Source: Clostridium sp. AF15-31 (lineage in GTDB: Bacteria; Bacillota; Clostridia; Lachnospirales; Lachnospiraceae). From it: DNA of 64,000 nucleotides. The notes beneath the pieces were generated by a model, which saw only the letters and a program-made list of their open reading frames with translations, searched no databases and had not been told where the DNA came from. The stretch is from assembly GCF_003461625.1 (NCBI RefSeq), contig NZ_QTXL01000001.1, forward strand, positions 520,612 through 584,611, read 5' to 3'. The translations under genes were made by a program, and so were the position numbers. Positions 1 through 64,000 of this stretch are shown piece after piece. The stretch's first letter is position 1, and each line of letters starts with the position of its first letter.

Positions 1-1
1 G

Positions 2-2722
2 GCTTGTTTCCTGCTGGGAGTATGGATAGCAGAAAAGATCGGACCATTTGGCGGGAACAGTCTGACCATGGTGGACAGCCTGCATCAGTACCTTCCGTTT
101 TTTTCTGATTATTATGATAAGCTTCAAAATGAAGGAAGTCTGTTTTATACCTGGGATATCGGTCTTGGAAGCAATATGTTGTCGATCATTGCCTATTATA
201 TTGCCTGCCCGATCAATTTCCTTGTGGTATTGTTCAAGCAGGAGCATATCTATATTGCGATGAGCTTGTTTATCGGAATCAAGATCATTTTATCCGGTAT
301 GTCATTTGCTTATTATATGCGGGAAAAATGTGAGGAACAGGGGAAATATCAGGCAGTGATTCTGATCTTTTCAACGGCATATGCATTAAGCAATTATATT
401 ATTGGTTATTCCTGGAACTTAATGTGGATGGATTGCATCCTGATCCTTCCGCTTATTATGGCGGGCTTTGAACGGATGACAGAAACCGGGAATTATAAGT
501 TATATGTGCTGTCCCTGTTCTATGGATTGATGTGTAATTATTATATTTGTTTCATGATCTGTATTTTCCTCGTTATGGAATTCCTGCTGACCAATCATAA
601 GAGCATAAAGAAATTCTTTACGGATGGTTTCCGTTTAGCGGGCTGTTCCTTATTGGCGGCCGGAATGGCAGCATTTCTTCTGATCCCGGCGTACCTTGGA
701 CTGAATACAACCGCTTCGGCAAACCGTGTATTTCCGAAAGCAGAATGGTATGGAAGCATCTGGGATCAGATCAAACAGCTTTTTTATCTGACAAAGCCGA
801 TCAAGAACCAGCAATTTGACGGCGGGCTGAATATATACTGTGGAACGATCTGTTTTGTTCTGCTGTTTGTATATCTGCTGAACCGTAGGATCAAGCTGTG
901 GGATAAGGTTAAAAATGTGATCATACTTGTAGTTATATTTGCAAGCTTTAACAACCAGCTTTTGAATTATATCTGGCATGGCTTCCATGATCAGTATGGA
1001 ATCCCGAATCGTTTTTCATTTCTGTTCATTTTCCTGCTACTTGCCATGTGTTGTGAAGTGCTGATGAAGCTTCAGAAGAAGGATATCCTGTCAGTTATGC
1101 TTGGGATTGCCTGTGGATATGCATTCCTGATCCTGGCGACAAAGAAGTGTACACTGGAAAAGGAAACCTTGTTATGGACAGAGATCTTTATAACAGCATA
1201 CGCAGTATGCATGGTCGGCTTCACATTGACGAAGGGTATGTGGAAACGGATCATATCCTATGTGCTTCTGATTGTCTGTCTGGTTGAGACAACGATCAAT
1301 GGAATTAAGGGATATGACAGCAATGGTTATGTAGATATCAGTCAGTATTTTGGTCTGGAATCGGAGATCCGGAATGCAATTGATTATCTGGACTGCAAGG
1401 ATAAGCCATACCGGGTAGAGATGATGAATACAAAGATCGTAGACGAACCGACCTTTTATAATCTGAAAAGCGTCTGTCTGTTTGGATCGACAGTATCTGC
1501 AGATCTGGTTGATATGATGCATGATTTGGGATATTACACAGGAGCAAATGAGTTTCTGTTTGATGGTGGAAATACAGTATCCAATTCCCTGCTTGGTATA
1601 AAATATCTGCTTCAGAGGGATGGCGAGTATAATTATTTTGATGTGAATTATGTAAATGAGGTGGATGGTATACGGTTATACGAGAATCCGTATGCATTGA
1701 GCCTTGGTTATATGGTCAATAATGATCTGTTGGATTATGATGGCGATATCGGAAATATGTTTGAGACGCTGAACCAGTTTGTGAAGCTGTCTACCGGTGT
1801 GCCGGGAGTATTCTCTGAATTATATCCGGAGGTATCCACATACAGTGATAACTGTGAAGTAACGCGTCAGGGAGATCTGAGTGAGTATTATTCATACAAG
1901 CGTACTGATAGCAGCACCTGTAACTTCCAGTTGAGCTTTGATATTACGGATGAGACGAATGATATTTATATCATGGCGAATTGCTCCGGTATCAACAAGG
2001 TTCGTATCTATATTGACAATGAAGAGAAGAATTATGAAAGACTTCAGAATCAGACCTATCATGTCGGACATCTGGTAAAGGGACAGAAGGTAACGGTTGA
2101 GTATTGTTTCCGCGATACCCAGGCAAATACAGGAACTGCCCGGCTGATCGTTGCAGATATGAACTGGGAATCCTTCCTTCAGGCATATGATATCCTGCAG
2201 AGCCAGCAGCTTCTTATCGGAAAGATGGAAGATGGATATGTGAAGGGTTATATTACGATCTCATATCCGGGACTGCTGTTCACATCGATCCCATATGATG
2301 CCGGATGGACAGCATATGTCGATGGCGAAAAATATGAGATTGACAAGGTTGGAAATGCATTTATTGCATTGAAGCTTGCCGCGGGTGACCATGTGATCGA
2401 ATTCAAATATTTTCCACCGGGTCTGAAACTCGGACTGATCTTTACCTTTGCATGCTGGCTGCTGTTTGGCTTCCTGTGTGGAAGAAGACAGTTTCAGAAC
2501 CGGAAGGTGGAGAACGCATCAGGCAGGAGAAAACGCAGAACACAGAGTGCCGGCATAAATGAAACGGAGTCGGATGCAACAAGTGATCTGCCAGAACCGG
2601 ACGACCGGAGCCTGTCAGTAGATGAAGCGGTGGAGCAGACAGAACCGGAGGCTTTAGATGATGATTATTATAAGCATGTAGATGAGATCCTGAAGGATGT
2701 ATTTGATGATGATCCAAAATAA
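2..2722 (+). CDS. YfhO-family membrane protein (5' end outside window)
   Basis: The reading frame is open from base 2, so the gene starts before the window. The first in-window ATG at 68 is internal: the residues before it (ending GGNSLTM) belong to the conserved YfhO N-terminal region, and MVDSLHQYLPFFSDYY plus the GLGSNML segment that follows are typical of the family. About ten hydrophobic segments fill the first half; residues from about 430 on form a soluble extracytoplasmic region. A last membrane segment (GLIFTFACWLLFGFL) is followed by a charged, acidic cytoplasmic tail. YfhO proteins are GT-C-like multi-pass proteins linked to glycosylation of cell-envelope polymers such as lipoteichoic acid; the substrate here cannot be told. 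A terminator follows at 2899. Confidence 0.85.
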   Translation, partial: ACFLLGVWIAEKIGPFGGNSLTMVDSLHQYLPFFSDYYDKLQNEGSLFYTWDIGLGSNMLSIIAYYIACPINFLVVLFKQEHIYIAMSLFIGIKIILSGMSFAYYMREKCEEQGKYQAVILIFSTAYALSNYIIGYSWNLMWMDCILILPLIMAGFERMTETGNYKLYVLSLFYGLMCNYYICFMICIFLVMEFLLTNHKSIKKFFTDGFRLAGCSLLAAGMAAFLLIPAYLGLNTTASANRVFPKAEWYGSIWDQIKQLFYLTKPIKNQQFDGGLNIYCGTICFVLLFVYLLNRRIKLWDKVKNVIILVVIFASFNNQLLNYIWHGFHDQYGIPNRFSFLFIFLLLAMCCEVLMKLQKKDILSVMLGIACGYAFLILATKKCTLEKETLLWTEIFITAYAVCMVGFTLTKGMWKRIISYVLLIVCLVETTINGIKGYDSNGYVDISQYFGLESEIRNAIDYLDCKDKPYRVEMMNTKIVDEPTFYNLKSVCLFGSTVSADLVDMMHDLGYYTGANEFLFDGGNTVSNSLLGIKYLLQRDGEYNYFDVNYVNEVDGIRLYENPYALSLGYMVNNDLLDYDGDIGNMFETLNQFVKLSTGVPGVFSELYPEVSTYSDNCEVTRQGDLSEYYSYKRTDSSTCNFQLSFDITDETNDIYIMANCSGINKVRIYIDNEEKNYERLQNQTYHVGHLVKGQKVTVEYCFRDTQANTGTARLIVADMNWESFLQAYDILQSQQLLIGKMEDGYVKGYITISYPGLLFTSIPYDAGWTAYVDGEKYEIDKVGNAFIALKLAAGDHVIEFKYFPPGLKLGLIFTFACWLLFGFLCGRRQFQNRKVENASGRRKRRTQSAGINETESDATSDLPEPDDRSLSVDEAVEQTEPEALDDDYYKHVDEILKDVFDDDPK

Positions 2723-2898
2723 AGAACAGGCAGTACAACCATAATGCGTACACTTTTATGAACTGGGAATTGACAGATGTATAACATATATAAAAAACAT
2801 GGCATATGGAACCTTGAAATTTGTTTATATCTGCCAGATTCCTGGAGATAGTGTAAGCAGATCATTAGTTATATCTAGTAAAAAATATCAAAAAAGGC

Positions 2899-2933
2899 CT
2901 ATAGATTTTATGAAAAATCTATAGGTTTTTTTA
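2899..2933 (+). terminator. Rho-independent terminator
   Basis: An 11-bp perfect stem (CCTATAGATTT with AAATCTATAGG) around a short AT loop is followed by a T run. A preceding A run makes it plausible in both directions. It closes the YfhO transcription unit. Confidence 0.8.
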
Positions 2934-2941
2934 TCATCTCG

Positions 2942-2970
2942 TTGACCTTAACATTCATTTATAATATAAT
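2942..2970 (+). promoter_or_regulatory. sigma-A type promoter of the histidine kinase gene
   Basis: TTGACC (2942-2947), a 17-base spacer and TATAAT (2965-2970) lie 53 bases before the start codon at 3024. A second, overlapping TATAAT at 2960 has worse spacing. Confidence 0.6.
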
Positions 2971-3023
2971 AACATGTGGAGTCAAAGTATTAGATTCAAA
3001 AAAGTAGAAATAGAGGTGCATCA

Positions 3024-4775
3024 ATGGAGAAAATTAAGGAGTTGGGTTGGAAACCGGTCGCAGCAGCCGGTGCGGTACTTGGTCTTCTGGCAGGTATCTT
3101 AGGTGTTGCAGGTGTAGGAGTGGGTGCTCTGATCGTTGGAATACTTGCTGCAGTTGTAACATTTGGAGGAGTATTCATCGTCTGTGGTGACGGTACGAGT
3201 GGAAGTGGCGGAAAGGGAGATAAATATAAAAAGTTATTTATGAACCTGCCGATCGGTTTTGCACAGGCAAAGATCATAGATGATCCTGTAAATGGTGTCA
3301 GTTATCAGATCGTAGATGCAAACGAGATCTTTGGTGAGTATTTCAAGCTGGATGTCAGTGATTACACCGGCAAGAACCTGAAAGAAAGCAAGATCGAGGT
3401 TCTTCAGGATATCAACGCCTGGTTTACGGCATATAATAACTCCGGAACAAAAGAAGGAGATCTGATGGATGTTGAGATCACAATGGAATCTCTTCAGAAG
3501 GTATTTAACACCGTAATGTATAAGTCAGAAGCAGATTACATTAACATGGTGGTTATTGATATCACAGATCAGAAAGATACAGAGAACAAATTGTCCAAGG
3601 CAATTGTTGATGCGAATGCAGCCTATAAGACACAGGCTGAGTTCCTTGCAAATATGAGCCATGAGATCCGTACACCTATCAATGGTATTCTGGGTATGCT
3701 CCAGCTTACACTGATGGCTGATGATCTTCAGGCAGATTACAGAGATAACCTTGTAACTGCAAAGAACTGTGCGGATACACTGCTCCGACTGATCAATGAT
3801 ATCCTTGATATCAGTAAGCTGGAAGCAGGAAAGTACAAGATCAAAGAAGAAACATTTGATATCAAACAGGCGATCGAGGAGACGGTTGCTGCTCAGGTAC
3901 CACTTGCAAATAATAAGGGGTTACAGCTCGACTGTTCATTTGGAAACAATATTCCAAAGCTGGTAAAGGGCGATGGACAGAGAATTCAGCAGGTATTAAA
4001 CTGCCTGTTATCAAACGCGATCAAGTTTACGTCAGAGGGAAGTGTACGTGTTAAGATCGCATCCATGGATATGGAAGGGGAAAATAAGGTTAAGATCCGT
4101 ATGGCAGTTGCAGATACCGGTATTGGTATTTCAGAGGCTAACATGAGCAAGCTGTTTATCCGTTTCAGCCAGGTTGATTCTTCTGATACAAGAAGATATG
4201 GTGGATCCGGTCTTGGCCTTGTAATCACAAAGCAGATCGTTGAACTGATGGGTGGCAACATTCAGGTTCAGAGTAAGGAAGACATTGGTTCTACGTTCAT
4301 CGTAGAAGTACCTATGAAGGTTGTAAAGGCATCGGATGATGCATCAGTAGAGATTGAGCAGGAAGAAGAACCGGCTGTATTCTCAATCAATGCACACAGC
4401 AAGGCAAGAATCCTTGTAGCTGAGGATGAACCGGTTAATCAGCAGGTAATCGGTAAGTTACTTGGTATGGCAGGCTTCTCTTACGATATTGCAGAGAATG
4501 GTCAGAAAGCAGTTGAACTCTTCAAGCAGAAGATTTACGATGCAGCGTTATTTGATGTACAGATGCCTGTTATGGATGGTATCGCAGCTACACAGGAGAT
4601 CCGTGAGATCGAGCAGAAAGAGAAGAGAAAGAGACTTCCAATTATCGCAGTAACAGCAAGAGCCATGTTTGGTGATAAGGAACGTATTCTTGAGAATAAA
4701 CTGGATGATTACATAGCAAAACCATATAATCTGAACGATGTTGTTGAGACATTGAACAAATATATTGATGATTAA
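3024..4775 (+). CDS. hybrid sensor histidine kinase / response regulator
   Basis: This 583-residue protein starts with two hydrophobic segments (about residues 11-57) that form a membrane hairpin with almost no outside loop. A PAS-like domain (about 72-185) follows. The HisKA domain carries phospho-acceptor His213 in SHEIRTP; the HATPase domain shows DTGIGI and GGSGLGL boxes. A C-terminal receiver domain (about 463-583) carries Asp511 in FDVQMPVMDG and the conserved KPY. The lack of an outside sensor domain suggests it reads a cytoplasmic or membrane signal through PAS. The start ATG has AGAGGTG before it. The protein resembles BarA/LuxQ-type hybrid kinases but has no HPt domain, so its phosphorelay partner must be elsewhere. 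The repeat protein begins 20 bases downstream and is probably co-transcribed. Confidence 0.93.
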   Translation: MEKIKELGWKPVAAAGAVLGLLAGILGVAGVGVGALIVGILAAVVTFGGVFIVCGDGTSGSGGKGDKYKKLFMNLPIGFAQAKIIDDPVNGVSYQIVDANEIFGEYFKLDVSDYTGKNLKESKIEVLQDINAWFTAYNNSGTKEGDLMDVEITMESLQKVFNTVMYKSEADYINMVVIDITDQKDTENKLSKAIVDANAAYKTQAEFLANMSHEIRTPINGILGMLQLTLMADDLQADYRDNLVTAKNCADTLLRLINDILDISKLEAGKYKIKEETFDIKQAIEETVAAQVPLANNKGLQLDCSFGNNIPKLVKGDGQRIQQVLNCLLSNAIKFTSEGSVRVKIASMDMEGENKVKIRMAVADTGIGISEANMSKLFIRFSQVDSSDTRRYGGSGLGLVITKQIVELMGGNIQVQSKEDIGSTFIVEVPMKVVKASDDASVEIEQEEEPAVFSINAHSKARILVAEDEPVNQQVIGKLLGMAGFSYDIAENGQKAVELFKQKIYDAALFDVQMPVMDGIAATQEIREIEQKEKRKRLPIIAVTARAMFGDKERILENKLDDYIAKPYNLNDVVETLNKYIDD

Positions 4776-4795
4776 CATAAGGAGGTCATTTGACA

Positions 4796-5536
4796 ATGGC
4801 AGGTAATTTTTTTCAGAATGCATTTGAAAAGACAAAGTCATTAGCTAATCAGGCAGTTGACAGCACAAAGTGTGCTGCACAGAAGACAAAGATAAAAGGC
4901 AAGATCTCATCTGAGAATTCCAATCTTGACAGAATCTATACAGAGATCGGAAGATATTATTACAACCTGAACAAGGAAGAGGCACCGGAGGAGATCAAGC
5001 ATCTGTTTGACAGTGCTGCAAAGGGATTAGAGAATATTGCAGCTCTGGAGAAGGAATACAGAGAAGTAGAAGAACAGGAACACCGTATCATGAACAGTGG
5101 CAATCAGTATCAGCAGACACCACCACAGGGTATGTATAATCCGCAGATGAACGGAATGCCACCACAGGGTATGTACAATCCACAGATGAATGGAATGCCA
5201 CCACAAGGCTACAATCCACAGATGAACGGAATGCCGCCACAGGGCATGGCACCACAGATGAACGGAATGCCACCACAGGGTATGGTACCACAGATGAATG
5301 GAATGCCACAGCAGGGCATGTATAATCCACAGATGAACGGAATGCCGCCACAGGGTATGGCACCACAGATGAACGGAATGCCACCACAGGGTATGGCACC
5401 ACAGATGAATGAGATGCCACCACAGCAGAATCCTGCACCTGCTCCACAGGCAGGGCCTGTACAGGAATCCGTACCTGCAGTTGCACCGACATCCCAGCCG
5501 GAAGCGGTTCCGCAGAATGAAGAAGTATCCCAGTAG
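4796..5536 (+). CDS. coiled-coil protein with Met-Pro-Gln-Asn tandem repeats
   Basis: A 246-residue protein of unknown function. Residues 1-95 are charged and helical, with a coiled-coil-like stretch near LENIAALEKEYREVEEQEH. They are followed by eight copies of a 12-13 residue unit of the form PPQGMxPQMNGM and then a Pro/Ala/Gln-rich tail. No signal peptide or membrane segment is seen, so it is probably cytosolic. The ATG at 4796 is preferred because AAGGAGG (4779-4785) is 10 bases upstream; a TTG at 4790 would be only 4 bases away. It lies directly behind the hybrid kinase. Similar helical proteins with low-complexity tails recur in Lachnospiraceae, but I know no function for them. Confidence 0.85.
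   Translation: MAGNFFQNAFEKTKSLANQAVDSTKCAAQKTKIKGKISSENSNLDRIYTEIGRYYYNLNKEEAPEEIKHLFDSAAKGLENIAALEKEYREVEEQEHRIMNSGNQYQQTPPQGMYNPQMNGMPPQGMYNPQMNGMPPQGYNPQMNGMPPQGMAPQMNGMPPQGMVPQMNGMPQQGMYNPQMNGMPPQGMAPQMNGMPPQGMAPQMNEMPPQQNPAPAPQAGPVQESVPAVAPTSQPEAVPQNEEVSQ
5120..5416 (+). repeat. in-frame tandem repeat, 36-39 bp units, eight copies
   Basis: Eight units encode PPQGM(YN/A/V)PQMNGM in the preceding gene, 297 bases in all. Units differ by whole codons (YN versus A or V) and by synonymous changes, so the repeat is old enough to have drifted but is kept in frame. Confidence 0.95.
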
Positions 5537-5642
5537 TGAGTGCATAAGGTCAGAGAAATGCAAAAATCCAGATAAATATCTGCAAAATGCGTATATGACA
5601 AAAAGAAGCACAAACTTCAGAAATTACATAAGAATCAGAAAA

Positions 5643-5668
5643 AGATCTGTTACGGCAGGTCTTTTTTT
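5643..5668 (+). terminator. Rho-independent terminator
   Basis: A short stem (AGATCTG with CAGGTCT, one G-U pair) is followed directly by seven T residues. It ends the histidine kinase/repeat protein unit before the Tad locus. Confidence 0.7.
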
Positions 5669-5795
5669 GTTGCCTGAAAAGGGATAGATAAATGTGTGCA
5701 AAACTGACAGATATTAAATGATTGTGTCAAGTTAAGAATGGTAAAAATTAGTTTATTTTCTGCGTATTTACAATGTTTTTTCGGGATGGTAACGT

Positions 5796-6308
5796 ATGGA
5801 TACGCTGATGGCAGGACATCAGAAAAATGAAAAAAAGGAGAGTGATACAGCGTTTGTTTTTGAGAAGACATTAATGATCCTGTTGGTAAGTGCAGCAGTA
5901 GTTCTGGATTTCAAGACATGGAGGATTCCGAACTGGCTGGTATTGATCGGGATGGAAACCGGGATATTCGTGACGATCCAGAGAGAGGGCTGGAGAATGG
6001 GAGGCATACAGGTGGTACTTGGTATTGTCCTTCCGATTGCATTGCTGTTCCTTCTGTATCAATTTGGATTCCTGGGAGCCGGAGATATCAAGCTGTTTGC
6101 AGCCCTTGGTGCATTTATCGGAATGGAGGTCTGGCGGATCGTTCTGTATTCGTTTCTGTTTGGTGGGGTTTTGTCTTTGCTGTATATGGTAAAGAATGTA
6201 TGGATCCCATGGCTGAAGCATCGAAGACGAAGACGGCACCGAAGGAATAAGATCCATTTTTCCATGGCAATATTACTGGGATGTCTGTTGTATTGCCAAT
6301 GGGGTTGA
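5796..6308 (+). CDS. A24-family prepilin peptidase (TadV/CpaA-like)
   Basis: A 170-residue membrane aspartyl peptidase that cleaves the leader of Flp-type pilins and TadE/F-like pseudopilins. Both catalytic Asp motifs are present: the first in LDFKTWRIPN and the second in GAGDIKLF. There are about five hydrophobic segments and no N-terminal methylase domain, as usual for the short TadV form. A basic run (RRRRRHRR) near residue 145 faces the cytosol. The start has only a weak GGGATGG ribosome binding site. It is the first gene of the Tad locus; its expected substrates are the pilin at 10653 and the TadE-like proteins at 12272 and 13292. Confidence 0.88.
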   Translation: MDTLMAGHQKNEKKESDTAFVFEKTLMILLVSAAVVLDFKTWRIPNWLVLIGMETGIFVTIQREGWRMGGIQVVLGIVLPIALLFLLYQFGFLGAGDIKLFAALGAFIGMEVWRIVLYSFLFGGVLSLLYMVKNVWIPWLKHRRRRRHRRNKIHFSMAILLGCLLYCQWG

Positions 6309-6342
6309 TATTTGAAGAAAGAAGCTGGGAAAGGAGGAAAAA

Positions 6343-7302
6343 GTGCGGCAGTTAAAACTTGGCATAGTTGGAATGGAATCAAACTATGTGATCGGGTTGA
6401 TGAATTACATTAATGCAGATAAAAGAAATCCATTCTTCGCAATGGCATTTTCGACAGAAGAACGATTGGAAAATTATCTGAAGGAGCACACATTAGATGC
6501 GCTGTTGTATGAAGAAAGCATGATGCCTGTGATCGTAGGACTTCCAGAAGGAAAAAATATTTGTACGATCAAGCTGGCGGAGCAGGCACCGGATAAGATG
6601 GAGAAAGAAGCAATTTACCGATATCTGAGTGTGGAAGAAATACTGAAGCGGGTGTTGCGGATCATAAAAGCGGAGGAGGCAGAAGGAAAATGGGAGTTAT
6701 TTGCGACTTATGCAGTTATTTCCCCAATCGGCAGGTCGGGTAAGACCAGACTGGCAAAAAGCATCTGCCTGATGGACGAGGTACGTGGTGGGCTGTATAT
6801 CGGGATGGAAGCATATGGAGAAAGGAAGCAGGAAACTTCGGAGACAGTAACGGATAAGACTTGTGGTATGTCTGAGCTTGCATATTTGATCCGAATACAA
6901 TCAGGGCAGATTTTTGAATATCTGGATAAAAGTGTGGTTGTGGAAGGAGGGATTAGCATGATCGCGTCACCGGAAGTATATCTGGATATCAGAGAACTGA
7001 ACCGGTCGGATGTGAGTTGGTTCATAAAGAAGCTGATTGCATATGGACGATACACAACGATCGTATTTGATATTGATGGCAGCGTGCTTGGAGATATTAC
7101 GATACTTGGTGAGTTCGATCATGTATTTGTTCCGGTTCTGGATGGCGGGTATGCAGAAGAAAAGGTTGCGGCATTTCAAAGATTGTTGGAGAAACAGGAA
7201 TTACAGAAGGTAGTCATGCGGATGCAGCAGGTCGTTGTACCGGATCATGCATATGACAGTGCGGAGATGATGCAATTGGCGGGAAGGCTGGTGGGGATAT
7301 AA
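6343..7302 (+). CDS. TadZ/CpaE-like pilus localisation ATPase
   Basis: A 319-residue protein with a receiver-like N-terminal half and a MinD/ParA-type ATPase C-terminal half. The P-loop is SPIGRSGKT near residue 127, a deviant Walker A. A Walker B-like stretch TTIVFDIDGSVLG follows near residue 240. TadZ/CpaE proteins place the Tad machine at a cell site and bind other Tad components. The start is GTG at 6343, nine bases after GGAGG. It overlaps the open frame of the CpaF gene. Weak conservation outside the ATPase core makes TadZ the best rather than a certain name. Confidence 0.8.
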   Translation: MRQLKLGIVGMESNYVIGLMNYINADKRNPFFAMAFSTEERLENYLKEHTLDALLYEESMMPVIVGLPEGKNICTIKLAEQAPDKMEKEAIYRYLSVEEILKRVLRIIKAEEAEGKWELFATYAVISPIGRSGKTRLAKSICLMDEVRGGLYIGMEAYGERKQETSETVTDKTCGMSELAYLIRIQSGQIFEYLDKSVVVEGGISMIASPEVYLDIRELNRSDVSWFIKKLIAYGRYTTIVFDIDGSVLGDITILGEFDHVFVPVLDGGYAEEKVAAFQRLLEKQELQKVVMRMQQVVVPDHAYDSAEMMQLAGRLVGI

Positions 7303-7352
7303 GCCCAGAGGACAGAAAGAAATTAAAAGAGCACGTTCTGGAAGAACTGGAT

Positions 7353-8513
7353 ATGTCTCAGGAGATCATAGATGAGAAGGTTCTGGAACTGATCGACCGA
7401 TCGCTTCTGGAACATCCGGATATCGGATATGTCAGTCTGGAAGGACGGATTCGGTTGAGAAGGGAATTGTTCAATGCGGTCAGACGGATGGATGTGCTAT
7501 CAGATTTGTTAGAGGATGACAGCATAACGGAGATCATGATCAATGGGTACGATCAGATCTTTGTAGAGAAAGATGGACGTATTCAGTCCTTTTCCCAGAG
7601 CTTTGAGAGCGAAGATCGTCTGGCATCGATTATTCAGCAGATCGTAGCCGGATGTAACCGCTTAGTGAACGAAGCAGTCCCGATCGTAGATGCCAGACTG
7701 CCGGATGGTTCCAGAGTGAATGTAGTGCTGCCACCGGTCGCCCTTGATGGACCGACCATGACGATCCGTAAGTTCCCAAAAGAGAAAATGACGATGGAAA
7801 GGCTGATTGAACTTGGGGCTTTAGATGAGGAAGCTGCCGGATTCCTGAAGCTGCTGGTAAAGGCAAGATACAACATATTTGTATCAGGAGGAACGGGAGC
7901 AGGAAAGACGACATTCTTGAATGCGCTGTCGGATTATATACCAAAGACCGAACGGATCATCACGATCGAGGATTCGGCAGAACTGCAGCTGCGTGATGTG
8001 GAGAATCTGGTACGGATGGAAACCAGAAATTCCAATGTGGAAGGCGAAAATGCGATCACGATACGGGATTTGATCAAGGCAAGTCTTCGTATGCGGCCGG
8101 ACCGGGTGATCGTAGGTGAAGTCCGGGATTCGGCAGCGATCGATATGCTGACAGCAATGAATACCGGGCATGATGGAAGTCTTTCGACCGGCCATGCAAA
8201 CTCAGCATATGACATGATCACAAGGCTGGAATCTATGGTGCTGATGGGAATAGAACTTCCGATGGAAGCTGTTAGGCGGCAGATTGCTTCGGCTGTGGAT
8301 ATTATCATTCATCTGGGAAGACTCCGGGATGGATCCAGAAAGGTAACAGAGATTTGTGAAGTAACAGGAATAGAGAATGGACAGGTTCAGTTGATGTCAC
8401 TTTATGAATTTGAAGAACAGGCAGAGAAAGGCAGGAAAACCGTTCAGGGACATTTGAAAAAGAAGGCAGCTTTGCAGAACAAGGAGAAATTGAAACGGGC
8501 AGGGCTGGAATAG
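7353..8513 (+). CDS. TadA/CpaF secretion ATPase
   Basis: A 386-residue hexameric AAA-like ATPase of the type II/IV secretion superfamily that powers Tad pilus assembly. Walker A is SGGTGAGKTTF near residue 179, an Asp box ITIEDSAEL follows, then Walker B and the His box (GHDGSLSTGHANS). The frame is open upstream to 7257, and the translated upstream residues (SPEDRKKLKEHVLEELD) look like the normal CpaF N-terminus. No ATG, GTG or TTG exists there, so either ATG 7353 is used or initiation is at a rare codon (see findings). It works with the TadB/TadC platform proteins encoded next. Confidence 0.92.
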   Translation: MSQEIIDEKVLELIDRSLLEHPDIGYVSLEGRIRLRRELFNAVRRMDVLSDLLEDDSITEIMINGYDQIFVEKDGRIQSFSQSFESEDRLASIIQQIVAGCNRLVNEAVPIVDARLPDGSRVNVVLPPVALDGPTMTIRKFPKEKMTMERLIELGALDEEAAGFLKLLVKARYNIFVSGGTGAGKTTFLNALSDYIPKTERIITIEDSAELQLRDVENLVRMETRNSNVEGENAITIRDLIKASLRMRPDRVIVGEVRDSAAIDMLTAMNTGHDGSLSTGHANSAYDMITRLESMVLMGIELPMEAVRRQIASAVDIIIHLGRLRDGSRKVTEICEVTGIENGQVQLMSLYEFEEQAEKGRKTVQGHLKKKAALQNKEKLKRAGLE

Positions 8514-8531
8514 GAAAGGAGGGGCCAGGAT

Positions 8532-9275
8532 GTGAAAACAGATTATACACGATACCGGTTATCTTTGATGGAAAACATTGTTTTTGGAATGGGATATCTG
8601 GTTGCGGCAGCAGTGGTATGCATTATATTTTATGATTCATTTCTTCCGCTGATTCTGATGCTGCCCGCGGGTGTATATGTGCGAAGGTTGTTTGAAGAAT
8701 ACAAAAGGAAGAGGAGGCAGCAGGAATTATATTTTCAGTTTAAGGATATGGTGCAGGCACTTGCCGCCAGTCTCAGTGTCGGATATTCATTTGAGAATGC
8801 TTTTATAGCAGCACATGAGGAGCTGACACGGACATACGGAAAAGATGCGCTGATCGTCCGGGAGCTTGTAGTGATCATGCATGAGATCCGCTTACATAAG
8901 AACATAGAAGATGTTCTTGCGGATTTTGGAGAACGCTCCGGTATTCGCGAGATCCATAATTTTTCCCAATTGGTTGCTGTGGCAAAAAGGACAGGCGGCA
9001 ATATGGTACAGATCATGAAAACGACTGCGGCTGGAATTGCCCGAAAGGTAGAAGTGGAAATGGAGATTGCGACTATGATCGCAGCAAAACGGTATGAACA
9101 GCGGATCATGCTGGTCATTCCTTTTCTGATCATTGGATATCTTCGTATGGTGAACCAGAGTTATATCTGTATTTTATATGAAGGAGTGGCAGGTCGGATC
9201 GTGATGACATTATGTCTGCTGGCAGGAATTATTTCATATTTCTGGAGCAGAAAACTGATCAATATTGGAGTGTGA
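8532..9275 (+). CDS. TadB-like type II secretion F-domain protein
   Basis: A 247-residue inner-membrane platform protein of the Tad pilus. Two N-terminal membrane segments (about residues 13-50) are followed by the cytosolic GspF domain, with VQALAASLSVGYSFENAF and RTGGNMVQIMKTTA as family marks, and two C-terminal membrane segments. GTG at 8532 is the start, nine bases after a strong AGGAGGGG. It begins 19 bases after cpaF and 4 bases separate it from the next gene, so the genes are translated as one unit. TadB and TadC probably form a heteromeric rotor driven by the CpaF ATPase. Confidence 0.87.
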   Translation: MKTDYTRYRLSLMENIVFGMGYLVAAAVVCIIFYDSFLPLILMLPAGVYVRRLFEEYKRKRRQQELYFQFKDMVQALAASLSVGYSFENAFIAAHEELTRTYGKDALIVRELVVIMHEIRLHKNIEDVLADFGERSGIREIHNFSQLVAVAKRTGGNMVQIMKTTAAGIARKVEVEMEIATMIAAKRYEQRIMLVIPFLIIGYLRMVNQSYICILYEGVAGRIVMTLCLLAGIISYFWSRKLINIGV

Positions 9276-9278
9276 TGG

Positions 9279-10595
9279 ATGAAGAGAGAATTAAAAAGAC
9301 CGGTTGGCAGCTTTCTGTACCGGAAGATACATAGGTTTTTGAATATGAGAACGATCCGGGAACGGATGCGAAAGATCCATGTTGTACCGGAGGATGAACT
9401 CACTCGGTTATGTGAGGAATATTGTAGCCGAATCCTGTCGAACAGTCTGCTGGTATTTTTTGGAACATTGGTCTTATCCGTTGGTCTGGCAGTATATACG
9501 AATCGGACAAAGGCTTCGATTGTATTGAACAGGGAATCCTACGGTGGAGATGAAACAGTCACGCAGTTGGAAACAGAGATCAATGGTGAAAAGCAGATGA
9601 TATCTGTGGATGTGCTTCCGTTGACCTATGATGCGGAGAGCATAGAAGAGGCTTTTGATAAAGGATTTGCTTACATTGATTCCGTATATCTGGGAACAAA
9701 CGAGAATGCAGATCATATTACGGAGGATCTGGAGCTGATCGATTCTGTTGATGAACTGGGACTCCGGGTTTCATGGGAGATTGAAGATGAAAGCGATATT
9801 GTTGATTACCGAGGCGAGATCATTGATCATCGGCTGGATGAACCGGTTCTTGTAAATCTGGTGGCAACTCTGTCTTATGAAGATTTTTCGGCATCCAGAA
9901 ACTATCCTGTAAAGGTTGCAGGCAGGGAAAAGAATGAGACGGAAAAGGCAATAGAGACGATTCAGGAGGCGTTAGATATGCTACAGCGTAAGTCAGATAC
10001 TTCATCATTGGTTCTTCCGGAGACAGTTGCGGGATATCATCTGCAGCATACCGGTACGATGCGGCTTCCGGTACTGGTATTTGTTCTTGGAGGGATATTC
10101 AGTATTTTGCTCGTCTATAAAGAATATTCGGATATACGGACGAAGGAGAAAAAGAGAAATGAGGAGCTGCTTATGGCGTACCCATCTTTTGTGGATCTGA
10201 TGAGCCTTTATATGGGAGCCGGATTAACGGTGAAGGGGTCTCTGAGCAGAGCTGTGGTGCAAAGTGACAGTCCGGTTCTGGCAGAGGAGCTGAATTATAC
10301 ATTGAATGAGATACAGTCGGGAATTCCGGAAACAGAAGGCTATTACCGGCTGAGCAACCGACTGGCCCTTCCGGTTTATCAGAAGATATTTACTCTTTTG
10401 TCACAGAATATCAAAAAAGGGACAAGGGATATCCTGAATCTGTTGGCAGAAGAAGAGGCTGCTGCATTGCAGTTAAAAAAGGAGCTGGCAAAACGAAAAG
10501 GAGAAGAGGCGGGAACAAAGCTTTTATTTCCGATGATTCTTCAGTTAGGAATTGTAATGATCATAGTGATAGCCCCGGCATTGCTGGGATTTTAA
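9279..10595 (+). CDS. TadC-like type II secretion F-domain protein with large insert
   Basis: A 438-residue second platform protein. A membrane segment at about residues 53-72 is followed by some 185 residues, probably outside the membrane (about 75-255), with a beta-rich, acidic character. A second membrane segment lies near 265-285, then the GspF-like domain (AYPSFVDLMSLYMGAGLTVKGSLSRA) and a final hydrophobic helix. Ordinary TadC proteins are near 300 residues, so the insert is unusual. The ATG follows GGAGTG within the end of tadB. Confidence 0.83.
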   Translation: MKRELKRPVGSFLYRKIHRFLNMRTIRERMRKIHVVPEDELTRLCEEYCSRILSNSLLVFFGTLVLSVGLAVYTNRTKASIVLNRESYGGDETVTQLETEINGEKQMISVDVLPLTYDAESIEEAFDKGFAYIDSVYLGTNENADHITEDLELIDSVDELGLRVSWEIEDESDIVDYRGEIIDHRLDEPVLVNLVATLSYEDFSASRNYPVKVAGREKNETEKAIETIQEALDMLQRKSDTSSLVLPETVAGYHLQHTGTMRLPVLVFVLGGIFSILLVYKEYSDIRTKEKKRNEELLMAYPSFVDLMSLYMGAGLTVKGSLSRAVVQSDSPVLAEELNYTLNEIQSGIPETEGYYRLSNRLALPVYQKIFTLLSQNIKKGTRDILNLLAEEEAAALQLKKELAKRKGEEAGTKLLFPMILQLGIVMIIVIAPALLGF

Positions 10596-10617
10596 AAGAA
10601 CAAAAAGAAGGAGGAAA

Positions 10618-10640
10618 CGGCAGTGGAATAGTCATTGCTG
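10618..10640 (+). promoter_or_regulatory. hairpin between Shine-Dalgarno and start codon of the pilin gene
   Basis: AAGGAGG (10608-10614) is followed after three A residues by an 8-bp stem (CGGCAGTG with CATTGCTG, two G-U pairs, 7-base loop). The ATG at 10653 lies 12 bases beyond. Folding would bring the ribosome binding site near the start codon. A GTG-GAA-TAG mini-frame sits in the 5' arm. Confidence 0.5.
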
Positions 10641-10652
10641 ACAATAAAGAGT

Positions 10653-10823
10653 ATGAGAAATGTGAAGAATTTTTTATTAGATGAAAGTGGAATGGGAGTT
10701 GTAGAGATCCTTTTGATCACAGTTGTATTGATCGCCATGGTACTTATCTTTCAGGAGAAGATTACAAGTCTTGTGAACAAGATCTGGACCTCGATCGGTA
10801 AGAGTGCGAAGAAGATTTATTAG
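10653..10823 (+). CDS. Flp1-like type IVb pilin
   Basis: A 56-residue small pilin: a short basic leader (MRNVKNFLLDESGMG), then the Glu of the processing region (GVVEILL), one hydrophobic helix and a basic tail. It should be cut by the prepilin peptidase and form the pilus shaft. A TTG at 10635 would add six residues, but ATG 10653 gives the leader length expected for the family. The strong AAGGAGG upstream is 38 bases away, with a hairpin between. A GTG closer to it leads to an in-frame TAG after two codons and cannot start the pilin. Confidence 0.8.
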   Translation: MRNVKNFLLDESGMGVVEILLITVVLIAMVLIFQEKITSLVNKIWTSIGKSAKKIY

Positions 10824-10841
10824 TAAGGAGACTCTGCAGAT

Positions 10842-12230
10842 TTGAAAAATAACGGACAGATTACAGTATTTTTAAGTCTGGTGCTGGTCAGCCTGCTGGG
10901 ATTATTTCTGGCAGCAGTTGAGATTACAGGAATCTACATGAACAGGGCACGGGTGGCAGAAGCTGCCCGTGGTGCATCCCTCCATATACAGGCAGAGTAC
11001 CAGTCCCGGATATTTGATCGGTATCACCTGTTATTACTGGATAAAAGCTATATGGGTTATGGTGAAGGTATGCTGGAGGAACGGGTATCTGATTATATGG
11101 ACTATACACTCTCCGGCTATGGATTTGCTGTAGAGGATGCCTGCCTGACAGATGTGAGAACGGTGGTTGCTGATGATTGCTATGACTTAAAAAAACAGAT
11201 AGAGGAATATATGACGCTGTATTTGGAAACAAAGGCACTGGAAACGATAAGCGAAGATCTGGCATATGACAATGCGGATGCCGAAGAGGTAGCAGAGGAG
11301 ATACGGAATGGAAAGAGCGAGGAAACAGAACAGGAAGGTAACTGGCAGGGAGAGGATCCCAGAAAACTGTTGGAACAGGAGCTTGGGATCGGATTGCTAC
11401 AGCTCGTTCTTCCATCCGGAAAATCTGTATCACAAACGAAAGTATCCATGCAGGATGTACCATCGACTGCATGTGGAAAGGAAAATGTTCAGGAGAGCAT
11501 GGACACTTCTTTTTCGGATATTGACCGGTTGGAAGCAGAGCTTGGAAAGGTTCGTGGGACAGGAAAATCGGAATTAGGCACGGATATCAATGGGATTCTT
11601 TACGCGATGGAGTGCTTTAAAAATGTTACGGACGCGGAGCTGGATAACTGCGTATTCCAGTGTGAAGTGGAATATCTGATCGCAGGGAAGGACAATGACT
11701 ATGATAATCTGACCTGTGTTGTAAACCAGATCATACTTCACAGACTTCCGGTTAATATGGCGGTACTGTTATCGGATGCAGAGAAAATGGCGGAAATAAG
11801 CAGTATGGCAGCGACACTTGCACTTGTACCGGGCATTACATATGGAGCAGCAAAATATCTGCTTGCAGCCTGTTTTTCCTATGGAGAAACGATACTTGAG
11901 ATACGGACATTGTTGGCGGGAGGAAAGATTCCCCTGATCAAGAAGGCAGCAGACTGGAAGCTGGATCTTGCGCATATAGGGAATCTCACCAGTGTAGAGC
12001 CGGCATCCGGTCAGACAGAAAAAGGACTGGATTATGAAGCGTTTCTGGTGCTGTTATTAGCAGAGAAGAATAACAGAATGTACTATCGGATGTGTGATCT
12101 GATCCAATTAAATACTGCACTTGTCCAGGATGGATTTCTTATTACAAACTGTGTGGATGCATTTACGATCGATATTGATATTACAAAAGGAAAACGGTCG
12201 TATGCTACTTCGGTCAGTGCGGTTTATTAA
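10842..12230 (+). CDS. DUF5702 (TadG-like) Tad-locus protein
   Basis: A 462-residue protein with an N-terminal pilin-like or signal-anchor helix (GQITVFLSLVLVSLLGLFLAAVE) and a long outside region. Proteins of this shape in clostridial Tad loci are grouped as DUF5702 and compared with TadG, which helps anchor or tip the pilus. An acidic segment near residues 145-175 and the lack of Cys pairs suggest no disulfide core. The start is TTG at 10842, nine bases after AAGGAGA. It lies 18 bases behind the pilin. Confidence 0.75.
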   Translation: MKNNGQITVFLSLVLVSLLGLFLAAVEITGIYMNRARVAEAARGASLHIQAEYQSRIFDRYHLLLLDKSYMGYGEGMLEERVSDYMDYTLSGYGFAVEDACLTDVRTVVADDCYDLKKQIEEYMTLYLETKALETISEDLAYDNADAEEVAEEIRNGKSEETEQEGNWQGEDPRKLLEQELGIGLLQLVLPSGKSVSQTKVSMQDVPSTACGKENVQESMDTSFSDIDRLEAELGKVRGTGKSELGTDINGILYAMECFKNVTDAELDNCVFQCEVEYLIAGKDNDYDNLTCVVNQIILHRLPVNMAVLLSDAEKMAEISSMAATLALVPGITYGAAKYLLAACFSYGETILEIRTLLAGGKIPLIKKAADWKLDLAHIGNLTSVEPASGQTEKGLDYEAFLVLLLAEKNNRMYYRMCDLIQLNTALVQDGFLITNCVDAFTIDIDITKGKRSYATSVSAVY

Positions 12231-12271
12231 ATATAAAACATAGAAATATCAGATGGAAAGGATGGTGTTAT

Positions 12272-13237
12272 ATGCTCTCTTATTATATATTTTGGCTGCA
12301 GTCTATTATCCATGCGGTGGCATATTCCATTTCCAAAAATAATAAAATCAAAAGTATTTCTCCGTCTCTCCAAGACCTGAACAGAAAACATTTGAGCAGA
12401 CAGTATGGTAAGAGAGTGTATAAGACCATTCCTTTCTTTCAGAGGATATTTTGTATATGGAACAGGCAGGAGGGTAGTGCCACGGTGGAGGCAGCCCTGA
12501 TCCTGCCGCTTTTTATCATGGCAGCAGTTGTGTTTTTCTGGATGGGAAATCTGTTGCAGACACGGTTGATCGTCTATGATGCCATGCAGGACACTGCACA
12601 GTGCCTGGCGGAATATCAATATGCGTATTCATATGTACAGGATGAAAAAACAGTGGATTTACCGGGGAACGGTGTCAATGTTCTGACAGCAAAAGAAAGA
12701 CTGCAGCATTATCTGGATATATCCCCGGTGGATGCTTCCTGTATTGTGGGTGGAACCGGAGGGATTCTGGTTACAAGATCAGCTTACAGTGAAGCAGATG
12801 GCTGCATTGATCTTAAGCTGCGATATAAACTGCAGATCAATGTCCCATTTTTTGGAGAACTGACCTGGAAGGTTCAGGAACAGATCCGGCAGCGTGCATT
12901 TATCGGTATGCAATTGGAAAATAATGAGACAGAAGAAAATAGATACGTTTATATCACGGAAACCGGAGAGGTCTATCATACAAGCAGAACCTGTTATCAT
13001 ATAAAACTTACGATCCGGCAGATTCCGGATGGAGAGCTTTCTGATAGGTATCAGAATCTGTCTCCTTGTGAGCGGTGTGCGGAGGGCAGGACGACGGATG
13101 GAACGGTATATATAACGGAGACGGGAGACCGATACCATCTCTCTGTTTCTTGTTCTGGATTAAAACGAACGGTTATGCGTGTCAAACAAAAGAATGTTGG
13201 AAGCATACCACCATGCAGCAACTGTGGTAACGGATGA
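12272..13237 (+). CDS. TadE-like pseudopilin with duplicated Cys/His motif
   Basis: A 321-residue protein. After a basic leader of about 65 residues comes the TadE-type segment EGSATVEAALILPLF and a membrane helix. The outside region ends in two copies of a motif of the form VYITxTGxxYHxxxxC, an LKxT/IKLT stretch and a PCxxC (C-terminal about 95 residues). The same motif is found in other secreted clostridial proteins and looks like a small metal-binding or DNA-binding module. The leader is longer than usual for TadE. ATG 12272 has GGAAAGGATG before it. Confidence 0.78.
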   Translation: MLSYYIFWLQSIIHAVAYSISKNNKIKSISPSLQDLNRKHLSRQYGKRVYKTIPFFQRIFCIWNRQEGSATVEAALILPLFIMAAVVFFWMGNLLQTRLIVYDAMQDTAQCLAEYQYAYSYVQDEKTVDLPGNGVNVLTAKERLQHYLDISPVDASCIVGGTGGILVTRSAYSEADGCIDLKLRYKLQINVPFFGELTWKVQEQIRQRAFIGMQLENNETEENRYVYITETGEVYHTSRTCYHIKLTIRQIPDGELSDRYQNLSPCERCAEGRTTDGTVYITETGDRYHLSVSCSGLKRTVMRVKQKNVGSIPPCSNCGNG

Positions 13238-13291
13238 AATTCTTGTAAGGGTGCATTTTGTAAGGGCGCAGGGACAGGAAAGGTGAAAGAT

Positions 13292-13765
13292 ATGAATTCT
13301 GGAAAAAAGGATGATCGTGGAACGATCGTGATCGAAATGTGCATTATTATGCCAATCGTGATCACTGTTATATTTGTTGTTATCAATATGATGATCGTGC
13401 AGTTGAATAATGGAATTGCAACCGGCGAGGCATATCATGTGGTCTGTAATCGGGAACGATATATGTCTGGAAGTGGAAACAGCGCAGAGGATACATTGAA
13501 TCAGGCGTTAGATCAGATGGTCAGGCCATCCATGCAGCTTCTGGATGAACTGGAAACAAGCGTGCGCTTTCGTCCTTCTGGAAATGCGTTACTTTCCGGT
13601 ATAACAGGAACCATAGATGCAGTTGTCAAATATGAAGAGCTGCACCCGGGAATTGGACTACTGACAGATAAAAAGGCAACACAGAGAAAAGTAAAGATTG
13701 AGAAAGAGATCCGGGATATCAGCAATAATCTCAGGAGGTGGCAGTTGTATGGAAAAACATTATGA
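13292..13765 (+). CDS. TadE-like pseudopilin
   Basis: A 157-residue protein with leader and helix DRGTIVIEMCIIMPIVITVIF, the TadE/F signature with its conserved Glu, then a soluble outside domain rich in helices. ATG 13292 is chosen because AGGAAAGG lies about eight bases before it; GTG 13283 would add three residues and overlap that site. It overlaps the next gene by 17 bases, which implies translational coupling. The likely role is a minor pilus component or assembly factor. Confidence 0.75.
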   Translation: MNSGKKDDRGTIVIEMCIIMPIVITVIFVVINMMIVQLNNGIATGEAYHVVCNRERYMSGSGNSAEDTLNQALDQMVRPSMQLLDELETSVRFRPSGNALLSGITGTIDAVVKYEELHPGIGLLTDKKATQRKVKIEKEIRDISNNLRRWQLYGKTL

Positions 13766-15122
13766 CACTGATGGGATAAATGTATATCTGATGCTTACCG
13801 ACACCGATTATCAGGTCTCCTATGAAACCAAAATGCTTCAGAACAACTGCATCCCAGATGTTCTTCCATTTAACGTGATGTTCATAGATGGAGATGCGAT
13901 TCCTTGTTATGAGGTTAACGGACTGACAGAATTTGCAGTGATAGAGCAGACGATCACGATAACTCCGGTGCTTATATTACAACTGTTTCAGGAACTGGTT
14001 ATGGTATTTCACCAGCTTGGCAGATATTTGCTGTCCGTTAATAATCTGATCCTGGTGGAAGATTGTATCTTTTATGATATAGCGCAGAAATGCTTTGGTT
14101 TTATCTATCTTCCGGGATATCAGAGTGGAGTCCGGGAGCAGATGCGGAGGCTGTTAGATCAGGTGATATGCAGGATGGATCATGCAGACCGGGCGGGCAG
14201 TGACCGGGTATATGATCTGTATCAGAAGATCATGGATGCAAATTGTGATCTTGAAAAGCTGGTAGATTTTTTTACAGAATTCCGCACGGAAGAAAGCGGC
14301 GATACAGATGGTACGGGAAATACAGATATATATAGAACGGAAGAAACGGGCAAGACTGAGGAAGAGGAAGAGGCAGCAGAACTGGCTGCATTTTTGAGAA
14401 AAGAACCAAACCGGAAGAAATGGAAGAAATCGAACCGGAACAGGACGATAGTACAGAGTGACATTGACGATGATAAGACATCGGTTCGGACGATCGTGTA
14501 TAAGACGGTCGTTATTGCCTGTATGCTTGCAACGGTGTTGTTTGGGATCAGCTATGGATGGATGCAGTACCGGGCAAATGGACGGATCCAACATATGAAA
14601 CCTTTATTCGGTGTATGCATCTTACTGGCAGTGGAATTATTTGTCTGGATGGAGCTGTTCTTGACAGATCAGACTGGAAAAGAAGAGGAGGTTGTTGAAC
14701 CTTGTATACAGGAACAGGATATAACTATATTTCCGGCAGCAGCGGATGGAAATGGACAACCCGCAGCCGGTGATACACAACAGGAGACAACCATACTTCC
14801 GGCAACCGATCCGGTATGCATGTTAGTTCCGGTTGGAGGGCAAGCGGAAGCCACATCGAATCCGGTGATCTGTCTGGATACACTTCCAAGATTGATCGGA
14901 CGTGGGGATATGGCAGATTTTTGTATTTCCGATAAGTCTGTGAGTCGGGTTCATAGCAGGATCCGATATGTCGATCATAAATATGTACTGGAGGATATGG
15001 GTTCGACAAATGGGACATATGTAAATGGTTATCCACTGCGAGTGGACTATCCGGCAGTGGTATTGCCCGGAGATATTATTTCATTTGGGAATATAGAATA
15101 CGAGCTGCGGGCTCAAATATAG
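13749..15122 (+). CDS. FHA-domain membrane protein of the Tad locus (DUF6382-like N-terminus)
   Basis: A 457-residue protein. Residues 1-175 form a conserved cytosolic domain that I match to DUF6382. A charged linker and two membrane segments (about 255-320) follow. A C-terminal FHA domain (about 375-457) shows IGRGD, SVSRVHSRI and GSTNGTYVNG, the phosphothreonine-binding residues. It should read Ser/Thr phosphorylation and tie the Tad machine to a kinase, although no kinase gene lies nearby. ATG 13749 is preferred over an upstream frame start because AGGAGGTG (13733-13740) is eight bases before it. Confidence 0.8.
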   Translation: MEKHYDTDGINVYLMLTDTDYQVSYETKMLQNNCIPDVLPFNVMFIDGDAIPCYEVNGLTEFAVIEQTITITPVLILQLFQELVMVFHQLGRYLLSVNNLILVEDCIFYDIAQKCFGFIYLPGYQSGVREQMRRLLDQVICRMDHADRAGSDRVYDLYQKIMDANCDLEKLVDFFTEFRTEESGDTDGTGNTDIYRTEETGKTEEEEEAAELAAFLRKEPNRKKWKKSNRNRTIVQSDIDDDKTSVRTIVYKTVVIACMLATVLFGISYGWMQYRANGRIQHMKPLFGVCILLAVELFVWMELFLTDQTGKEEEVVEPCIQEQDITIFPAAADGNGQPAAGDTQQETTILPATDPVCMLVPVGGQAEATSNPVICLDTLPRLIGRGDMADFCISDKSVSRVHSRIRYVDHKYVLEDMGSTNGTYVNGYPLRVDYPAVVLPGDIISFGNIEYELRAQI

Positions 15123-15133
15123 GAAGGAGGAAA

Positions 15134-15153
15134 CAGCTTTTTCTGGGAAGCTG
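15134..15153 (+). promoter_or_regulatory. hairpin between Shine-Dalgarno and start codon of the adhesin gene
   Basis: AAGGAGG (15124-15130) is followed after three A residues by a perfect 6-bp stem (CAGCTT with AAGCTG, 8-base loop), then ten bases to the ATG at 15164. The arrangement copies that before the pilin gene at 10608-10653. Confidence 0.5.
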
Positions 15154-15163
15154 ACAGAAATAT

Positions 15164-18100
15164 ATGAAACAATACAGAAATAAAATTTTACTGATCGTAC
15201 TGGTGGGAATTCTTCTGCTGATAAATCTGCCATTTCATGCGATCCTTCAGACAGCATCCATGGGAGGAGATGCGGAGCAGGCGGTAACGCAGTTGTTTGA
15301 AAAGAATGCGACAGCAACGGATACGGATGCAGACAGGGCAACTCCGGAGGATGCAGACAGAGCAACTGTGGAAGACGCAGATGGGGTGGCTGCGAAAGCT
15401 GTAGATGGGGAGGCTGCAGAAGATACCGACAGAGCAACCTTGGAAGATGCAGATGCGATGACCACGCAGGATATAGCATTATCATATGAAGATCAGGCAA
15501 AACAGATCGCTACGATCTCAGATGCCATATCGAGAGATGTATATACTCCGGATATGAAAGTAGAAATAAAGAAAGAGAAAAAGTCGTATATATTTAATAT
15601 AGATGCATTGGCGACGGTAATGTCCTTTCCGATGTTACATTCAGAATTTGTCGTTGGATACAGACTGGGAAGAACAGAAGCGGGAGATACCTGCAGAGAT
15701 TTCCGGATCTTTCAATATCATGGCATTACGGATTATGAGAAACTGTTTTCCGTATATTGTGGAGACAAGGATCTGGATGTTCCGTGGTATGGAGAATATG
15801 TTTCGGATGGAAAGCATTTGCAGGGAACAGCAGCAACTGTATACAGTGATGATACGACAGATGGTTATATACATGCAGGCAGCGGACTGTTAACAGCCGA
15901 TATCCGGAAAGCATTGTATCAGGGATATAAGAACAGGCAGTCTCAAAGCGCATTACAGGATAATCTGAATGCGATCCGGCATCATGGAAAAAGCATGAGC
16001 GGAGAAGTTCCATATACGAGAGCGCAAGCAGAGATCCGGATCGGAACAGAAACTCCAAAGACAGAGCAGATTGATATATCACCGGGGCAGCCGGAGACGC
16101 GATGGAAATACCGGTATACCATACACATGGAAGAAGAGAGTTTGTTAAGCACTGTGTCTCCGGATGGAGTATATGCAAAAAGAACGAAGATGCGTACGGT
16201 CACAGGAGGTCAGAATACGTTTCATATCATAGTGCCGGATACAGATATTAAACTGTGGGTATGTACGGACTGGAAAGGTTCGATTGCAGATACGGACTGG
16301 AAAGCATACCGGTCAGGAGAAGAAGCTGTATTAAAGACAGGAAGCAGATATTTCTTTACTGCCGGTACGGATAAGAAGGGTGTGAGCAGACTGTCAAAGA
16401 CCTTTGCCGAACGGGATGGGTTTACAGCTTATGCTGTCTGCCCGGACAACAAAGAGATTCAGACCTGCTTTGCAGGTGTGCTTTATGAATATGCAATAGA
16501 GATGGTGATTAACTGGGGAAGTGAATTAAAAACCGGAAAACTGCATCTGACAAAGCTTGGTGATGGTTCCTTGAGTAATCTGAAAGGAATAAAATTTTAC
16601 CTTTATAAACTGGACGAGCCATTTGCAGATCTGTCAGAGGGGAAAGCGGTAAAGATCGGAACATATACGGTTAATTCCAAAGGAAAAGGTGTGCCAACTT
16701 ATATTACGGAAAAAGGCAGATTTTATGGAGCAAAAAGTAATTATGCCGGAGAGGATATAGATGGATCCACATGCCGGAATATCTACAATCTGCCACCGGG
16801 CTATTATATGCTGCATGAGGATGCTGAACTGGCACTGGCAAGAGGATATCTGCCCGCGATAGACCATTATTATGAAATTACAGATAACCAGCTGGAATAT
16901 GAGTTTGTCATTCAGAATGTCCGGGGCGGGCTCAGTCTTCAAAAAACCAGTGACTCTCCGGAACTTACAGGAGCAGATGGCAAAACGGATGCATATAGTC
17001 TGCAGGGAGCCAGATATAATGTGTATAAGGTTGGGAAAAAGAATGATACATCAACCGATGCTTATGTCTGCACCTTTACAACCGATGCATCCGGAAAAGG
17101 AATTGTTACAAAATATAATTCGGATGCAGGATATTATCCGGTATATGGTTCTGATAACCGGATATATGAAGTGCGCGGAGTTCCGGTTGGTTGCTGGTAT
17201 TACATTGCGGAAATAGGGAAAAAGAAAGGGTGGAATGGAAATGAATATTCCTATGCCAGAGGTTATATTGTAAATAAAGAGGATAAAAAAGCGGCTTCCT
17301 ACTATCAGAAGTGGATCTATCTGGATAAGGAGGATGGTGGAATCGGAGTTTCAGAAAATTTGGAGAAATATCCCAAGCAGCAGATCGATGTACTGGAATC
17401 GCCGATTACGATCGGAATTCAGCTTCATAAAAGCAGTGCGATGAAAGAAATTTCCGATATGGGTGGATATACATTTGCCGATATTCAGTATCAGGTATAC
17501 ATGGCGGACAAGAATGGAAGGCAGGGAACCGGAAATCTCTATGTAGGTACATTTACAGTGCAAAAGGATGGAACGGGAATTGTTACAGATATAAACACGA
17601 AATTTATTCCGACCGGAGGAAATAAAACGATCGTTTCGCTTAAGAAAAAAGGGACAGATACGATCTCCGGACTACCGTGTGGAAGCTATTATGCAAAGGA
17701 AACAAAAACAAACCGTTATTACAGGCTGAATACAGATCCGGTAAAAAAAGAATGTCTGTCCAGTGGCGGAAGAGAAACAGGAAAAAAAGAGATCGAGCAT
17801 GTGATCGAAGTTACAGATCAGCCAAATACCGGAGAACTGTATCTGGAAAAGAAGAGCGCCGGTGAAGAATGGACGGATGAAAATACAGCATATTCGTTAT
17901 TACATGCAGAATATAGTGTTTATATGGTGTCAGGAAAGAATGCTCCATATAAAGAAGAAAATCAGGTTGGCATATTTACGACAGAAAAAATGAATGCGGC
18001 AAATACCGTGATTGGAATACCGGAGATTAGGAATTCCTGCGGAACCGGAAATGCATTCCGAATGATATCAGGAGAGGTCGTTTCCATTCAGGCAGATAAG

Positions 18101-19762
18101 AGTAAGCATTGTTTTACCGGATTGCCATTTGGCTGGTATGCAGTAAAGGAAAAGCGTGCTCCAAAAAATTACAAACTGGATGCGGATGTACATTATATTT
18201 GTATATCCCCGGATACGGTGGGAAACAAGATTAATGCAACCATGCAGCTTGCAGAGAAAGAAATGGTATATCAGGGAAAACTGTCACTGACAAAATATGA
18301 CAGAGAGAATGGAACCGGAACTGCAAAATATGGAGCATCTCTTGCGGATGCAGTCTTTCAGGTGCGGTATTATAAGGGACTCCTGCAAAAAACAGAATTG
18401 GCAGCATCTGCTGCATACCGAACCTGGTATATTAAGACAGTATATAACGAGCAGACCGGAAGTTATGAGGCAAAGCTGGATGCAGCTTATCTTACCGGAC
18501 AGAGTGATCCTCTATTTACGGATAAAAAGACAGGTGCAGTAATTCTTCCGGCTGGAACCGTGGTCATAACAGAATACCAGCCACCAAAGGGGTATATCCT
18601 GCCGGGACATGGACAGGGTTATATCGAAGTAACCGGACTGACAGGAGAGAAACAGCAAATTACCGGAAATGAAATTGTACTCCATCTGGATGCAGGAAAT
18701 CCGAATAAAGAGCTGCAGACTTTTTCTGTGGAGAGTGGGAATGTCATAGAACCGGAATTGATAAAGGTGTACGAGCAGGCAGAACGGGTGGATATTGCAT
18801 TTGACAAGATCAATGCAGGAACCAGAGAATCAATGCAGGGAATTGTATTTCGAATTTCGTTGCTGGATGAAGCAGGAAATCCTGTTGAGAGCCATATTGC
18901 GGTAACTGGAGTAAATGGACGTTTTGATTCGGCCGGACGTAAGGAAAGTGGTAAATTCAATATCAATGATGATATCTATGAATACAACCAGATGCAGGAA
19001 GAAAGTGTATGGAAGGAATATGATATGACAGCCGGGATCTGGTTTTGTGGAGATGAGAGCACACAGCGGGAAGTTTTCGATGAAGATATTATGGCAGATG
19101 GAGCTACAAAAAGCGAAGAAAACACATCCATAAGAGAAGCTTCAGAAACAGAAAAAGCGGATCTGGGAGCGTTGCTGCCGGGAACTTACATGATCGAGGA
19201 GCTGCCTTGTAAAGGTAACCGGGGATTTGTAATAATGCAGCGTCAGATCGTGGACATTGATAGTGCAGAGACAATCCGGGAGCTTGGTACATATGAGAAT
19301 CAGTCTTCGGAAGATACAACAGAACAGACGACAACCGAAACCACGACTGGTGACACAACGGAGACAACAACCGAAGCTACGACCGGGGACACAACGGAAA
19401 CCACAACCGAGTCTACAACCGAACTGACGACTGAGATCACGACCGAATTGACAACAGAAACCACAACTGAGGCGACAACCGAGATTACGACCGAGGACAC
19501 AACGGAAACTACAACCGAGTCTACAACCGAACTGACGACTGAACAGACGACGGAGATCACAACAGAAACTACAACAGAGCTGACGACCGAACCGGACACC
19601 GGAGACAGGAAGACTCCCCCGGTCAGAACCGGTGACTCGTCAGGAGTGATCCTGTTTTCTTATATCGGGCTTGGAGCAATGTTTGGCGCAGCAATTCTTG
19701 TGATCGTAAAAAGACGGCAGGGAAAACATGGAAAAGATAGACCGGGCAACAGGAAACATTGA
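15164..19762 (+). CDS. large Cna-B/SpaA-type surface adhesin, probably sortase-anchored
   Basis: A 1532-residue protein. An N-terminal signal segment (residues 7-30) is followed by a degenerate Asp/Ala-rich repeat (50-100), an N-terminal domain (about 105-310) and a series of prealbumin-like Cna-B/SpaA domains (about 450-1370). A Thr/Glu stalk, the motif PPVRTGD in place of LPXTG, a membrane helix and a basic tail end it. Cys199 (VYCGD) and Gln288 (RAQAEI) could form an internal thioester, as in Gram-positive thioester adhesins; this is a guess from spacing. It lies 41 bases after the FHA gene at the end of the Tad locus, before a strong terminator, so it probably belongs to the same regulon. 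It should bind host or mucus ligands. Confidence 0.8.
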   Translation: MKQYRNKILLIVLVGILLLINLPFHAILQTASMGGDAEQAVTQLFEKNATATDTDADRATPEDADRATVEDADGVAAKAVDGEAAEDTDRATLEDADAMTTQDIALSYEDQAKQIATISDAISRDVYTPDMKVEIKKEKKSYIFNIDALATVMSFPMLHSEFVVGYRLGRTEAGDTCRDFRIFQYHGITDYEKLFSVYCGDKDLDVPWYGEYVSDGKHLQGTAATVYSDDTTDGYIHAGSGLLTADIRKALYQGYKNRQSQSALQDNLNAIRHHGKSMSGEVPYTRAQAEIRIGTETPKTEQIDISPGQPETRWKYRYTIHMEEESLLSTVSPDGVYAKRTKMRTVTGGQNTFHIIVPDTDIKLWVCTDWKGSIADTDWKAYRSGEEAVLKTGSRYFFTAGTDKKGVSRLSKTFAERDGFTAYAVCPDNKEIQTCFAGVLYEYAIEMVINWGSELKTGKLHLTKLGDGSLSNLKGIKFYLYKLDEPFADLSEGKAVKIGTYTVNSKGKGVPTYITEKGRFYGAKSNYAGEDIDGSTCRNIYNLPPGYYMLHEDAELALARGYLPAIDHYYEITDNQLEYEFVIQNVRGGLSLQKTSDSPELTGADGKTDAYSLQGARYNVYKVGKKNDTSTDAYVCTFTTDASGKGIVTKYNSDAGYYPVYGSDNRIYEVRGVPVGCWYYIAEIGKKKGWNGNEYSYARGYIVNKEDKKAASYYQKWIYLDKEDGGIGVSENLEKYPKQQIDVLESPITIGIQLHKSSAMKEISDMGGYTFADIQYQVYMADKNGRQGTGNLYVGTFTVQKDGTGIVTDINTKFIPTGGNKTIVSLKKKGTDTISGLPCGSYYAKETKTNRYYRLNTDPVKKECLSSGGRETGKKEIEHVIEVTDQPNTGELYLEKKSAGEEWTDENTAYSLLHAEYSVYMVSGKNAPYKEENQVGIFTTEKMNAANTVIGIPEIRNSCGTGNAFRMISGEVVSIQADKSKHCFTGLPFGWYAVKEKRAPKNYKLDADVHYICISPDTVGNKINATMQLAEKEMVYQGKLSLTKYDRENGTGTAKYGASLADAVFQVRYYKGLLQKTELAASAAYRTWYIKTVYNEQTGSYEAKLDAAYLTGQSDPLFTDKKTGAVILPAGTVVITEYQPPKGYILPGHGQGYIEVTGLTGEKQQITGNEIVLHLDAGNPNKELQTFSVESGNVIEPELIKVYEQAERVDIAFDKINAGTRESMQGIVFRISLLDEAGNPVESHIAVTGVNGRFDSAGRKESGKFNINDDIYEYNQMQEESVWKEYDMTAGIWFCGDESTQREVFDEDIMADGATKSEENTSIREASETEKADLGALLPGTYMIEELPCKGNRGFVIMQRQIVDIDSAETIRELGTYENQSSEDTTEQTTTETTTGDTTETTTEATTGDTTETTTESTTELTTEITTELTTETTTEATTEITTEDTTETTTESTTELTTEQTTEITTETTTELTTEPDTGDRKTPPVRTGDSSGVILFSYIGLGAMFGAAILVIVKRRQGKHGKDRPGNRKH
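19315..19600 (+). repeat. low-complexity Thr/Glu codon repeat (wall-spanning stalk)
   Basis: ACA/ACG/ACC and GAA/GAG codons alternate over about 285 bases in the adhesin gene and encode TTE, TTET and TTEL units. Such stalks span the peptidoglycan. Similar Thr/Glu/Pro linkers occur in the surface proteins at 30566 and 50653. Confidence 0.9.
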
Positions 19763-19829
19763 CAGAATGAAAACGGTACTTTTAAAATTATATAATATGG
19801 TTCGTTCATGAACTTCATGTTCATCTCCA

Positions 19830-19866
19830 ATGCCGGGTGCCTGAAACAGAGGCGCCCGGCATTTTT
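19830..19866 (+). terminator. strong Rho-independent terminator of the Tad locus
   Basis: A 12-bp GC-rich stem (ATGCCGGGTGCC with GGCGCCCGGCAT, one G-U pair) with a nine-base loop runs directly into five T residues. It closes the locus behind the adhesin. Confidence 0.88.
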
Positions 19867-19947
19867 ACTATATAGAAAAGGCTGTCCTGTAAAGTAAATA
19901 AGTGCGCTATTATGGATATATTATTAAAAGGGGACAAAAACTAATAA

Positions 19948-19976
19948 TTGCTATCAATCACCATTTCGGATATAAT
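19948..19976 (+). promoter_or_regulatory. sigma-A type promoter of dnaX
   Basis: TTGCTA (19948-19953), 17 bases and TATAAT (19971-19976) lie 30 bases before the dnaX start codon. Confidence 0.6.
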
Positions 19977-20006
19977 ATCTTTAGTTGTATTTTGGAGGAA
20001 ACCGTC

Positions 20007-21746
20007 ATGTCTTATATGGCATTATATCGTAAATGGAGACCGGATACTTTTGAAGAAGTAAAAGGCCAGGATCATGTTGTAACAACACTAAAGAATCAGA
20101 TTATAAATAACAGGATCGGACATGCATTTCTCTTCTGCGGAACAAGAGGAACCGGAAAGACATCGATAGCAAAGTTGTTTGCAAAAGCAGTAAACTGTGA
20201 GCATCCGGTAAACGGAAGCCCATGCAATGAATGTGCGGCATGTCGTGCGATCGCAGATGGATCATCTATGAATGTGATCGAGATCGATGCAGCATCAAAC
20301 AATGGTGTGGATAATATCCGTCAGATCCGGGAGGAAGTACAGTATTCACCATCAGAAGGAAAATATAAGGTATACATTATAGATGAGGTTCATATGCTGA
20401 CACAGGGAGCGTTTAATGCTCTGTTAAAGACATTGGAGGAACCACCGTCTTATGTCATTTTTATACTTGCAACAACAGAATCCCATAAGATTCCGATCAC
20501 AATATCTTCCAGGTGTCAGAAATACGAGTTCCGGCGGATCTCGGTGGAAACAATCAGTGACCGTCTGATGGAGCTGCTTGGAAGAGAACAGATTGCGGCA
20601 GAGAAAAAAGCAATTGATTACGTTGCCAAGGCTGCAGATGGATCAATGCGTGATGCACTCAGTATTCTGGATCAGTGTATCGCATTCAACATTGGCAAGG
20701 AGCTTACTTACGAAAATGTACTGGATACGATCGGAGCAGTTGATATCGATGTATTTGCCAGATTGTTAGATTGTGTGATTCGGCTGGATGTTGTCGGTGC
20801 GATCGATCTGGTGGATGAGGTAGTATGGCAGGGACGGGAATTGTCCAGATTTGTATCAGAATTTACATGGTTCCTTCGAAATGTATTGTTGGTGAAGGTT
20901 TCACCGGAGGCAGATCAGAAGCTTGATATGTCGGCGGAGAATCTGGAACGGTTAAGACAGCTTGCTGCACAGCTCGAAACAGATGCACTTATCCGGTATA
21001 TCAATATATTTTCGGACACCTCTGCAAATATCAAATATGCAGTACAGAAGCGTATTGTTTTAGAACTTGCAGTGATCAAATTATGCAAGCCTGAGATGGA
21101 AAACGATTACAGCGCGCTTCTTGACCGGGTCAGAGTTCTGGAACAGAAGTTAGAGAATGGAGCCGCCGGATCGGTGGTTAGCGGGAATAATAACGGTGAA
21201 GGAAGCTCAGCATCGGCAGGCGTTACAGCATTGGCTGGCGAGGCAGTGCAGGGAGCCGGAGCAGTATCACAGGAACTGCTGGATCAGATCTGTGCAAGAC
21301 TGAAGCAGGAAGGAATGCAGATAGGAAATGCACCTGCGATGGGAGATGCAGAGATAGAAGCGGCATCGAAGAAGCTGTCCGAGCAACTGAAAAAAGAACT
21401 TCCGGAAGCAAATTACAATGAATTAAAAGAATTCGTAGAACAATGGGATATCATTATGGAAGGATATCAGAATATTACGAAGAAGTTTCTGGAAAAAGCA
21501 AGGATCAATATGAACGAAGCCAGAGATGGTCTGTATCTGGCATATGTCCAGAATGAAGAGAACAAGCAGGCAATCGCTTATTTTGAAGGGAAAGAGCGGA
21601 TGGCGGCATTGCGAGAGCACATCGAACAGGTGACCGGCAGACAGGTGAAGATCGAACTGAAGGTCGTGTCGAAGAACAGTGAAGCGGCACAGGAGATCGA
21701 GGCGAATGACCTGTCGAAGATTAATTTTGCTATTCAGTATGAATAA
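20007..21746 (+). CDS. dnaX: DNA polymerase III subunit gamma/tau
   Basis: A 579-residue clamp-loader subunit. MSYMALYRKWRP is the usual N-terminus and has TTGGAGG ten bases upstream, so the 35 residues of open frame before it are not part of the protein. Walker A is GTRGTGKTSIAK, the four zinc Cys lie in a CEHPVNGSPCNECAAC stretch, and Walker B with DEVHM follows. The C-terminal region (from about 395) is the tau-like part, with a variable Gly/Ala linker. No frameshift A run for making gamma is obvious. It heads the dnaX-ybaB-recR unit conserved in bacteria. Confidence 0.97.
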   Translation: MSYMALYRKWRPDTFEEVKGQDHVVTTLKNQIINNRIGHAFLFCGTRGTGKTSIAKLFAKAVNCEHPVNGSPCNECAACRAIADGSSMNVIEIDAASNNGVDNIRQIREEVQYSPSEGKYKVYIIDEVHMLTQGAFNALLKTLEEPPSYVIFILATTESHKIPITISSRCQKYEFRRISVETISDRLMELLGREQIAAEKKAIDYVAKAADGSMRDALSILDQCIAFNIGKELTYENVLDTIGAVDIDVFARLLDCVIRLDVVGAIDLVDEVVWQGRELSRFVSEFTWFLRNVLLVKVSPEADQKLDMSAENLERLRQLAAQLETDALIRYINIFSDTSANIKYAVQKRIVLELAVIKLCKPEMENDYSALLDRVRVLEQKLENGAAGSVVSGNNNGEGSSASAGVTALAGEAVQGAGAVSQELLDQICARLKQEGMQIGNAPAMGDAEIEAASKKLSEQLKKELPEANYNELKEFVEQWDIIMEGYQNITKKFLEKARINMNEARDGLYLAYVQNEENKQAIAYFEGKERMAALREHIEQVTGRQVKIELKVVSKNSEAAQEIEANDLSKINFAIQYE

Positions 21747-21786
21747 AAATATAAAAAAGAGCTAAGAATCAAGGAGGATATATAAG

Positions 21787-22137
21787 ATGGCTAAAAGAGG
21801 CGGCTATAACATGGGTATGATGCCTGGCAATATGAACAACTTAATGAAGCAGGCACAGAGAATGCAGAAGCAGATGGAGACAACAACCAAGGAGCTGGAG
21901 GATAAGATCTATGAATCTTCCGTTGGTGGCGGCGTTGTAACAGCAAAGGTTTCCGGTAAGAAAGAACTGATGGAGATCAAGCTGGATCCGGAGGTTGTTG
22001 ATCCGGATGATATCGAGACATTAGAGGATCTGATCATTTCTGCAGTAAATGAAGCATTCCGTATGCAGGATGAAGATTATCAGGAGAATATGAATAAGAT
22101 TTCCGGCGGTATGGGTCTTGGAGGCTTACCGTTCTAA
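21787..22137 (+). CDS. YbaB/EbfC-family nucleoid-associated protein
   Basis: A 116-residue DNA-binding protein. The Met/Gln-rich helical N-terminus (NMNNLMKQAQRMQKQM), the central VGGGVVTAKVSG and the LDPEVVDPDDIETLEDL stretch are the family signature. It has AAGGAGG nine bases before the ATG, lies between dnaX and recR as in most bacteria, and its stop codon overlaps the recR start (TAATG). Confidence 0.95.
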   Translation: MAKRGGYNMGMMPGNMNNLMKQAQRMQKQMETTTKELEDKIYESSVGGGVVTAKVSGKKELMEIKLDPEVVDPDDIETLEDLIISAVNEAFRMQDEDYQENMNKISGGMGLGGLPF

Positions 22138-22733
22138 TGGATATATATGGTGGAGAAGTAAACCGTCTGATCGAAGAGCTTGGCAGACTTCCCGGTATCG
22201 GAGCAAAGACAGCACAAAGGCTGGCATTTTATATCATCAGTATGCCGGAAGAACGAGCACAGGCACTTGCCGATTCAATCGTAAATGCAAAGAAGAAGAT
22301 TCGATACTGCAATAACTGTTATACGATTACAGACAGTGATCTTTGTCCGATCTGCAGATCGGCAAATCGGAATCATAAGGTGATCATGGTGGTAGAAACA
22401 CCGAGAGATCTTGCAGCATATGAGCGGACGAATCAGTACGATGGTGTATATCATGTTCTTCATGGAGTGATCAATCCGGCGCTCGGAATTGGACCTGCGG
22501 ATATCAAGATCGCAGAACTGATGAAGCGGTTGCAGGGGGATGTGGATGAGCTGATCATTGCAACAGGCTCCGGTCCGGAGGGAGAAGCAACGGCGATGTA
22601 TATATCAAAGCTGGTCAAACCGGCAGGGATCAAGGTCAGTAGGATCGCAAGCGGTGTACCGGTTGGCGGAGATCTGGAATGTATTGATGAAGTGACACTG
22701 CTCCGGGCATTGGAAGGACGCGTATATTTATAG
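22137..22733 (+). CDS. recR: recombination mediator RecR
   Basis: A 198-residue protein of RecFOR repair. It has the helix-hairpin-helix (LPGIGAKTAQRLAF), a four-Cys zinc finger (CNNCYTITDSDLCPIC) and a Toprim domain ending in a Walker-like GSGPEGEATAMYI. The start overlaps the ybaB stop by one base and so depends on translational coupling. Confidence 0.97.
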   Translation: MDIYGGEVNRLIEELGRLPGIGAKTAQRLAFYIISMPEERAQALADSIVNAKKKIRYCNNCYTITDSDLCPICRSANRNHKVIMVVETPRDLAAYERTNQYDGVYHVLHGVINPALGIGPADIKIAELMKRLQGDVDELIIATGSGPEGEATAMYISKLVKPAGIKVSRIASGVPVGGDLECIDEVTLLRALEGRVYL

Positions 22734-22783
22734 GGACAATTAAATAGTATTTTACATAAAAAAGAAGAAAGAGGTGTTTAGGG

Positions 22784-23857
22784 ATGTTGCGAGTTGGATT
22801 ACTTACCAGTGGTGGCGATTGTCAGGCACTGAATGCAACCATGCGTGGTGTAGCAAAAGGATTGTACGAGTTATTTGATGAAGTAGAGATCTATGGTTTC
22901 CTGAATGGATATAAGGGCTTGATGAGAGCACAGTATATCAAGATGATGCCGGATGACTTCTCAGGCATTATGACAAAGGGTGGAACGATTCTTGGAAGTT
23001 CCAGACAGCCATTTAAGCTTATGGGTGAGCCTACAGAGGATGGTCTTGATAAGGTGAAATCCATGAAGGACACATATAAGAAGCTCAAACTGGACTGTTT
23101 ATGTGTATTAGGAGGAAATGGTTCCCAGAAGACAGCAAATCTGTTAAGTGAAGAGGGCTTAAATGTAATTGGTCTTCCAAAGACGATCGATAATGACCTT
23201 TGGGGAACCGATATGACATTTGGTTTCCAGAGTGCGGTAGATGTGGCAACACAGACGATTGACTGTATCCATACAACAGCAGCATCCCATAACCGTATCT
23301 TTATCGTAGAGATTATGGGTCATAAGGTTGGCTGGATCACATTACATGCCGGTATTGCAGGTGGAGCAGATGTTATCCTGATCCCTGAGATTCCGTATGA
23401 TATCAAGAAGGTATACGAGGCGATCGACAAGAGAACAAAGAATAATAAAGGATTTACGATTGTTGCAGTAGCAGAAGGAGCAATCTCCAAAGAGGTTGCA
23501 GAGCTTCCAAAGAAGAAGAGAAAAGAAGCAATCGCTAATTCTCCGTATCCATCTGTTGCATATGAGATGGCAGACAAGCTCAAGGAGTTCACAACACAGG
23601 ACATCCGCATTGCGATTCCTGGTCATACACAGCGAGGCGGAAGCCCATGTCCATATGACAGAGTGATCTCATCCAGATTCGGGGCAAAGGCAGCCGAGCT
23701 GATCAAAGCAAAGGATTTTGGAAAACTCGTTGTATTTAAGGATAATAAAGTAACTGCGATTCCGTTATCAGAGTCAGCAGGAAAACTCAAATATGTATCT
23801 CCGGACGATGATACCGTTCTTGCAGCAAAGACATTAGGTATTTCATTTGGTGATTAA
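22784..23857 (+). CDS. 6-phosphofructokinase, group III-like
   Basis: A 357-residue glycolytic kinase that phosphorylates fructose 6-phosphate. N-terminal LTSGGDCQALNA and the active-site PKTIDNDLWGTD are present, with catalytic Asp in TIDND. The nucleotide loop reads GGNGS: the Gly that allows ATP is kept, but the preceding Asp of GGDGS is Asn. The Lys of PKTIDND is the form seen in PPi-dependent and group III enzymes, where ATP enzymes of the E. coli type have Gly. The phosphoryl donor is thus probably ATP but is not certain. It starts 50 bases after recR with AGAGGTG before the ATG. Confidence 0.92.
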   Translation: MLRVGLLTSGGDCQALNATMRGVAKGLYELFDEVEIYGFLNGYKGLMRAQYIKMMPDDFSGIMTKGGTILGSSRQPFKLMGEPTEDGLDKVKSMKDTYKKLKLDCLCVLGGNGSQKTANLLSEEGLNVIGLPKTIDNDLWGTDMTFGFQSAVDVATQTIDCIHTTAASHNRIFIVEIMGHKVGWITLHAGIAGGADVILIPEIPYDIKKVYEAIDKRTKNNKGFTIVAVAEGAISKEVAELPKKKRKEAIANSPYPSVAYEMADKLKEFTTQDIRIAIPGHTQRGGSPCPYDRVISSRFGAKAAELIKAKDFGKLVVFKDNKVTAIPLSESAGKLKYVSPDDDTVLAAKTLGISFGD

Positions 23858-23891
23858 TTTCAGTTTGAATAAGAAATGGCAGTAACATAAT

Positions 23892-23940
23892 CTCTCTGTC
23901 TGCATATATACTATATAGGAATAAGAATGCAGGCAGGGAG
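23892..23940 (+). promoter_or_regulatory. 14-bp hairpin covering the ribosome binding site of the next gene
   Basis: CTCTCTGTCTGCAT (23892-23905) pairs with ATGCAGGCAGGGAG (23927-23940), with G-U pairs at two places and a 21-base AT-rich loop. The right arm ends in GGGAG, which is the only Shine-Dalgarno-like sequence before ATG 23947. No T run follows, which argues against a plain terminator. Confidence 0.6.
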
Positions 23941-23946
23941 ATTTAT

Positions 23947-24447
23947 ATGCAGAACGAATTTAAATACATTCCATATGACAGAAAGGATACGAATATCCGT
24001 GGATTGATAAAAAATGGAAATGTGTATAATCTGACACGGAGCATGTCGGGGCTTTTGCTACCGGATGATCCAAATGAGGAACAGTCAAGAGCAGAAAAGG
24101 ACTGGGCCTATCTGAAGGAAATGTATCCGGAACGGGTACGGCGTATCAGTGCAATGGTGGAAGAAGAATGTGATAAATTAGAATATGCAGGAAGCCCGAT
24201 GTTTGCGGAATATCCGGATCCGGAGGTAATCCGTAAGATCGCACGGGATGTCTATGCAGAGCTTCCGGATCCATATGTAGATATTCATCTGGATATGGAG
24301 GCTGCGCCATCTGAACCACCGTATGTTCCAAAAGGAAAAGGCTGTGGTAACTGTATGATGCGGAATCTGATAGAAACATTGATCTGTAATGAATTTTACT
24401 GTAGACGGGAACGCTACAGAAGATGTAGGAGACGATTTTACCTGTGA
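23947..24447 (+). CDS. hypothetical protein with Cys/Arg-rich C-terminus
   Basis: A 166-residue protein I cannot name. It is acidic and Tyr/Pro-rich in the middle (ending near DEVYAELPDPYVD-type text) and has no signal peptide. The C-terminal 40 residues are Cys/Arg-rich, with CGNCMMRNLIETLIC, then RRERYRRCRRRF; the four Cys could bind metal or cross-link. The repeated EYAGSPMFAEYPD-like stretch recalls short proteins seen in sporulating clostridia, but I cannot support a spore role. Its stop overlaps the GTG start of the next gene (GTGA). Confidence 0.7.
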   Translation: MQNEFKYIPYDRKDTNIRGLIKNGNVYNLTRSMSGLLLPDDPNEEQSRAEKDWAYLKEMYPERVRRISAMVEEECDKLEYAGSPMFAEYPDPEVIRKIARDVYAELPDPYVDIHLDMEAAPSEPPYVPKGKGCGNCMMRNLIETLICNEFYCRRERYRRCRRRFYL

Positions 24448-27116
24448 AGAAAATAGGAACACTTGTTATAAGAATAATAGTAATGGCAGTTTTCTTTGTG
24501 ATTACTATTTTTTTAGTTGATAAATTTCAGAATAGACAGTATAAGAATCTGGCAATGGAGATGGAAAATGCCACCTTGCCTTTAGTATATGTAGACTATG
24601 AGGGCAGATATATCAACTGCCTTCATGGCTATACAACCGTAGTCGATACAACGATGCTTCGTGACTGTATTACTCCGGTGACAGATGACAAAAAAGTAAC
24701 ATTTGCAGTAGATGACAAAAATGGTTATGCAAAGACCTACAGCTATGAGCTGTGGTCGATCTCAGGCGATTCTCTGATCGAGAACGGAGATCTGACATCC
24801 GATACAGAGGAGAATGGATACCGGATATTTGATATTGATATCCGTATGGATATCAAGCCGGATACGGAATACATGCTGATATTCAAATTAGATGGAGCGG
24901 ATGGACAGACCGTACGCTACTATACCCGTATCGTTGTAAATGACAATTATCATGCGTCCGAGCTTCTGGACTTTGTGGAACAGTTTAATGCTTCGACATT
25001 TGACTACGAGGCAAATGAAGAAGGCTCCTTTATCTATCCATACATGCAGGCATACAAAGGACAGGATGATGACAGCCTTTCTATGGGACATCTGAATCTG
25101 ACAAGCAGCTACAAAGAGCTTGTCTGGAGTGGAGTGAATCCGGTCCGGATAACTTCGATCATTCCACAGATCAAGGAAATTGATGTCAATTATGCAGTAA
25201 TTGAACTGGATTATGTGACCACGGCAGAAAACACCGATGGTGAGTCGGATTATTATTCGATCAAGGAATATTATCGTGTCAGTTATAAAGAACCGGAGAC
25301 AGAAGACGATACGGAAACAGCCACCGGAGCAGAGGATGCTGAAGCATCAGAGGATACCGGGGAAGCAGATAACGCAGGCACAATATCCGTTATGAACTTT
25401 GATCGTTATATCGACGAGTATTTCAACCGGACAGGTGTCGATAATAAAAATAATGTGTATGAGATCGGGGTTGTTCTTGATAAAAAGCTGGATTACCGTT
25501 ACAGCTCGGATAATAAGAAGATCGGTTTTGTCAGAAACGGACAGCTCTGGCTGTATAATTACTCAGAAAACCAGATCTCCATGGTATTTGGATTCTGGAT
25601 GGATGACGTGGAAAATGTCAGAAACACATACAACAATTATGGTATCAATATGATCTCCATGGACGACGATGGCAATATGATATTTGCAGTATATGGCTAT
25701 ATGAACCGTGGTGCTCATGAAGGAAAGCTGGGAATCAGTCTGTGTTCTTACGATGCAGCAGAGCAGGAGGTTACGGAGCTGGTATTTGCAGAATGTAATG
25801 AACCATATGCAGCCATGAAAGATGAAGTGTCCAGACTGACCTATTATGATGGAACAAACTTTTATTTTATGCTTGGTAACAAGGTGAACTGCATTAACGT
25901 GGAAGAAAAACAGTTATCCTATTATGTAGATCATGTATCGCTCGATCATGTATATGTATCCGATGATATGCAGGTAATGGCATATGATTCATCGGATCAG
26001 GCAGCCGATAATGCGACATTAACGCTGGTTAATTTTGCAACCGGACAGACCTATACGCTGGATGCGGGAGCAGGAAAGAGTCTGGTCTGCTATGGATTTA
26101 AGAACCGGGATCTGATATATGGGATCTGTAATACGGCTGACAGTGATATTTCTATAGATAAAGATTCCTTCGCAAAAAAGAATCTGAGTGAAAAGGTATA
26201 CAGCCGGATCCCATCATACAAATTATTTATCGTGGATGAAAATGGAAACCAGATCAAAGAATATCAGAAGGACGACGATTATATCATAGATATCAGCGTA
26301 GAGGATGATCTGATCTATATGACCAAAGGATCCAAGAAAACAGACAGATTCCGGTTGGCAGAGGATGACTTTATCACCTATAAAGAAAGCGACGATGTAA
26401 AACGAGTTGATATCACGACAAAAACAACATCAGGAATTGCGAAGCTGTATTTTACAGTACCGTCAAATATATATCTGACCTATATTCCGTATCTGAATAT
26501 CACAAAGAACACGGTGGGAGATCGTTCATCGGATATGCTGATCACGGTAGAAGATGAATATGCAGGCTATATGGTATATGATAATCTGGGACTGACCGGA
26601 ATCTATGAAAAGGCAGGAGATGCAATCAACCGGGCAACGCAGATCGCAGGTATTGTCGTTTCCAAGGATGGAGAAATCGTATACAGGCAGTCGGAGATGC
26701 AGGCATATAATACGATCGCATCGTCAATCTATCACCAAAGCTCCGGCAGTGTGGATGCATCCTTGTGGGATTGTGTATATATGACACTGATCTATGAGGG
26801 CGTGACAGATCTCACATATGAAGATATGAAAGTATCCGGTACAGATCCAGTACAGGTGCTGACAGAGCTTGGAAAATATCCGGGAGCAGATATTTCAGGA
26901 ATCTCACTGGATCTGGTATTTGGATATATCAGTAATGGTATTCCGGTTATCAGTCGTATCAATGATGGAAGATATGTAATGGTCGTAAGCTATAACAGTG
27001 AAGCGGTTCGTTATTATGATCCGGTACTGGATACGGAAGTCCGGGTATCAAGAAAAGAATATGAAGCTGCCATGAGTCAGGGAAATAATGAACTGTATTC
27101 CTATGTTCAGGAGTAG
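24444..27116 (+). CDS. membrane-anchored protein with propeller-like region and C39-like C-terminus
   Basis: An 890-residue protein of unknown function. A single N-terminal membrane helix (about 7-26) anchors it outside the cell. Residues 30-180 look like an Ig-type beta domain, about 340-660 contain repeated beta strands resembling a propeller (LWLYNYSENQISMVFG and similar), and the last 130 residues resemble a papain-like C39-type peptidase fold (SLWDCVYMTLIYEG, then GIPVISRINDGRYVMVVSYN and YYDPV). The usual catalytic His position reads Arg-Tyr, so the domain may be inactive. GTG 24444 overlaps the preceding stop. A terminator follows at 27186. Confidence 0.75.
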   Translation: MKKIGTLVIRIIVMAVFFVITIFLVDKFQNRQYKNLAMEMENATLPLVYVDYEGRYINCLHGYTTVVDTTMLRDCITPVTDDKKVTFAVDDKNGYAKTYSYELWSISGDSLIENGDLTSDTEENGYRIFDIDIRMDIKPDTEYMLIFKLDGADGQTVRYYTRIVVNDNYHASELLDFVEQFNASTFDYEANEEGSFIYPYMQAYKGQDDDSLSMGHLNLTSSYKELVWSGVNPVRITSIIPQIKEIDVNYAVIELDYVTTAENTDGESDYYSIKEYYRVSYKEPETEDDTETATGAEDAEASEDTGEADNAGTISVMNFDRYIDEYFNRTGVDNKNNVYEIGVVLDKKLDYRYSSDNKKIGFVRNGQLWLYNYSENQISMVFGFWMDDVENVRNTYNNYGINMISMDDDGNMIFAVYGYMNRGAHEGKLGISLCSYDAAEQEVTELVFAECNEPYAAMKDEVSRLTYYDGTNFYFMLGNKVNCINVEEKQLSYYVDHVSLDHVYVSDDMQVMAYDSSDQAADNATLTLVNFATGQTYTLDAGAGKSLVCYGFKNRDLIYGICNTADSDISIDKDSFAKKNLSEKVYSRIPSYKLFIVDENGNQIKEYQKDDDYIIDISVEDDLIYMTKGSKKTDRFRLAEDDFITYKESDDVKRVDITTKTTSGIAKLYFTVPSNIYLTYIPYLNITKNTVGDRSSDMLITVEDEYAGYMVYDNLGLTGIYEKAGDAINRATQIAGIVVSKDGEIVYRQSEMQAYNTIASSIYHQSSGSVDASLWDCVYMTLIYEGVTDLTYEDMKVSGTDPVQVLTELGKYPGADISGISLDLVFGYISNGIPVISRINDGRYVMVVSYNSEAVRYYDPVLDTEVRVSRKEYEAAMSQGNNELYSYVQE

Positions 27117-27185
27117 AAATAAACAGATATACAGAAAAACAGATCCGTCTGAGGACATCATTGTTTTTCTGTATAAGACAAAAAG

Positions 27186-27211
27186 AAAAGCTGCCGATTC
27201 CGGCAGCTTTT
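27186..27211. terminator. bidirectional Rho-independent terminator
   Basis: AAAAGCTGCCG and CGGCAGCTTTT form a perfect 11-bp stem with a four-base loop. T runs occur on both strands, so it can end the 24444 gene (+) and the ferredoxin gene (-). Confidence 0.85.
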
Positions 27212-27241
27212 CTATATTATGATAACAACGTTCTGTGTGGA

Positions 27242-27412
27242 TTACTCCTCTGAAATTGTTCCAACAGGACATGAACCTGCACATGCACCACATGAAATAC
27301 ACTGTGAACCATCAATAACGAAAACACCACCGTTATCGCTAATAGCTCCAACAGGGCATGAACCTGCACATGAACCACAACCGATACATGAATCACCAAT
27401 TACGAATGCCAT
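27242..27412 (-). CDS. 2[4Fe-4S] ferredoxin
   Basis: A 56-residue clostridial-type ferredoxin read on the minus strand. It has two CxxCxxC...CP motifs (CIGCGSCAGSCP and CISCGACAGSCP), the eight Cys that bind two [4Fe-4S] clusters. AAGGAGG lies eight bases before the ATG. It carries low-potential electrons for anaerobic metabolism, for example from pyruvate:ferredoxin oxidoreductase. It has its own promoter and a terminator and is monocistronic. Confidence 0.96.
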   Translation of the reverse strand: MAFVIGDSCIGCGSCAGSCPVGAISDNGGVFVIDGSQCISCGACAGSCPVGTISEE

Positions 27413-27456
27413 ATGATTGTCCTCCTTTTAGTAATAATAATCACATCTCGTTACCT

Positions 27457-27485
27457 ATTTTAAATCAAAAAGTTTCTTATATCAA
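27457..27485 (-). promoter_or_regulatory. sigma-A type promoter of the ferredoxin gene
   Basis: On the minus strand TTGATA (27485-27480), 17 bases and TAAAAT (27462-27457) lie 44 bases before the ATG. Confidence 0.6.
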
Positions 27486-27557
27486 GTGAATTGAGATGAT
27501 TTGTAAAAAATTAGTTCCTGCTAACTTGAGTCTGCCTATCTTTTTCCTATAAAGGGA

Positions 27558-27586
27558 TAGACATTTAAAAATGTGTATACTATAAT
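27558..27586 (+). promoter_or_regulatory. sigma-A type promoter of the DUF1858 gene
   Basis: TAGACA (27558-27563), 17 bases and TATAAT (27581-27586) lie 76 bases before the start codon at 27663. It is divergent from the ferredoxin promoter. Confidence 0.6.
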
Positions 27587-27662
27587 GGTGAAGATATTTT
27601 TAAAATCGAAAAATGTCATATCAGATTAAGAAAGATTATAGGAAACAGGAGGAAATATACAC

Positions 27663-27884
27663 ATGGCAAAGATCAGTAAAGATATGCTTATAAATGATAT
27701 TTTAGCAGTAGATGCAGGAAATGCAGCAATTCTTATGGCAGCAGGTATGCATTGTATCGGATGTCTTGCAGCAGCAGGTGAAACTCTTGAGGAAGCAGCA
27801 GCCGTTCACGGTCTGGATCCGGTAGAGCTTGAACTTGAGATCAATGACTACCTTGCAAAGAAAGAAGAGCAGGCACAGGCATAA
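27663..27884 (+). CDS. DUF1858 domain protein
   Basis: A 73-residue protein of the DUF1858 family. It has the MHCIGC motif (CxxC) near residue 30 inside two helices (NAAILMAAG and ETLEEAAAVHGLD). The family is often fused or adjacent to hybrid-cluster, redox or sulfur-transfer proteins, and the CxxC pair suggests redox or metal binding. ACAGGAGG is placed well before the ATG. It is divergent from the ferredoxin gene, which fits a redox role, but that is inference. Confidence 0.88.
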   Translation: MAKISKDMLINDILAVDAGNAAILMAAGMHCIGCLAAAGETLEEAAAVHGLDPVELELEINDYLAKKEEQAQA

Positions 27885-27915
27885 TTCATATAGAATATGT
27901 ATCTGGACAGACGAA

Positions 27916-27958
27916 AAATACGGCGGAATCCAATGAAAAAAGGATCCGCCGTATTTGT
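27916..27958. terminator. bidirectional Rho-independent terminator
   Basis: A 15-bp stem (AAATACGGCGGA..TCC with GGATCCGCCGTATTT, one bulged A) has T residues on both sides. It serves the convergent DUF1858 (+) and mecA (-) genes. Confidence 0.82.
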
Positions 27959-27983
27959 TTTGTCAAATCAGTTTTCTTAAAAA

Positions 27984-28841
27984 TTACAGAGCAGACAGAG
28001 TCTGAACTGCTTCCTCTTCAATGATCGTTTTAAAATGCTCTTTGAAATGATATGGCATGGCATCTGTTATTTTCTGTGCTGTGCCGTATTCTCCAAGAAT
28101 GTAACATACCCGGTTGAATTCGGGAATAGTATTCTTATCATTTGTAAATAACAGATAAAAACGTTTATTAACCGGATTCTTATAGAGTGTGTTGCTGCTG
28201 AAGTAAAAACTTGCAACCTGTTTGGATGCGTTGATAACGGTATTTAACGAGTCAAATACAAGCAGTCTCGTTAAAGTCTGTGGAGCATCCTCTTCCTGTT
28301 GTGTCTGTTTTACAGGTGCTTTTGCACTGGATGGAATATCGGTTGAAATCTCGATATTCTTACCTGCAAGACCTGTCAGATTATTTACAAAACCTTCCAG
28401 AGCATTAAAAATTGCCTCCGGAATCTGGGATTCATCGCCATTTATACCGATATCGATATGACCGGATATTACATTATCATCAGATGGGGGATAGTCCTCA
28501 TCTTCGTATTCATCATCCATATCATCGTCATAATCGGTGTCGTCATCGTCATTATTTCTGGTAAATCTGGAAAAACGTGTATCCAATTCTTCCGGATCTT
28601 CTACCTTTGTGACAATTAAAATAAGACAATCTGATGAAATCGGTATAGCTTCGATCATCAGTGGTATATCATCAACCTCAAATCCGAGTTCGTTTGATGC
28701 CTGCTGCATCATCTCACGAAACAGTTCTTTTGCTTTTGGAGATCCATAAGCCAGCTCGGAAATCTTTAATTGTTTGTCTGCTAAATCTGCTTTATTCAAA
28801 GTACATCTGATCTGATTTTCACTTAAGCGTTCAATCTTCAA
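27984..28841 (-). CDS. mecA: adaptor protein MecA
   Basis: A 285-residue adaptor that brings substrates to the ClpCP protease. The start is TTG at 28841, seven bases after GGGGTG, giving MKIERLSENQIRCTLNKADL, the standard MecA beginning; the frame extends further upstream but that part is not conserved. The N-terminal substrate-binding domain, an acidic linker (DDDDTDYDDDMDDEYEDEDY) and the C-terminal ClpC-binding domain (about 180-285) are all present. Confidence 0.92.
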   Translation of the reverse strand: MKIERLSENQIRCTLNKADLADKQLKISELAYGSPKAKELFREMMQQASNELGFEVDDIPLMIEAIPISSDCLILIVTKVEDPEELDTRFSRFTRNNDDDDTDYDDDMDDEYEDEDYPPSDDNVISGHIDIGINGDESQIPEAIFNALEGFVNNLTGLAGKNIEISTDIPSSAKAPVKQTQQEEDAPQTLTRLLVFDSLNTVINASKQVASFYFSSNTLYKNPVNKRFYLLFTNDKNTIPEFNRVCYILGEYGTAQKITDAMPYHFKEHFKTIIEEEAVQTLSAL

Positions 28842-29423
28842 TAGAATCACCCCATTTCTGATAGAATACCCATGAAGGGTAGAAAATAAGTCATACAATT
28901 GTGTATTAAAACGCACCTATAGTTTACCATATTTAACTGACAAGTAAATAGGATATAATGTGAAAAATTCAAAAATAATTTATAAAATCCTGTCGAATAT
29001 GAATAAAAAATAATTCCACAGTATAAATTATGTATATATGGATTAGAATGTGCAAATGAGCAGAATAGGACAGGAAATATCAGAAAAGATTAATTTTTCA
29101 TAAAGTGATTGGCAGGCGTACAAATATAATGTAATATAAGAGCAGACATCTTATGAACCCTTCATCGGTTCGCTGCAGACAGATTCCGGTCTGCATAATT
29201 CCGTTTCTGGCAGACAGATATTGCTTATTACATATAGATATGAAAAGAAACACGAAAACAATGGTGTATTTGTGCCATTGGTTTGTATATAAGATTAATA
29301 TTGACACATCACAGCACGAATATGTAAAAAAGCAAATGGGAATAAAATGAAAAAATGTATCGATAAAAAAGAACCGTTACATTCATGCACAAAATAACAG
29401 TGGCAGGGGTTACAGCCCCCTGC
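28842..29423. other. 582-base intergenic region
   Basis: No credible gene is seen. It holds the mecA leader and promoter-like elements, a short GCAGAC/GTCTGC hairpin at 29175-29194 and the amidase terminator at its left end. The sequence is AT-rich. The two frames longer than 60 codons here have no ribosome binding site and no recognisable sequence. A small RNA cannot be excluded. Confidence 0.4.
28916..28943 (-). promoter_or_regulatory. possible promoter of mecA
   Basis: On the minus strand TTGTCA (28943-28938), 16 bases and TATAGG (28921-28916) lie about 75 bases before the TTG start. Confidence 0.4.
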
Positions 29424-29424
29424 C
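29402..29424 (-). terminator. hairpin terminator of the amidase gene
   Basis: GGCAGGGG pairs with CCCCTGCC just after the amidase stop codon on the minus strand. The T run behind it is interrupted, so it may be a weak terminator. Confidence 0.6.
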
Positions 29425-30230
29425 TATTCTGTGCCCGCCTGGATATGATTAACAAGCCCATCTGCGATCGCAGCGGCAACCTGTTTTTGATAGTCTGGAG
29501 TATTTAAACTGCTGCATTCATCCGGATTACTTAAAAAGCCACATTCAACGATAACAGCAGGACAGGGGCTTTTTTTCAGAATAAGATAGTCCAGATTACC
29601 TTTGACCGGACGCTCATTATCAGAATCGAGGATCGCATGGATCGAGGCCTGAATTGATTTTGCAAGCTGTTCACCGTCTGAAGAATTCGCATAGTAAAAA
29701 ACCTGAGCTCCATGTACGGAAGAATCAGAAAAGCTGTTCTGATGGATACTGATAAAAAAGTCGGAGTTATGGGATGCCACAATCTCAATCCGATGATTCA
29801 GATCGGATGTCTTTAAGCTTTCGGCAGTTTCTGTATTCAGTGAGGAGTCATCCGTTCTGGTCATATAGACTTCAAAACCGAGAGAATCCAGAAGCTCTTG
29901 CAGATAAGAAGCAATCTGAAGATTGATGTCCTTCTCCTTTGAATCGTTAATTCCTATTTTCCCAGGATCGTATCCGCCATGTCCGGCATCGAGTGTGATA
30001 GTATAGCCGGAAAATGCAGTTTCTGTGGTGTCACTTTGTGTTTCGTCATTTGGATCAGACTCTGGATCTCTGACACCCGGCAGCGTGGCTTTATTATCCA
30101 GATCGGACTGAGGTGATTTTGACGATATTGGATACAATAGCAAAAATACAGAAAGAGAGCAGATAAATACAAGGAGTAGAAGAAGATAACGATTTAGTTT
30201 TGGAATAAGAGACCGGAGTTCAGGTTTCAT
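29424..30230 (-). CDS. N-acetylmuramoyl-L-alanine amidase (CwlD-like)
   Basis: A 268-residue zinc amidase of the Amidase_3 family that cuts the bond between muramic acid and L-alanine in peptidoglycan. A membrane anchor or signal (about 14-34) and a linker precede the catalytic domain (about 75-262). Zinc ligands are His in DAGHGG, Glu in the KEKDINL box and His in SIHQN; the catalytic Glu is in VECGFLSN. The size and anchor resemble CwlD, which makes muramic delta-lactam in spore cortex, but a vegetative role is possible. Confidence 0.88.
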   Translation of the reverse strand: MKPELRSLIPKLNRYLLLLLVFICSLSVFLLLYPISSKSPQSDLDNKATLPGVRDPESDPNDETQSDTTETAFSGYTITLDAGHGGYDPGKIGINDSKEKDINLQIASYLQELLDSLGFEVYMTRTDDSSLNTETAESLKTSDLNHRIEIVASHNSDFFISIHQNSFSDSSVHGAQVFYYANSSDGEQLAKSIQASIHAILDSDNERPVKGNLDYLILKKSPCPAVIVECGFLSNPDECSSLNTPDYQKQVAAAIADGLVNHIQAGTE

Positions 30231-30303
30231 AAAAGGATCACCTGTCAGAATTCTTCTTTCTATAAATATGCAGAAACATTCCGGTCAATGCCTGTGGATT
30301 TTG

Positions 30304-30332
30304 TTGACATTCCGCATACAAGGCTATAAGAT
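30304..30332 (+). promoter_or_regulatory. sigma-A type promoter ahead of the cobalamin riboswitch
   Basis: TTGACA (30304-30309), 17 bases and TAAGAT (30327-30332) place the transcript start near 30339, which is the first base of the riboswitch P1 stem. Confidence 0.7.
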
Positions 30333-30338
30333 AAACTA

Positions 30339-30508
30339 TGTATGTTCTATATTGGATCTGCTCGGACGTGTCTTTAAATGTCCGATCAGGGGGAAATTCG
30401 GTGAGAATCCGGTGCAACCGCCATTACTGTGTTAAGATCATAAGATGGTCTTTTAGTCAGAATACCCGCAGATTTATTCTACATACAGCTTTTGGGCGAG
30501 GGAAAAGC
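30339..30508 (+). promoter_or_regulatory. cobalamin riboswitch
   Basis: The conserved core is present: GGTGAGAATCCGGTGCAACC, then CATTACTGT, and the B12-box-like AGTCAGAATACCCGC. A P1 stem is visible (TGTATGT 30339-30345 with ACATACA 30481-30487, and GATCTGC with GCAGATT), and a CGGAC/GTCCG stem at 30363-30384. A downstream hairpin (30488-30508) has the loop GGGCGAGGG, whose GGCG can pair with CGCC at 30419-30422, the expected loop-loop contact. No terminator follows, so control is probably of translation of the gene at 30566. Confidence 0.88.
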
Positions 30509-30565
30509 AAGATTTAATTCCCAGCTTATAAAAAAATATACAATAGAAGAAAGGAATCGAAACGA

Positions 30566-33500
30566 ATGAAACGAATCAGGACACTGGTGCTTTCGTTTTT
30601 ATTTGCGTGCGCAGTTTTATTCGTGCCATTTGCAGTAAATGCAGGTTATGGTATTCAGAATGTTGCGGCAGCGGAAGAAGATGAAAGTACGACCGATTAT
30701 AGCACAAAATATGTTGTGCTGTCTCTTGAGGGCTTTACGATCGGACAGGGATTTTATATCACACCGACCCGTATGTCTTATGAAGAGATTGGAAATGTCT
30801 GGAAACAGGAAGGGATAGACATTGATCTGTCTAAATTGACCGTTTCACAGGCAACTTATGCATTTTTCAAGAAAGCAGGACTTCAGACAAAGCCTGCAGG
30901 ATCAAGTGCCTATAATGACAGCAACTTTTATCTGGCAAATATCAAAGGCATTGATAAAGGAACTGTAAAAGTTCCAACAGCACTCTTGGATGCATATAAG
31001 ACACGTAACAATGGAAATGATCTGGAACTGGAGGAGAAGACAGGTACAGACCTTGAAGAACATGATTACACATCATGGTCCGGCTGGATGATCACAGTTG
31101 ATAATGTGCCTTGCAATACAAGCGCAGGCGCATATCTTGTAGATCAGGGAACCGGGGCAGATACCAATGTTCTCCGTTGGCAGTTTACACTTGCCGGTTA
31201 TGGAGCAGATATTGGATGTGGATTTGAAGGCTATGAAGCATATTATGTAACCCAAGACAAGACAGAGTTATATACACTTTATGCAGAGAATGAAGAAGAG
31301 ATCGCAAAGGATGCCTCATTAAATGCAGAACTTCAGGCAGTTATGGCAGATCTGGATGCATCAGCAGATGATGTGGCAGCTGCTGTAAAGAAGATCAAAG
31401 CATTAGAAGAGAAACAGGTATCGATTAAGATGAACAGTAGTGTTCCATATATGACACTTACAGATGCAGATGGAAATACAGTGGCGGCTGGAGATCCGGA
31501 TAGTAATTATGTATACACAGCGAAGCTTGCAGAAGGTACTTATCGCTTATCAACATATAAAATGAGTGGTACTAATAAAGTTGATATGGGTTCAATTGAC
31601 CTGATCGTAACCGATGAAGCAGAGCAGTCATATGCAGTATATAGTCTGTCAGGTATTGCATGTACAAATAAGGATGCCGGCAGTGGAAAATTTTGGCAAG
31701 AAGGAGAAGACTTTACTTTTAATGTAAAGGTAGTATCTCCTGATAATGTTGATCGTCATGCTACACTTGGTTTGATGCAGGCGGAAACAAGTCAGAAAGC
31801 AGCTCAGTATGCAGTGCCTTTTTATTATGCGGATATGGTATCTGTAACTGTAACACCTAAGGGAGACCATGCACAGAATTATATAGAAAAGACAGTTTCA
31901 AAAACACTTACAGCAAACAGTTCATATGGGTATTCGATCAGTGCACCGGAAGCCAGAAAAGTAAGTGTGACATTCCCGGAAGGAGCAGAACTTAGACTTG
32001 GAACATTGTCTACATATTATATTTATAAAGATGAACCGGGAACAAAGATAGAAGCCAAAGAGCCGGGATATGAGACATATGAATTTACTGTCGGAGCTGG
32101 TATTACATATTACTATCGTGTGACAGGTGCCGGTGGTGTTACCTACTGGGATTGGTTCTCTACCAATAAAGATGCAGATTATATGGTTAGTAAGGCGGAT
32201 ATGTATATCGGGGATGATTCTTTTAATCCGGATACTATATATCATGATATGTCTCAGAATAAGTATGATGTAGCAGATATTTATCTTACATCAGATGAAC
32301 ATGGATACCTTTCTATGAAGAAGGGTGAGACATACAGTCTGGAATGTTTCCGTAACTGGCAGGCGATCGAAGGTACTTCGAATGCTAAGAGTGCAGAACC
32401 GGATTATCATTACACGGTTATTGATGAGAATGGAAATCCATCAAATGATGTGATCACAGTTACACCGGGAGCACATTCAGAAATAGCGGAGATTCAGGCG
32501 AAATCCGAAGGAACAGCAATTCTGCTTGTGACCTACGATGCACAGATTAATATGCAGGGATATACGAAGTATACCAAGTTTAGTGCAATATGGCCTGAAA
32601 ACACCGGTGTTGTAGTGGTTACTGTTGATAAGGATGGCACAGCTATTCAGACCAACATGACCATAAATGAAGGTAAAAATAAAAAAGAGGAAAAAGTAAC
32701 TGGCGACAGACTGGATGCACAGCTGGATGTTCTTTATTATGAGGCAGGAACAGACGGAGCTGAGTATACATTTACACCGGAGAGTGGAGTATCCGTATCT
32801 GTCCTTCGTCCAGAGATCATAGACAATAAGCTGACATACGGCGGATTTTCTGCAAAGAACATCACAAGAAATTCAGATGGCAGTTATACAGTCGCAGGGC
32901 TTACAGAAGGACCAAATATTGTTAAAGTTACAAAGAATGGTGTCAGTACTTATCAGGTGATACGTGCAAAAGAAGTTGCAGTATCATACAAATATAAAGA
33001 TGCAGATGGAAATGAAATAACCGCAGATGAATTGACAGCGGGTGATTCCATTGAGATCAGCTATGGAGAAAGAAGTGAAGACGGTAAGCGTTCTTATAAT
33101 GGCTTATACAATCCTGCCAGTAAATTAGCAGGTGTGTATAATATGGATGCAGCAATCTGCTTTTTTGACACAACAGGAACAGAATATGTTGGAAAACTAA
33201 ACCAGTATATGTTTGCATCAACACCGGCTTCACAGACGATTACGGTTACGATTCCGACTTATTTTGCAGGTGATACATTCCGTCTGACAGGATGTCTGAA
33301 AAACGGAATAGGTGGATGGAGTGCTTATGGTTCACCATACGGTTCTCATCGGGCAGTTCGCCATGACACAGGTGTACCGGTACAGATGGCAGCCAGCCGT
33401 CATACCGCTTATATGTGTAATCTTCCGGATGTAGAATTCAAGCTTGTAGCTTCTGATTTCGTACCGGTAACATTGAATATAACAGACAGTCAGACGAAAA

Positions 33501-36500
33501 AACCGGTTACAGATTATACAATTCAGATCTTAGATGAAGATAAGAAAGAAACAAAAGTAACGGATGGAGTTTTCAAGGGATTTGTAGGAAAAACATATTC
33601 ATATGTCATTTGTGCATCAGGTTATATATATAAGACAGGAACGATTGAGATTCCGGAGGATACAGACAGTATTACAAAGACGATCCGTCTGACACCTGCC
33701 GATGCTCAGGCGTGGGATGGACAGACTATGACTGAACCGAAACAGTCAGATGGTGTATACCAGATTGGAACCGGAGCAGAACTTTACTGGTTTGCAAATG
33801 AAGTAAAGACAAAATACACGATCAATGCGGTTCTGACTGCAGATATCGATCTTGCAGGATATAAGTGGACCCCTGTCAAACCGAACAGCTCAAGTTATGG
33901 TTATGCAGGAACATTTGATGGACAGGGGCATACAGTCAAGAATCTGTATGTGGACAATGTTCAGGATGCCGGCTTATTCGGATCAGTAACAGGTCAGATC
34001 AAGAATCTGACAGTAGAAGGAAATATTTCTGCAAGCACAGCAACACATGCCGGCGGAATTGCAGGTATGCTTAAGGAAAATGCAGGAAAAAATGTATTGA
34101 TCTCAAATTGTGTTTCAAAGGTTAATATCACATTTACAGGAACTTCAAATTATGTTTATGCAGGTGGTATCGTTGGATATTGCGGAGCAAATTCAGATAC
34201 CAGTACAAATGTGATTGACAACTGTAGCTATTACGGCACGATCACTGCTAAAAATGGCAGTTGCGCAGGTGGTATTCTTGGTGCAATGACAAATAGAAAT
34301 GTTACAATCAAGAATTCCTCAAATTATGGAACGGTTATAGCAAAGAATAACGTAGGTGGTATTCTTGGTATTCATAATGAAGCCAGTTCAAAAGCACCTG
34401 CCGGTAAGATCATTGACTGTTATAATGCCGGTTCAGTATCAGGTCAGACAAATGTAGGTGGAATTGCCGGATGCTTTAAAGGCAAGGCAGCAAACAACGC
34501 AGGTGTAGAGATGTCAGGTTGTTATAGTGGCGGAGAAATTCTGAGCACCAGCCAGACAAAGGAACAGACAATATTTGCAGGACAGTCAGCATATATGACA
34601 TTATCTGATTCTGTTTATTCATGTGCAGATGAAGCAAGCAGCACATTTACAGAGGATCAGGCAGTATATGTATCTCCTGCTGATATAGCAGCAGTAAAGA
34701 AGCTGACAGCAGAAACAGTTTCAAAGAAAGCTGATAAGGATACGCTGGATCGTATAGCTCCAGTTATCAATGTGCTTGCAAATGTTCCGTTATCAGCAGA
34801 AGATCAGACATTTGTAGATCTTTATAAAGAGTTACAGGCAGCGGTTGCTGATCAGAAACATGTTAAAGTCGGTGTATATGACTATACAGCAACAGCAGCG
34901 GGAATTAAGGGTGCATCTGAAAATGGTGTGATCCTTGATGATGTAGAAGTTGATGCAGCGACTGCAGTGGATGCTGTCGAGAAGGCGTTAAAGGAGAACA
35001 ACATTCCATATGTTCTGGCAGATACAGGATATGGACCATATATGGAATCCATCAATGGACTGACAGTTCAGGCTGAATATACGATGTCAGGATGGATGTT
35101 CTCATACAACAAAGATGATTTCTCCAATATGGGCTTATCAGCTACAACGATCCAGGATGGAGACGTATTAGAATTCCACTATCAGCTTACAGGTGGCGAT
35201 GTTGCATCTGCATATTCAGGTCTTCCAACATTGAAAGAGCTTATAATTGGAAGTAGTCAGATGAACTTTGAGGTATCATCTACATACGATGCTCAGTGGA
35301 ATCAGATCATTACTTATAGGATGAATGGAGAAGAACTTGCCGGAACCGGTACAGAGAATGATCCATTTATTGTAAACGTAGATTTATTCAAGGACACAGA
35401 CCTTACAGCTCTGCCAGTCAGCTATAAGACAGAGGCAGATTCACATTATGTAACAGTTGATGGACTTTCCGATGTTATGGATCTGACAGATGGAGTGCTG
35501 TGTCATGTAACATCCGGAGCAGGAAGAACTGCATGGTACAAGATCACTGCGGCAGCAGAGACAGAAAAGGCATTGACAGATGCAAATACAAAGGTAGTAG
35601 TTGCAGATGCAGTTTATACCGGAGAAGAATTAAAACCGGAAGTAAAGGTATATGTAAACGGTAATCTGATAACAGAAGAAAACTATGATGTCGTATTTGA
35701 AAATGCGCAGAATGCCGGAACAGCTACCTGTACGGTAACAGGTAAGGGCGAATTCTCCGGACAGGTTCAGACAACCTTCGAGATCAAGAAAGCAGAACAG
35801 CAGATCACAAATGTACCGGAAGACCGGAAGGTCGTATACGGACAGAAGGCAGATATCGAAGTTGCAGCAGGAGCAAAGACAACTCCTGTATTATCATCTG
35901 ATAAAGAAGCTGTTGTATCAGTAACAGAAGATGGCAAGCTTCAGATCAATGGTATCGGAACAGCAGTTATTACAATTACAGCACCGGAGAGTGACAATTA
36001 TCTGGCAGCTACAGCTTCCTTTAAGGTTACAGTTATGGGAGATCTGAGCAAGGCAACAATTGCTCCGGTTGCTTCTGTAGAATATACCGGAAAGGTGATC
36101 GTACCGGAACTTACAATCACAGATGGCACATATCAGCTTGTAAAGGATGTTGATTATACGGTTTCAGGACAGCGTGTATCTGTCGGAAAGGCTACAGCAA
36201 CGATTCGTGGAATCGATGGAAGATATGCAGGTTCACAGACAGTTACATTTGAAATTGTGAAGGCAAAACAGGAAATCCAGGTTGCATCTAAGAGCATAGA
36301 GGTAACAGAAGGTACAGATCCGTTTGTTCTTGCAGCCGATGGTCATGGTACATTGACATTCGTTTCATCGGCACCTGCAGTTGCAGAGATCGATGATACA
36401 GGTCTTGTAACAGTAAAGGCAGCAGGATTTACAGATATTACGATCAAGACTGCCGGAACAGCAAATTACGAAGCTGCAGAAACAGTAGTTCGTCTGACTG

Positions 36501-37372
36501 TTAAGAAAAAGGCGGATACAGAAGATCCTGATAAGACAACAGAAGATTCTTCTGATTCAACTACAGAAGAACCGACAACAGAGAAACCAAGTACAGAAGA
36601 GCCAACTACAGAGACTCCGGATCAGAAGGTTACACTGACTGCCAAAAACACTGTTGTAACAGTTCCAAGTGTTACATATACAGGTAAGGCACAGAAACCG
36701 GCTGTAAAGGTTACAGTATCCGGCAAGGCATTATCAACCGATGATTATTCTGTAGCATATTCAAATAACAAGAATGCAGGAATCGCAAAGGTAGTTATTA
36801 CCGGTAAGGGCAACTATACCGGTAAAGTAGAAAGCACATTTGTGATCAAGAAAGCATCACAGACGATCCAGAAGCAGACAGTATATGCATACAGTAAGTA
36901 TGTGAAGATGAAGGCTTCTGCAAAGGGCAAGGTTACTTATACATCTTCTAATAAGAAGATCGCAACTGTAAATAAGAAGACCGGCTTTGTTACCGCAAAG
37001 AAGCCAGGTAAGGTACAGATCAAAGTAACAGCCGCAGCAACAGCAAATTACAAGAAGAGTACAGGAACGATCACCTTGATTGTTGTACCTGCAACACCGA
37101 CTGTAAAGAAGGCTGCTGCATATAAGACCAAGGCAATCAAGGTTTCTTACAAGAAGGTATCAGGTGCAAGTGGTTACCAGATCACATATGCAACAAATAA
37201 AGCATTCAAGAATGCAAAGAGTACATATGTAAGCAGCAAGAAGTCAAGTGCTGTGATCAAGAACCTGAAAAAGGGTAAGAAATATTATGTCAAGGTAAGA
37301 GCATATAAGAAGATCAATGGAAAGAAGTTCTACAGTGTTTACAGTGGTAAGACATCTGTAAAGACAAAATAA
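30566..37372 (+). CDS. giant secreted protein with two transcobalamin-like (DUF4430-like) domains
   Basis: A 2268-residue secreted protein. The signal peptide is about residues 1-27. A first DUF4430-like domain (about 165-225) shows SGWMITVDNVPC and VLRWQFTL; a second (about 1440-1546) shows SGWMFSYNKDDFSNMG and DGDVLEFHYQL. This fold is the beta domain of human intrinsic factor and transcobalamin. GLUG-type repeats (about 1110-1305), bacterial Ig-like domains (about 1665-1980), a Thr/Glu linker and C-terminal Ig/FnIII-like domains rich in Lys complete it. No LPXTG motif or C-terminal helix is seen, so anchoring may be by the basic C-terminus. A cobalamin riboswitch precedes it, which points to cobalamin or corrinoid capture. 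Confidence 0.85.
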   Translation: MKRIRTLVLSFLFACAVLFVPFAVNAGYGIQNVAAAEEDESTTDYSTKYVVLSLEGFTIGQGFYITPTRMSYEEIGNVWKQEGIDIDLSKLTVSQATYAFFKKAGLQTKPAGSSAYNDSNFYLANIKGIDKGTVKVPTALLDAYKTRNNGNDLELEEKTGTDLEEHDYTSWSGWMITVDNVPCNTSAGAYLVDQGTGADTNVLRWQFTLAGYGADIGCGFEGYEAYYVTQDKTELYTLYAENEEEIAKDASLNAELQAVMADLDASADDVAAAVKKIKALEEKQVSIKMNSSVPYMTLTDADGNTVAAGDPDSNYVYTAKLAEGTYRLSTYKMSGTNKVDMGSIDLIVTDEAEQSYAVYSLSGIACTNKDAGSGKFWQEGEDFTFNVKVVSPDNVDRHATLGLMQAETSQKAAQYAVPFYYADMVSVTVTPKGDHAQNYIEKTVSKTLTANSSYGYSISAPEARKVSVTFPEGAELRLGTLSTYYIYKDEPGTKIEAKEPGYETYEFTVGAGITYYYRVTGAGGVTYWDWFSTNKDADYMVSKADMYIGDDSFNPDTIYHDMSQNKYDVADIYLTSDEHGYLSMKKGETYSLECFRNWQAIEGTSNAKSAEPDYHYTVIDENGNPSNDVITVTPGAHSEIAEIQAKSEGTAILLVTYDAQINMQGYTKYTKFSAIWPENTGVVVVTVDKDGTAIQTNMTINEGKNKKEEKVTGDRLDAQLDVLYYEAGTDGAEYTFTPESGVSVSVLRPEIIDNKLTYGGFSAKNITRNSDGSYTVAGLTEGPNIVKVTKNGVSTYQVIRAKEVAVSYKYKDADGNEITADELTAGDSIEISYGERSEDGKRSYNGLYNPASKLAGVYNMDAAICFFDTTGTEYVGKLNQYMFASTPASQTITVTIPTYFAGDTFRLTGCLKNGIGGWSAYGSPYGSHRAVRHDTGVPVQMAASRHTAYMCNLPDVEFKLVASDFVPVTLNITDSQTKKPVTDYTIQILDEDKKETKVTDGVFKGFVGKTYSYVICASGYIYKTGTIEIPEDTDSITKTIRLTPADAQAWDGQTMTEPKQSDGVYQIGTGAELYWFANEVKTKYTINAVLTADIDLAGYKWTPVKPNSSSYGYAGTFDGQGHTVKNLYVDNVQDAGLFGSVTGQIKNLTVEGNISASTATHAGGIAGMLKENAGKNVLISNCVSKVNITFTGTSNYVYAGGIVGYCGANSDTSTNVIDNCSYYGTITAKNGSCAGGILGAMTNRNVTIKNSSNYGTVIAKNNVGGILGIHNEASSKAPAGKIIDCYNAGSVSGQTNVGGIAGCFKGKAANNAGVEMSGCYSGGEILSTSQTKEQTIFAGQSAYMTLSDSVYSCADEASSTFTEDQAVYVSPADIAAVKKLTAETVSKKADKDTLDRIAPVINVLANVPLSAEDQTFVDLYKELQAAVADQKHVKVGVYDYTATAAGIKGASENGVILDDVEVDAATAVDAVEKALKENNIPYVLADTGYGPYMESINGLTVQAEYTMSGWMFSYNKDDFSNMGLSATTIQDGDVLEFHYQLTGGDVASAYSGLPTLKELIIGSSQMNFEVSSTYDAQWNQIITYRMNGEELAGTGTENDPFIVNVDLFKDTDLTALPVSYKTEADSHYVTVDGLSDVMDLTDGVLCHVTSGAGRTAWYKITAAAETEKALTDANTKVVVADAVYTGEELKPEVKVYVNGNLITEENYDVVFENAQNAGTATCTVTGKGEFSGQVQTTFEIKKAEQQITNVPEDRKVVYGQKADIEVAAGAKTTPVLSSDKEAVVSVTEDGKLQINGIGTAVITITAPESDNYLAATASFKVTVMGDLSKATIAPVASVEYTGKVIVPELTITDGTYQLVKDVDYTVSGQRVSVGKATATIRGIDGRYAGSQTVTFEIVKAKQEIQVASKSIEVTEGTDPFVLAADGHGTLTFVSSAPAVAEIDDTGLVTVKAAGFTDITIKTAGTANYEAAETVVRLTVKKKADTEDPDKTTEDSSDSTTEEPTTEKPSTEEPTTETPDQKVTLTAKNTVVTVPSVTYTGKAQKPAVKVTVSGKALSTDDYSVAYSNNKNAGIAKVVITGKGNYTGKVESTFVIKKASQTIQKQTVYAYSKYVKMKASAKGKVTYTSSNKKIATVNKKTGFVTAKKPGKVQIKVTAAATANYKKSTGTITLIVVPATPTVKKAAAYKTKAIKVSYKKVSGASGYQITYATNKAFKNAKSTYVSSKKSSAVIKNLKKGKKYYVKVRAYKKINGKKFYSVYSGKTSVKTK

Positions 37373-37439
37373 TAAAAAAGATACATGAAGCCGTAAGGTG
37401 ATATGTATTACGGACAAATGTTGATCTGTCAGTAAAAGG

Positions 37440-37494
37440 AATACCGGCTGCTATCCGGAAGCGTTTTAAAACGAACGGGTGGCAGCCGGTATTT
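37440..37494. terminator. long hairpin, possible terminator
   Basis: AATACCGGCTGC..ATCCG pairs with CGGGTGGCAGCCGGTATT (about 18 bp with G-U pairs), with a nested CGTTTTAAAACG. There is no clear T run on the + strand. It may end or stabilise the 3' end of the long transcript. Confidence 0.5.
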
Positions 37495-37592
37495 GCAATA
37501 TACCGGGAAACATTGTATGGTATAGAATATAGTTTATGGGAACAGATACAGCACATAGCTGTAGAAAAATACAGGAAAGAGGAAAGCTGATT

Positions 37593-37889
37593 ATGGCAGA
37601 AAACGATCTGACAAAAGAAAACTGTATGGAAATGCTGCGTGATGCATATAAACGACTGGAACGCTATCCGAAAAAATCAGACTTCACGGTGGAAGAGGTT
37701 GCTGCGGTCAAATCCTATTTTGGCCCCTGGCCAAGAGCACTGGAAGCGTGTGGGATACTGCCGGATCGTTCAGTGGAACGGGAGGCAGCAAAGCTGCAGA
37801 AACGGATCGCTGCGAAAAGGCGGCAGACACAGTATAAGCTGGAACGTCAGGGCAGATTAAAAGAGCAGACAGATGATAAGAAACAATGA
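37593..37889 (+). CDS. small protein with a homing-endonuclease-associated repeat
   Basis: A 98-residue protein whose residues 8-60 match the HNH-associated repeat pattern: LRDAYKRLERYPKKSDF, then YFGPWPRALEACG. The rest is a basic helical tail. No HNH nuclease domain is present, so this is a stand-alone repeat, probably DNA-binding. The ATG at 37593 has AGAGGAAAG before it; the longer frame from 37536 lacks one. Confidence 0.72.
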   Translation: MAENDLTKENCMEMLRDAYKRLERYPKKSDFTVEEVAAVKSYFGPWPRALEACGILPDRSVEREAAKLQKRIAAKRRQTQYKLERQGRLKEQTDDKKQ

Positions 37890-38226
37890 AAAACTCCAGA
37901 TGCCGGGAAACGCATCTGGAGCTAGTCTGAAATATGAGGGGGCTCAAGAGATTATAGGATGGTACCTTTGAGCAAAATGGCAACAAACAAAATAAAACAA
38001 CATGTGGCAAAGATACCAAACTTAACTTTGAGATAATTGCAGCGTGTAAAAGACCTCTCTGTCTTAAAAAATGTGCTGCACTCAATCCTGTTCTGTTCTC
38101 TGCTTGAATACTTCATAAGCACCATCCCTTGTCTTGATGATGTTACTATAAAGGATGGATGCATCATAACCTGCAAAAAAATGCATCAATTCTGCATATT
38201 TCTTCTAAAGAAGTATTAAGCATCTG
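37890..38226. other. 337-base intergenic region
   Basis: It holds the hairpin at 37894-37921 and then about 300 bases without a credible gene. Short frames on both strands have no ribosome binding site or recognisable sequence. Confidence 0.4.
37894..37921. terminator. Rho-independent terminator, best on the minus strand
   Basis: CTCCAGATGC and GCATCTGGAG form a perfect 10-bp stem with an eight-base loop. On the minus strand it is followed by TTTTT, so it can end transcripts of the 38227-41366 operon as well as the gene at 37593. Confidence 0.65.
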
Positions 38227-39288
38227 TTAATTATAAAAATATCGATTCATCTGGTAGAAGAACAATCCGTTTTTCATATAAAAGTTGTATTCTTCTGTTG
38301 TATCGACTTTTAATTCCATACTAATCTCAGTAGTGTAAGTATAATAGGTATGAGCAGTCATAGGTGTTCCTGTCAGCTTTTCAAATAGCTGCAGATCAGA
38401 ATCCGGTATCTCTGTTGGAGTCATACCTGCACCGCTTCCAGATCCTTTCTCCAAGTTGAGCTCATAATAAGAGACTAATATATCGTATAGAGTGTCGAAA
38501 CAAGTGTCACTGAACGTAGTTGAGTTACCGACATGGCTTCCTAAAAAGTTATACAGTGGAAGTATATAATCATTGTAATATTCCAATTCTACCAGACTTT
38601 CTTCGTTATAGAAAGTGTTAGAATTAGGGTCCAGATTCATTGTAAATGTAATCAGTTTGTTTGTGTCATAATCCAGAAAGCAATTCATTTCAAATCCAAA
38701 ATAGTAGATATTAACCACCCATATTGTAAAACTGCGGTAAGAATTTTCATCTGACGTTGCAAGATATTTGGATATATACATTTCATAGATACCATTTACA
38801 GTAAAATCACAGGAGAAATAATCGGAGAAATACGACGTCAGTTCATTTACGGTTATATCATGGATCTCACTGTAGGAATGTTTGTCCGTATAATCAAAGT
38901 TCAGATCAGTGTAGTAACATTCTTCGTTTATGATATTGATTTTCTCGAGTAGTGTCAGTTTATTTGTTACATCAAGATTGTTCGGACTGATCTCATGGCT
39001 GGATATGGAATTCAATGTTTTCCTGTCCTGAATACGAAAATACAGATTCGAGGCAATGATGCAGATCATAAAAATTGCAATGCATATTATAAACCAGAGA
39101 AGATTCTTGTACAGGAAATGAAGAATGCCGTGTGCTTTTCCTGTATGTTCAGTAGAGGAAACAGTACCTTCTTCGCTTTCGTTTATCATATCATTTACTT
39201 CAGATTCGGAGATATCATCCTCTTCTTTATGGGCTGCAGTCAGTTCATAGGATGCAATGACGGGTTCTTTCTTTTCTTCGTTGCTCAT
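38227..39288 (-). CDS. hypothetical membrane-anchored protein of a sensor operon
   Basis: A 353-residue protein. A charged cytosolic N-terminus (about 60 residues) precedes one membrane helix (LLWFIICIAIFMICIIAS). An acidic, Tyr/Asn-rich outside domain of about 260 residues follows, with three Cys. I do not recognise the family. The start overlaps the stop of the histidine kinase by four bases, so it is translated with it and may be a ligand-sensing partner or a target of the two-component pair. Confidence 0.72.
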   Translation of the reverse strand: MSNEEKKEPVIASYELTAAHKEEDDISESEVNDMINESEEGTVSSTEHTGKAHGILHFLYKNLLWFIICIAIFMICIIASNLYFRIQDRKTLNSISSHEISPNNLDVTNKLTLLEKINIINEECYYTDLNFDYTDKHSYSEIHDITVNELTSYFSDYFSCDFTVNGIYEMYISKYLATSDENSYRSFTIWVVNIYYFGFEMNCFLDYDTNKLITFTMNLDPNSNTFYNEESLVELEYYNDYILPLYNFLGSHVGNSTTFSDTCFDTLYDILVSYYELNLEKGSGSGAGMTPTEIPDSDLQLFEKLTGTPMTAHTYYTYTTEISMELKVDTTEEYNFYMKNGLFFYQMNRYFYN

Positions 39289-40700
39289 TCAGATGCCTCC
39301 TTTACATTTGGTAATGATATTGTGACCACGGTACCACGCCCAACAGCGCTCTTGTATTTGATCTTTGCCTGATGGATCTCTGCTATCTTACTGCAGATTG
39401 CAAGACCAAGACCGGCTCCACCCTGTGCACGGGACCTTGATTTATCGATGCGGTAGAAGGCCTCACTGATTCGAGTGATCTCTTCCGGCGGCATTCCACG
39501 TCCGTTATCCTTGATAATGATCACATAGTTGTCATCCCGCACGGTTCCCGCTACATGGATGATACCGTTGTCATCGATCGCTTTTCTGGCATTGTCAATA
39601 ATATTGATGATCAGAGACTGGAACAGGTCGATGTCCATCATACAGCAGCCCTTACGGCAGCTTGATTTCAAAGTGATATGTTCTTTTGCAAGCTCCGGCT
39701 TCATGATGTTGATCACATTCCGGATCGCAAGGGAAGGATCGGTTGGTGATAATATGGTTTCCTGATTTTTTACAACCAGAAGATCCAGTAATTTTAAAGA
39801 TAAACTTTCCAGACGTTTTCCTTCTGAGAAGATATAGTTAGCAGCTTCGTTTGTTTCATCCTCACTCATGTTCTGGCTTCGCAGAAGATCGGCGTAACCG
39901 ATGATCGAGGTCATAGGAGTTTTTAATTCGTGAGCAAAGCTTCCCATAAATTGTTCCTGTTTTTCCATAGAGAAATGAAGCTCTGAGATATTATCTTCGA
40001 TGGTATCTGCCATATTGTTGAAATCATTTGCCAGTTCCTCGATCTCATCACCGGAGTGGATGTGCAGACGGGCAGAGTAATCTCCGTGGGAGATATGTTG
40101 CGCAAGTGATGATAATTTTTCCAGCGGTTTTGTCAGCAGGCTGGCTGCAATCATGGATGTGATACTTCCGACAACAAAGATCGCGATCAACAGCAGACGA
40201 AATGTATTCTGTTCCTGTGCGCGGGCGGCATACACGGAAGTGATGTCATAGACAATGTCCATCTGTGAGATGTCCAGATTTTCTGTATTGATATCCATGG
40301 AGCTGCATAATTGCAGATAGTAGTTATCCTTTTCTCTCCAAATGATCGAATTACAGATATTTTCATCTGACGGTTTCATTTCTTTATATGTAGAGGATGA
40401 ATTCATGATGCTTACGACTTCCATATCCGAATTTCGAAGAATGATATTCTTACGGTTGGAGTTGCCTTGAGCGGAAAACTGGTTGATGATATTAGACATG
40501 TCGATATAAGATGACACAGAATTTGTATCAACAGCGATCAGCAGAGTGCTCTGAATACTCTCATAATTTTGCAGGTCACTGTCGATCGTGGAGGATAACG
40601 AAGATTTGAATGATCGGTGGATCAGCATGGTTCCTCCGAGACCGAAGGACAGTCCCAGAAGTGCAACCATACATAATACAAGTTTATGCTTAAATTTCAT
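39285..40700 (-). CDS. sensor histidine kinase
   Basis: A 471-residue membrane kinase. Two membrane helices (about 8-28 and 167-190) enclose an outside sensor of about 135 residues. A HAMP domain follows, then HisKA with His257 in FAHELKTPM, and the HATPase with N, G1 (DNGRGM) and G2 (GGAGLGLAI) boxes. Its partner is the response regulator 12 bases upstream in the same operon. Confidence 0.93.
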   Translation of the reverse strand: MKFKHKLVLCMVALLGLSFGLGGTMLIHRSFKSSLSSTIDSDLQNYESIQSTLLIAVDTNSVSSYIDMSNIINQFSAQGNSNRKNIILRNSDMEVVSIMNSSSTYKEMKPSDENICNSIIWREKDNYYLQLCSSMDINTENLDISQMDIVYDITSVYAARAQEQNTFRLLLIAIFVVGSITSMIAASLLTKPLEKLSSLAQHISHGDYSARLHIHSGDEIEELANDFNNMADTIEDNISELHFSMEKQEQFMGSFAHELKTPMTSIIGYADLLRSQNMSEDETNEAANYIFSEGKRLESLSLKLLDLLVVKNQETILSPTDPSLAIRNVINIMKPELAKEHITLKSSCRKGCCMMDIDLFQSLIINIIDNARKAIDDNGIIHVAGTVRDDNYVIIIKDNGRGMPPEEITRISEAFYRIDKSRSRAQGGAGLGLAICSKIAEIHQAKIKYKSAVGRGTVVTISLPNVKEASE

Positions 40701-40712
40701 AGAAACTCCTTT

Positions 40713-41366
40713 TTAGATCTCCAGACGGTATCCGATCTTGTTGATGGTCTTTAAGCAGTCTTCCAGTCCAAGCTTTTTTCGCATACGCTGGACATGAAGA
40801 GCAACCGTTCGGCTGTCACAAGGATAGTCGCCACCCCAGATGCGTTCATATATCGTTTCACGATAGAGGGCAACTCCCGGATTTTGTGCAAATAACAATA
40901 ACAGCTCATATTCCTTATTCGTCAGTGGTATCTCTTTTCCATTTTTCGTGACGCTCATCGCAACTGTATCAATAACAAGATCGCGGACGGTGATCGTTGT
41001 ATTCAGCTTATTATATCTCCGGAGAACAACTTCAATCCTTGCAAGAAGCTCAACGATCTCAAATGGTTTTACAATATAATCCTCGGCTCCCATCTTCAGC
41101 CCCATGACGCGGTCGTTCAGGGAGTTTTTTGCTGTAATAAAGATAACCGGTATTTTTAATGGTTTGATATATTCAAGAACATCATAGCCGGATGCACCCG
41201 GAAGCATGATGTCGAGCAGAACCAGATCAAAAGGGGTTTCTTCCAGTATGTCTGCGGCAGCAAGTCCGTCATAAATACAGGTACAGGAATAGCCTGCCTT
41301 TGTCAGACTCATTTTGATCAGGTTTGCAATAGGTTTTTCGTCTTCAACTACTAGTATATTAATCAT
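40713..41366 (-). CDS. OmpR-family response regulator
   Basis: A 217-residue regulator. The receiver domain has Asp52 (LLDIMLPGASG) and the K of ITAKN-KPF; the C-terminal winged helix ends in RTVALHVQRMRKKLG and TINKIGYRLEI. ATG 41366 is chosen because TTGGAGG is nine bases before it; the frame runs 16 codons further upstream without support. It is the first gene of the three-gene minus operon. Confidence 0.93.
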   Translation of the reverse strand: MINILVVEDEKPIANLIKMSLTKAGYSCTCIYDGLAAADILEETPFDLVLLDIMLPGASGYDVLEYIKPLKIPVIFITAKNSLNDRVMGLKMGAEDYIVKPFEIVELLARIEVVLRRYNKLNTTITVRDLVIDTVAMSVTKNGKEIPLTNKEYELLLLFAQNPGVALYRETIYERIWGGDYPCDSRTVALHVQRMRKKLGLEDCLKTINKIGYRLEI

Positions 41367-41478
41367 AGATATAACCTCCAAAGGGGTCCGCCTTCCAATG
41401 GCCCCATACTCCATAATTCTACTATATTTTACAAAAACTTAAAAGAGAATAATGCCGAAAAAAAGAGATTTAAGGTTT

Positions 41479-41790
41479 CACCCGGCTCCTCCCGGTTGTG
41501 CATTGCCCCGCTTCATGTCTGCCCTTCCCGGCTGGATCCTTTGCATATAAACATAAAGCAATATTTTCGTTATGAACTTGTACCTTGCCAGCGAATGCGG
41601 GTGCATGTTTGAGCCAAAGGCGAGTTTGCACAGGAGCATGAGCAAATAAGGCAGGTACAATTCATAGAAAATATGCGAGTTTATGTGCAAAGGATCCAGC
41701 CGGGAGGGGCAGACATGAAGCGGGGTAATATACAGCCGGTAGTGGGCAGGTGCGAGAACAAGCCGGGCGTGGCAATGCGGAACATTGGGT
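41479..41790. repeat. long imperfect inverted repeat element of unknown nature
   Basis: Arms at 41506-41589 and 41650-41725 are inverted copies. Their outer 47 bases (41506-41552 and 41679-41725) differ at only two positions, and both are U-G compatible in plus-strand RNA. The 60-base loop has its own GTGCA/TGCAC stem. The flanks are rich in CCGGC/GCCGG. The stretch is more GC-rich than its neighbours. Confidence 0.8.
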
Positions 41791-41792
41791 AG

Positions 41793-41821
41793 TTCACAAG
41801 ATGTTATTTAGATGGTATATT
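41793..41821 (+). promoter_or_regulatory. possible promoter of bioB
   Basis: TTCACA (41793-41798), 17 bases and TATATT (41816-41821) lie 77 bases before the ATG, just outside the inverted repeat. No BirA-like operator is seen. Confidence 0.45.
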
Positions 41822-41898
41822 AATAAAGATTGGATGAAAATGGATACACTGTGTGGTTAAAAAGGGCAATATTTCTTAATAAAGGACAATGATGAATT

Positions 41899-42894
41899 AT
41901 GACAAAGGATGAACTTCAGAGATTGGAACATAAGATAATGGATGGATATCGTATCAGCAGGGAGGAAGCAGAGCTGCTTATCGATGTAGATCTGTCAGAG
42001 CTTTCTGAGGCGGCAGACCGGATCCGACTGCATTTCTGTGGAAATGTCTGCGATGTCTGTTCTGTGGCGGCTGTTAAGGTTGGACAGTGCGGTGAGGACT
42101 GTCTGTACTGCGCACAGTCAACCAGAGCAAAGGAGAAGGTCCCGGCGGAATGTGTACTGGGTGAGCAGATCCTGACCGATATAGCGGTTCAGGATAAGAG
42201 CCGTGGTTCTTACCGGTACGGGCTTGTATCTGTTGGACGGCGGCTGTCGAAACGGGAGGTAGCACTGGCAGTTCAGAATGTGGAGGATATCAGGAAGACA
42301 GCAGATATCCATGTCTGCGCATCTCTTGGTATGCTGGATGAGGAGGATTTCATAAAGCTTCATGAAGCTGGTATGACAATGGTTCATAATAACATGGAAG
42401 CATCGGATGCGTTCTTTAAGACCTTGTGCACGACGCATACATCAGATGATAAGAGAAAGAGTATCCGTGCAGCCAAGGCGGCTGGTATGAAAGTGTGCAG
42501 TGGTGGACTGATCGGACTGGGAGAGACGCTTTTGGATCGGATCGATCTGGCATTTTCGTTAAGAGAGCTGGATGTGGACTCGGTTCCGATCAATATGCTG
42601 AATCCGATTCCGGGAACGTATTTTGAACATCAGGAGCCGATGAAGCAGGAGGAGTTCCTCCGGACGGTGGCTGTTTTTCGTTTTATCCTTCCGGATACCT
42701 TTATCCGTCTGGCGGCAGGCAGAGCCTATTTGCCGGATAATGGCAAGGCAGCTCTTCGTGCCGGGGCAAATGCCGTGATCAGCGGTGACTTTCTGACAAC
42801 GACCGGAATCACATTTGAAACTGACCTGCAGATGATCCGTGAACAGGGATACGAGATTGGAGCACCAGAGCCCGGCACCCGCATGGACTTTTAA
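41899..42894 (+). CDS. bioB: biotin synthase, anaerobe-type variant
   Basis: A 331-residue radical SAM enzyme that inserts sulfur into dethiobiotin. The CxxxCxxC motif is CGEDCLYC. The two later auxiliary-cluster Cys (HVCASLG and KVCSGG) and the Arg (IRLAAGR) of the [2Fe-2S] site are kept, but the first Cys is Gly in YGLVSVGRR. Extra Cys are found in the N-terminus (FCGNVCDVC). This pattern suggests another auxiliary cluster, as described for some anaerobic gut BioB enzymes. No other bio gene is near. The ATG has a poor ribosome binding site (AAAGGACAATG). Confidence 0.88.
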   Translation: MTKDELQRLEHKIMDGYRISREEAELLIDVDLSELSEAADRIRLHFCGNVCDVCSVAAVKVGQCGEDCLYCAQSTRAKEKVPAECVLGEQILTDIAVQDKSRGSYRYGLVSVGRRLSKREVALAVQNVEDIRKTADIHVCASLGMLDEEDFIKLHEAGMTMVHNNMEASDAFFKTLCTTHTSDDKRKSIRAAKAAGMKVCSGGLIGLGETLLDRIDLAFSLRELDVDSVPINMLNPIPGTYFEHQEPMKQEEFLRTVAVFRFILPDTFIRLAAGRAYLPDNGKAALRAGANAVISGDFLTTTGITFETDLQMIREQGYEIGAPEPGTRMDF

Positions 42895-43050
42895 AATGAA
42901 ACTACCGGTTGTTGAATTTTCTGAGAGAAACATATATTATGAATATGATTGGAACATAGAATCAGGTTTAAATGTGATCAGGAAAATTATTTAGATATAT
43001 TTAATTGAAAATCAGGCGATTTTAATAATATAGAAAGAAAGAGGTACAAT

Positions 43051-43626
43051 ATGAATATTTATGACAGAATGATGGCGATAGGAACAAAGATGACAGAGAT
43101 GGATGCATCGACATATCAGGGAGCATTTATCGGCAAGATCTCATATATGGCAGAGAAGGAACAGGCTGGACAGGCAGACAGTATCCGCTATGAATTCGGG
43201 GCTGTAAAGGAGAATGCATTTATGTACATCCTTCCGATCCTCGGTTATGTGGATGGCGTAGAGACACCGGTAGAGAAATTTACCGTGACACTTGTAAAGC
43301 CATCCGATAAAGAGAAGGAATTGAAGCGCGTAGAGGCTGCATCATATGATAATGCAGAGGAGTTCCACACATTTTCAAAAGAAGAGGTTTACAGTTTCAG
43401 CAAGGAGACAGGTGATCAGAATAAGATTCATCTGACCGATCATCCGGTTGTTCAGGGTATGTTGCTTCTTCGTACAGCGGCTGTAAAATCAGAGGATGTA
43501 TCCAGAATTGATGTTAAATTTGTAGAGCCATCTTATGCAGAAGAAGAGTTAAAGTGGGCATTTGACGGAAGAGATCATGTGCTGTTCGCAGATGGTTATG
43601 TAAAAGCGACGTTCCGTATCAAATAA
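43051..43626 (+). CDS. MaoC-like hot-dog domain protein
   Basis: A 191-residue protein. Residues about 110-150 carry a hydratase-like motif, FSKETGDQNKIHL followed by VVQGMLLL, close to the catalytic Asp/His segment of MaoC-type (R)-enoyl hydratases. The N-terminal 100 residues are less clear. AAAGAGGTAC precedes the ATG. It could act in acyl-chain metabolism, but no fatty-acid genes are adjacent. Confidence 0.65.
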   Translation: MNIYDRMMAIGTKMTEMDASTYQGAFIGKISYMAEKEQAGQADSIRYEFGAVKENAFMYILPILGYVDGVETPVEKFTVTLVKPSDKEKELKRVEAASYDNAEEFHTFSKEEVYSFSKETGDQNKIHLTDHPVVQGMLLLRTAAVKSEDVSRIDVKFVEPSYAEEELKWAFDGRDHVLFADGYVKATFRIK

Positions 43627-43645
43627 TTGCTGGCATGGAGGGTGT

Positions 43646-44164
43646 ATGAAGGTAAATAAATTCAGCCTGACGTACCTGGCGGGGATGGTTATGATCCTGA
43701 TATCCGGATGTTTCCCATTCCTAGGATACCGGTTTACCATGAAGAATTATCAGGATGTAAAGGAATGGTTTCCGCTTTTAAATCTGAAAAAGCTTGCAGA
43801 TCGTTATCAGGCGATGGGAGATATCAATCTGTTTGTCCGGATATTGCCTTATCTGGCAATCCTTACCGGGATAGCCGGAATTGTACTGGTTGTGATCTAT
43901 CTGCGTGGAGACCGGGATACCTGGGACATCTTCAATCTGATGTTTTTTATACCGGCTGTTCTTTCCGGTATTGAATTATTCCTGCTGACACACAGTAAGA
44001 CGATTCGGGCGATTCATGGGATTATGGAAGAAACAACACGCAGTATGCAGGAAAATGGCTATAAAGGCTTTGCAGGATACCGGCTGGGCTTCTATCTGTT
44101 TCTGGCAGGTATCATTATCAGTCTGGTCAGTGCGGTGTGTTTCTTTGCACTGGATCGTGAATAA
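43646..44164 (+). CDS. small four-helix membrane protein
   Basis: A 172-residue protein with four hydrophobic segments (about 8-27, 68-88, 97-114 and 144-166). I do not recognise a family. GGAGGG is six bases before the ATG, and it lies 19 bases behind the MaoC-like gene and 21 bases before the response regulator, so the three are likely one operon. Confidence 0.68.
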   Translation: MKVNKFSLTYLAGMVMILISGCFPFLGYRFTMKNYQDVKEWFPLLNLKKLADRYQAMGDINLFVRILPYLAILTGIAGIVLVVIYLRGDRDTWDIFNLMFFIPAVLSGIELFLLTHSKTIRAIHGIMEETTRSMQENGYKGFAGYRLGFYLFLAGIIISLVSAVCFFALDRE

Positions 44165-44185
44165 AATAGAACAGGGGTATGAGAA

Positions 44186-44902
44186 ATGGCAAATGAGAAG
44201 ATCCTGTTAGTTGAGGATGATTTTGCTTTGGCAATGGGGACGGAATATACATTAAAGACAGAGCATTATGAAGTGGTGCATGCTTCAGATCTTAAGACTG
44301 CGAGAAAGTGTCTGCAGCCGGATATCGATCTGGTGCTGCTTGATGTTATGCTGCCGGATGGAAATGGTTATGATTTCTGCAGAGAAATCCGTGAGGCAGA
44401 TAATTATGTTCCGGTCATATTTCTTACAGCAGTATCAGATGAAGTGAATCTGGTGCAGGGACTGGAGCTTGGTGCAGATGATTATATAGCAAAACCATAT
44501 CGGGTAAAGGAACTGCTGACACGGATCTCTGTGATCCTGAGAAGACAGCGGTATAACAATATCAAAAAAACAGATTTGGAAAATGAAGCAGGAGAAGATT
44601 TCATTTTCGGACACACCAGACTAGATAATAAACAGTATAAGATCTACCGGAATGAACGGAATATCGACAGTACACCAAGTGAATTTCGTTTGCTTCGGGA
44701 ACTGACGCTTCATGAGAATCAGGTTATGACACGGAGACAGTTGATCGAACGGTTGTGGGATGTCGATGAGTCATTTGTGGATGATAATACCTTGTCGGTA
44801 TATATCAAACGATTGAGAGATAAGCTGGAAGAGGATTCGGTATATATCCGTACTGTCCGGGGGATTGGTTATATGTTTGTTCCGGACTCAGCAAATAAGT
44901 AA
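44186..44902 (+). CDS. OmpR-family response regulator without adjacent kinase
   Basis: A 238-residue regulator. The receiver domain has Asp53 (LLDVMLPDGNG) and KPY; the winged helix ends in NTLSVYIKRLRDKL and RTVRGIGYMF. No histidine kinase gene lies next to it; the previous gene is a small membrane protein with no kinase motif. It may be phosphorylated by a distant kinase. Confidence 0.92.
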   Translation: MANEKILLVEDDFALAMGTEYTLKTEHYEVVHASDLKTARKCLQPDIDLVLLDVMLPDGNGYDFCREIREADNYVPVIFLTAVSDEVNLVQGLELGADDYIAKPYRVKELLTRISVILRRQRYNNIKKTDLENEAGEDFIFGHTRLDNKQYKIYRNERNIDSTPSEFRLLRELTLHENQVMTRRQLIERLWDVDESFVDDNTLSVYIKRLRDKLEEDSVYIRTVRGIGYMFVPDSANK

Positions 44903-44917
44903 AAACAGTAATAGAAA

Positions 44918-44954
44918 TAAACGGCAGGAGTGCTTGGAATGCATTCCTGCCGTT
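44918..44954. terminator. bidirectional Rho-independent terminator
   Basis: AAACGGCAGGAGTGC and GCATTCCTGCCGTTT form a 15-bp stem with one G-U pair between convergent genes, with T residues on both sides. Confidence 0.85.
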
Positions 44955-44971
44955 TTATATATGGTTATTGC

Positions 44972-47569
44972 TTATTTCAATTTTACATAAGCAGCTGAAA
45001 CATAGCCGTTGTAGGTTCTACCGTCCTTTGTGAAGGAAATCTGATACCAGTCCTGATATAAGCCTTTGAGTGTAAGCTCTGTTCCATAAGAAACTGTCTG
45101 AATAATATCATATCCGGTTCCGGGACCTTTTCTTACATTTAAGACACTGCATATAACCTGCATCTTCTGGCTGCCTTTCTTGCTAGCGGTAAGTGCAGAT
45201 CTGGTTCCCTTGTAAGCCTTTCCATTTGACTTGTTGTAGGCAACGATGCAATAGCTGTATTTGGATGATCCGGCTTCATTGATAATATAGGAAGAAGCGG
45301 CGGAGTTGGTGATCGTTTTCAGCTTTGTATACTTCTTTGTTTTATTTGTATAACGATAGATATAATACCCATCTGCATCTGTCTGAGCCTTCCATGTCAT
45401 TAACTGCTTGGAACCGTAGCTGTTTACAGCTACTCCTGTTACCTTTTTCGGTGGAATCTTAACGGTTATCGTAGCTGCATCACTGATCGAAGTAGCACCG
45501 TTTCCGCGGTAATAGGTTTTAACCTTGAATTTATAGGTTCCGTTTGCGGACAGTCCCTTTTGTGTCCAGGAAGTCTTATCGGAAGATAATTTTGCAATCC
45601 GTTTCCAGGAAGAACCTGTGGTTCCGTTTTTCATATAAACAAGATAACCTGAAATATTCTTAGAAGATTTCCAGGAAATACTTACAGAGTTATTCTTGGA
45701 TGGGATAACGGACACGCTTCTGGCATTTGCCGGTTTTGTCATAATAGATACTGTTTTGGAACGATCTGTACGGACATTGTTGCCGGATTTCTTGTAGTAA
45801 GCAACAACACAGTATTTGTAAATGGTATTGCCACTTAATTTTTTATCTGTATATGAGGTTGTGCTTTTATTTGTGATCGTTTTAACGCGTACCCATTTAC
45901 CATTGTCATTTAAACGGTAAACGATATAGCCGGCAACATTTATCTGACCATTCCATTTAACGGTTACGGTATTCTTTGTAGAGGAAGCAGTTACACCTGT
46001 GGCCTGGCCGGGACGGGTGTTTCCGTTTATGGAAGAGGAGTATTTGAAAAATGCGCGGCGGCTGCCTTCTTCAAAGTAAGCACGCACTTTATAAGTGTAA
46101 GTTGTTCCGCTTGCCAGCTTGGTATCTGTGTAAGTATTGTTTTTGGCTCCTTTTACATAAGCAACGGTTTTGTATTTACCGGTTGCCGGATTAAAACGTA
46201 CGATGTGGTAGCCGGAAACTTCGGTCTGCGGAGTCCATTCTAAAGTAAGAGAATCCTTTGCCCGTTTGGCGATTGATACCTTATCAATATTTTTTTCCTG
46301 TGTAGCGGCATGAACGATATTGGACTCTCCGCCGTTGTAAGCACCGGAATTTGTTCCGTAGAATGCAAGTACCTTGTAACTGTATAAGGTTTCTACCTCC
46401 AGACCCTTGTCTGTAAATGAAGTATTGCTTGCGCCGACTGTCGTTCCGACATGCTTATATGTATTTGTGCTCTTGTCAAGACGATATATCTTATAACCAT
46501 ATACATACGGTACTTTATTCCATTTCAAGGATGCCTTCTGCATGGAAGTTGAAGTGATATGCAGATTCTTAACGGCTTCCGGTTTTTTGATGTACCGGAA
46601 ATTCATATCAACATTACCGCTGATGCCGGCTACAGAGCCGGAAGATGTGTACTGCCAGTAGGAATATTTACCTTCGTAAGATGCATGCACACTGTTGGTT
46701 GCAGAATCCCATCCCGGATATTGGGCGAGCCAGATCGGAAACCGTTTTGCCAGTACATCTGCATATACATCATCTGTGAGTAAAGATTTATTTGCATAGA
46801 CCATAGCGGTGTAATTATTCTTCTCTACTTCTTCACAGAAAGCAGTACAGATCGTAGTTGCGGCAGCAGGACTTAAGTTTGCCCGTGCAAGTCTGCCGGA
46901 ATGATTGATGTAGTATTCGTAGTCCATAACAACCGGAAGCTTTATGTTATAGCCCTTGATCAGCTTCATGGTGTAGTTGGCCTCTGCTCTTGCTTCGGCC
47001 GTTGTGATCGCCTGGGAATAGACATATACGCCGACATCCAGTCCTGCGGCGAGAGCACCTTCGATGTTTTCCTTATATAATGCGTCTGCTTCCAACACAC
47101 CGGATTCTGTGGTACGGAGTGCGACACGGATCAGAGCAAAATTAATTCCGTCTGCCTTGACCTTCTTCCAGTCGATATTGCCCTGCCAGCGGGAGATATC
47201 AATACCATTTATAATGTCATAGCCCTTGAACTGTGCATCATGGGCATAGATGCTGGTATCAATGGAAGCCAGAGAAGGATTCTTGATGCTGTCAGATTTT
47301 TTCTGAAGCTCCTGAATTGCCTGTGGATCTTCTCCGTATTTTTTATTGATAAGGGCAATCTGTTCCTTTGTTAATGAAGAACTGTCAAATGTTCCCGTTT
47401 CTACCATTTCATCAATCTCGTCAGCATATGAAATGTTGGATGACTGGGTAGAAACTGTTGTGTACGCATATTGTGACTGTGCATAGGTCTGACCGGCGAT
47501 CTTAGGTGCGCTGAAGATCGTGAGACCGGCGACAGCACTGCACAATACCGTGGTAATAAGTTTTTTCAC
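44972..47569 (-). CDS. GH25 lysozyme-type cell-wall hydrolase with FnIII and SH3 domains
   Basis: An 865-residue secreted protein. The signal peptide (about 1-28) is followed by a GH25 muramidase domain (about 115-320) with GIDISRWQGNIDW and the catalytic VVMDYEYY segment. Five fibronectin type III domains (about 325-795) and a bacterial SH3 domain (LNVRKGPGTGYD, about 800-865) complete it. It should cut peptidoglycan glycan strands, with SH3 as wall anchor. GTG 47569 is used because TTGGAGG is nine bases upstream; the TTG at 47578 is too close. Confidence 0.9.
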   Translation of the reverse strand: MKKLITTVLCSAVAGLTIFSAPKIAGQTYAQSQYAYTTVSTQSSNISYADEIDEMVETGTFDSSSLTKEQIALINKKYGEDPQAIQELQKKSDSIKNPSLASIDTSIYAHDAQFKGYDIINGIDISRWQGNIDWKKVKADGINFALIRVALRTTESGVLEADALYKENIEGALAAGLDVGVYVYSQAITTAEARAEANYTMKLIKGYNIKLPVVMDYEYYINHSGRLARANLSPAAATTICTAFCEEVEKNNYTAMVYANKSLLTDDVYADVLAKRFPIWLAQYPGWDSATNSVHASYEGKYSYWQYTSSGSVAGISGNVDMNFRYIKKPEAVKNLHITSTSMQKASLKWNKVPYVYGYKIYRLDKSTNTYKHVGTTVGASNTSFTDKGLEVETLYSYKVLAFYGTNSGAYNGGESNIVHAATQEKNIDKVSIAKRAKDSLTLEWTPQTEVSGYHIVRFNPATGKYKTVAYVKGAKNNTYTDTKLASGTTYTYKVRAYFEEGSRRAFFKYSSSINGNTRPGQATGVTASSTKNTVTVKWNGQINVAGYIVYRLNDNGKWVRVKTITNKSTTSYTDKKLSGNTIYKYCVVAYYKKSGNNVRTDRSKTVSIMTKPANARSVSVIPSKNNSVSISWKSSKNISGYLVYMKNGTTGSSWKRIAKLSSDKTSWTQKGLSANGTYKFKVKTYYRGNGATSISDAATITVKIPPKKVTGVAVNSYGSKQLMTWKAQTDADGYYIYRYTNKTKKYTKLKTITNSAASSYIINEAGSSKYSYCIVAYNKSNGKAYKGTRSALTASKKGSQKMQVICSVLNVRKGPGTGYDIIQTVSYGTELTLKGLYQDWYQISFTKDGRTYNGYVSAAYVKLK

Positions 47570-47749
47570 GATAAGCAACCTCCAATTTTTATTTATCCTT
47601 AACTAACTTATAATATTTTTTTTACATATAAATGTCAATAATCTGGGGAAATTTAAGAACTATGAAAAAAACAGGTAAAAGATCAGATAAAATCTTTACC
47701 AGAAATTTGCACAAAAAAAGCATTTTTGTAGTGCCAAGTCAGTCGATGA

Positions 47750-47760
47750 CGTGTTATAAT
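47750..47760 (+). promoter_or_regulatory. extended -10 promoter of the DUF1189-like gene
   Basis: TGTTATAAT ends at 47760, 32 bases before the ATG. A clear -35 is not visible at 17 bases, which is common for extended -10 promoters. Confidence 0.5.
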
Positions 47761-47792
47761 CAACACGGTAATAAAAATGAAAGGAACATCAT

Positions 47793-48701
47793 ATGGAGAA
47801 AAAAACAAGATTTTTTGGGGCATTAGGCGGTATGTTTAAAGGACTGGTCCACCCGGCAGAATATATTAAGACAGGAAAAAGTGCAACATGGTTTTCCATC
47901 CATTTGTTGGTGATCCTTGTATGCGTGATTCTTCCGACGTTAGTATTTTATATGCCGGTCAGCAAGAGGATCGGATATAACCGCCTGGCAGATGCGATCG
48001 ATGACAGAATTGCATATTTCAGTGTAAGTGAAGACGGATTTTATTGTAAGAAGCAGTATGAATTAAAACGTCCGGGAGAAGCATATATCAGAATCGATTC
48101 TACGGATTACGATACGGAATCAGATGAGATTGATGAACTTCTTGAGGTTGGACATTATAAGACGATGGTAGTGGTCAGCAATCAGGAGATTCTGCTGTAC
48201 AGCGATGATTCACCGACCAGGATCAGTTGGAGCAGTGTTTATTCGCACCTGCGTTCGATCGAGAAGCGGGATGTATATGATAAGGATACATTATTAAATC
48301 TGACAAGAAAATATGATACTCCGTTATTGATCGGGATTACATTTGTGCTGGCGGTATTGCTGATATTTGTCTATTATGTTGGAACCCTGATATGGGGATT
48401 TATCATAAATGCACTCAAGCATGTATTTGGTATCAGCGATGAGATCGGCTTTTCGGATATCGTAAAGGCGTCCACACTTATCAGAACCCCGTGGTTTATA
48501 GCGGCGATCCTGATCGCAGGATTTGTATTAAAGGGACAATTTGTATTTTTGTATATTCTGTGTGTGATCATAACATTTGTCTATCTGATCACAGCAGTCA
48601 AATTATATGCAGATGAGATCCTACGGATACCGGAGAAGCCGGAAACAAAAGCGGGAGAACAGGAAGATCATGTGCCGGATGAAGAGTATTATGGAGACTG
48701 A
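47793..48701 (+). CDS. DUF1189-like membrane protein
   Basis: A 302-residue protein with an N-terminal helix near residue 32-53, an outside domain of about 110 residues and four C-terminal membrane helices (about 170-280). The LPTLVFY-type N-terminus, LSIHLLVI start and the KVYADEIL-like end resemble DUF1189 proteins. Function is unknown. AAAGGAAC precedes the ATG. It ends 41 bases before pyk. Confidence 0.6.
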   Translation: MEKKTRFFGALGGMFKGLVHPAEYIKTGKSATWFSIHLLVILVCVILPTLVFYMPVSKRIGYNRLADAIDDRIAYFSVSEDGFYCKKQYELKRPGEAYIRIDSTDYDTESDEIDELLEVGHYKTMVVVSNQEILLYSDDSPTRISWSSVYSHLRSIEKRDVYDKDTLLNLTRKYDTPLLIGITFVLAVLLIFVYYVGTLIWGFIINALKHVFGISDEIGFSDIVKASTLIRTPWFIAAILIAGFVLKGQFVFLYILCVIITFVYLITAVKLYADEILRIPEKPETKAGEQEDHVPDEEYYGD

Positions 48702-48742
48702 TAATAGTTTCTTAGTATAAAAACAACAAATTAGGAGGCGTT

Positions 48743-50479
48743 ATGCGTAAAACTAAAATTATATGTACATTAGGACCATCAACAGATGATGATGATATTT
48801 TGAGAAAGCTTATGATCGAGGGAATGAATGTTGCCCGATTCAACTTTTCACATGGAGATCATGCACAGCATAAACGGAACATGGAACGTATCATGAAGTT
48901 CAGAACAGAGCTGAACCTTCCGGTTGCAACACTGCTGGATACAAAGGGACCGGAGATCCGTGTAAAAGATTTCAAAAATGGAAAGATTGAACTGAAGCCG
49001 GGGCAGACATTTACACTTACAACCGATGAGGTTGAAGGTGATGAGAAGATGGTTTCAATCACATATAAGAATCTTGTAAATGATGTAAAACCGGGAAATA
49101 CGATACTGATCGATGACGGTCTGATCGAGATGACGGTAGAGCAGGTATCCGAGAATAAGATCGTCTGTCGTGTAGTAAATGGCGGTCCGGTATCCAATCA
49201 CAAGGGCGTAAATGTACCACGCGTAAATCTGTCCATGCCATACATCAGTGAGCAGGATCGTGCAGATATCATATTTGGTATTGAGAATGACTTTGATTTT
49301 ATTGCAGCGTCCTTTGTAAGAACGGCAGATGATGTATTGGAGATCCGTAAGATTTTAGATGAGCATGGCTGTGATAATATAAATATTATTTCCAAGATCG
49401 AGAATATGCAGGGCGTGGAAAATATCGACGAGATCATCCGTGTATCAGATGGTATCATGGTAGCACGTGGCGATATGGGTGTAGAGATTCCGTTAGAGGA
49501 TGTTCCTGTAATCCAGAAAATGATCATCAAGAAGGTTTACAATGCAGACAAGCAGGTTGTAACAGCAACCCAGATGCTTGATTCCATGATCAAGAACCCA
49601 AGACCGACAAGAGCAGAGGCAACAGACGTTGCAAATGCAATCTATGATGGAACCAGCGCGATCATGCTTTCTGGTGAGACAGCCGCAGGCAAGTATCCGG
49701 TAGAAGCACTCCATACCATGATTAAGATTGCAGAACGTGCAGAAGAAGATATTGATTATACAAAACGTTTTTATGAGAGAGGAAATATCCAGAATCCGGA
49801 TATCACCAGCGCAATCTCCCATGCAACCTGTACAACAGCAATCGATCTTGGCGCAGCAGCGATCGTAACCGTAACAAAATCAGGAAAAACAGCCCGCATG
49901 ATTTCTAAATACAGACCGAAATGTCCGATCATCGGATGTTCACCGGTTGAAAAGGTATGTCGTCAGTTAAATCTGTCATGGGGTGTTCAGCCGCTTCTGA
50001 TTGCAGAGGAGAATAATACGGATGATCTGTTTGAGCATTCTGTAGAAGCTGCGAAGAGAAATCATTACATCAAGGATGGAGAGATCGTTGTTATCACTGC
50101 CGGCGTTCCACTTGGTGTTGCCGGAACAACCAACCTGATCAAGGTACATGTTGTTGGACATATCCTTGTAAAAGGTACTTCTGTAAACGAGAAGTCGGTA
50201 TGTGCTCCTTTATGTGTAGCAGAAACAGAAGAAGATCTTCAGAAAAATTACAATCCGGGAGATATTATTGTAATGAAAGAGACCAGCAATAATATCATGG
50301 AACAGTTAAAGACTGCATCTGCGATCGTGTGTGAAAAGGATGGGAAAAATTCACATGCTGCGATCGTAGGCCTCAGCCGTGATGTTCCGGTTATCATCGG
50401 AGCAAAGAATGCGACCCAGATATTAAAAACAGGTGCCATCGTTACAGTAAAAGCCAAAGATGGAGTAGTTGTTTCTTAA
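48743..50479 (+). CDS. pyk: pyruvate kinase with C-terminal PEP-utiliser domain
   Basis: A 578-residue glycolytic enzyme that makes ATP and pyruvate from PEP. MRKTKIICTLGPS is the usual N-terminus and the catalytic MVARGDMGVE is present. After the core (about 1-475) comes an extra domain with KNSHAAIVGLSRDVPV, the mobile PEP-utiliser domain of Bacillus-type long pyruvate kinases. TTAGGAGG lies six bases before the ATG. Confidence 0.97.
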   Translation: MRKTKIICTLGPSTDDDDILRKLMIEGMNVARFNFSHGDHAQHKRNMERIMKFRTELNLPVATLLDTKGPEIRVKDFKNGKIELKPGQTFTLTTDEVEGDEKMVSITYKNLVNDVKPGNTILIDDGLIEMTVEQVSENKIVCRVVNGGPVSNHKGVNVPRVNLSMPYISEQDRADIIFGIENDFDFIAASFVRTADDVLEIRKILDEHGCDNINIISKIENMQGVENIDEIIRVSDGIMVARGDMGVEIPLEDVPVIQKMIIKKVYNADKQVVTATQMLDSMIKNPRPTRAEATDVANAIYDGTSAIMLSGETAAGKYPVEALHTMIKIAERAEEDIDYTKRFYERGNIQNPDITSAISHATCTTAIDLGAAAIVTVTKSGKTARMISKYRPKCPIIGCSPVEKVCRQLNLSWGVQPLLIAEENNTDDLFEHSVEAAKRNHYIKDGEIVVITAGVPLGVAGTTNLIKVHVVGHILVKGTSVNEKSVCAPLCVAETEEDLQKNYNPGDIIVMKETSNNIMEQLKTASAIVCEKDGKNSHAAIVGLSRDVPVIIGAKNATQILKTGAIVTVKAKDGVVVS

Positions 50480-50552
50480 GTTTGTAACAAATGTAATAAA
50501 TCTTAATTTTTAAAAAACACTGAAAAACAAGCAAAAACACGGGAATGCCATG

Positions 50553-50581
50553 TTGACAAGCATTTGAATTGTTGTTATAAT
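50553..50581 (+). promoter_or_regulatory. consensus sigma-A promoter of the NlpC/P60 gene
   Basis: TTGACA (50553-50558), 17 bases and TATAAT (50576-50581) form a consensus promoter 71 bases before the start codon. Confidence 0.8.
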
Positions 50582-50652
50582 GAACCAGAAATGTAACAAT
50601 TTCGTAACAAATGTTTGATGACATGGCATTTCCATGTCAGGGAGGTAATAAG

Positions 50653-52029
50653 ATGTCCAAAGGAACCAGAAAGATATCCGTTGCGGTAGTAACAGTCAGT
50701 CTGGCAGCTACAACGGCATTTGGCGTGATCAAAGCAAATAACATATATGATGATTCAACGATCGGACTCTCATCAGCGCTTGACAGATATGTAGAATCTG
50801 TTCAGCTTGAAACGGCTTCAGCCGGAGATGGAAGTACACCGACGGATGCTTCTTCTGAAACAGTTAAGACAGAAACAGCAAAGACTGAGACAAAGAAGAC
50901 ATCAAAAAAGAGTACCAAGAAAGAAGAAAAAACAACAGAAGCTGCGACAGAGGAAACAGAAACGGGAGCGGCAGAGAAAACCTGTAAGTATCCACAGTTT
51001 GAAGGAAAGTGTCTTACAACTGTAACGGATGAGGTTAATATCCGTGCTACAGCAAGTGCAGACGGTGAACTGGTCGGAACACTTGGAGCAAATGGTATTG
51101 CCCTTGTAAAGGAAAAAGGTGATACATGGACAAAGGTTGCATCTGGTAGCTGTGAAGGATACATAAAGAACGATTTCCTTGTATATGGTGATGATGCAGG
51201 TGCTTATGCAGAAGAACATTGCAGCAAGTTGGCAACTGTTACAACAGAAACCTTGAATGTACGTGCCGAGGCAGATGCAGACAGTGAATGTCTTACAATG
51301 ATCCCTGGTGGAGAATCATATTCAGTAATCGGTCAGGCAGATGGCTGGACAGAAGTAAAGGTTGATGATGAGACTGCCGGTTATGTAAGTTCGGATTATG
51401 TTGAAATTTCATATAATACAGTAAAGGCTATCTCGGTAGAAGAGGCTGAAGCTGCAAGAGCAGCAGAAGAGGAAGAATTGAGAAGACAGCAGGAAGAACA
51501 GCAGAAGCAGCAGGAGGAAGAGCAGCAGGCAACAGAAACCCCTACGGAAGCTTCGACTGAGACTCCTACAGAAGCACCAACTGAGACACCAACAGAAGCC
51601 CCTACGGAAGCACCAACTGAGGCTCCTACAGAAGCACCTTCTGAGGATCCGGTGCCATCCAGCGGTTCAACTGGTGTAGACCTTGCAAATTATGCATTAC
51701 AGTTTGTTGGTAATCCTTATGTATATGGCGGTACAAGCCTTACAAATGGTGCTGACTGTTCAGGATTTACATTATCCGTATATGCACACTTTGGAATTTC
51801 ACTTCCACATTCCGCAACTGCTCAGTCTTATTACGGAACAGAAGTAAGTCTTTCAGAGCTGGAACCGGGTGATCTGTTATTCTACGGAACAGACGGAGAT
51901 ATCGGACATGTTGGAATCTATACAGGTGGCGGCATGATCGTACATGCAAGTACAGAAGCAACAGGAATCAAGACATCTGTATATAATTACAGAACTCCGA
52001 TCAAGGCAGTCAGACTGCTTGGACAATAA
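50653..52029 (+). CDS. secreted NlpC/P60 peptidoglycan endopeptidase with two SH3 domains
   Basis: A 458-residue cell-wall hydrolase. A signal segment (about 8-28) is followed by a charged linker, two bacterial SH3 domains (about 115-180 and 190-255, with VNIRATASADG and LNVRAEADADS), a coiled Glu/Gln stretch, a Thr-Pro-Glu linker and the NlpC/P60 domain (about 345-458). Catalytic residues are Cys in DCSGF and His in GHVGIY. It cuts stem peptides, probably in cell separation. ATG 50653 has GGGAGG nine bases upstream. Confidence 0.93.
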   Translation: MSKGTRKISVAVVTVSLAATTAFGVIKANNIYDDSTIGLSSALDRYVESVQLETASAGDGSTPTDASSETVKTETAKTETKKTSKKSTKKEEKTTEAATEETETGAAEKTCKYPQFEGKCLTTVTDEVNIRATASADGELVGTLGANGIALVKEKGDTWTKVASGSCEGYIKNDFLVYGDDAGAYAEEHCSKLATVTTETLNVRAEADADSECLTMIPGGESYSVIGQADGWTEVKVDDETAGYVSSDYVEISYNTVKAISVEEAEAARAAEEEELRRQQEEQQKQQEEEQQATETPTEASTETPTEAPTETPTEAPTEAPTEAPTEAPSEDPVPSSGSTGVDLANYALQFVGNPYVYGGTSLTNGADCSGFTLSVYAHFGISLPHSATAQSYYGTEVSLSELEPGDLLFYGTDGDIGHVGIYTGGGMIVHASTEATGIKTSVYNYRTPIKAVRLLGQ

Positions 52030-52046
52030 AGGATAAACAGAATAGA

Positions 52047-52113
52047 AGAAAAGTCGGTACATGGTGAGTGAACAGGTTCTTGTTTCTCTCGGTATGTATC
52101 GGCTTTCTTTTTT
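52047..52113 (+). terminator. Rho-independent terminator
   Basis: AAAGTCGGTACAT and ATGTATCGGCTTT pair around a 30-base loop, followed by seven T residues. Confidence 0.75.
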
Positions 52114-52266
52114 TGCATTCGATGAATACAAGACTGTAAATTAAGAAAATATGGGAGATAGAAAAAAGATACATATGCATTTGTGTAGTTTTCATAAATT
52201 ATATAAATTAATTGTTAATTTGACTAAAAAATGAAAAACAAACGGTTTCCTTTTGTTTAAAATGAC

Positions 52267-52294
52267 TTGAAAAAATGGTGGTTTATGTTATAAT
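52267..52294 (+). promoter_or_regulatory. sigma-A type promoter of hpf
   Basis: TTGAAA (52267-52272), 16 bases and TATAAT (52289-52294), 46 bases before the ATG. Confidence 0.65.
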
Positions 52295-52340
52295 AAGACT
52301 ATCAATTCGGGGACACCCGAAAAAGAAGGAGTTGGGCAAC

Positions 52341-52868
52341 ATGAATTACATAATTAGTGGAAAAAACATCGATGTTACTGAAGGTTTAAAGAATGCAGTA
52401 TATGACAAGCTGTCCAAGCTTGAGAAATATTTCGCAGAAGATGCTGTTGCACAGGTTACATTTAGTGTAGAGAAAGACAGACAGAAGATAGAAGTTACGA
52501 TCCCTATGAAAGGACATATCATTCGTGCAGAACAGGTAAGTGATGATATGTATGTATCGATCGATCTTGTGCTAGAAGTAATCGAGAGACAGGTGAACAA
52601 GCATAAGAAGAAATTGATCGACAAGGAGCAGAATGCAGCATATCTCCAGAATTCATTTGTAGAAGAAGAAACAGATGAAGATGACGAGATTAAGATCGTT
52701 AGAAGCAAGAGATTTGCAGTAAAGCCTATGTATCCGGACGATGCATGCATCCAGATGGATCTGCTTGGACATAACTTCTATGTATTTAGAAATGCAGAGA
52801 CAGAAGAAGTAAATGTTGTCTACAAGAGAAAGGGTAATACATACGGATTGATCGAACCAGAATTTTAA
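52341..52868 (+). CDS. hpf: ribosome hibernation promoting factor, long form
   Basis: A 175-residue protein that dimerises idle 70S ribosomes to 100S particles. MNYIISGKNIDVTEGLKNAV starts the ribosome-binding domain, and the C-terminal dimerisation domain (about 115-175: RFAVKPMYPDDACIQMDLLGHNFYVFRNAETEEVNVVYKR, quoted in part by ends only) marks the long form. ATG 52341 has AAGGAG before it; the longer upstream frame has no support. Confidence 0.95.
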   Translation: MNYIISGKNIDVTEGLKNAVYDKLSKLEKYFAEDAVAQVTFSVEKDRQKIEVTIPMKGHIIRAEQVSDDMYVSIDLVLEVIERQVNKHKKKLIDKEQNAAYLQNSFVEEETDEDDEIKIVRSKRFAVKPMYPDDACIQMDLLGHNFYVFRNAETEEVNVVYKRKGNTYGLIEPEF

Positions 52869-52953
52869 TCTCGTACCTGCTGAGCAGGGACAGATATTTT
52901 CAGAAGCTATAGTCTGAAGAATGTCTGCCTGAGATTTTCGGATAAAAAGAAGG

Positions 52954-52988
52954 GTCGCCAGACAATTAACGCTGGCGGCTCTTTTTTT
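52954..52988 (+). terminator. Rho-independent terminator of hpf
   Basis: GTCGCCAG and CTGGCGGC pair (one G-U) around a ten-base loop, followed by seven T residues. Confidence 0.88.
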
Positions 52989-53067
52989 GTGGTCAGATTT
53001 AAAGAATGAATGTTGATTATTCATCATTATTTCATAAATGCTTTACCAAAGCTTTTCAGATTCATTC

Positions 53068-53096
53068 TTGATATAAATTTCATATGATGGTATTAT
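53068..53096 (+). promoter_or_regulatory. sigma-A type promoter of secA
   Basis: TTGATA (53068-53073), 17 bases and TATTAT (53091-53096), 59 bases before the ATG. Confidence 0.6.
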
Positions 53097-53155
53097 GTAC
53101 CCTGAGTAATAAGATTTGGATATGAAACCAAGAAAACAGTTAGGAGAATAATAGA

Positions 53156-55729
53156 ATGGGATTATTTGAAAAAGTATTTGGCACACATAGTGAGAAAGAA
53201 CTGAAGAAGATCGCTCCTATTGTGGACAAGATAGAAGCACTTGATTCTGACATGCAGGCATTGTCCGATGAGGAATTAAGAGCAAAGACAGCAGAATTCA
53301 AAGAGAGACTTGCAAATGGGGAAACGCTTGATGATCTGCTGGTAGAAGCATTTGCAGTTGTAAGAGAGGCTGCATACAGAGTGCTTGGCATCAAGCATTA
53401 TAGAGTACAGTTGATCGGTGGTGTTGTATTACATCAGGGACGTATCGCCGAGATGAGAACCGGTGAAGGTAAGACTCTTGTGTCTACACTTCCTGTATAC
53501 TTAAACGCACTGGAAGGCAAAGGTGTTCAGGTCGTAACAGTCAACGATTATCTGGCAAAGCGTGATGCTGAATGGATGGGTAAGGTTCATGAGTTCCTTG
53601 GACTTACAGTTGGTATCATTTTGAATTCATCTACAAATGATGAAAGACGTGACGCATATGCATGTGACATTACTTATGTAACAAATAATGAACTCGGTTT
53701 CGATTACTTAAGAGATAACATGGTTATCTATAAAGAAAAGCTTGTGTTAAGAGGACTTCATTATTGTGTAATCGACGAGGTCGACTCTGTATTGATCGAT
53801 GAGGCGAGAACACCTCTGATCATTTCAGGACAGAGCGGCAAATCGACAGAGCTTTATAAGATGTGCGATTACCTTGCAAGACGTATGAAGCGTGGTGAAG
53901 GTGATGGCGAGATCTCCAAGATGGATATGCTGATGAATACAGCAATTGAGGAAGACGGAGATTTTCTTGTAAATGAAAAAGACAAATACGTTATGCTGAC
54001 AGCAAACGGTGTGAAGGAAGTAGAGCAGTTCTTCCATATCGAGAACCTGTCCGATCCTGAGAATATCGAGATCCAGCATAACATAATTCTTGCACTTCGT
54101 GCACATAACCTGATGTTCCGTGACCGTGATTATGTTGTAAAGGATGACGAGGTTCTGATCGTTGATGAATTTACAGGACGTATCATGCCGGGTCGTCGTT
54201 TCTCAGACGGACTGCATCAGGCGATCGAAGCAAAGGAAAATGTAAAGGTTAAGAGAGAGTCCAAGACACTTGCTACGATCACATTCCAGAACTTCTTTAA
54301 TATGTTTGAGAAGAAAGCAGGTATGACAGGTACAGCAAGTACAGAGGAAGAAGAATTCAGAGAGATCTATGGTATGGATGTTGTAGAGATCCCAACCAAC
54401 CTTCCGGTACAGAGAATTGACCACCCGGATTCTATCTTCAAGACAAAGAAAGAAAAATTAAACGCTATTGTTGAGCAGATCAATGAGAGTTACAGAAAAG
54501 GACAGCCTGTTCTGGTTGGTACGATCAATATTGATGCATCTGAGGAACTCAGCCACATGCTCAGCAAGAAAAAAATTCCACATAAGGTATTAAATGCAAA
54601 ATTCCATGAGCTTGAGGCAGAGATCGTTGCAGAAGCAGGTCAGAAGAATGCAGTTACGATCGCAACGAACATGGCTGGTCGTGGTACGGATATTAAGCTT
54701 GGCGAGGGCGTTGCTGAACTTGGCGGACTTCGTATCATTGGTACAGAACGTCATGAGTCCAGACGAATCGATAATCAGCTCCGTGGACGTTCCGGTCGTC
54801 AGGGAGATCCGGGTGAATCCAAGTTCTACCTGTCTCTGGAAGATGATCTGATGAGATTGTTTGGTTCTGAGAGAGTTATGAGCCTTTATGATACATTGAA
54901 GATCCCGGAGGGCGAAGAGATCCAGCATAAGACAATCTCGAACTTCGTAGAGAAGGCCCAGAAGAAGATCGAAAGCAACAACTTCGCGATCAGAAAGAAT
55001 CTGTTAGAGTATGACCGTGTAAATAATGAACAGAGAGAGATCATGTATAAGGAGCGTCGGAGAGTCTTAGACGGTGAAGATATGCATGAAGTTATCCTGA
55101 AGATGCTCAAGGATGATATCAATGCATGTGTAGATACTGTATGCTCATCAGAAGCTGCACCAGAAGAGTGGAATATTGTAGAGCTTGACAATATGATCCG
55201 TGAGATCATTCCATTTACAGAACCAATCGCACTTACTGAGCATGAGATCAAAAAGGGTGACACAGAAGAACTCAAAGAGAGACTGTATAATGAGGCTGTG
55301 GAACTCTACCATGAGAAAGAAAAAGAATTCCCAAGTCCGGAAGATATGCGTGAGATCGAGCGTATTATCCTTCTGAAGGTAATTGATAGAAAATGGACTG
55401 ACCATATCGACGATATGGAACAGTTAAAGCAGGGCATCGGACTTCAGTCACTGGGTCAGAGAGATCCTGTTGTAGAATATAAGTTTGCCGGTTATGACAT
55501 GTTCAATGAAATGACAAGAGCAATTCAGGAGGATACAGTAAAACTGCTTCTTCGTGTTAAGGTTGAACAGAAGGTTGAACGTGAGGAAGTAAATAAAGTT
55601 ACAGGAACAAACAAGGATGATACTGTATCCAGAGGACCTGTAAAGAAAGCAAAAAAAATCGGAAGAAATGATCTGTGCCCATGCGGCAGCGGTAAGAAAT
55701 ATAAAAACTGCTGCGGACGGAACGAATAG
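53156..55729 (+). CDS. secA: preprotein translocase ATPase SecA
   Basis: An 857-residue motor of Sec export. Walker A is [14 protein letters not shown], the DEAD-like box is VIDEVDS, and the second helicase domain has [27 protein letters not shown] residues (ends quoted only). The C-terminal zinc-binding [13 protein letters not shown] is present, so the chain is complete. TTAGGAG precedes the ATG. It is followed 45 bases later by prfB, a common arrangement in Firmicutes. Confidence 0.98.
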
Positions 55730-55774
55730 AAATAATGTGTTGCGGATGCAACCGATAAAGTAGGTGAGAAATTA

Positions 55775-56888
55775 ATGATAGAGACAGACCAGTTTAAGTT
55801 CACACTGAATCAGTACAGACAACCATTAATGGAAGTAAGGGATTCACTTTGACATCGCTGGCAGAAAAGACAGCATAGGAAAATTACAATATGAGATGGA
55901 ACAGCCGGGCTTCTGGGATGATGTAGCAAAGTCAACCAGTGTTTCCAGACAGTTAAAGGAGCTGCAGGATTCGCTGGAGGAATATCAGAAGCTGGAACAG
56001 GATTTTTCAGATATTGAAACCCTGATTCAGATGGCGGAAGAAGAGGGCGATTCCTCTATGATAGAGGAAATCGGTGAGATGCTGACAGCATTTCAGAAGG
56101 AATTCGAAAATTACAGGATCAGTCTTCTGCTGTCGGATGAGTTTGATGGTTACGATGCCGTTATGACGCTTCATGCAGGAGCCGGCGGGACAGAGTCCTG
56201 TGACTGGACATCGATGTTATACAGAATGTATACCAGATGGGCGGAAAAACACGGTTTTAAGGTGGAAGTACTTGACTATCTGGAAGGCGATGAGGCTGGC
56301 ATTAAGTCGGTTACGATGCAGATCAGTGGACAGAATGCTTATGGATATCTGAAATCAGAAAAAGGAGTACATCGTCTGGTTCGTATTTCACCGTTCAATG
56401 CAGCAGGCAAGCGGCAGACTTCATTTGCTTCCTGCGATGTGATACCGGAGATAGAGGAAGACCTGGAAGTGGATATCAATGAAGATGATCTCCGGATCGA
56501 TACTTACAGATCGAGCGGAGCCGGTGGACAGCACATCAATAAGACATCATCGGCGGTTCGTATCACGCACATTCCGACCGGTATCGTAGTACAATGCCAG
56601 AATGAGCGTTCACAGCATATGAATAAGGATAAGGCTATGCAGATGCTGAAGTCTAAGCTGTATCTGATCAAGAAACAGGAGAATTTGGATAAGATTTCGG
56701 ATATTCGGGGTGAGATACTGGAGAATGGATTTGGAAGCCAGATCCGGTCTTATGTTATGCAGCCGTATACGATGGTGAAGGATCACCGGACAGGTGAAGA
56801 AAGCGGAAATGTTGCCGCAGTTTTAGATGGAGAACTCGACGGATTTATGAATGCATATTTAAAATGGTGCAGCCGGAGTGAGTCGTAA
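55775..56888 (+). CDS. prfB: peptide chain release factor 2, with programmed +1 frameshift
   Basis: The gene starts at ATG 55775 and reads 25 codons to CTT (55847-55849), then meets TGA at 55850. A +1 slip at CTT-TGA-C continues at 55851 to the stop at 56888, giving 370 residues. The site keeps the AGG codon four codons before TGA and the CTTTGAC heptamer of the bacterial RF2 site. RF2 marks are SPF (RISPFNAAG) and the GGQ motif (SSGAGGQHINKTSSAVR). Low RF2 lets ribosomes shift, so the protein controls its own level. Confidence 0.96.
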
Positions 56889-56924
56889 TATACAAAAAAG
56901 AATGCAAAAAGGAGAGACACCCAC

Positions 56925-58139
56925 ATGGTAAATATAGCAGTATTAGGTTATGGTACAGTTGGTTCAGGCGTGGTTGAAGTAATCAATACAAATCACGAGA
57001 TCATTAATAAGAGAGCGGGAGAAGAGATTAACATCAAGTATGTTCTTGATCTGAGAGATTTCCCGGGAGATCCTGTACAGCAGATACTGACACATGACTT
57101 CAATGACATCTTAAACGATGATGAAGTAAAGGTTGTTGTTGAAGTAATGGGAGGAATCAATCCTGCCTATACATTTGTAAAACAGTGCCTTGCAGCAGGC
57201 AAGAGTGTAGCAACATCCAATAAGGAACTGGTAGCTTCTCACGGACCGGAATTACTTGCGATCGCAAAAGAGAACAATGTGAATTTCTTATTTGAGGCAT
57301 CTGTTGGCGGTGGTATTCCGATCATCCGTCCATTAAATACCTCTATCACAGCAGATGAAGTAACAGAGATCACAGGTATCTTAAACGGAACAACAAATTA
57401 TATCCTGACCAAGATGGATCAGGAAGGTGCATCTTATGATGAAGTGCTGAAGCAGGCACAGGATCTGGGATATGCAGAAAGAAATCCGGAAGCAGACGTA
57501 GAAGGTGGAGATGCGTGTAGAAAGATCGCTATCCTGACTTCTATCGTATATGGAAAGCATCTGGATTACACTAAGATCCATACAGAAGGAATCACAAAGA
57601 TCTCAACAGAAGATTTCAAATATGCAGATGCACTTGGCGTATCGATCAAATTAGTAGGTACGACTAAAAAGGAAGGAGATACCTTATACTCCTTCGTTGC
57701 ACCTATGATGCTGGACGAGAACCATCCATTATCCGGTATCCATGATGTATTCAATGGCATATTTGTACATGGAAATGTTGTAGATGATATCATGTTCTAT
57801 GGAAGAGGAGCTGGAAAGCTTCCAACAGCATCCGCCGTTGTATCCGATGTTGTAGACGAAGTAAAACATATGGGTAAGAATATTATGGCAAGTTGGGATG
57901 CAGAAGCACTTCCGATCGGTGATTTCAGAGATGCGGTTAATCGTTTCTTCATACGAGTAAGTGCAGATGCGATCACAAAAGATGAGATCCAGAAGCTGTT
58001 TGGTGATGTGACATATGTAACAGCAGAAGGTGTGGACGGAGAGCTTGCATTTATCACTTCGTCCATGACTGAGGGCAGTTTTGCTGATATTACAGCTAAA
58101 ATTGATAAAATTTTCAGCATAATCAGAGTAGCATTTTAG
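56925..58139 (+). CDS. hom: homoserine dehydrogenase
   Basis: A 404-residue enzyme that reduces aspartate semialdehyde to homoserine for Thr and Met synthesis. The NAD-binding GYGTVGSGVVEVI, the substrate region (GGGIPIIRPLNTS, LNGTTNYILTKM) and EGGDACRKIAIL are conserved. The C-terminal 80 residues look like a short ACT-type regulatory domain. AAAGGAGAG lies before the ATG. Confidence 0.96.
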   Translation: MVNIAVLGYGTVGSGVVEVINTNHEIINKRAGEEINIKYVLDLRDFPGDPVQQILTHDFNDILNDDEVKVVVEVMGGINPAYTFVKQCLAAGKSVATSNKELVASHGPELLAIAKENNVNFLFEASVGGGIPIIRPLNTSITADEVTEITGILNGTTNYILTKMDQEGASYDEVLKQAQDLGYAERNPEADVEGGDACRKIAILTSIVYGKHLDYTKIHTEGITKISTEDFKYADALGVSIKLVGTTKKEGDTLYSFVAPMMLDENHPLSGIHDVFNGIFVHGNVVDDIMFYGRGAGKLPTASAVVSDVVDEVKHMGKNIMASWDAEALPIGDFRDAVNRFFIRVSADAITKDEIQKLFGDVTYVTAEGVDGELAFITSSMTEGSFADITAKIDKIFSIIRVAF

Positions 58140-58238
58140 AGAAAAAAGTTGTATAACCATAAGATGGCCGATGTAAAAACGGGTTATCACTATATGGAAA
58201 TAGCCGGATGATCAGATGAAAAGAAAAGGAGGACACCG

Positions 58239-58718
58239 ATGAAAAGAGCCGACTACATTAGCTGGGATCAGTATTTTATGGGTATTGCACTGTTGTCAGC
58301 AGAGAGAAGCAAAGATCCTTCCACTCAGGTTGGTGCATGTATTGTAGACGATAATAATCGTATTCTGTCGGAAGGGTATAATGGTATGCCTGCCGGATGT
58401 GAAGACGATATCATGCCATGGGGAAAAATCGGTGATCCTTTGAACAATAAATATTTCTTTGTGTGTCATGCAGAATTAAATGCCATCCTGAATTACAGAG
58501 GCGGTAGCTTAAAGGACGCAAGACTTTATTCGACCTTATTCCCTTGCAATGAATGTGCGAAAGCAATCATTCAGTGTGGGATAAAAGAGGTGATCTATCT
58601 GTCGGATAAATATGCCAGTACCGACAGCACGATGGCATCCAAGAGAATGTTTGATATGGCAGGAGTTACTTATCGGCCATATGAAGTAAAAGGAAAGAAG
58701 ATAACGATAGATTTATGA
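58239..58718 (+). CDS. dCMP deaminase (ComEB-like)
   Basis: A 159-residue zinc enzyme that deaminates dCMP to dUMP for thymidylate supply. The zinc and proton-shuttle motifs are HAELNAI and PCNECAK. AAAGGAGG is well placed before the ATG. Its stop overlaps the start of tsaE by four bases. Confidence 0.93.
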   Translation: MKRADYISWDQYFMGIALLSAERSKDPSTQVGACIVDDNNRILSEGYNGMPAGCEDDIMPWGKIGDPLNNKYFFVCHAELNAILNYRGGSLKDARLYSTLFPCNECAKAIIQCGIKEVIYLSDKYASTDSTMASKRMFDMAGVTYRPYEVKGKKITIDL

Positions 58719-59146
58719 TGATTGTAAAAGAAAGCAACAGCAGAGAAGACACATACAGGATCGGACGGGAGCTTGGCGAACAGGCGGTTCCGGGACAGGT
58801 TTTCTGTTTCTTTGGAGATCTGGGCGTAGGAAAGACGATATTTTCACAGGGATTTGCCAAAGGTCTTGGAGTCGATGATATTGTGAACAGCCCTACATTT
58901 ACGATCGTGAAAGAATATGATAACGGACGGCTTCCGTTATATCATTTTGATGTCTATCGGATCGGAGATGTAGATGAGATGGAAGAGATCGGCTACAATG
59001 AGATGGTATACGGTGATGGAGTATGCCTGATCGAATGGGCAAATCTGATCGAAGAGATCCTTCCGGATCATTATCAGAAGATAACGATTGAAAAAGACCT
59101 TGAAAAAGGGACAGATTATAGAAAGATAACGATAGAAGAGGTTTAA
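58715..59146 (+). CDS. tsaE: tRNA threonylcarbamoyladenosine synthesis ATPase TsaE
   Basis: A 143-residue P-loop protein (GDLGVGKTIFSQGFA, then NSPTFTIVKEY and LIEWAN) that works with TsaB and TsaD to make t6A37 on ANN-reading tRNAs. The ATG overlaps the previous stop (ATGA) and no separate ribosome binding site is seen. Confidence 0.95.
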   Translation: MMIVKESNSREDTYRIGRELGEQAVPGQVFCFFGDLGVGKTIFSQGFAKGLGVDDIVNSPTFTIVKEYDNGRLPLYHFDVYRIGDVDEMEEIGYNEMVYGDGVCLIEWANLIEEILPDHYQKITIEKDLEKGTDYRKITIEEV

Positions 59147-59150
59147 AGAT

Positions 59151-59861
59151 ATGAAGATCCTCGCTCTGGACAGCTCAGGGCTGGTTGCATCCGTTGCCTT
59201 ATTAGAGAATGACAATCTGGTTGCAGAATTTACAGTAAATAACAAAAAGACACATTCACAGACCTTGCTTCCAATGCTGGACGAGGTTGTAAACGCAGCA
59301 GGTATTGAGCTTGATGCAGTAGATGCGATCGCAATCGCAGCAGGTCCGGGGTCATTTACCGGACTGCGTATCGGAGCAGCAACGGTAAAAGGGCTGTCGC
59401 TTGCACTTGATAAGCCGGTCGTGCCTGTTCCGACACTGGAAGGACTTGCATACAATTTCTGGGGAAGTGACAGGCTGATCTGTCCGATCATGGATGCCAG
59501 AAGAAATCAGGTCTATACTGGATTGTACAGATTTGACGAAGCAGGTAATCTGGTTACAGAGATGGATCAGATACCGATGGATGTAAATGAGTTGATCGAT
59601 CTGCTTCTTGAAAAAGATGAAGAAGTGCAGTTTACAGGTGATGGCATACAGGTGTATGGATCTCAGATCCTGTCAAAGATGAAGCATGCACGTCTGGCAC
59701 CGGCACATCTGAACAAACAGAAGGCTGGATCAGTCGCATATGCCGGCGCTTACCGGTATGCGCATGAACAATATATAAATGGAGATGATTTTGCTCCGGA
59801 ATATCTGAGAATGTCTCAGGCAGAAAGAGAAAGAAAAGAGAAAGGTGAAAGAAATGAGTAA
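59151..59861 (+). CDS. tsaB: tRNA threonylcarbamoyladenosine complex dimerisation subunit TsaB
   Basis: A 236-residue ASKHA-fold protein (KILALDSSGLVASVALL, then AAGPGSFTGLRIGAATVKG) that pairs with TsaD. It starts four bases after tsaE and ends inside the start of rimI. Confidence 0.95.
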   Translation: MKILALDSSGLVASVALLENDNLVAEFTVNNKKTHSQTLLPMLDEVVNAAGIELDAVDAIAIAAGPGSFTGLRIGAATVKGLSLALDKPVVPVPTLEGLAYNFWGSDRLICPIMDARRNQVYTGLYRFDEAGNLVTEMDQIPMDVNELIDLLLEKDEEVQFTGDGIQVYGSQILSKMKHARLAPAHLNKQKAGSVAYAGAYRYAHEQYINGDDFAPEYLRMSQAERERKEKGERNE

Positions 59862-60357
59862 TAGCGTCAGTGATGGCGGGGCGGCGGGGCCCTATTTAGA
59901 CAACATTGAGATAAGAGAAGGCGATGAGGAACAGTTGCTTGATATTGTTTCTCTGGGAGAAAAAGTATTTATGAGTTCCTGGAATGAGCAGATGGTTGCG
60001 ACATCCATGTATGGAACGTATGATACCGTGCTTACAGCAGTTGACACAACGAAGGATGACAAGGTGGTTGGTTATTGTATCTTTACTGCACCGTGTGAGG
60101 ATTGTGAACTGCTTCGGATTGCTGTTGATAAAGATTACAGGAAATGTGGAATCGGACACAGACTGATGAAAGAAATGATCCGCATGTGTGTAGAAGACAA
60201 TGTAGAAAAGATCTTCTTGGAGGTTCGTGAGTCTAATGACACAGCAATATCAATGTATGAATCACTAGGCTTCGATGAGATTTCCAGAAGGAAAGATTAT
60301 TATAAAAAACCAACAGAAGATGCTGTTATTATGGAACTGAAGTGTTCACACTCATAA
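59854..60357 (+). CDS. rimI: ribosomal protein S18 alanine N-acetyltransferase RimI-like
   Basis: A 167-residue GNAT acetyltransferase. Acetyl-CoA binding is by DKDYRKCGIGHRLMKEM, and the C-terminal MYESLGFDEISRRKDYY is typical of RimI. Position after tsaB supports RimI. ATG 59854 is favoured, with GAAAGGTG before it; GTG 59845 lies within that site. It overlaps tsaB by eight bases. Confidence 0.88.
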   Translation: MSNSVSDGGAAGPYLDNIEIREGDEEQLLDIVSLGEKVFMSSWNEQMVATSMYGTYDTVLTAVDTTKDDKVVGYCIFTAPCEDCELLRIAVDKDYRKCGIGHRLMKEMIRMCVEDNVEKIFLEVRESNDTAISMYESLGFDEISRRKDYYKKPTEDAVIMELKCSHS

Positions 60358-60465
60358 TACATAGATGACAGGAATTCCCACTACCAAAGATGCGTTTTTT
60401 CTATTATAATCGACAATAGAAAAGATACAGAGATCACCGGGGAACCGGAAGATCAGGAGGAAATT

Positions 60466-60684
60466 ATGATGGATGTAATACGCTGCAATATGTGTGGGAA
60501 AGAATTGTCAGTCAGAAATGACATTTTGATGGAAGATGCAATTATAATTTCAAAAAAGTGGGGATACTTCTCAAAGAAAGATGGAGAAACCCACAGGATC
60601 TGTATATGCGAAGATTGTTATGACCAGCTGGCAGACAGCTTTGCAGTACCGGTACAGAGAGACGAAACGGCAGAATATATGTAG
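60466..60684 (+). CDS. small zinc-ribbon-like protein
   Basis: A 72-residue protein with CNMCG near the N-terminus and CICEDC near residue 48, four to five Cys that could bind zinc. AGGAGG lies before the ATG pair 60466/60469. Function is not recognised. Confidence 0.78.
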   Translation: MMDVIRCNMCGKELSVRNDILMEDAIIISKKWGYFSKKDGETHRICICEDCYDQLADSFAVPVQRDETAEYM

Positions 60685-60690
60685 AACCAG

Positions 60691-60722
60691 AGAGTCATTT
60701 GAATATAAAATGACTCTTTTTT
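60691..60722 (+). terminator. Rho-independent terminator
   Basis: AGAGTCATTT and AAATGACTCT form a perfect 10-bp stem with a seven-base loop and a T run. Confidence 0.86.
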
Positions 60723-60778
60723 CCTTACAGGAGAAATGGTTTACAGACAGAGTGGAAACAGAAGTTGGAGGATAGAAT

Positions 60779-61687
60779 ATGTTAGATGTATGTTTGCTTG
60801 GTACAGGCGGAATGATGCCACTTCCGTACAGAGCGTTGACATCCATGATGATACGATACAATGGCAGCTCTATATTAGTTGATTGTGGTGAAGGAACGCA
60901 GGTAGCAGTCAAACAGCAGGGATGGAGCTTCAAACCGATCGATGTGATCCTGTTCACACATTTTCATGCAGATCATATCAGCGGATTGCCTGGGCTACTC
61001 CTGACAATCGGAAATGCAGAACGAAAGGATCCGGTTCTGATGGTTGGACCAAAACGGTTGGAACGGGTAGTGAACTCTCTGCGCGTGATCGCACCGGAGC
61101 TTCCATTTGAGATACAGTTTAAAGAACTGACAGAGGAAGAAGAAGAATTTGAAGTGTGTGGTTTACGTGCAAATGCGTACCGGGTAAATCATAATGTTAC
61201 CTGTTATGGATATTCATTTGAGCTTGACCGTGCTGGTAAATTCGATGTGGAACGTGCACGTGCACAGGAGGTTCCGATGCAGATCTGGAATACATTGCAG
61301 AAGGGCATGACGATAGAACTGGGCGGCAGGCTCTATACACCGGATATGGTTATGGGACCGGATCGGAAAGGACTTAAGGTCACATATTGTACAGATACCC
61401 GTCCGACACCACTTATTACAAAACATGCGGCAGGCTCAGACTTGTTTATCTGCGAAGGAATGTATGGTGAACCGGACAAATACGAAAAGGCAGTTTCCCA
61501 TAAGCATATGACAATGTATGAGGCGGCGGAGATTGCGAAAGAGGCAGAAGTAAAACAGATGTGGCTGACACATTATAGTCCGTCCCTGATCAAGCCGATG
61601 CAGTACATGGATGAAGTAAGAAAAATATTCCCGGCTGCGGTTGCAGGAAAAGACCGGATGGAGACAACGTTAAAATTTGAAGACTGA
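60779..61687 (+). CDS. rnz: ribonuclease Z
   Basis: A 302-residue metallo-beta-lactamase-fold nuclease that cuts the 3' trailer of tRNA precursors without encoded CCA. Metal ligands are in THFHADHISG; further His and Asp lie in RVNHNV, CTDTRP and SHKHMT/THYSPS. Neither tRNA at the end of the window encodes CCA, which fits a need for this enzyme. TTGGAGG precedes the ATG. Confidence 0.95.
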   Translation: MLDVCLLGTGGMMPLPYRALTSMMIRYNGSSILVDCGEGTQVAVKQQGWSFKPIDVILFTHFHADHISGLPGLLLTIGNAERKDPVLMVGPKRLERVVNSLRVIAPELPFEIQFKELTEEEEEFEVCGLRANAYRVNHNVTCYGYSFELDRAGKFDVERARAQEVPMQIWNTLQKGMTIELGGRLYTPDMVMGPDRKGLKVTYCTDTRPTPLITKHAAGSDLFICEGMYGEPDKYEKAVSHKHMTMYEAAEIAKEAEVKQMWLTHYSPSLIKPMQYMDEVRKIFPAAVAGKDRMETTLKFED

Positions 61688-61723
61688 TACAGACGATAAA
61701 ACGGGAAAAAGAGGAAGATGAAA

Positions 61724-62749
61724 ATGGAGAAAAAAGATATAAAGATTCTGGCAATTGAATCATCTTGTGATGAGACTTCAGCGGCTGTCGTCGTAAACGG
61801 TAGGGAAGTATTATCAAATATCATATATTCACAGATTGACATTCACACACTGTATGGCGGCGTTGTTCCTGAGATAGCGTCAAGAAAACACATCGAGAAA
61901 GTGAATCAGGTAATAAGGACTGCACTGAAAGAAGCAGACTGTACTCTGGATGATATAGATGCGATCGCAGTTACATATGGGCCGGGCTTAGTAGGAGCTT
62001 TGCTGGTTGGAGTAGGAGCAGCAAAGGCGATCAGCTATGCAAAGAATATCCCATTGGTAGGCGTTCATCATATAGAGGGACATATTGCTGCTAATTTTAT
62101 AGAAGATAAGACATTGGAACCGCCATTTATGTGTCTGGTTGTATCCGGCGGACATACCCATCTGGTAAAGGTGACAGACTACGGGCAGTTTGAGATCCTT
62201 GGTGTGACCAGAGATGATGCGGCAGGTGAAGCATTTGACAAAGTAGCAAGAGCTATCGGACTTGGATACCCGGGTGGACCGAAGGTAGATAAGCTTGCAA
62301 AAGAGGGAAATCCGGATGCAATTGAATTCCCTAGAGCAAAGATTTCCGATTCTGCATATGATTTCAGCTTCAGTGGTCTGAAGTCTGCAGTTTTAAATTA
62401 TATCAATCAGAAGGAAATGAAGAATGAGGAGATCAACCGCGCAGATGTAGCGGCATCCTTCCAGAAAGCGGTAACGGATGTACTGACAGAACATACCATC
62501 TATGCAGCCAGGAAATATGGCATGGATAAAGTTGCGCTGGCAGGCGGTGTTGCATCCAACTCAGCACTTCGTGCATCGATGAAAGCGGCCTGCGAAAAAG
62601 CAGGAATTCAGTTATATTATCCGGCACCGATCCTTTGCACCGATAATGCAGCCATGATCGGAGCGGCTGGTTATTATGAATTCATAAAAGGTACCAGACA
62701 CGGGCTGGATCTGAATGCAGTTCCAAATCTGAAATTAGGCGAGCGGTAG
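61724..62749 (+). CDS. tsaD: tRNA threonylcarbamoyltransferase TsaD
   Basis: A 341-residue ASKHA enzyme that transfers threonylcarbamoyl to A37 of t[16 protein letters not shown], iron ligands in GVHHIEGH and the C-terminal [12 protein letters not shown] are conserved. ATG 61724 has GAGG nine bases before it; ATG 61718 would be only three bases away. It completes the t6A set with tsaE and tsaB. Confidence 0.96.
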
Positions 62750-62876
62750 AAGGATACAGTAAGAAGTGAATGCAGATTGCTCTGCTGCTTTGTGAGTGTT
62801 TGTAAATATATGGTGAAAGAATACAATATGAAACAAATAATAAAGGCAAAAAAGATAAAAGGATAGAAGAGAAAAC

Positions 62877-63578
62877 ATGAAGACAACGGCAATCATACTT
62901 GCGGCAGGAAAAGGCAGCCGAATGCACAGTAAAATTGAAAAACAGTTCATGGAGCTTGGAGGCTATCCTGTAATTTATTATGCATTAAAAGCTTTTGAAG
63001 AAAGCCCTGTGGATTCCCTCATTCTTGTAACAGGAAAAAACAGTGTGGAATATTGCAGGCATGAGATCATAGAGAAATATCATTTTACAAAGGTTGTATC
63101 TGTAGTAGAGGGCGGTGAAAATCGGTATGATTCGGTATATAATGGTTTGTGTGCATGTCCGGAGACCGATTATGTCATGATCCATGACGGCGCAAGACCA
63201 TTTGTGACACAGGATATGGTCGTTAGATCGATCCAGACACTGGCAGATTACAAAGCGTGTACGGTGGGGATGCCTGTAAAGGATACGATAAAGATCGTAA
63301 ATGAAAATCGGATTGGAATGGCGACTCCTGCAAGAGAGTACCTGTGGCAGATTCAGACCCCACAGAGCTTTGATTATAAATGTCTGATGAAGTGTTATCA
63401 GAAGATGATGAAGAAACGGGCAGATGGGGCAGCAATAGCAGTGACGGATGATACGATGGTGGTCGAAGAATACGGTAAGATACAGGTGAAAGTGATTGAG
63501 GGCAGCTATACAAATATAAAGATTACGACACCGGAAGATATGCGTATTGGACAGGAATTCCTGCAAAAACAGGGGTAA
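62877..63578 (+). CDS. ispD: 2-C-methyl-D-erythritol 4-phosphate cytidylyltransferase
   Basis: A 233-residue enzyme of the MEP isoprenoid pathway. The CTP site is LAAGKGSRMHSKIEKQF, followed by HDGARPFV and VKDTIKIV and QIQTPQSF. GGATAGAAGAG precedes the ATG. The next pathway gene ispF is not adjacent. Confidence 0.93.
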   Translation: MKTTAIILAAGKGSRMHSKIEKQFMELGGYPVIYYALKAFEESPVDSLILVTGKNSVEYCRHEIIEKYHFTKVVSVVEGGENRYDSVYNGLCACPETDYVMIHDGARPFVTQDMVVRSIQTLADYKACTVGMPVKDTIKIVNENRIGMATPAREYLWQIQTPQSFDYKCLMKCYQKMMKKRADGAAIAVTDDTMVVEEYGKIQVKVIEGSYTNIKITTPEDMRIGQEFLQKQG

Positions 63579-63632
63579 AAAATTACTTGAAAATACCAGT
63601 CACAAAAAAATGAAATAATTTGAAAAAATGTG

Positions 63633-63661
63633 TTGACATAGAAAAACAGAAGTGCTAATAT
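63633..63661 (+). promoter_or_regulatory. promoter of the tRNA-Ser genes
   Basis: TTGACA (63633-63638), 17 bases and TAATAT (63656-63661) with an extended -10 TG lie 41 bases before the first tRNA. Confidence 0.75.
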
Positions 63662-63701
63662 ATACAAGTCGCCGGTCAAAAGGAGACTTAAACAACTGGA
63701 T

Positions 63702-63787
63702 GGAGAGATATCGAAGTGGTCATAACGAGGCGGTCTTGAAAACCGTTTGTCCGAAAGGGCGCGAGGGTTCGAATCCCTCTCTCTCCG
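63702..63787 (+). tRNA. tRNA-Ser (UGA anticodon)
   Basis: An 86-base tRNA with acceptor stem GGAGAGA/TCTCTCC, anticodon loop CTTGAAA (anticodon TGA), a long variable arm typical of Ser and T arm GAGGGTTCGAATCCCTC. The 3' CCA is not encoded. Confidence 0.97.
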
Positions 63788-63834
63788 CTGACTTTTCAAT
63801 AAACAAAGATGGAAAGTTCAAGCGCTTGATACTA

Positions 63835-63923
63835 GGAGAAGTACCCAAGCGGTTGAAGGGGCTCCCCTGGAAAGGGAGTAGGCCGTTAATAGCGGCGCGA
63901 GGGTTCAAATCCCTCCTTCTCCG
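63835..63923 (+). tRNA. tRNA-Ser (GGA anticodon)
   Basis: An 89-base tRNA with acceptor stem GGAGAAG/CTTCTCC, anticodon loop CTGGAAA (anticodon GGA), a long variable arm and T arm GAGGGTTCAAATCCCTC. CCA is not encoded. It lies 47 bases behind the first tRNA-Ser and probably shares its transcript. Confidence 0.97.
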
Positions 63924-64000
63924 TTAAGTTTTACTGGTACAGGCGAAAACAAAGAACCTTGAAAAATTAACAACATGACAACCCTGAAATTCCAAATAAA

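Follow-up and report, generated by a model that had tools for sequence, protein, structure and literature searches.

A cobalamin riboswitch precedes the gene of a giant secreted protein with two DUF4430 domains, a likely surface corrinoid capture protein of a gut commensal of the Clostridia

The window, that is the whole stretch of 64,000 nucleotides that was analysed, contains the gene of a giant secreted protein which is preceded by a cobalamin riboswitch and which carries two domains of the DUF4430 family, the second with a predicted transcobalamin-type fold (Table 1). Since a riboswitch of the B12 family and two domains of the intrinsic factor type come together in one gene, the giant protein is probably an extracellular catcher of B12. 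We consider it likely that it is a stand-alone surface capture protein which is repressed by corrinoids. To our knowledge, surface corrinoid capture by Gram-positive gut bacteria has received little description compared with the BtuB/BtuG systems of Bacteroides. The riboswitch ahead of transcobalamin-type domains is independent evidence for a corrinoid ligand of this bacterial domain clade; new in the protein of the window are the location away from transporter genes, the lack of a toroid and the presence of two beta domains.

Table 1. Positions in the window of the giant gene, its leader and the regions of the encoded protein
Feature	Positions	Strand	Basis
Promoter-like site TTGACA-17-TAAGAT	30304..30332	+	consensus scan, 10/12 matches
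Cobalamin riboswitch aptamer RF00174, compact form	30341..30487	+	covariance model
Possible switching hairpin GCUUUU/AAAAGC, immediately 3′ of the aptamer	30488..30508	+	folding of 30476-30580, model only
Likely ribosome binding site AGAAAGGAA	30548..30556	+	sequence and position ahead of the ATG
Giant secreted protein, 2268 aa	30566..37372	+	open reading frame; full-length relatives P0002-P0031
N-terminal DUF4430 variant, residues about 44-225	30695..31240	+	Pfam stretch, hhalign, modelled within residues 44-1045
Middle region, residues 280-1045, string of Ig-like beta domains	31403..33700	+	structure model
GLUG-type region, residues 1060-1340	33743..34585	+	match to PDB 3n6z
C-terminal DUF4430, residues 1429-1543, predicted transcobalamin-beta fold	34850..35194	+	
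Beta domain following the second DUF4430, residues 1548-1666	35207..35563	+	
Basic C-terminal tail, residues 2020-2268, Big_2 and weak fn3	36623..37369	+	

The riboswitch called by the first-pass annotation is recovered by the Rfam covariance model with 43.1 bits, above the gathering score of 31.5 (E 1.6e-7; same score in a repeat run), and it is the sole match above the gathering threshold within the window. The aptamer is compact, with 7 bases standing in for 56 model positions in the alignment; no kissing loop was identified in it by eye, and the open reading frame starts 78 bases 3′ of it. Folding of the whole leader is no more stable than that of shuffled sequences (z −1.10, stability equalled or exceeded by 25 of 200 shuffles), and thus it is the covariance model that supports the riboswitch call. 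This null result and the modest score, compared with scores of up to 129.5 bits in the relatives, would fit a degenerate or chance match that has no regulatory effect. We regard such a match as highly improbable, as the curated cut-off is passed, as, at the riboswitch density of the family sample described below, a given gene should have about 1e-4 riboswitches in the 500 bases ahead of it, and as the pairing of riboswitch and DUF4430 recurs in other genomes. The sequence named as a consensus promoter is present, but shuffled versions of the region contain on average 0.8 such sites, so that it is weak evidence by itself; the consensus scan is indistinguishable from chance and was rejected as a means of assigning a promoter. 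A search for terminator-like sites at both ends of the giant gene was negative.

When the region 30476-30580 is folded alone, a GGGAA/UUCCC hairpin is predicted, and the four bases of the Shine–Dalgarno GGAA have unpaired probabilities of 0.93, 0.38, 0.41, and 0.97. Enforcing the GCUUUU/AAAAGC hairpin lowers all four values to 0.05 or less, that is, the bases become paired; for the enforced state the switching model, which has no control, relies on the pair probabilities only. The enforced fold is thus a candidate OFF state in which the ribosome binding site would be closed. Cobalamin riboswitches usually repress upon ligand binding, and taken together with the folding this suggests that the control is translational and negative. 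The riboswitch appears to serve the giant gene alone, as the next gene on the same strand begins only at 37536, even though the giant gene is not followed by a recognizable terminator-like site. This gene (37536-37889) lies directly 3′ of the giant gene and encodes a small HNH_repeat protein (PF18780), and the upstream gene encodes an Amidase_3 protein on the opposite strand (Pfam). In agreement with the initial statement that no btu transporter gene is adjacent, neither B12-related nor ECF/ABC transporter genes were seen by eye among the translations of the window apart from those of the shortest open reading frames, and Pfam found no ECF/ABC transporter gene among the six neighbours. Elsewhere in the window, a surface protein of 1532 aa whose repeats are rich in TTE (15164-19762) adjoins pilus-like genes of the Flp/Tad type (about 5796-15122; both judged by eye in the translations), and the product of 44972-47578 is a secreted GH25 lysozyme that carries an SH3_3 domain and four fn3 stretches.

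The giant gene is an open reading frame of 2268 codons whose product has a start that resembles a signal peptide (judged by eye, no predictor), as had been proposed. Its size had been called unusual, which does not hold: the listed relatives reach 3,720 aa and the length is ordinary for the family. A pattern search found no C-terminal sortase signal of the LPxTG type, again as first noted, and only an internal NPDT at residue 554. The C-terminal tail contains 54 K/R and 3 D/E and includes a Big_2 domain (residues 2094-2158, Pfam). The middle region was modelled with a pLDDT of 85.7, and stretches of it resemble Big_2-type, S-layer, and pilin domains. GLUG repeats, which the first-pass annotation had listed, give no Pfam match in the protein at E ≤ 1, but there is indirect evidence for them: residues 1076-1339 match PDB 3n6z (E 6.9e-8), the relative P0034 has a precomputed PF07581 match, and the relative P0066 has a GLUG score just below the cut-off.

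Both DUF4430 domains are found by Pfam (PF14478, 46.6 bits with a curated cut-off of 23.8, two stretches, the best at residues 1465-1540). By profile alignment the N-terminal copy matches the C-terminal copy with an hhalign probability of 99.4 and small DUF4430 proteins with 99.7; its assignment thereby stands, but it is longer than the residues 160-230 first given for it. The model of the C-terminal domain has, by secondary structure, a beta-grasp fold with a hairpin inserted after the helix, the arrangement by which the transcobalamin-like SLBB clade is recognized, and its top structural matches are the animal B12 carriers (sequence identity 12-20%). Two tyrosines of the hairpin, Y1482 and Y1492, are invariant across the protein and 12 relatives. 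Thus, the expected transcobalamin-type fold is predicted for the C-terminal domain by modelling and fold comparison, and for the N-terminal domain it is suggested by profile homology. In the model of residues 44-1045 (1002 residues) the listed fold matches are Ig-like domains without transcobalamin, which does not exclude the fold for the N-terminal domain. With a whole-protein profile of 24 sequences, transcobalamin was not retrieved from the PDB; the match to it came from the fold comparison alone. An alpha toroid was detected in the protein neither with the toroid of the relative P0025 as query (E 1e-3) nor in Pfam. A lone beta domain can hold cobalamin, as the title of PDB 5np4 describes human transcobalamin's beta domain in complex with cyanocobalamin.

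The pairing of riboswitch and DUF4430 was counted in two sets of genomes. The family sample consists of 60 genomes from the family of the genome G088, whose SecA is 79% identical to that of the window. It has 39 DUF4430 matches over the cut-off in 28 genomes (40 rows, one below the cut-off dropped) and 78 riboswitches over the cut-off in 50 genomes, the riboswitch search having been run with stricter filters that lose weak matches. A riboswitch lies upstream on the same strand within 1 kb for 10/39, within 5 kb for 17/39, and within 10 kb for 20/39 of the matches (the last in 18 genomes), and none lies downstream on the same strand within 10 kb. The expected counts are 0.01, 0.06, and 0.11, which are rough values, since placement is taken as uniform, a flat genome size of 2.9 Mb is used, and kinship as well as multiple DUF4430 matches per gene string are ignored. 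The second set comprises 26 genomes hand-picked for containing relatives of the protein; here 39 of 88 DUF4430 matches (90 rows, two below the cut-off dropped; 124 riboswitches over the cut-off) have a riboswitch on the same strand within 10 kb upstream, in 15 genomes, compared with an equally rough expectation of 0.85 from rounded genome sizes, and 9 pairings are found downstream.

Among the loci that were fetched, 17 genes encode relatives of the middle region; four at contig ends were excluded, and 8 of the remaining 13 have a riboswitch at most 1.02 kb upstream and 5 have none. The starts of the relatives were set mechanically at the first start codon after a stop, the value of 1.02 kb was measured from the downstream piece of a frame interrupted by a stop (L072), and in the locus maps two of the riboswitches (L090, L092) score below the cut-off. 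Two of the genomes, G391 and G233, look like close relatives from the equal lengths of the open reading frames around the gene, and counting them once gives 7/12. These genomes of 1.7-1.9 Mb contain 12 and 15 RF00174 matches, 10 and 13 of them over the cut-off (loci L067 and L068). In three of the loci without a riboswitch Rfam found none at E ≤ 1. At L067 a middle-region protein without a Pfam DUF4430 and with three CWB2 wall-binding stretches starts 27 bases behind a riboswitch. Thus, what the riboswitch accompanies is the surface-protein family rather than DUF4430 alone, and relatives without a riboswitch exist.

At other loci, transporter genes accompany relatives. At L085 the first protein behind the riboswitch (1114 aa) combines a toroid and SLH domains with two DUF4430 stretches. 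It is followed by a DUF4430 protein of 205 aa, a 292-aa protein that has no Pfam match, a double ABC ATPase, and the S component of an ECF transporter. A similar block is found at L079 behind a middle-region relative and an SLH-DUF4430 protein. From its position, the 292-aa family, which occurs in 11 of the 30 loci examined, would be the ECF transmembrane component. Among the 120 relatives listed, at least 36 have a toroid that resembles the one in P0025; in a sequence search the P0025 toroid found squalene-cyclase-like chains and not transcobalamin. Small DUF4430 proteins without a stalk also lie behind riboswitches, for example, frames of 135-160 aa at 0.25-0.53 kb. These loci bear on an alternative in which the riboswitch would read the niche from the corrinoid level and the giant protein would be a B12-regulated adhesin, attaching by its Ig-like stalk and binding a glycan or protein with its DUF4430 domains. 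The long stalk with S-layer- and pilin-like stretches, the GLUG-type region and the riboswitch-linked relatives that lack DUF4430, as at L067, are in line with such an adhesin; the ECF transporter genes encoded with relatives, the toroid in many of them, and the stalk-less proteins behind riboswitches argue against it, and we consider it unlikely.

In 37 genomes of the genus, 397 of the family, and 392 of the order of G088 no close orthologue but at best distant relatives were found, and in the search at order level only the genome G114 matched at E 1e-40. There, a row of giant relatives, one frame with 3648 aa, lies on contig 10 (384-432 kb, L086-L088), next to a string of DUF4430, ABC, and ECF-like genes with a riboswitch. 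A scan of genome contigs yielded one locus (L001), which matches the C-terminal repeats only, a scan of viral contigs yielded no relative, and tblastn against plasmids gave partial matches in 12 records, mostly to the GLUG-type region.

The first-pass annotation centred on the idea that regulation and fold indicate a single ligand. This idea is strengthened by the recurrent pairing of riboswitch and DUF4430 and by the ECF transporter genes beside relatives, but the protein of the window has no toroid. We suggest the following mechanism. When cofactors of the B12 type are scarce, the leader would leave the ribosome binding site open and the giant protein would be made; cobalamin bound to the leader would close the site. 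The protein would be exported and held at the wall, probably via its basic tail, and would carry its two transcobalamin-type beta domains on a long stalk of Ig-like and GLUG-type domains. By binding corrinoids these domains may raise the local concentration for a transporter encoded elsewhere, which would take over the ligand and complete the uptake. For capture we counted the placement of the riboswitch, the fold match, the pairing statistics, the ECF genes, the toroids, the two invariant tyrosines, and 5np4; against it the lack of toroid and transporter genes in the window, the 5 of 13 relatives without riboswitch, L067, and the null results of the profile search and of leader folding. The SecA encoded in the window is 100% identical to a protein assigned to an uncultured Coprococcus sp., a genus of the Lachnospiraceae. 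One strain other than that of the window, Coprococcus sp. ART55/1, counts on both sides: according to a study (PMC7360928) it has almost no genes for cobalamin biosynthesis and is probably auxotrophic, and it nonetheless grew without cobalamin in the medium of that study.

On a wider scale, riboswitch-controlled surface capture of corrinoids by an intrinsic-factor-type beta domain might be widespread in Clostridia and might in Coprococcus take the form of a stand-alone, toroid-free receptor with two beta domains holding the corrinoid, a generalization to which we give slightly less than an even chance. If it is true, a common commensal of the human gut could be a competitor of haptocorrin and intrinsic factor for B12, as the two toroid-free beta domains are of their fold type.

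Secreted bacterial transcobalamin-like domains were proposed by Burroughs et al. 2007 (PMC1796856) to scavenge B12 or precursors. This wording would also suit capture of another tetrapyrrole or of a corrinoid precursor, for example, cobinamide, in place of complete cobalamin; control by a cobalamin riboswitch is compatible with both ligands, and we consider this alternative unlikely. The proteins described there share with the giant protein a secreted beta-grasp domain whose helix is followed by a hairpin, and the build of large multidomain surface proteins. The same text notes toroid fusions and CbiO/CbiQ-like neighbours and does not contain the word riboswitch, whereas the window has a riboswitch ahead of the gene, two domains, and neither toroid nor transporter. 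The proposal made in silico in 2007 is now directly testable. Among the papers listed by searches of the open literature, no title or beginning of an abstract joins DUF4430 to cobalamin riboswitches; subscription papers and regulon databases lie outside this search and may contain an earlier notice. The riboswitch-led ECF operons at L079 and L085, with their DUF4430, SLH, and toroid domains, resemble the window in the leading riboswitch and in encoding related surface proteins, but the giant gene stands alone without SLH domains and without transporter genes. Human intrinsic factor, haptocorrin, and transcobalamin combine a beta domain with an alpha toroid, in contrast to the giant protein, in which no toroid was detected. 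In Bacteroides, BtuG and BtuH capture corrinoids at the surface together with BtuB at the outer membrane. The likeness of the giant protein to BtuG and BtuH lies in the proposed role, the capture of corrinoids at the surface of a gut bacterium.
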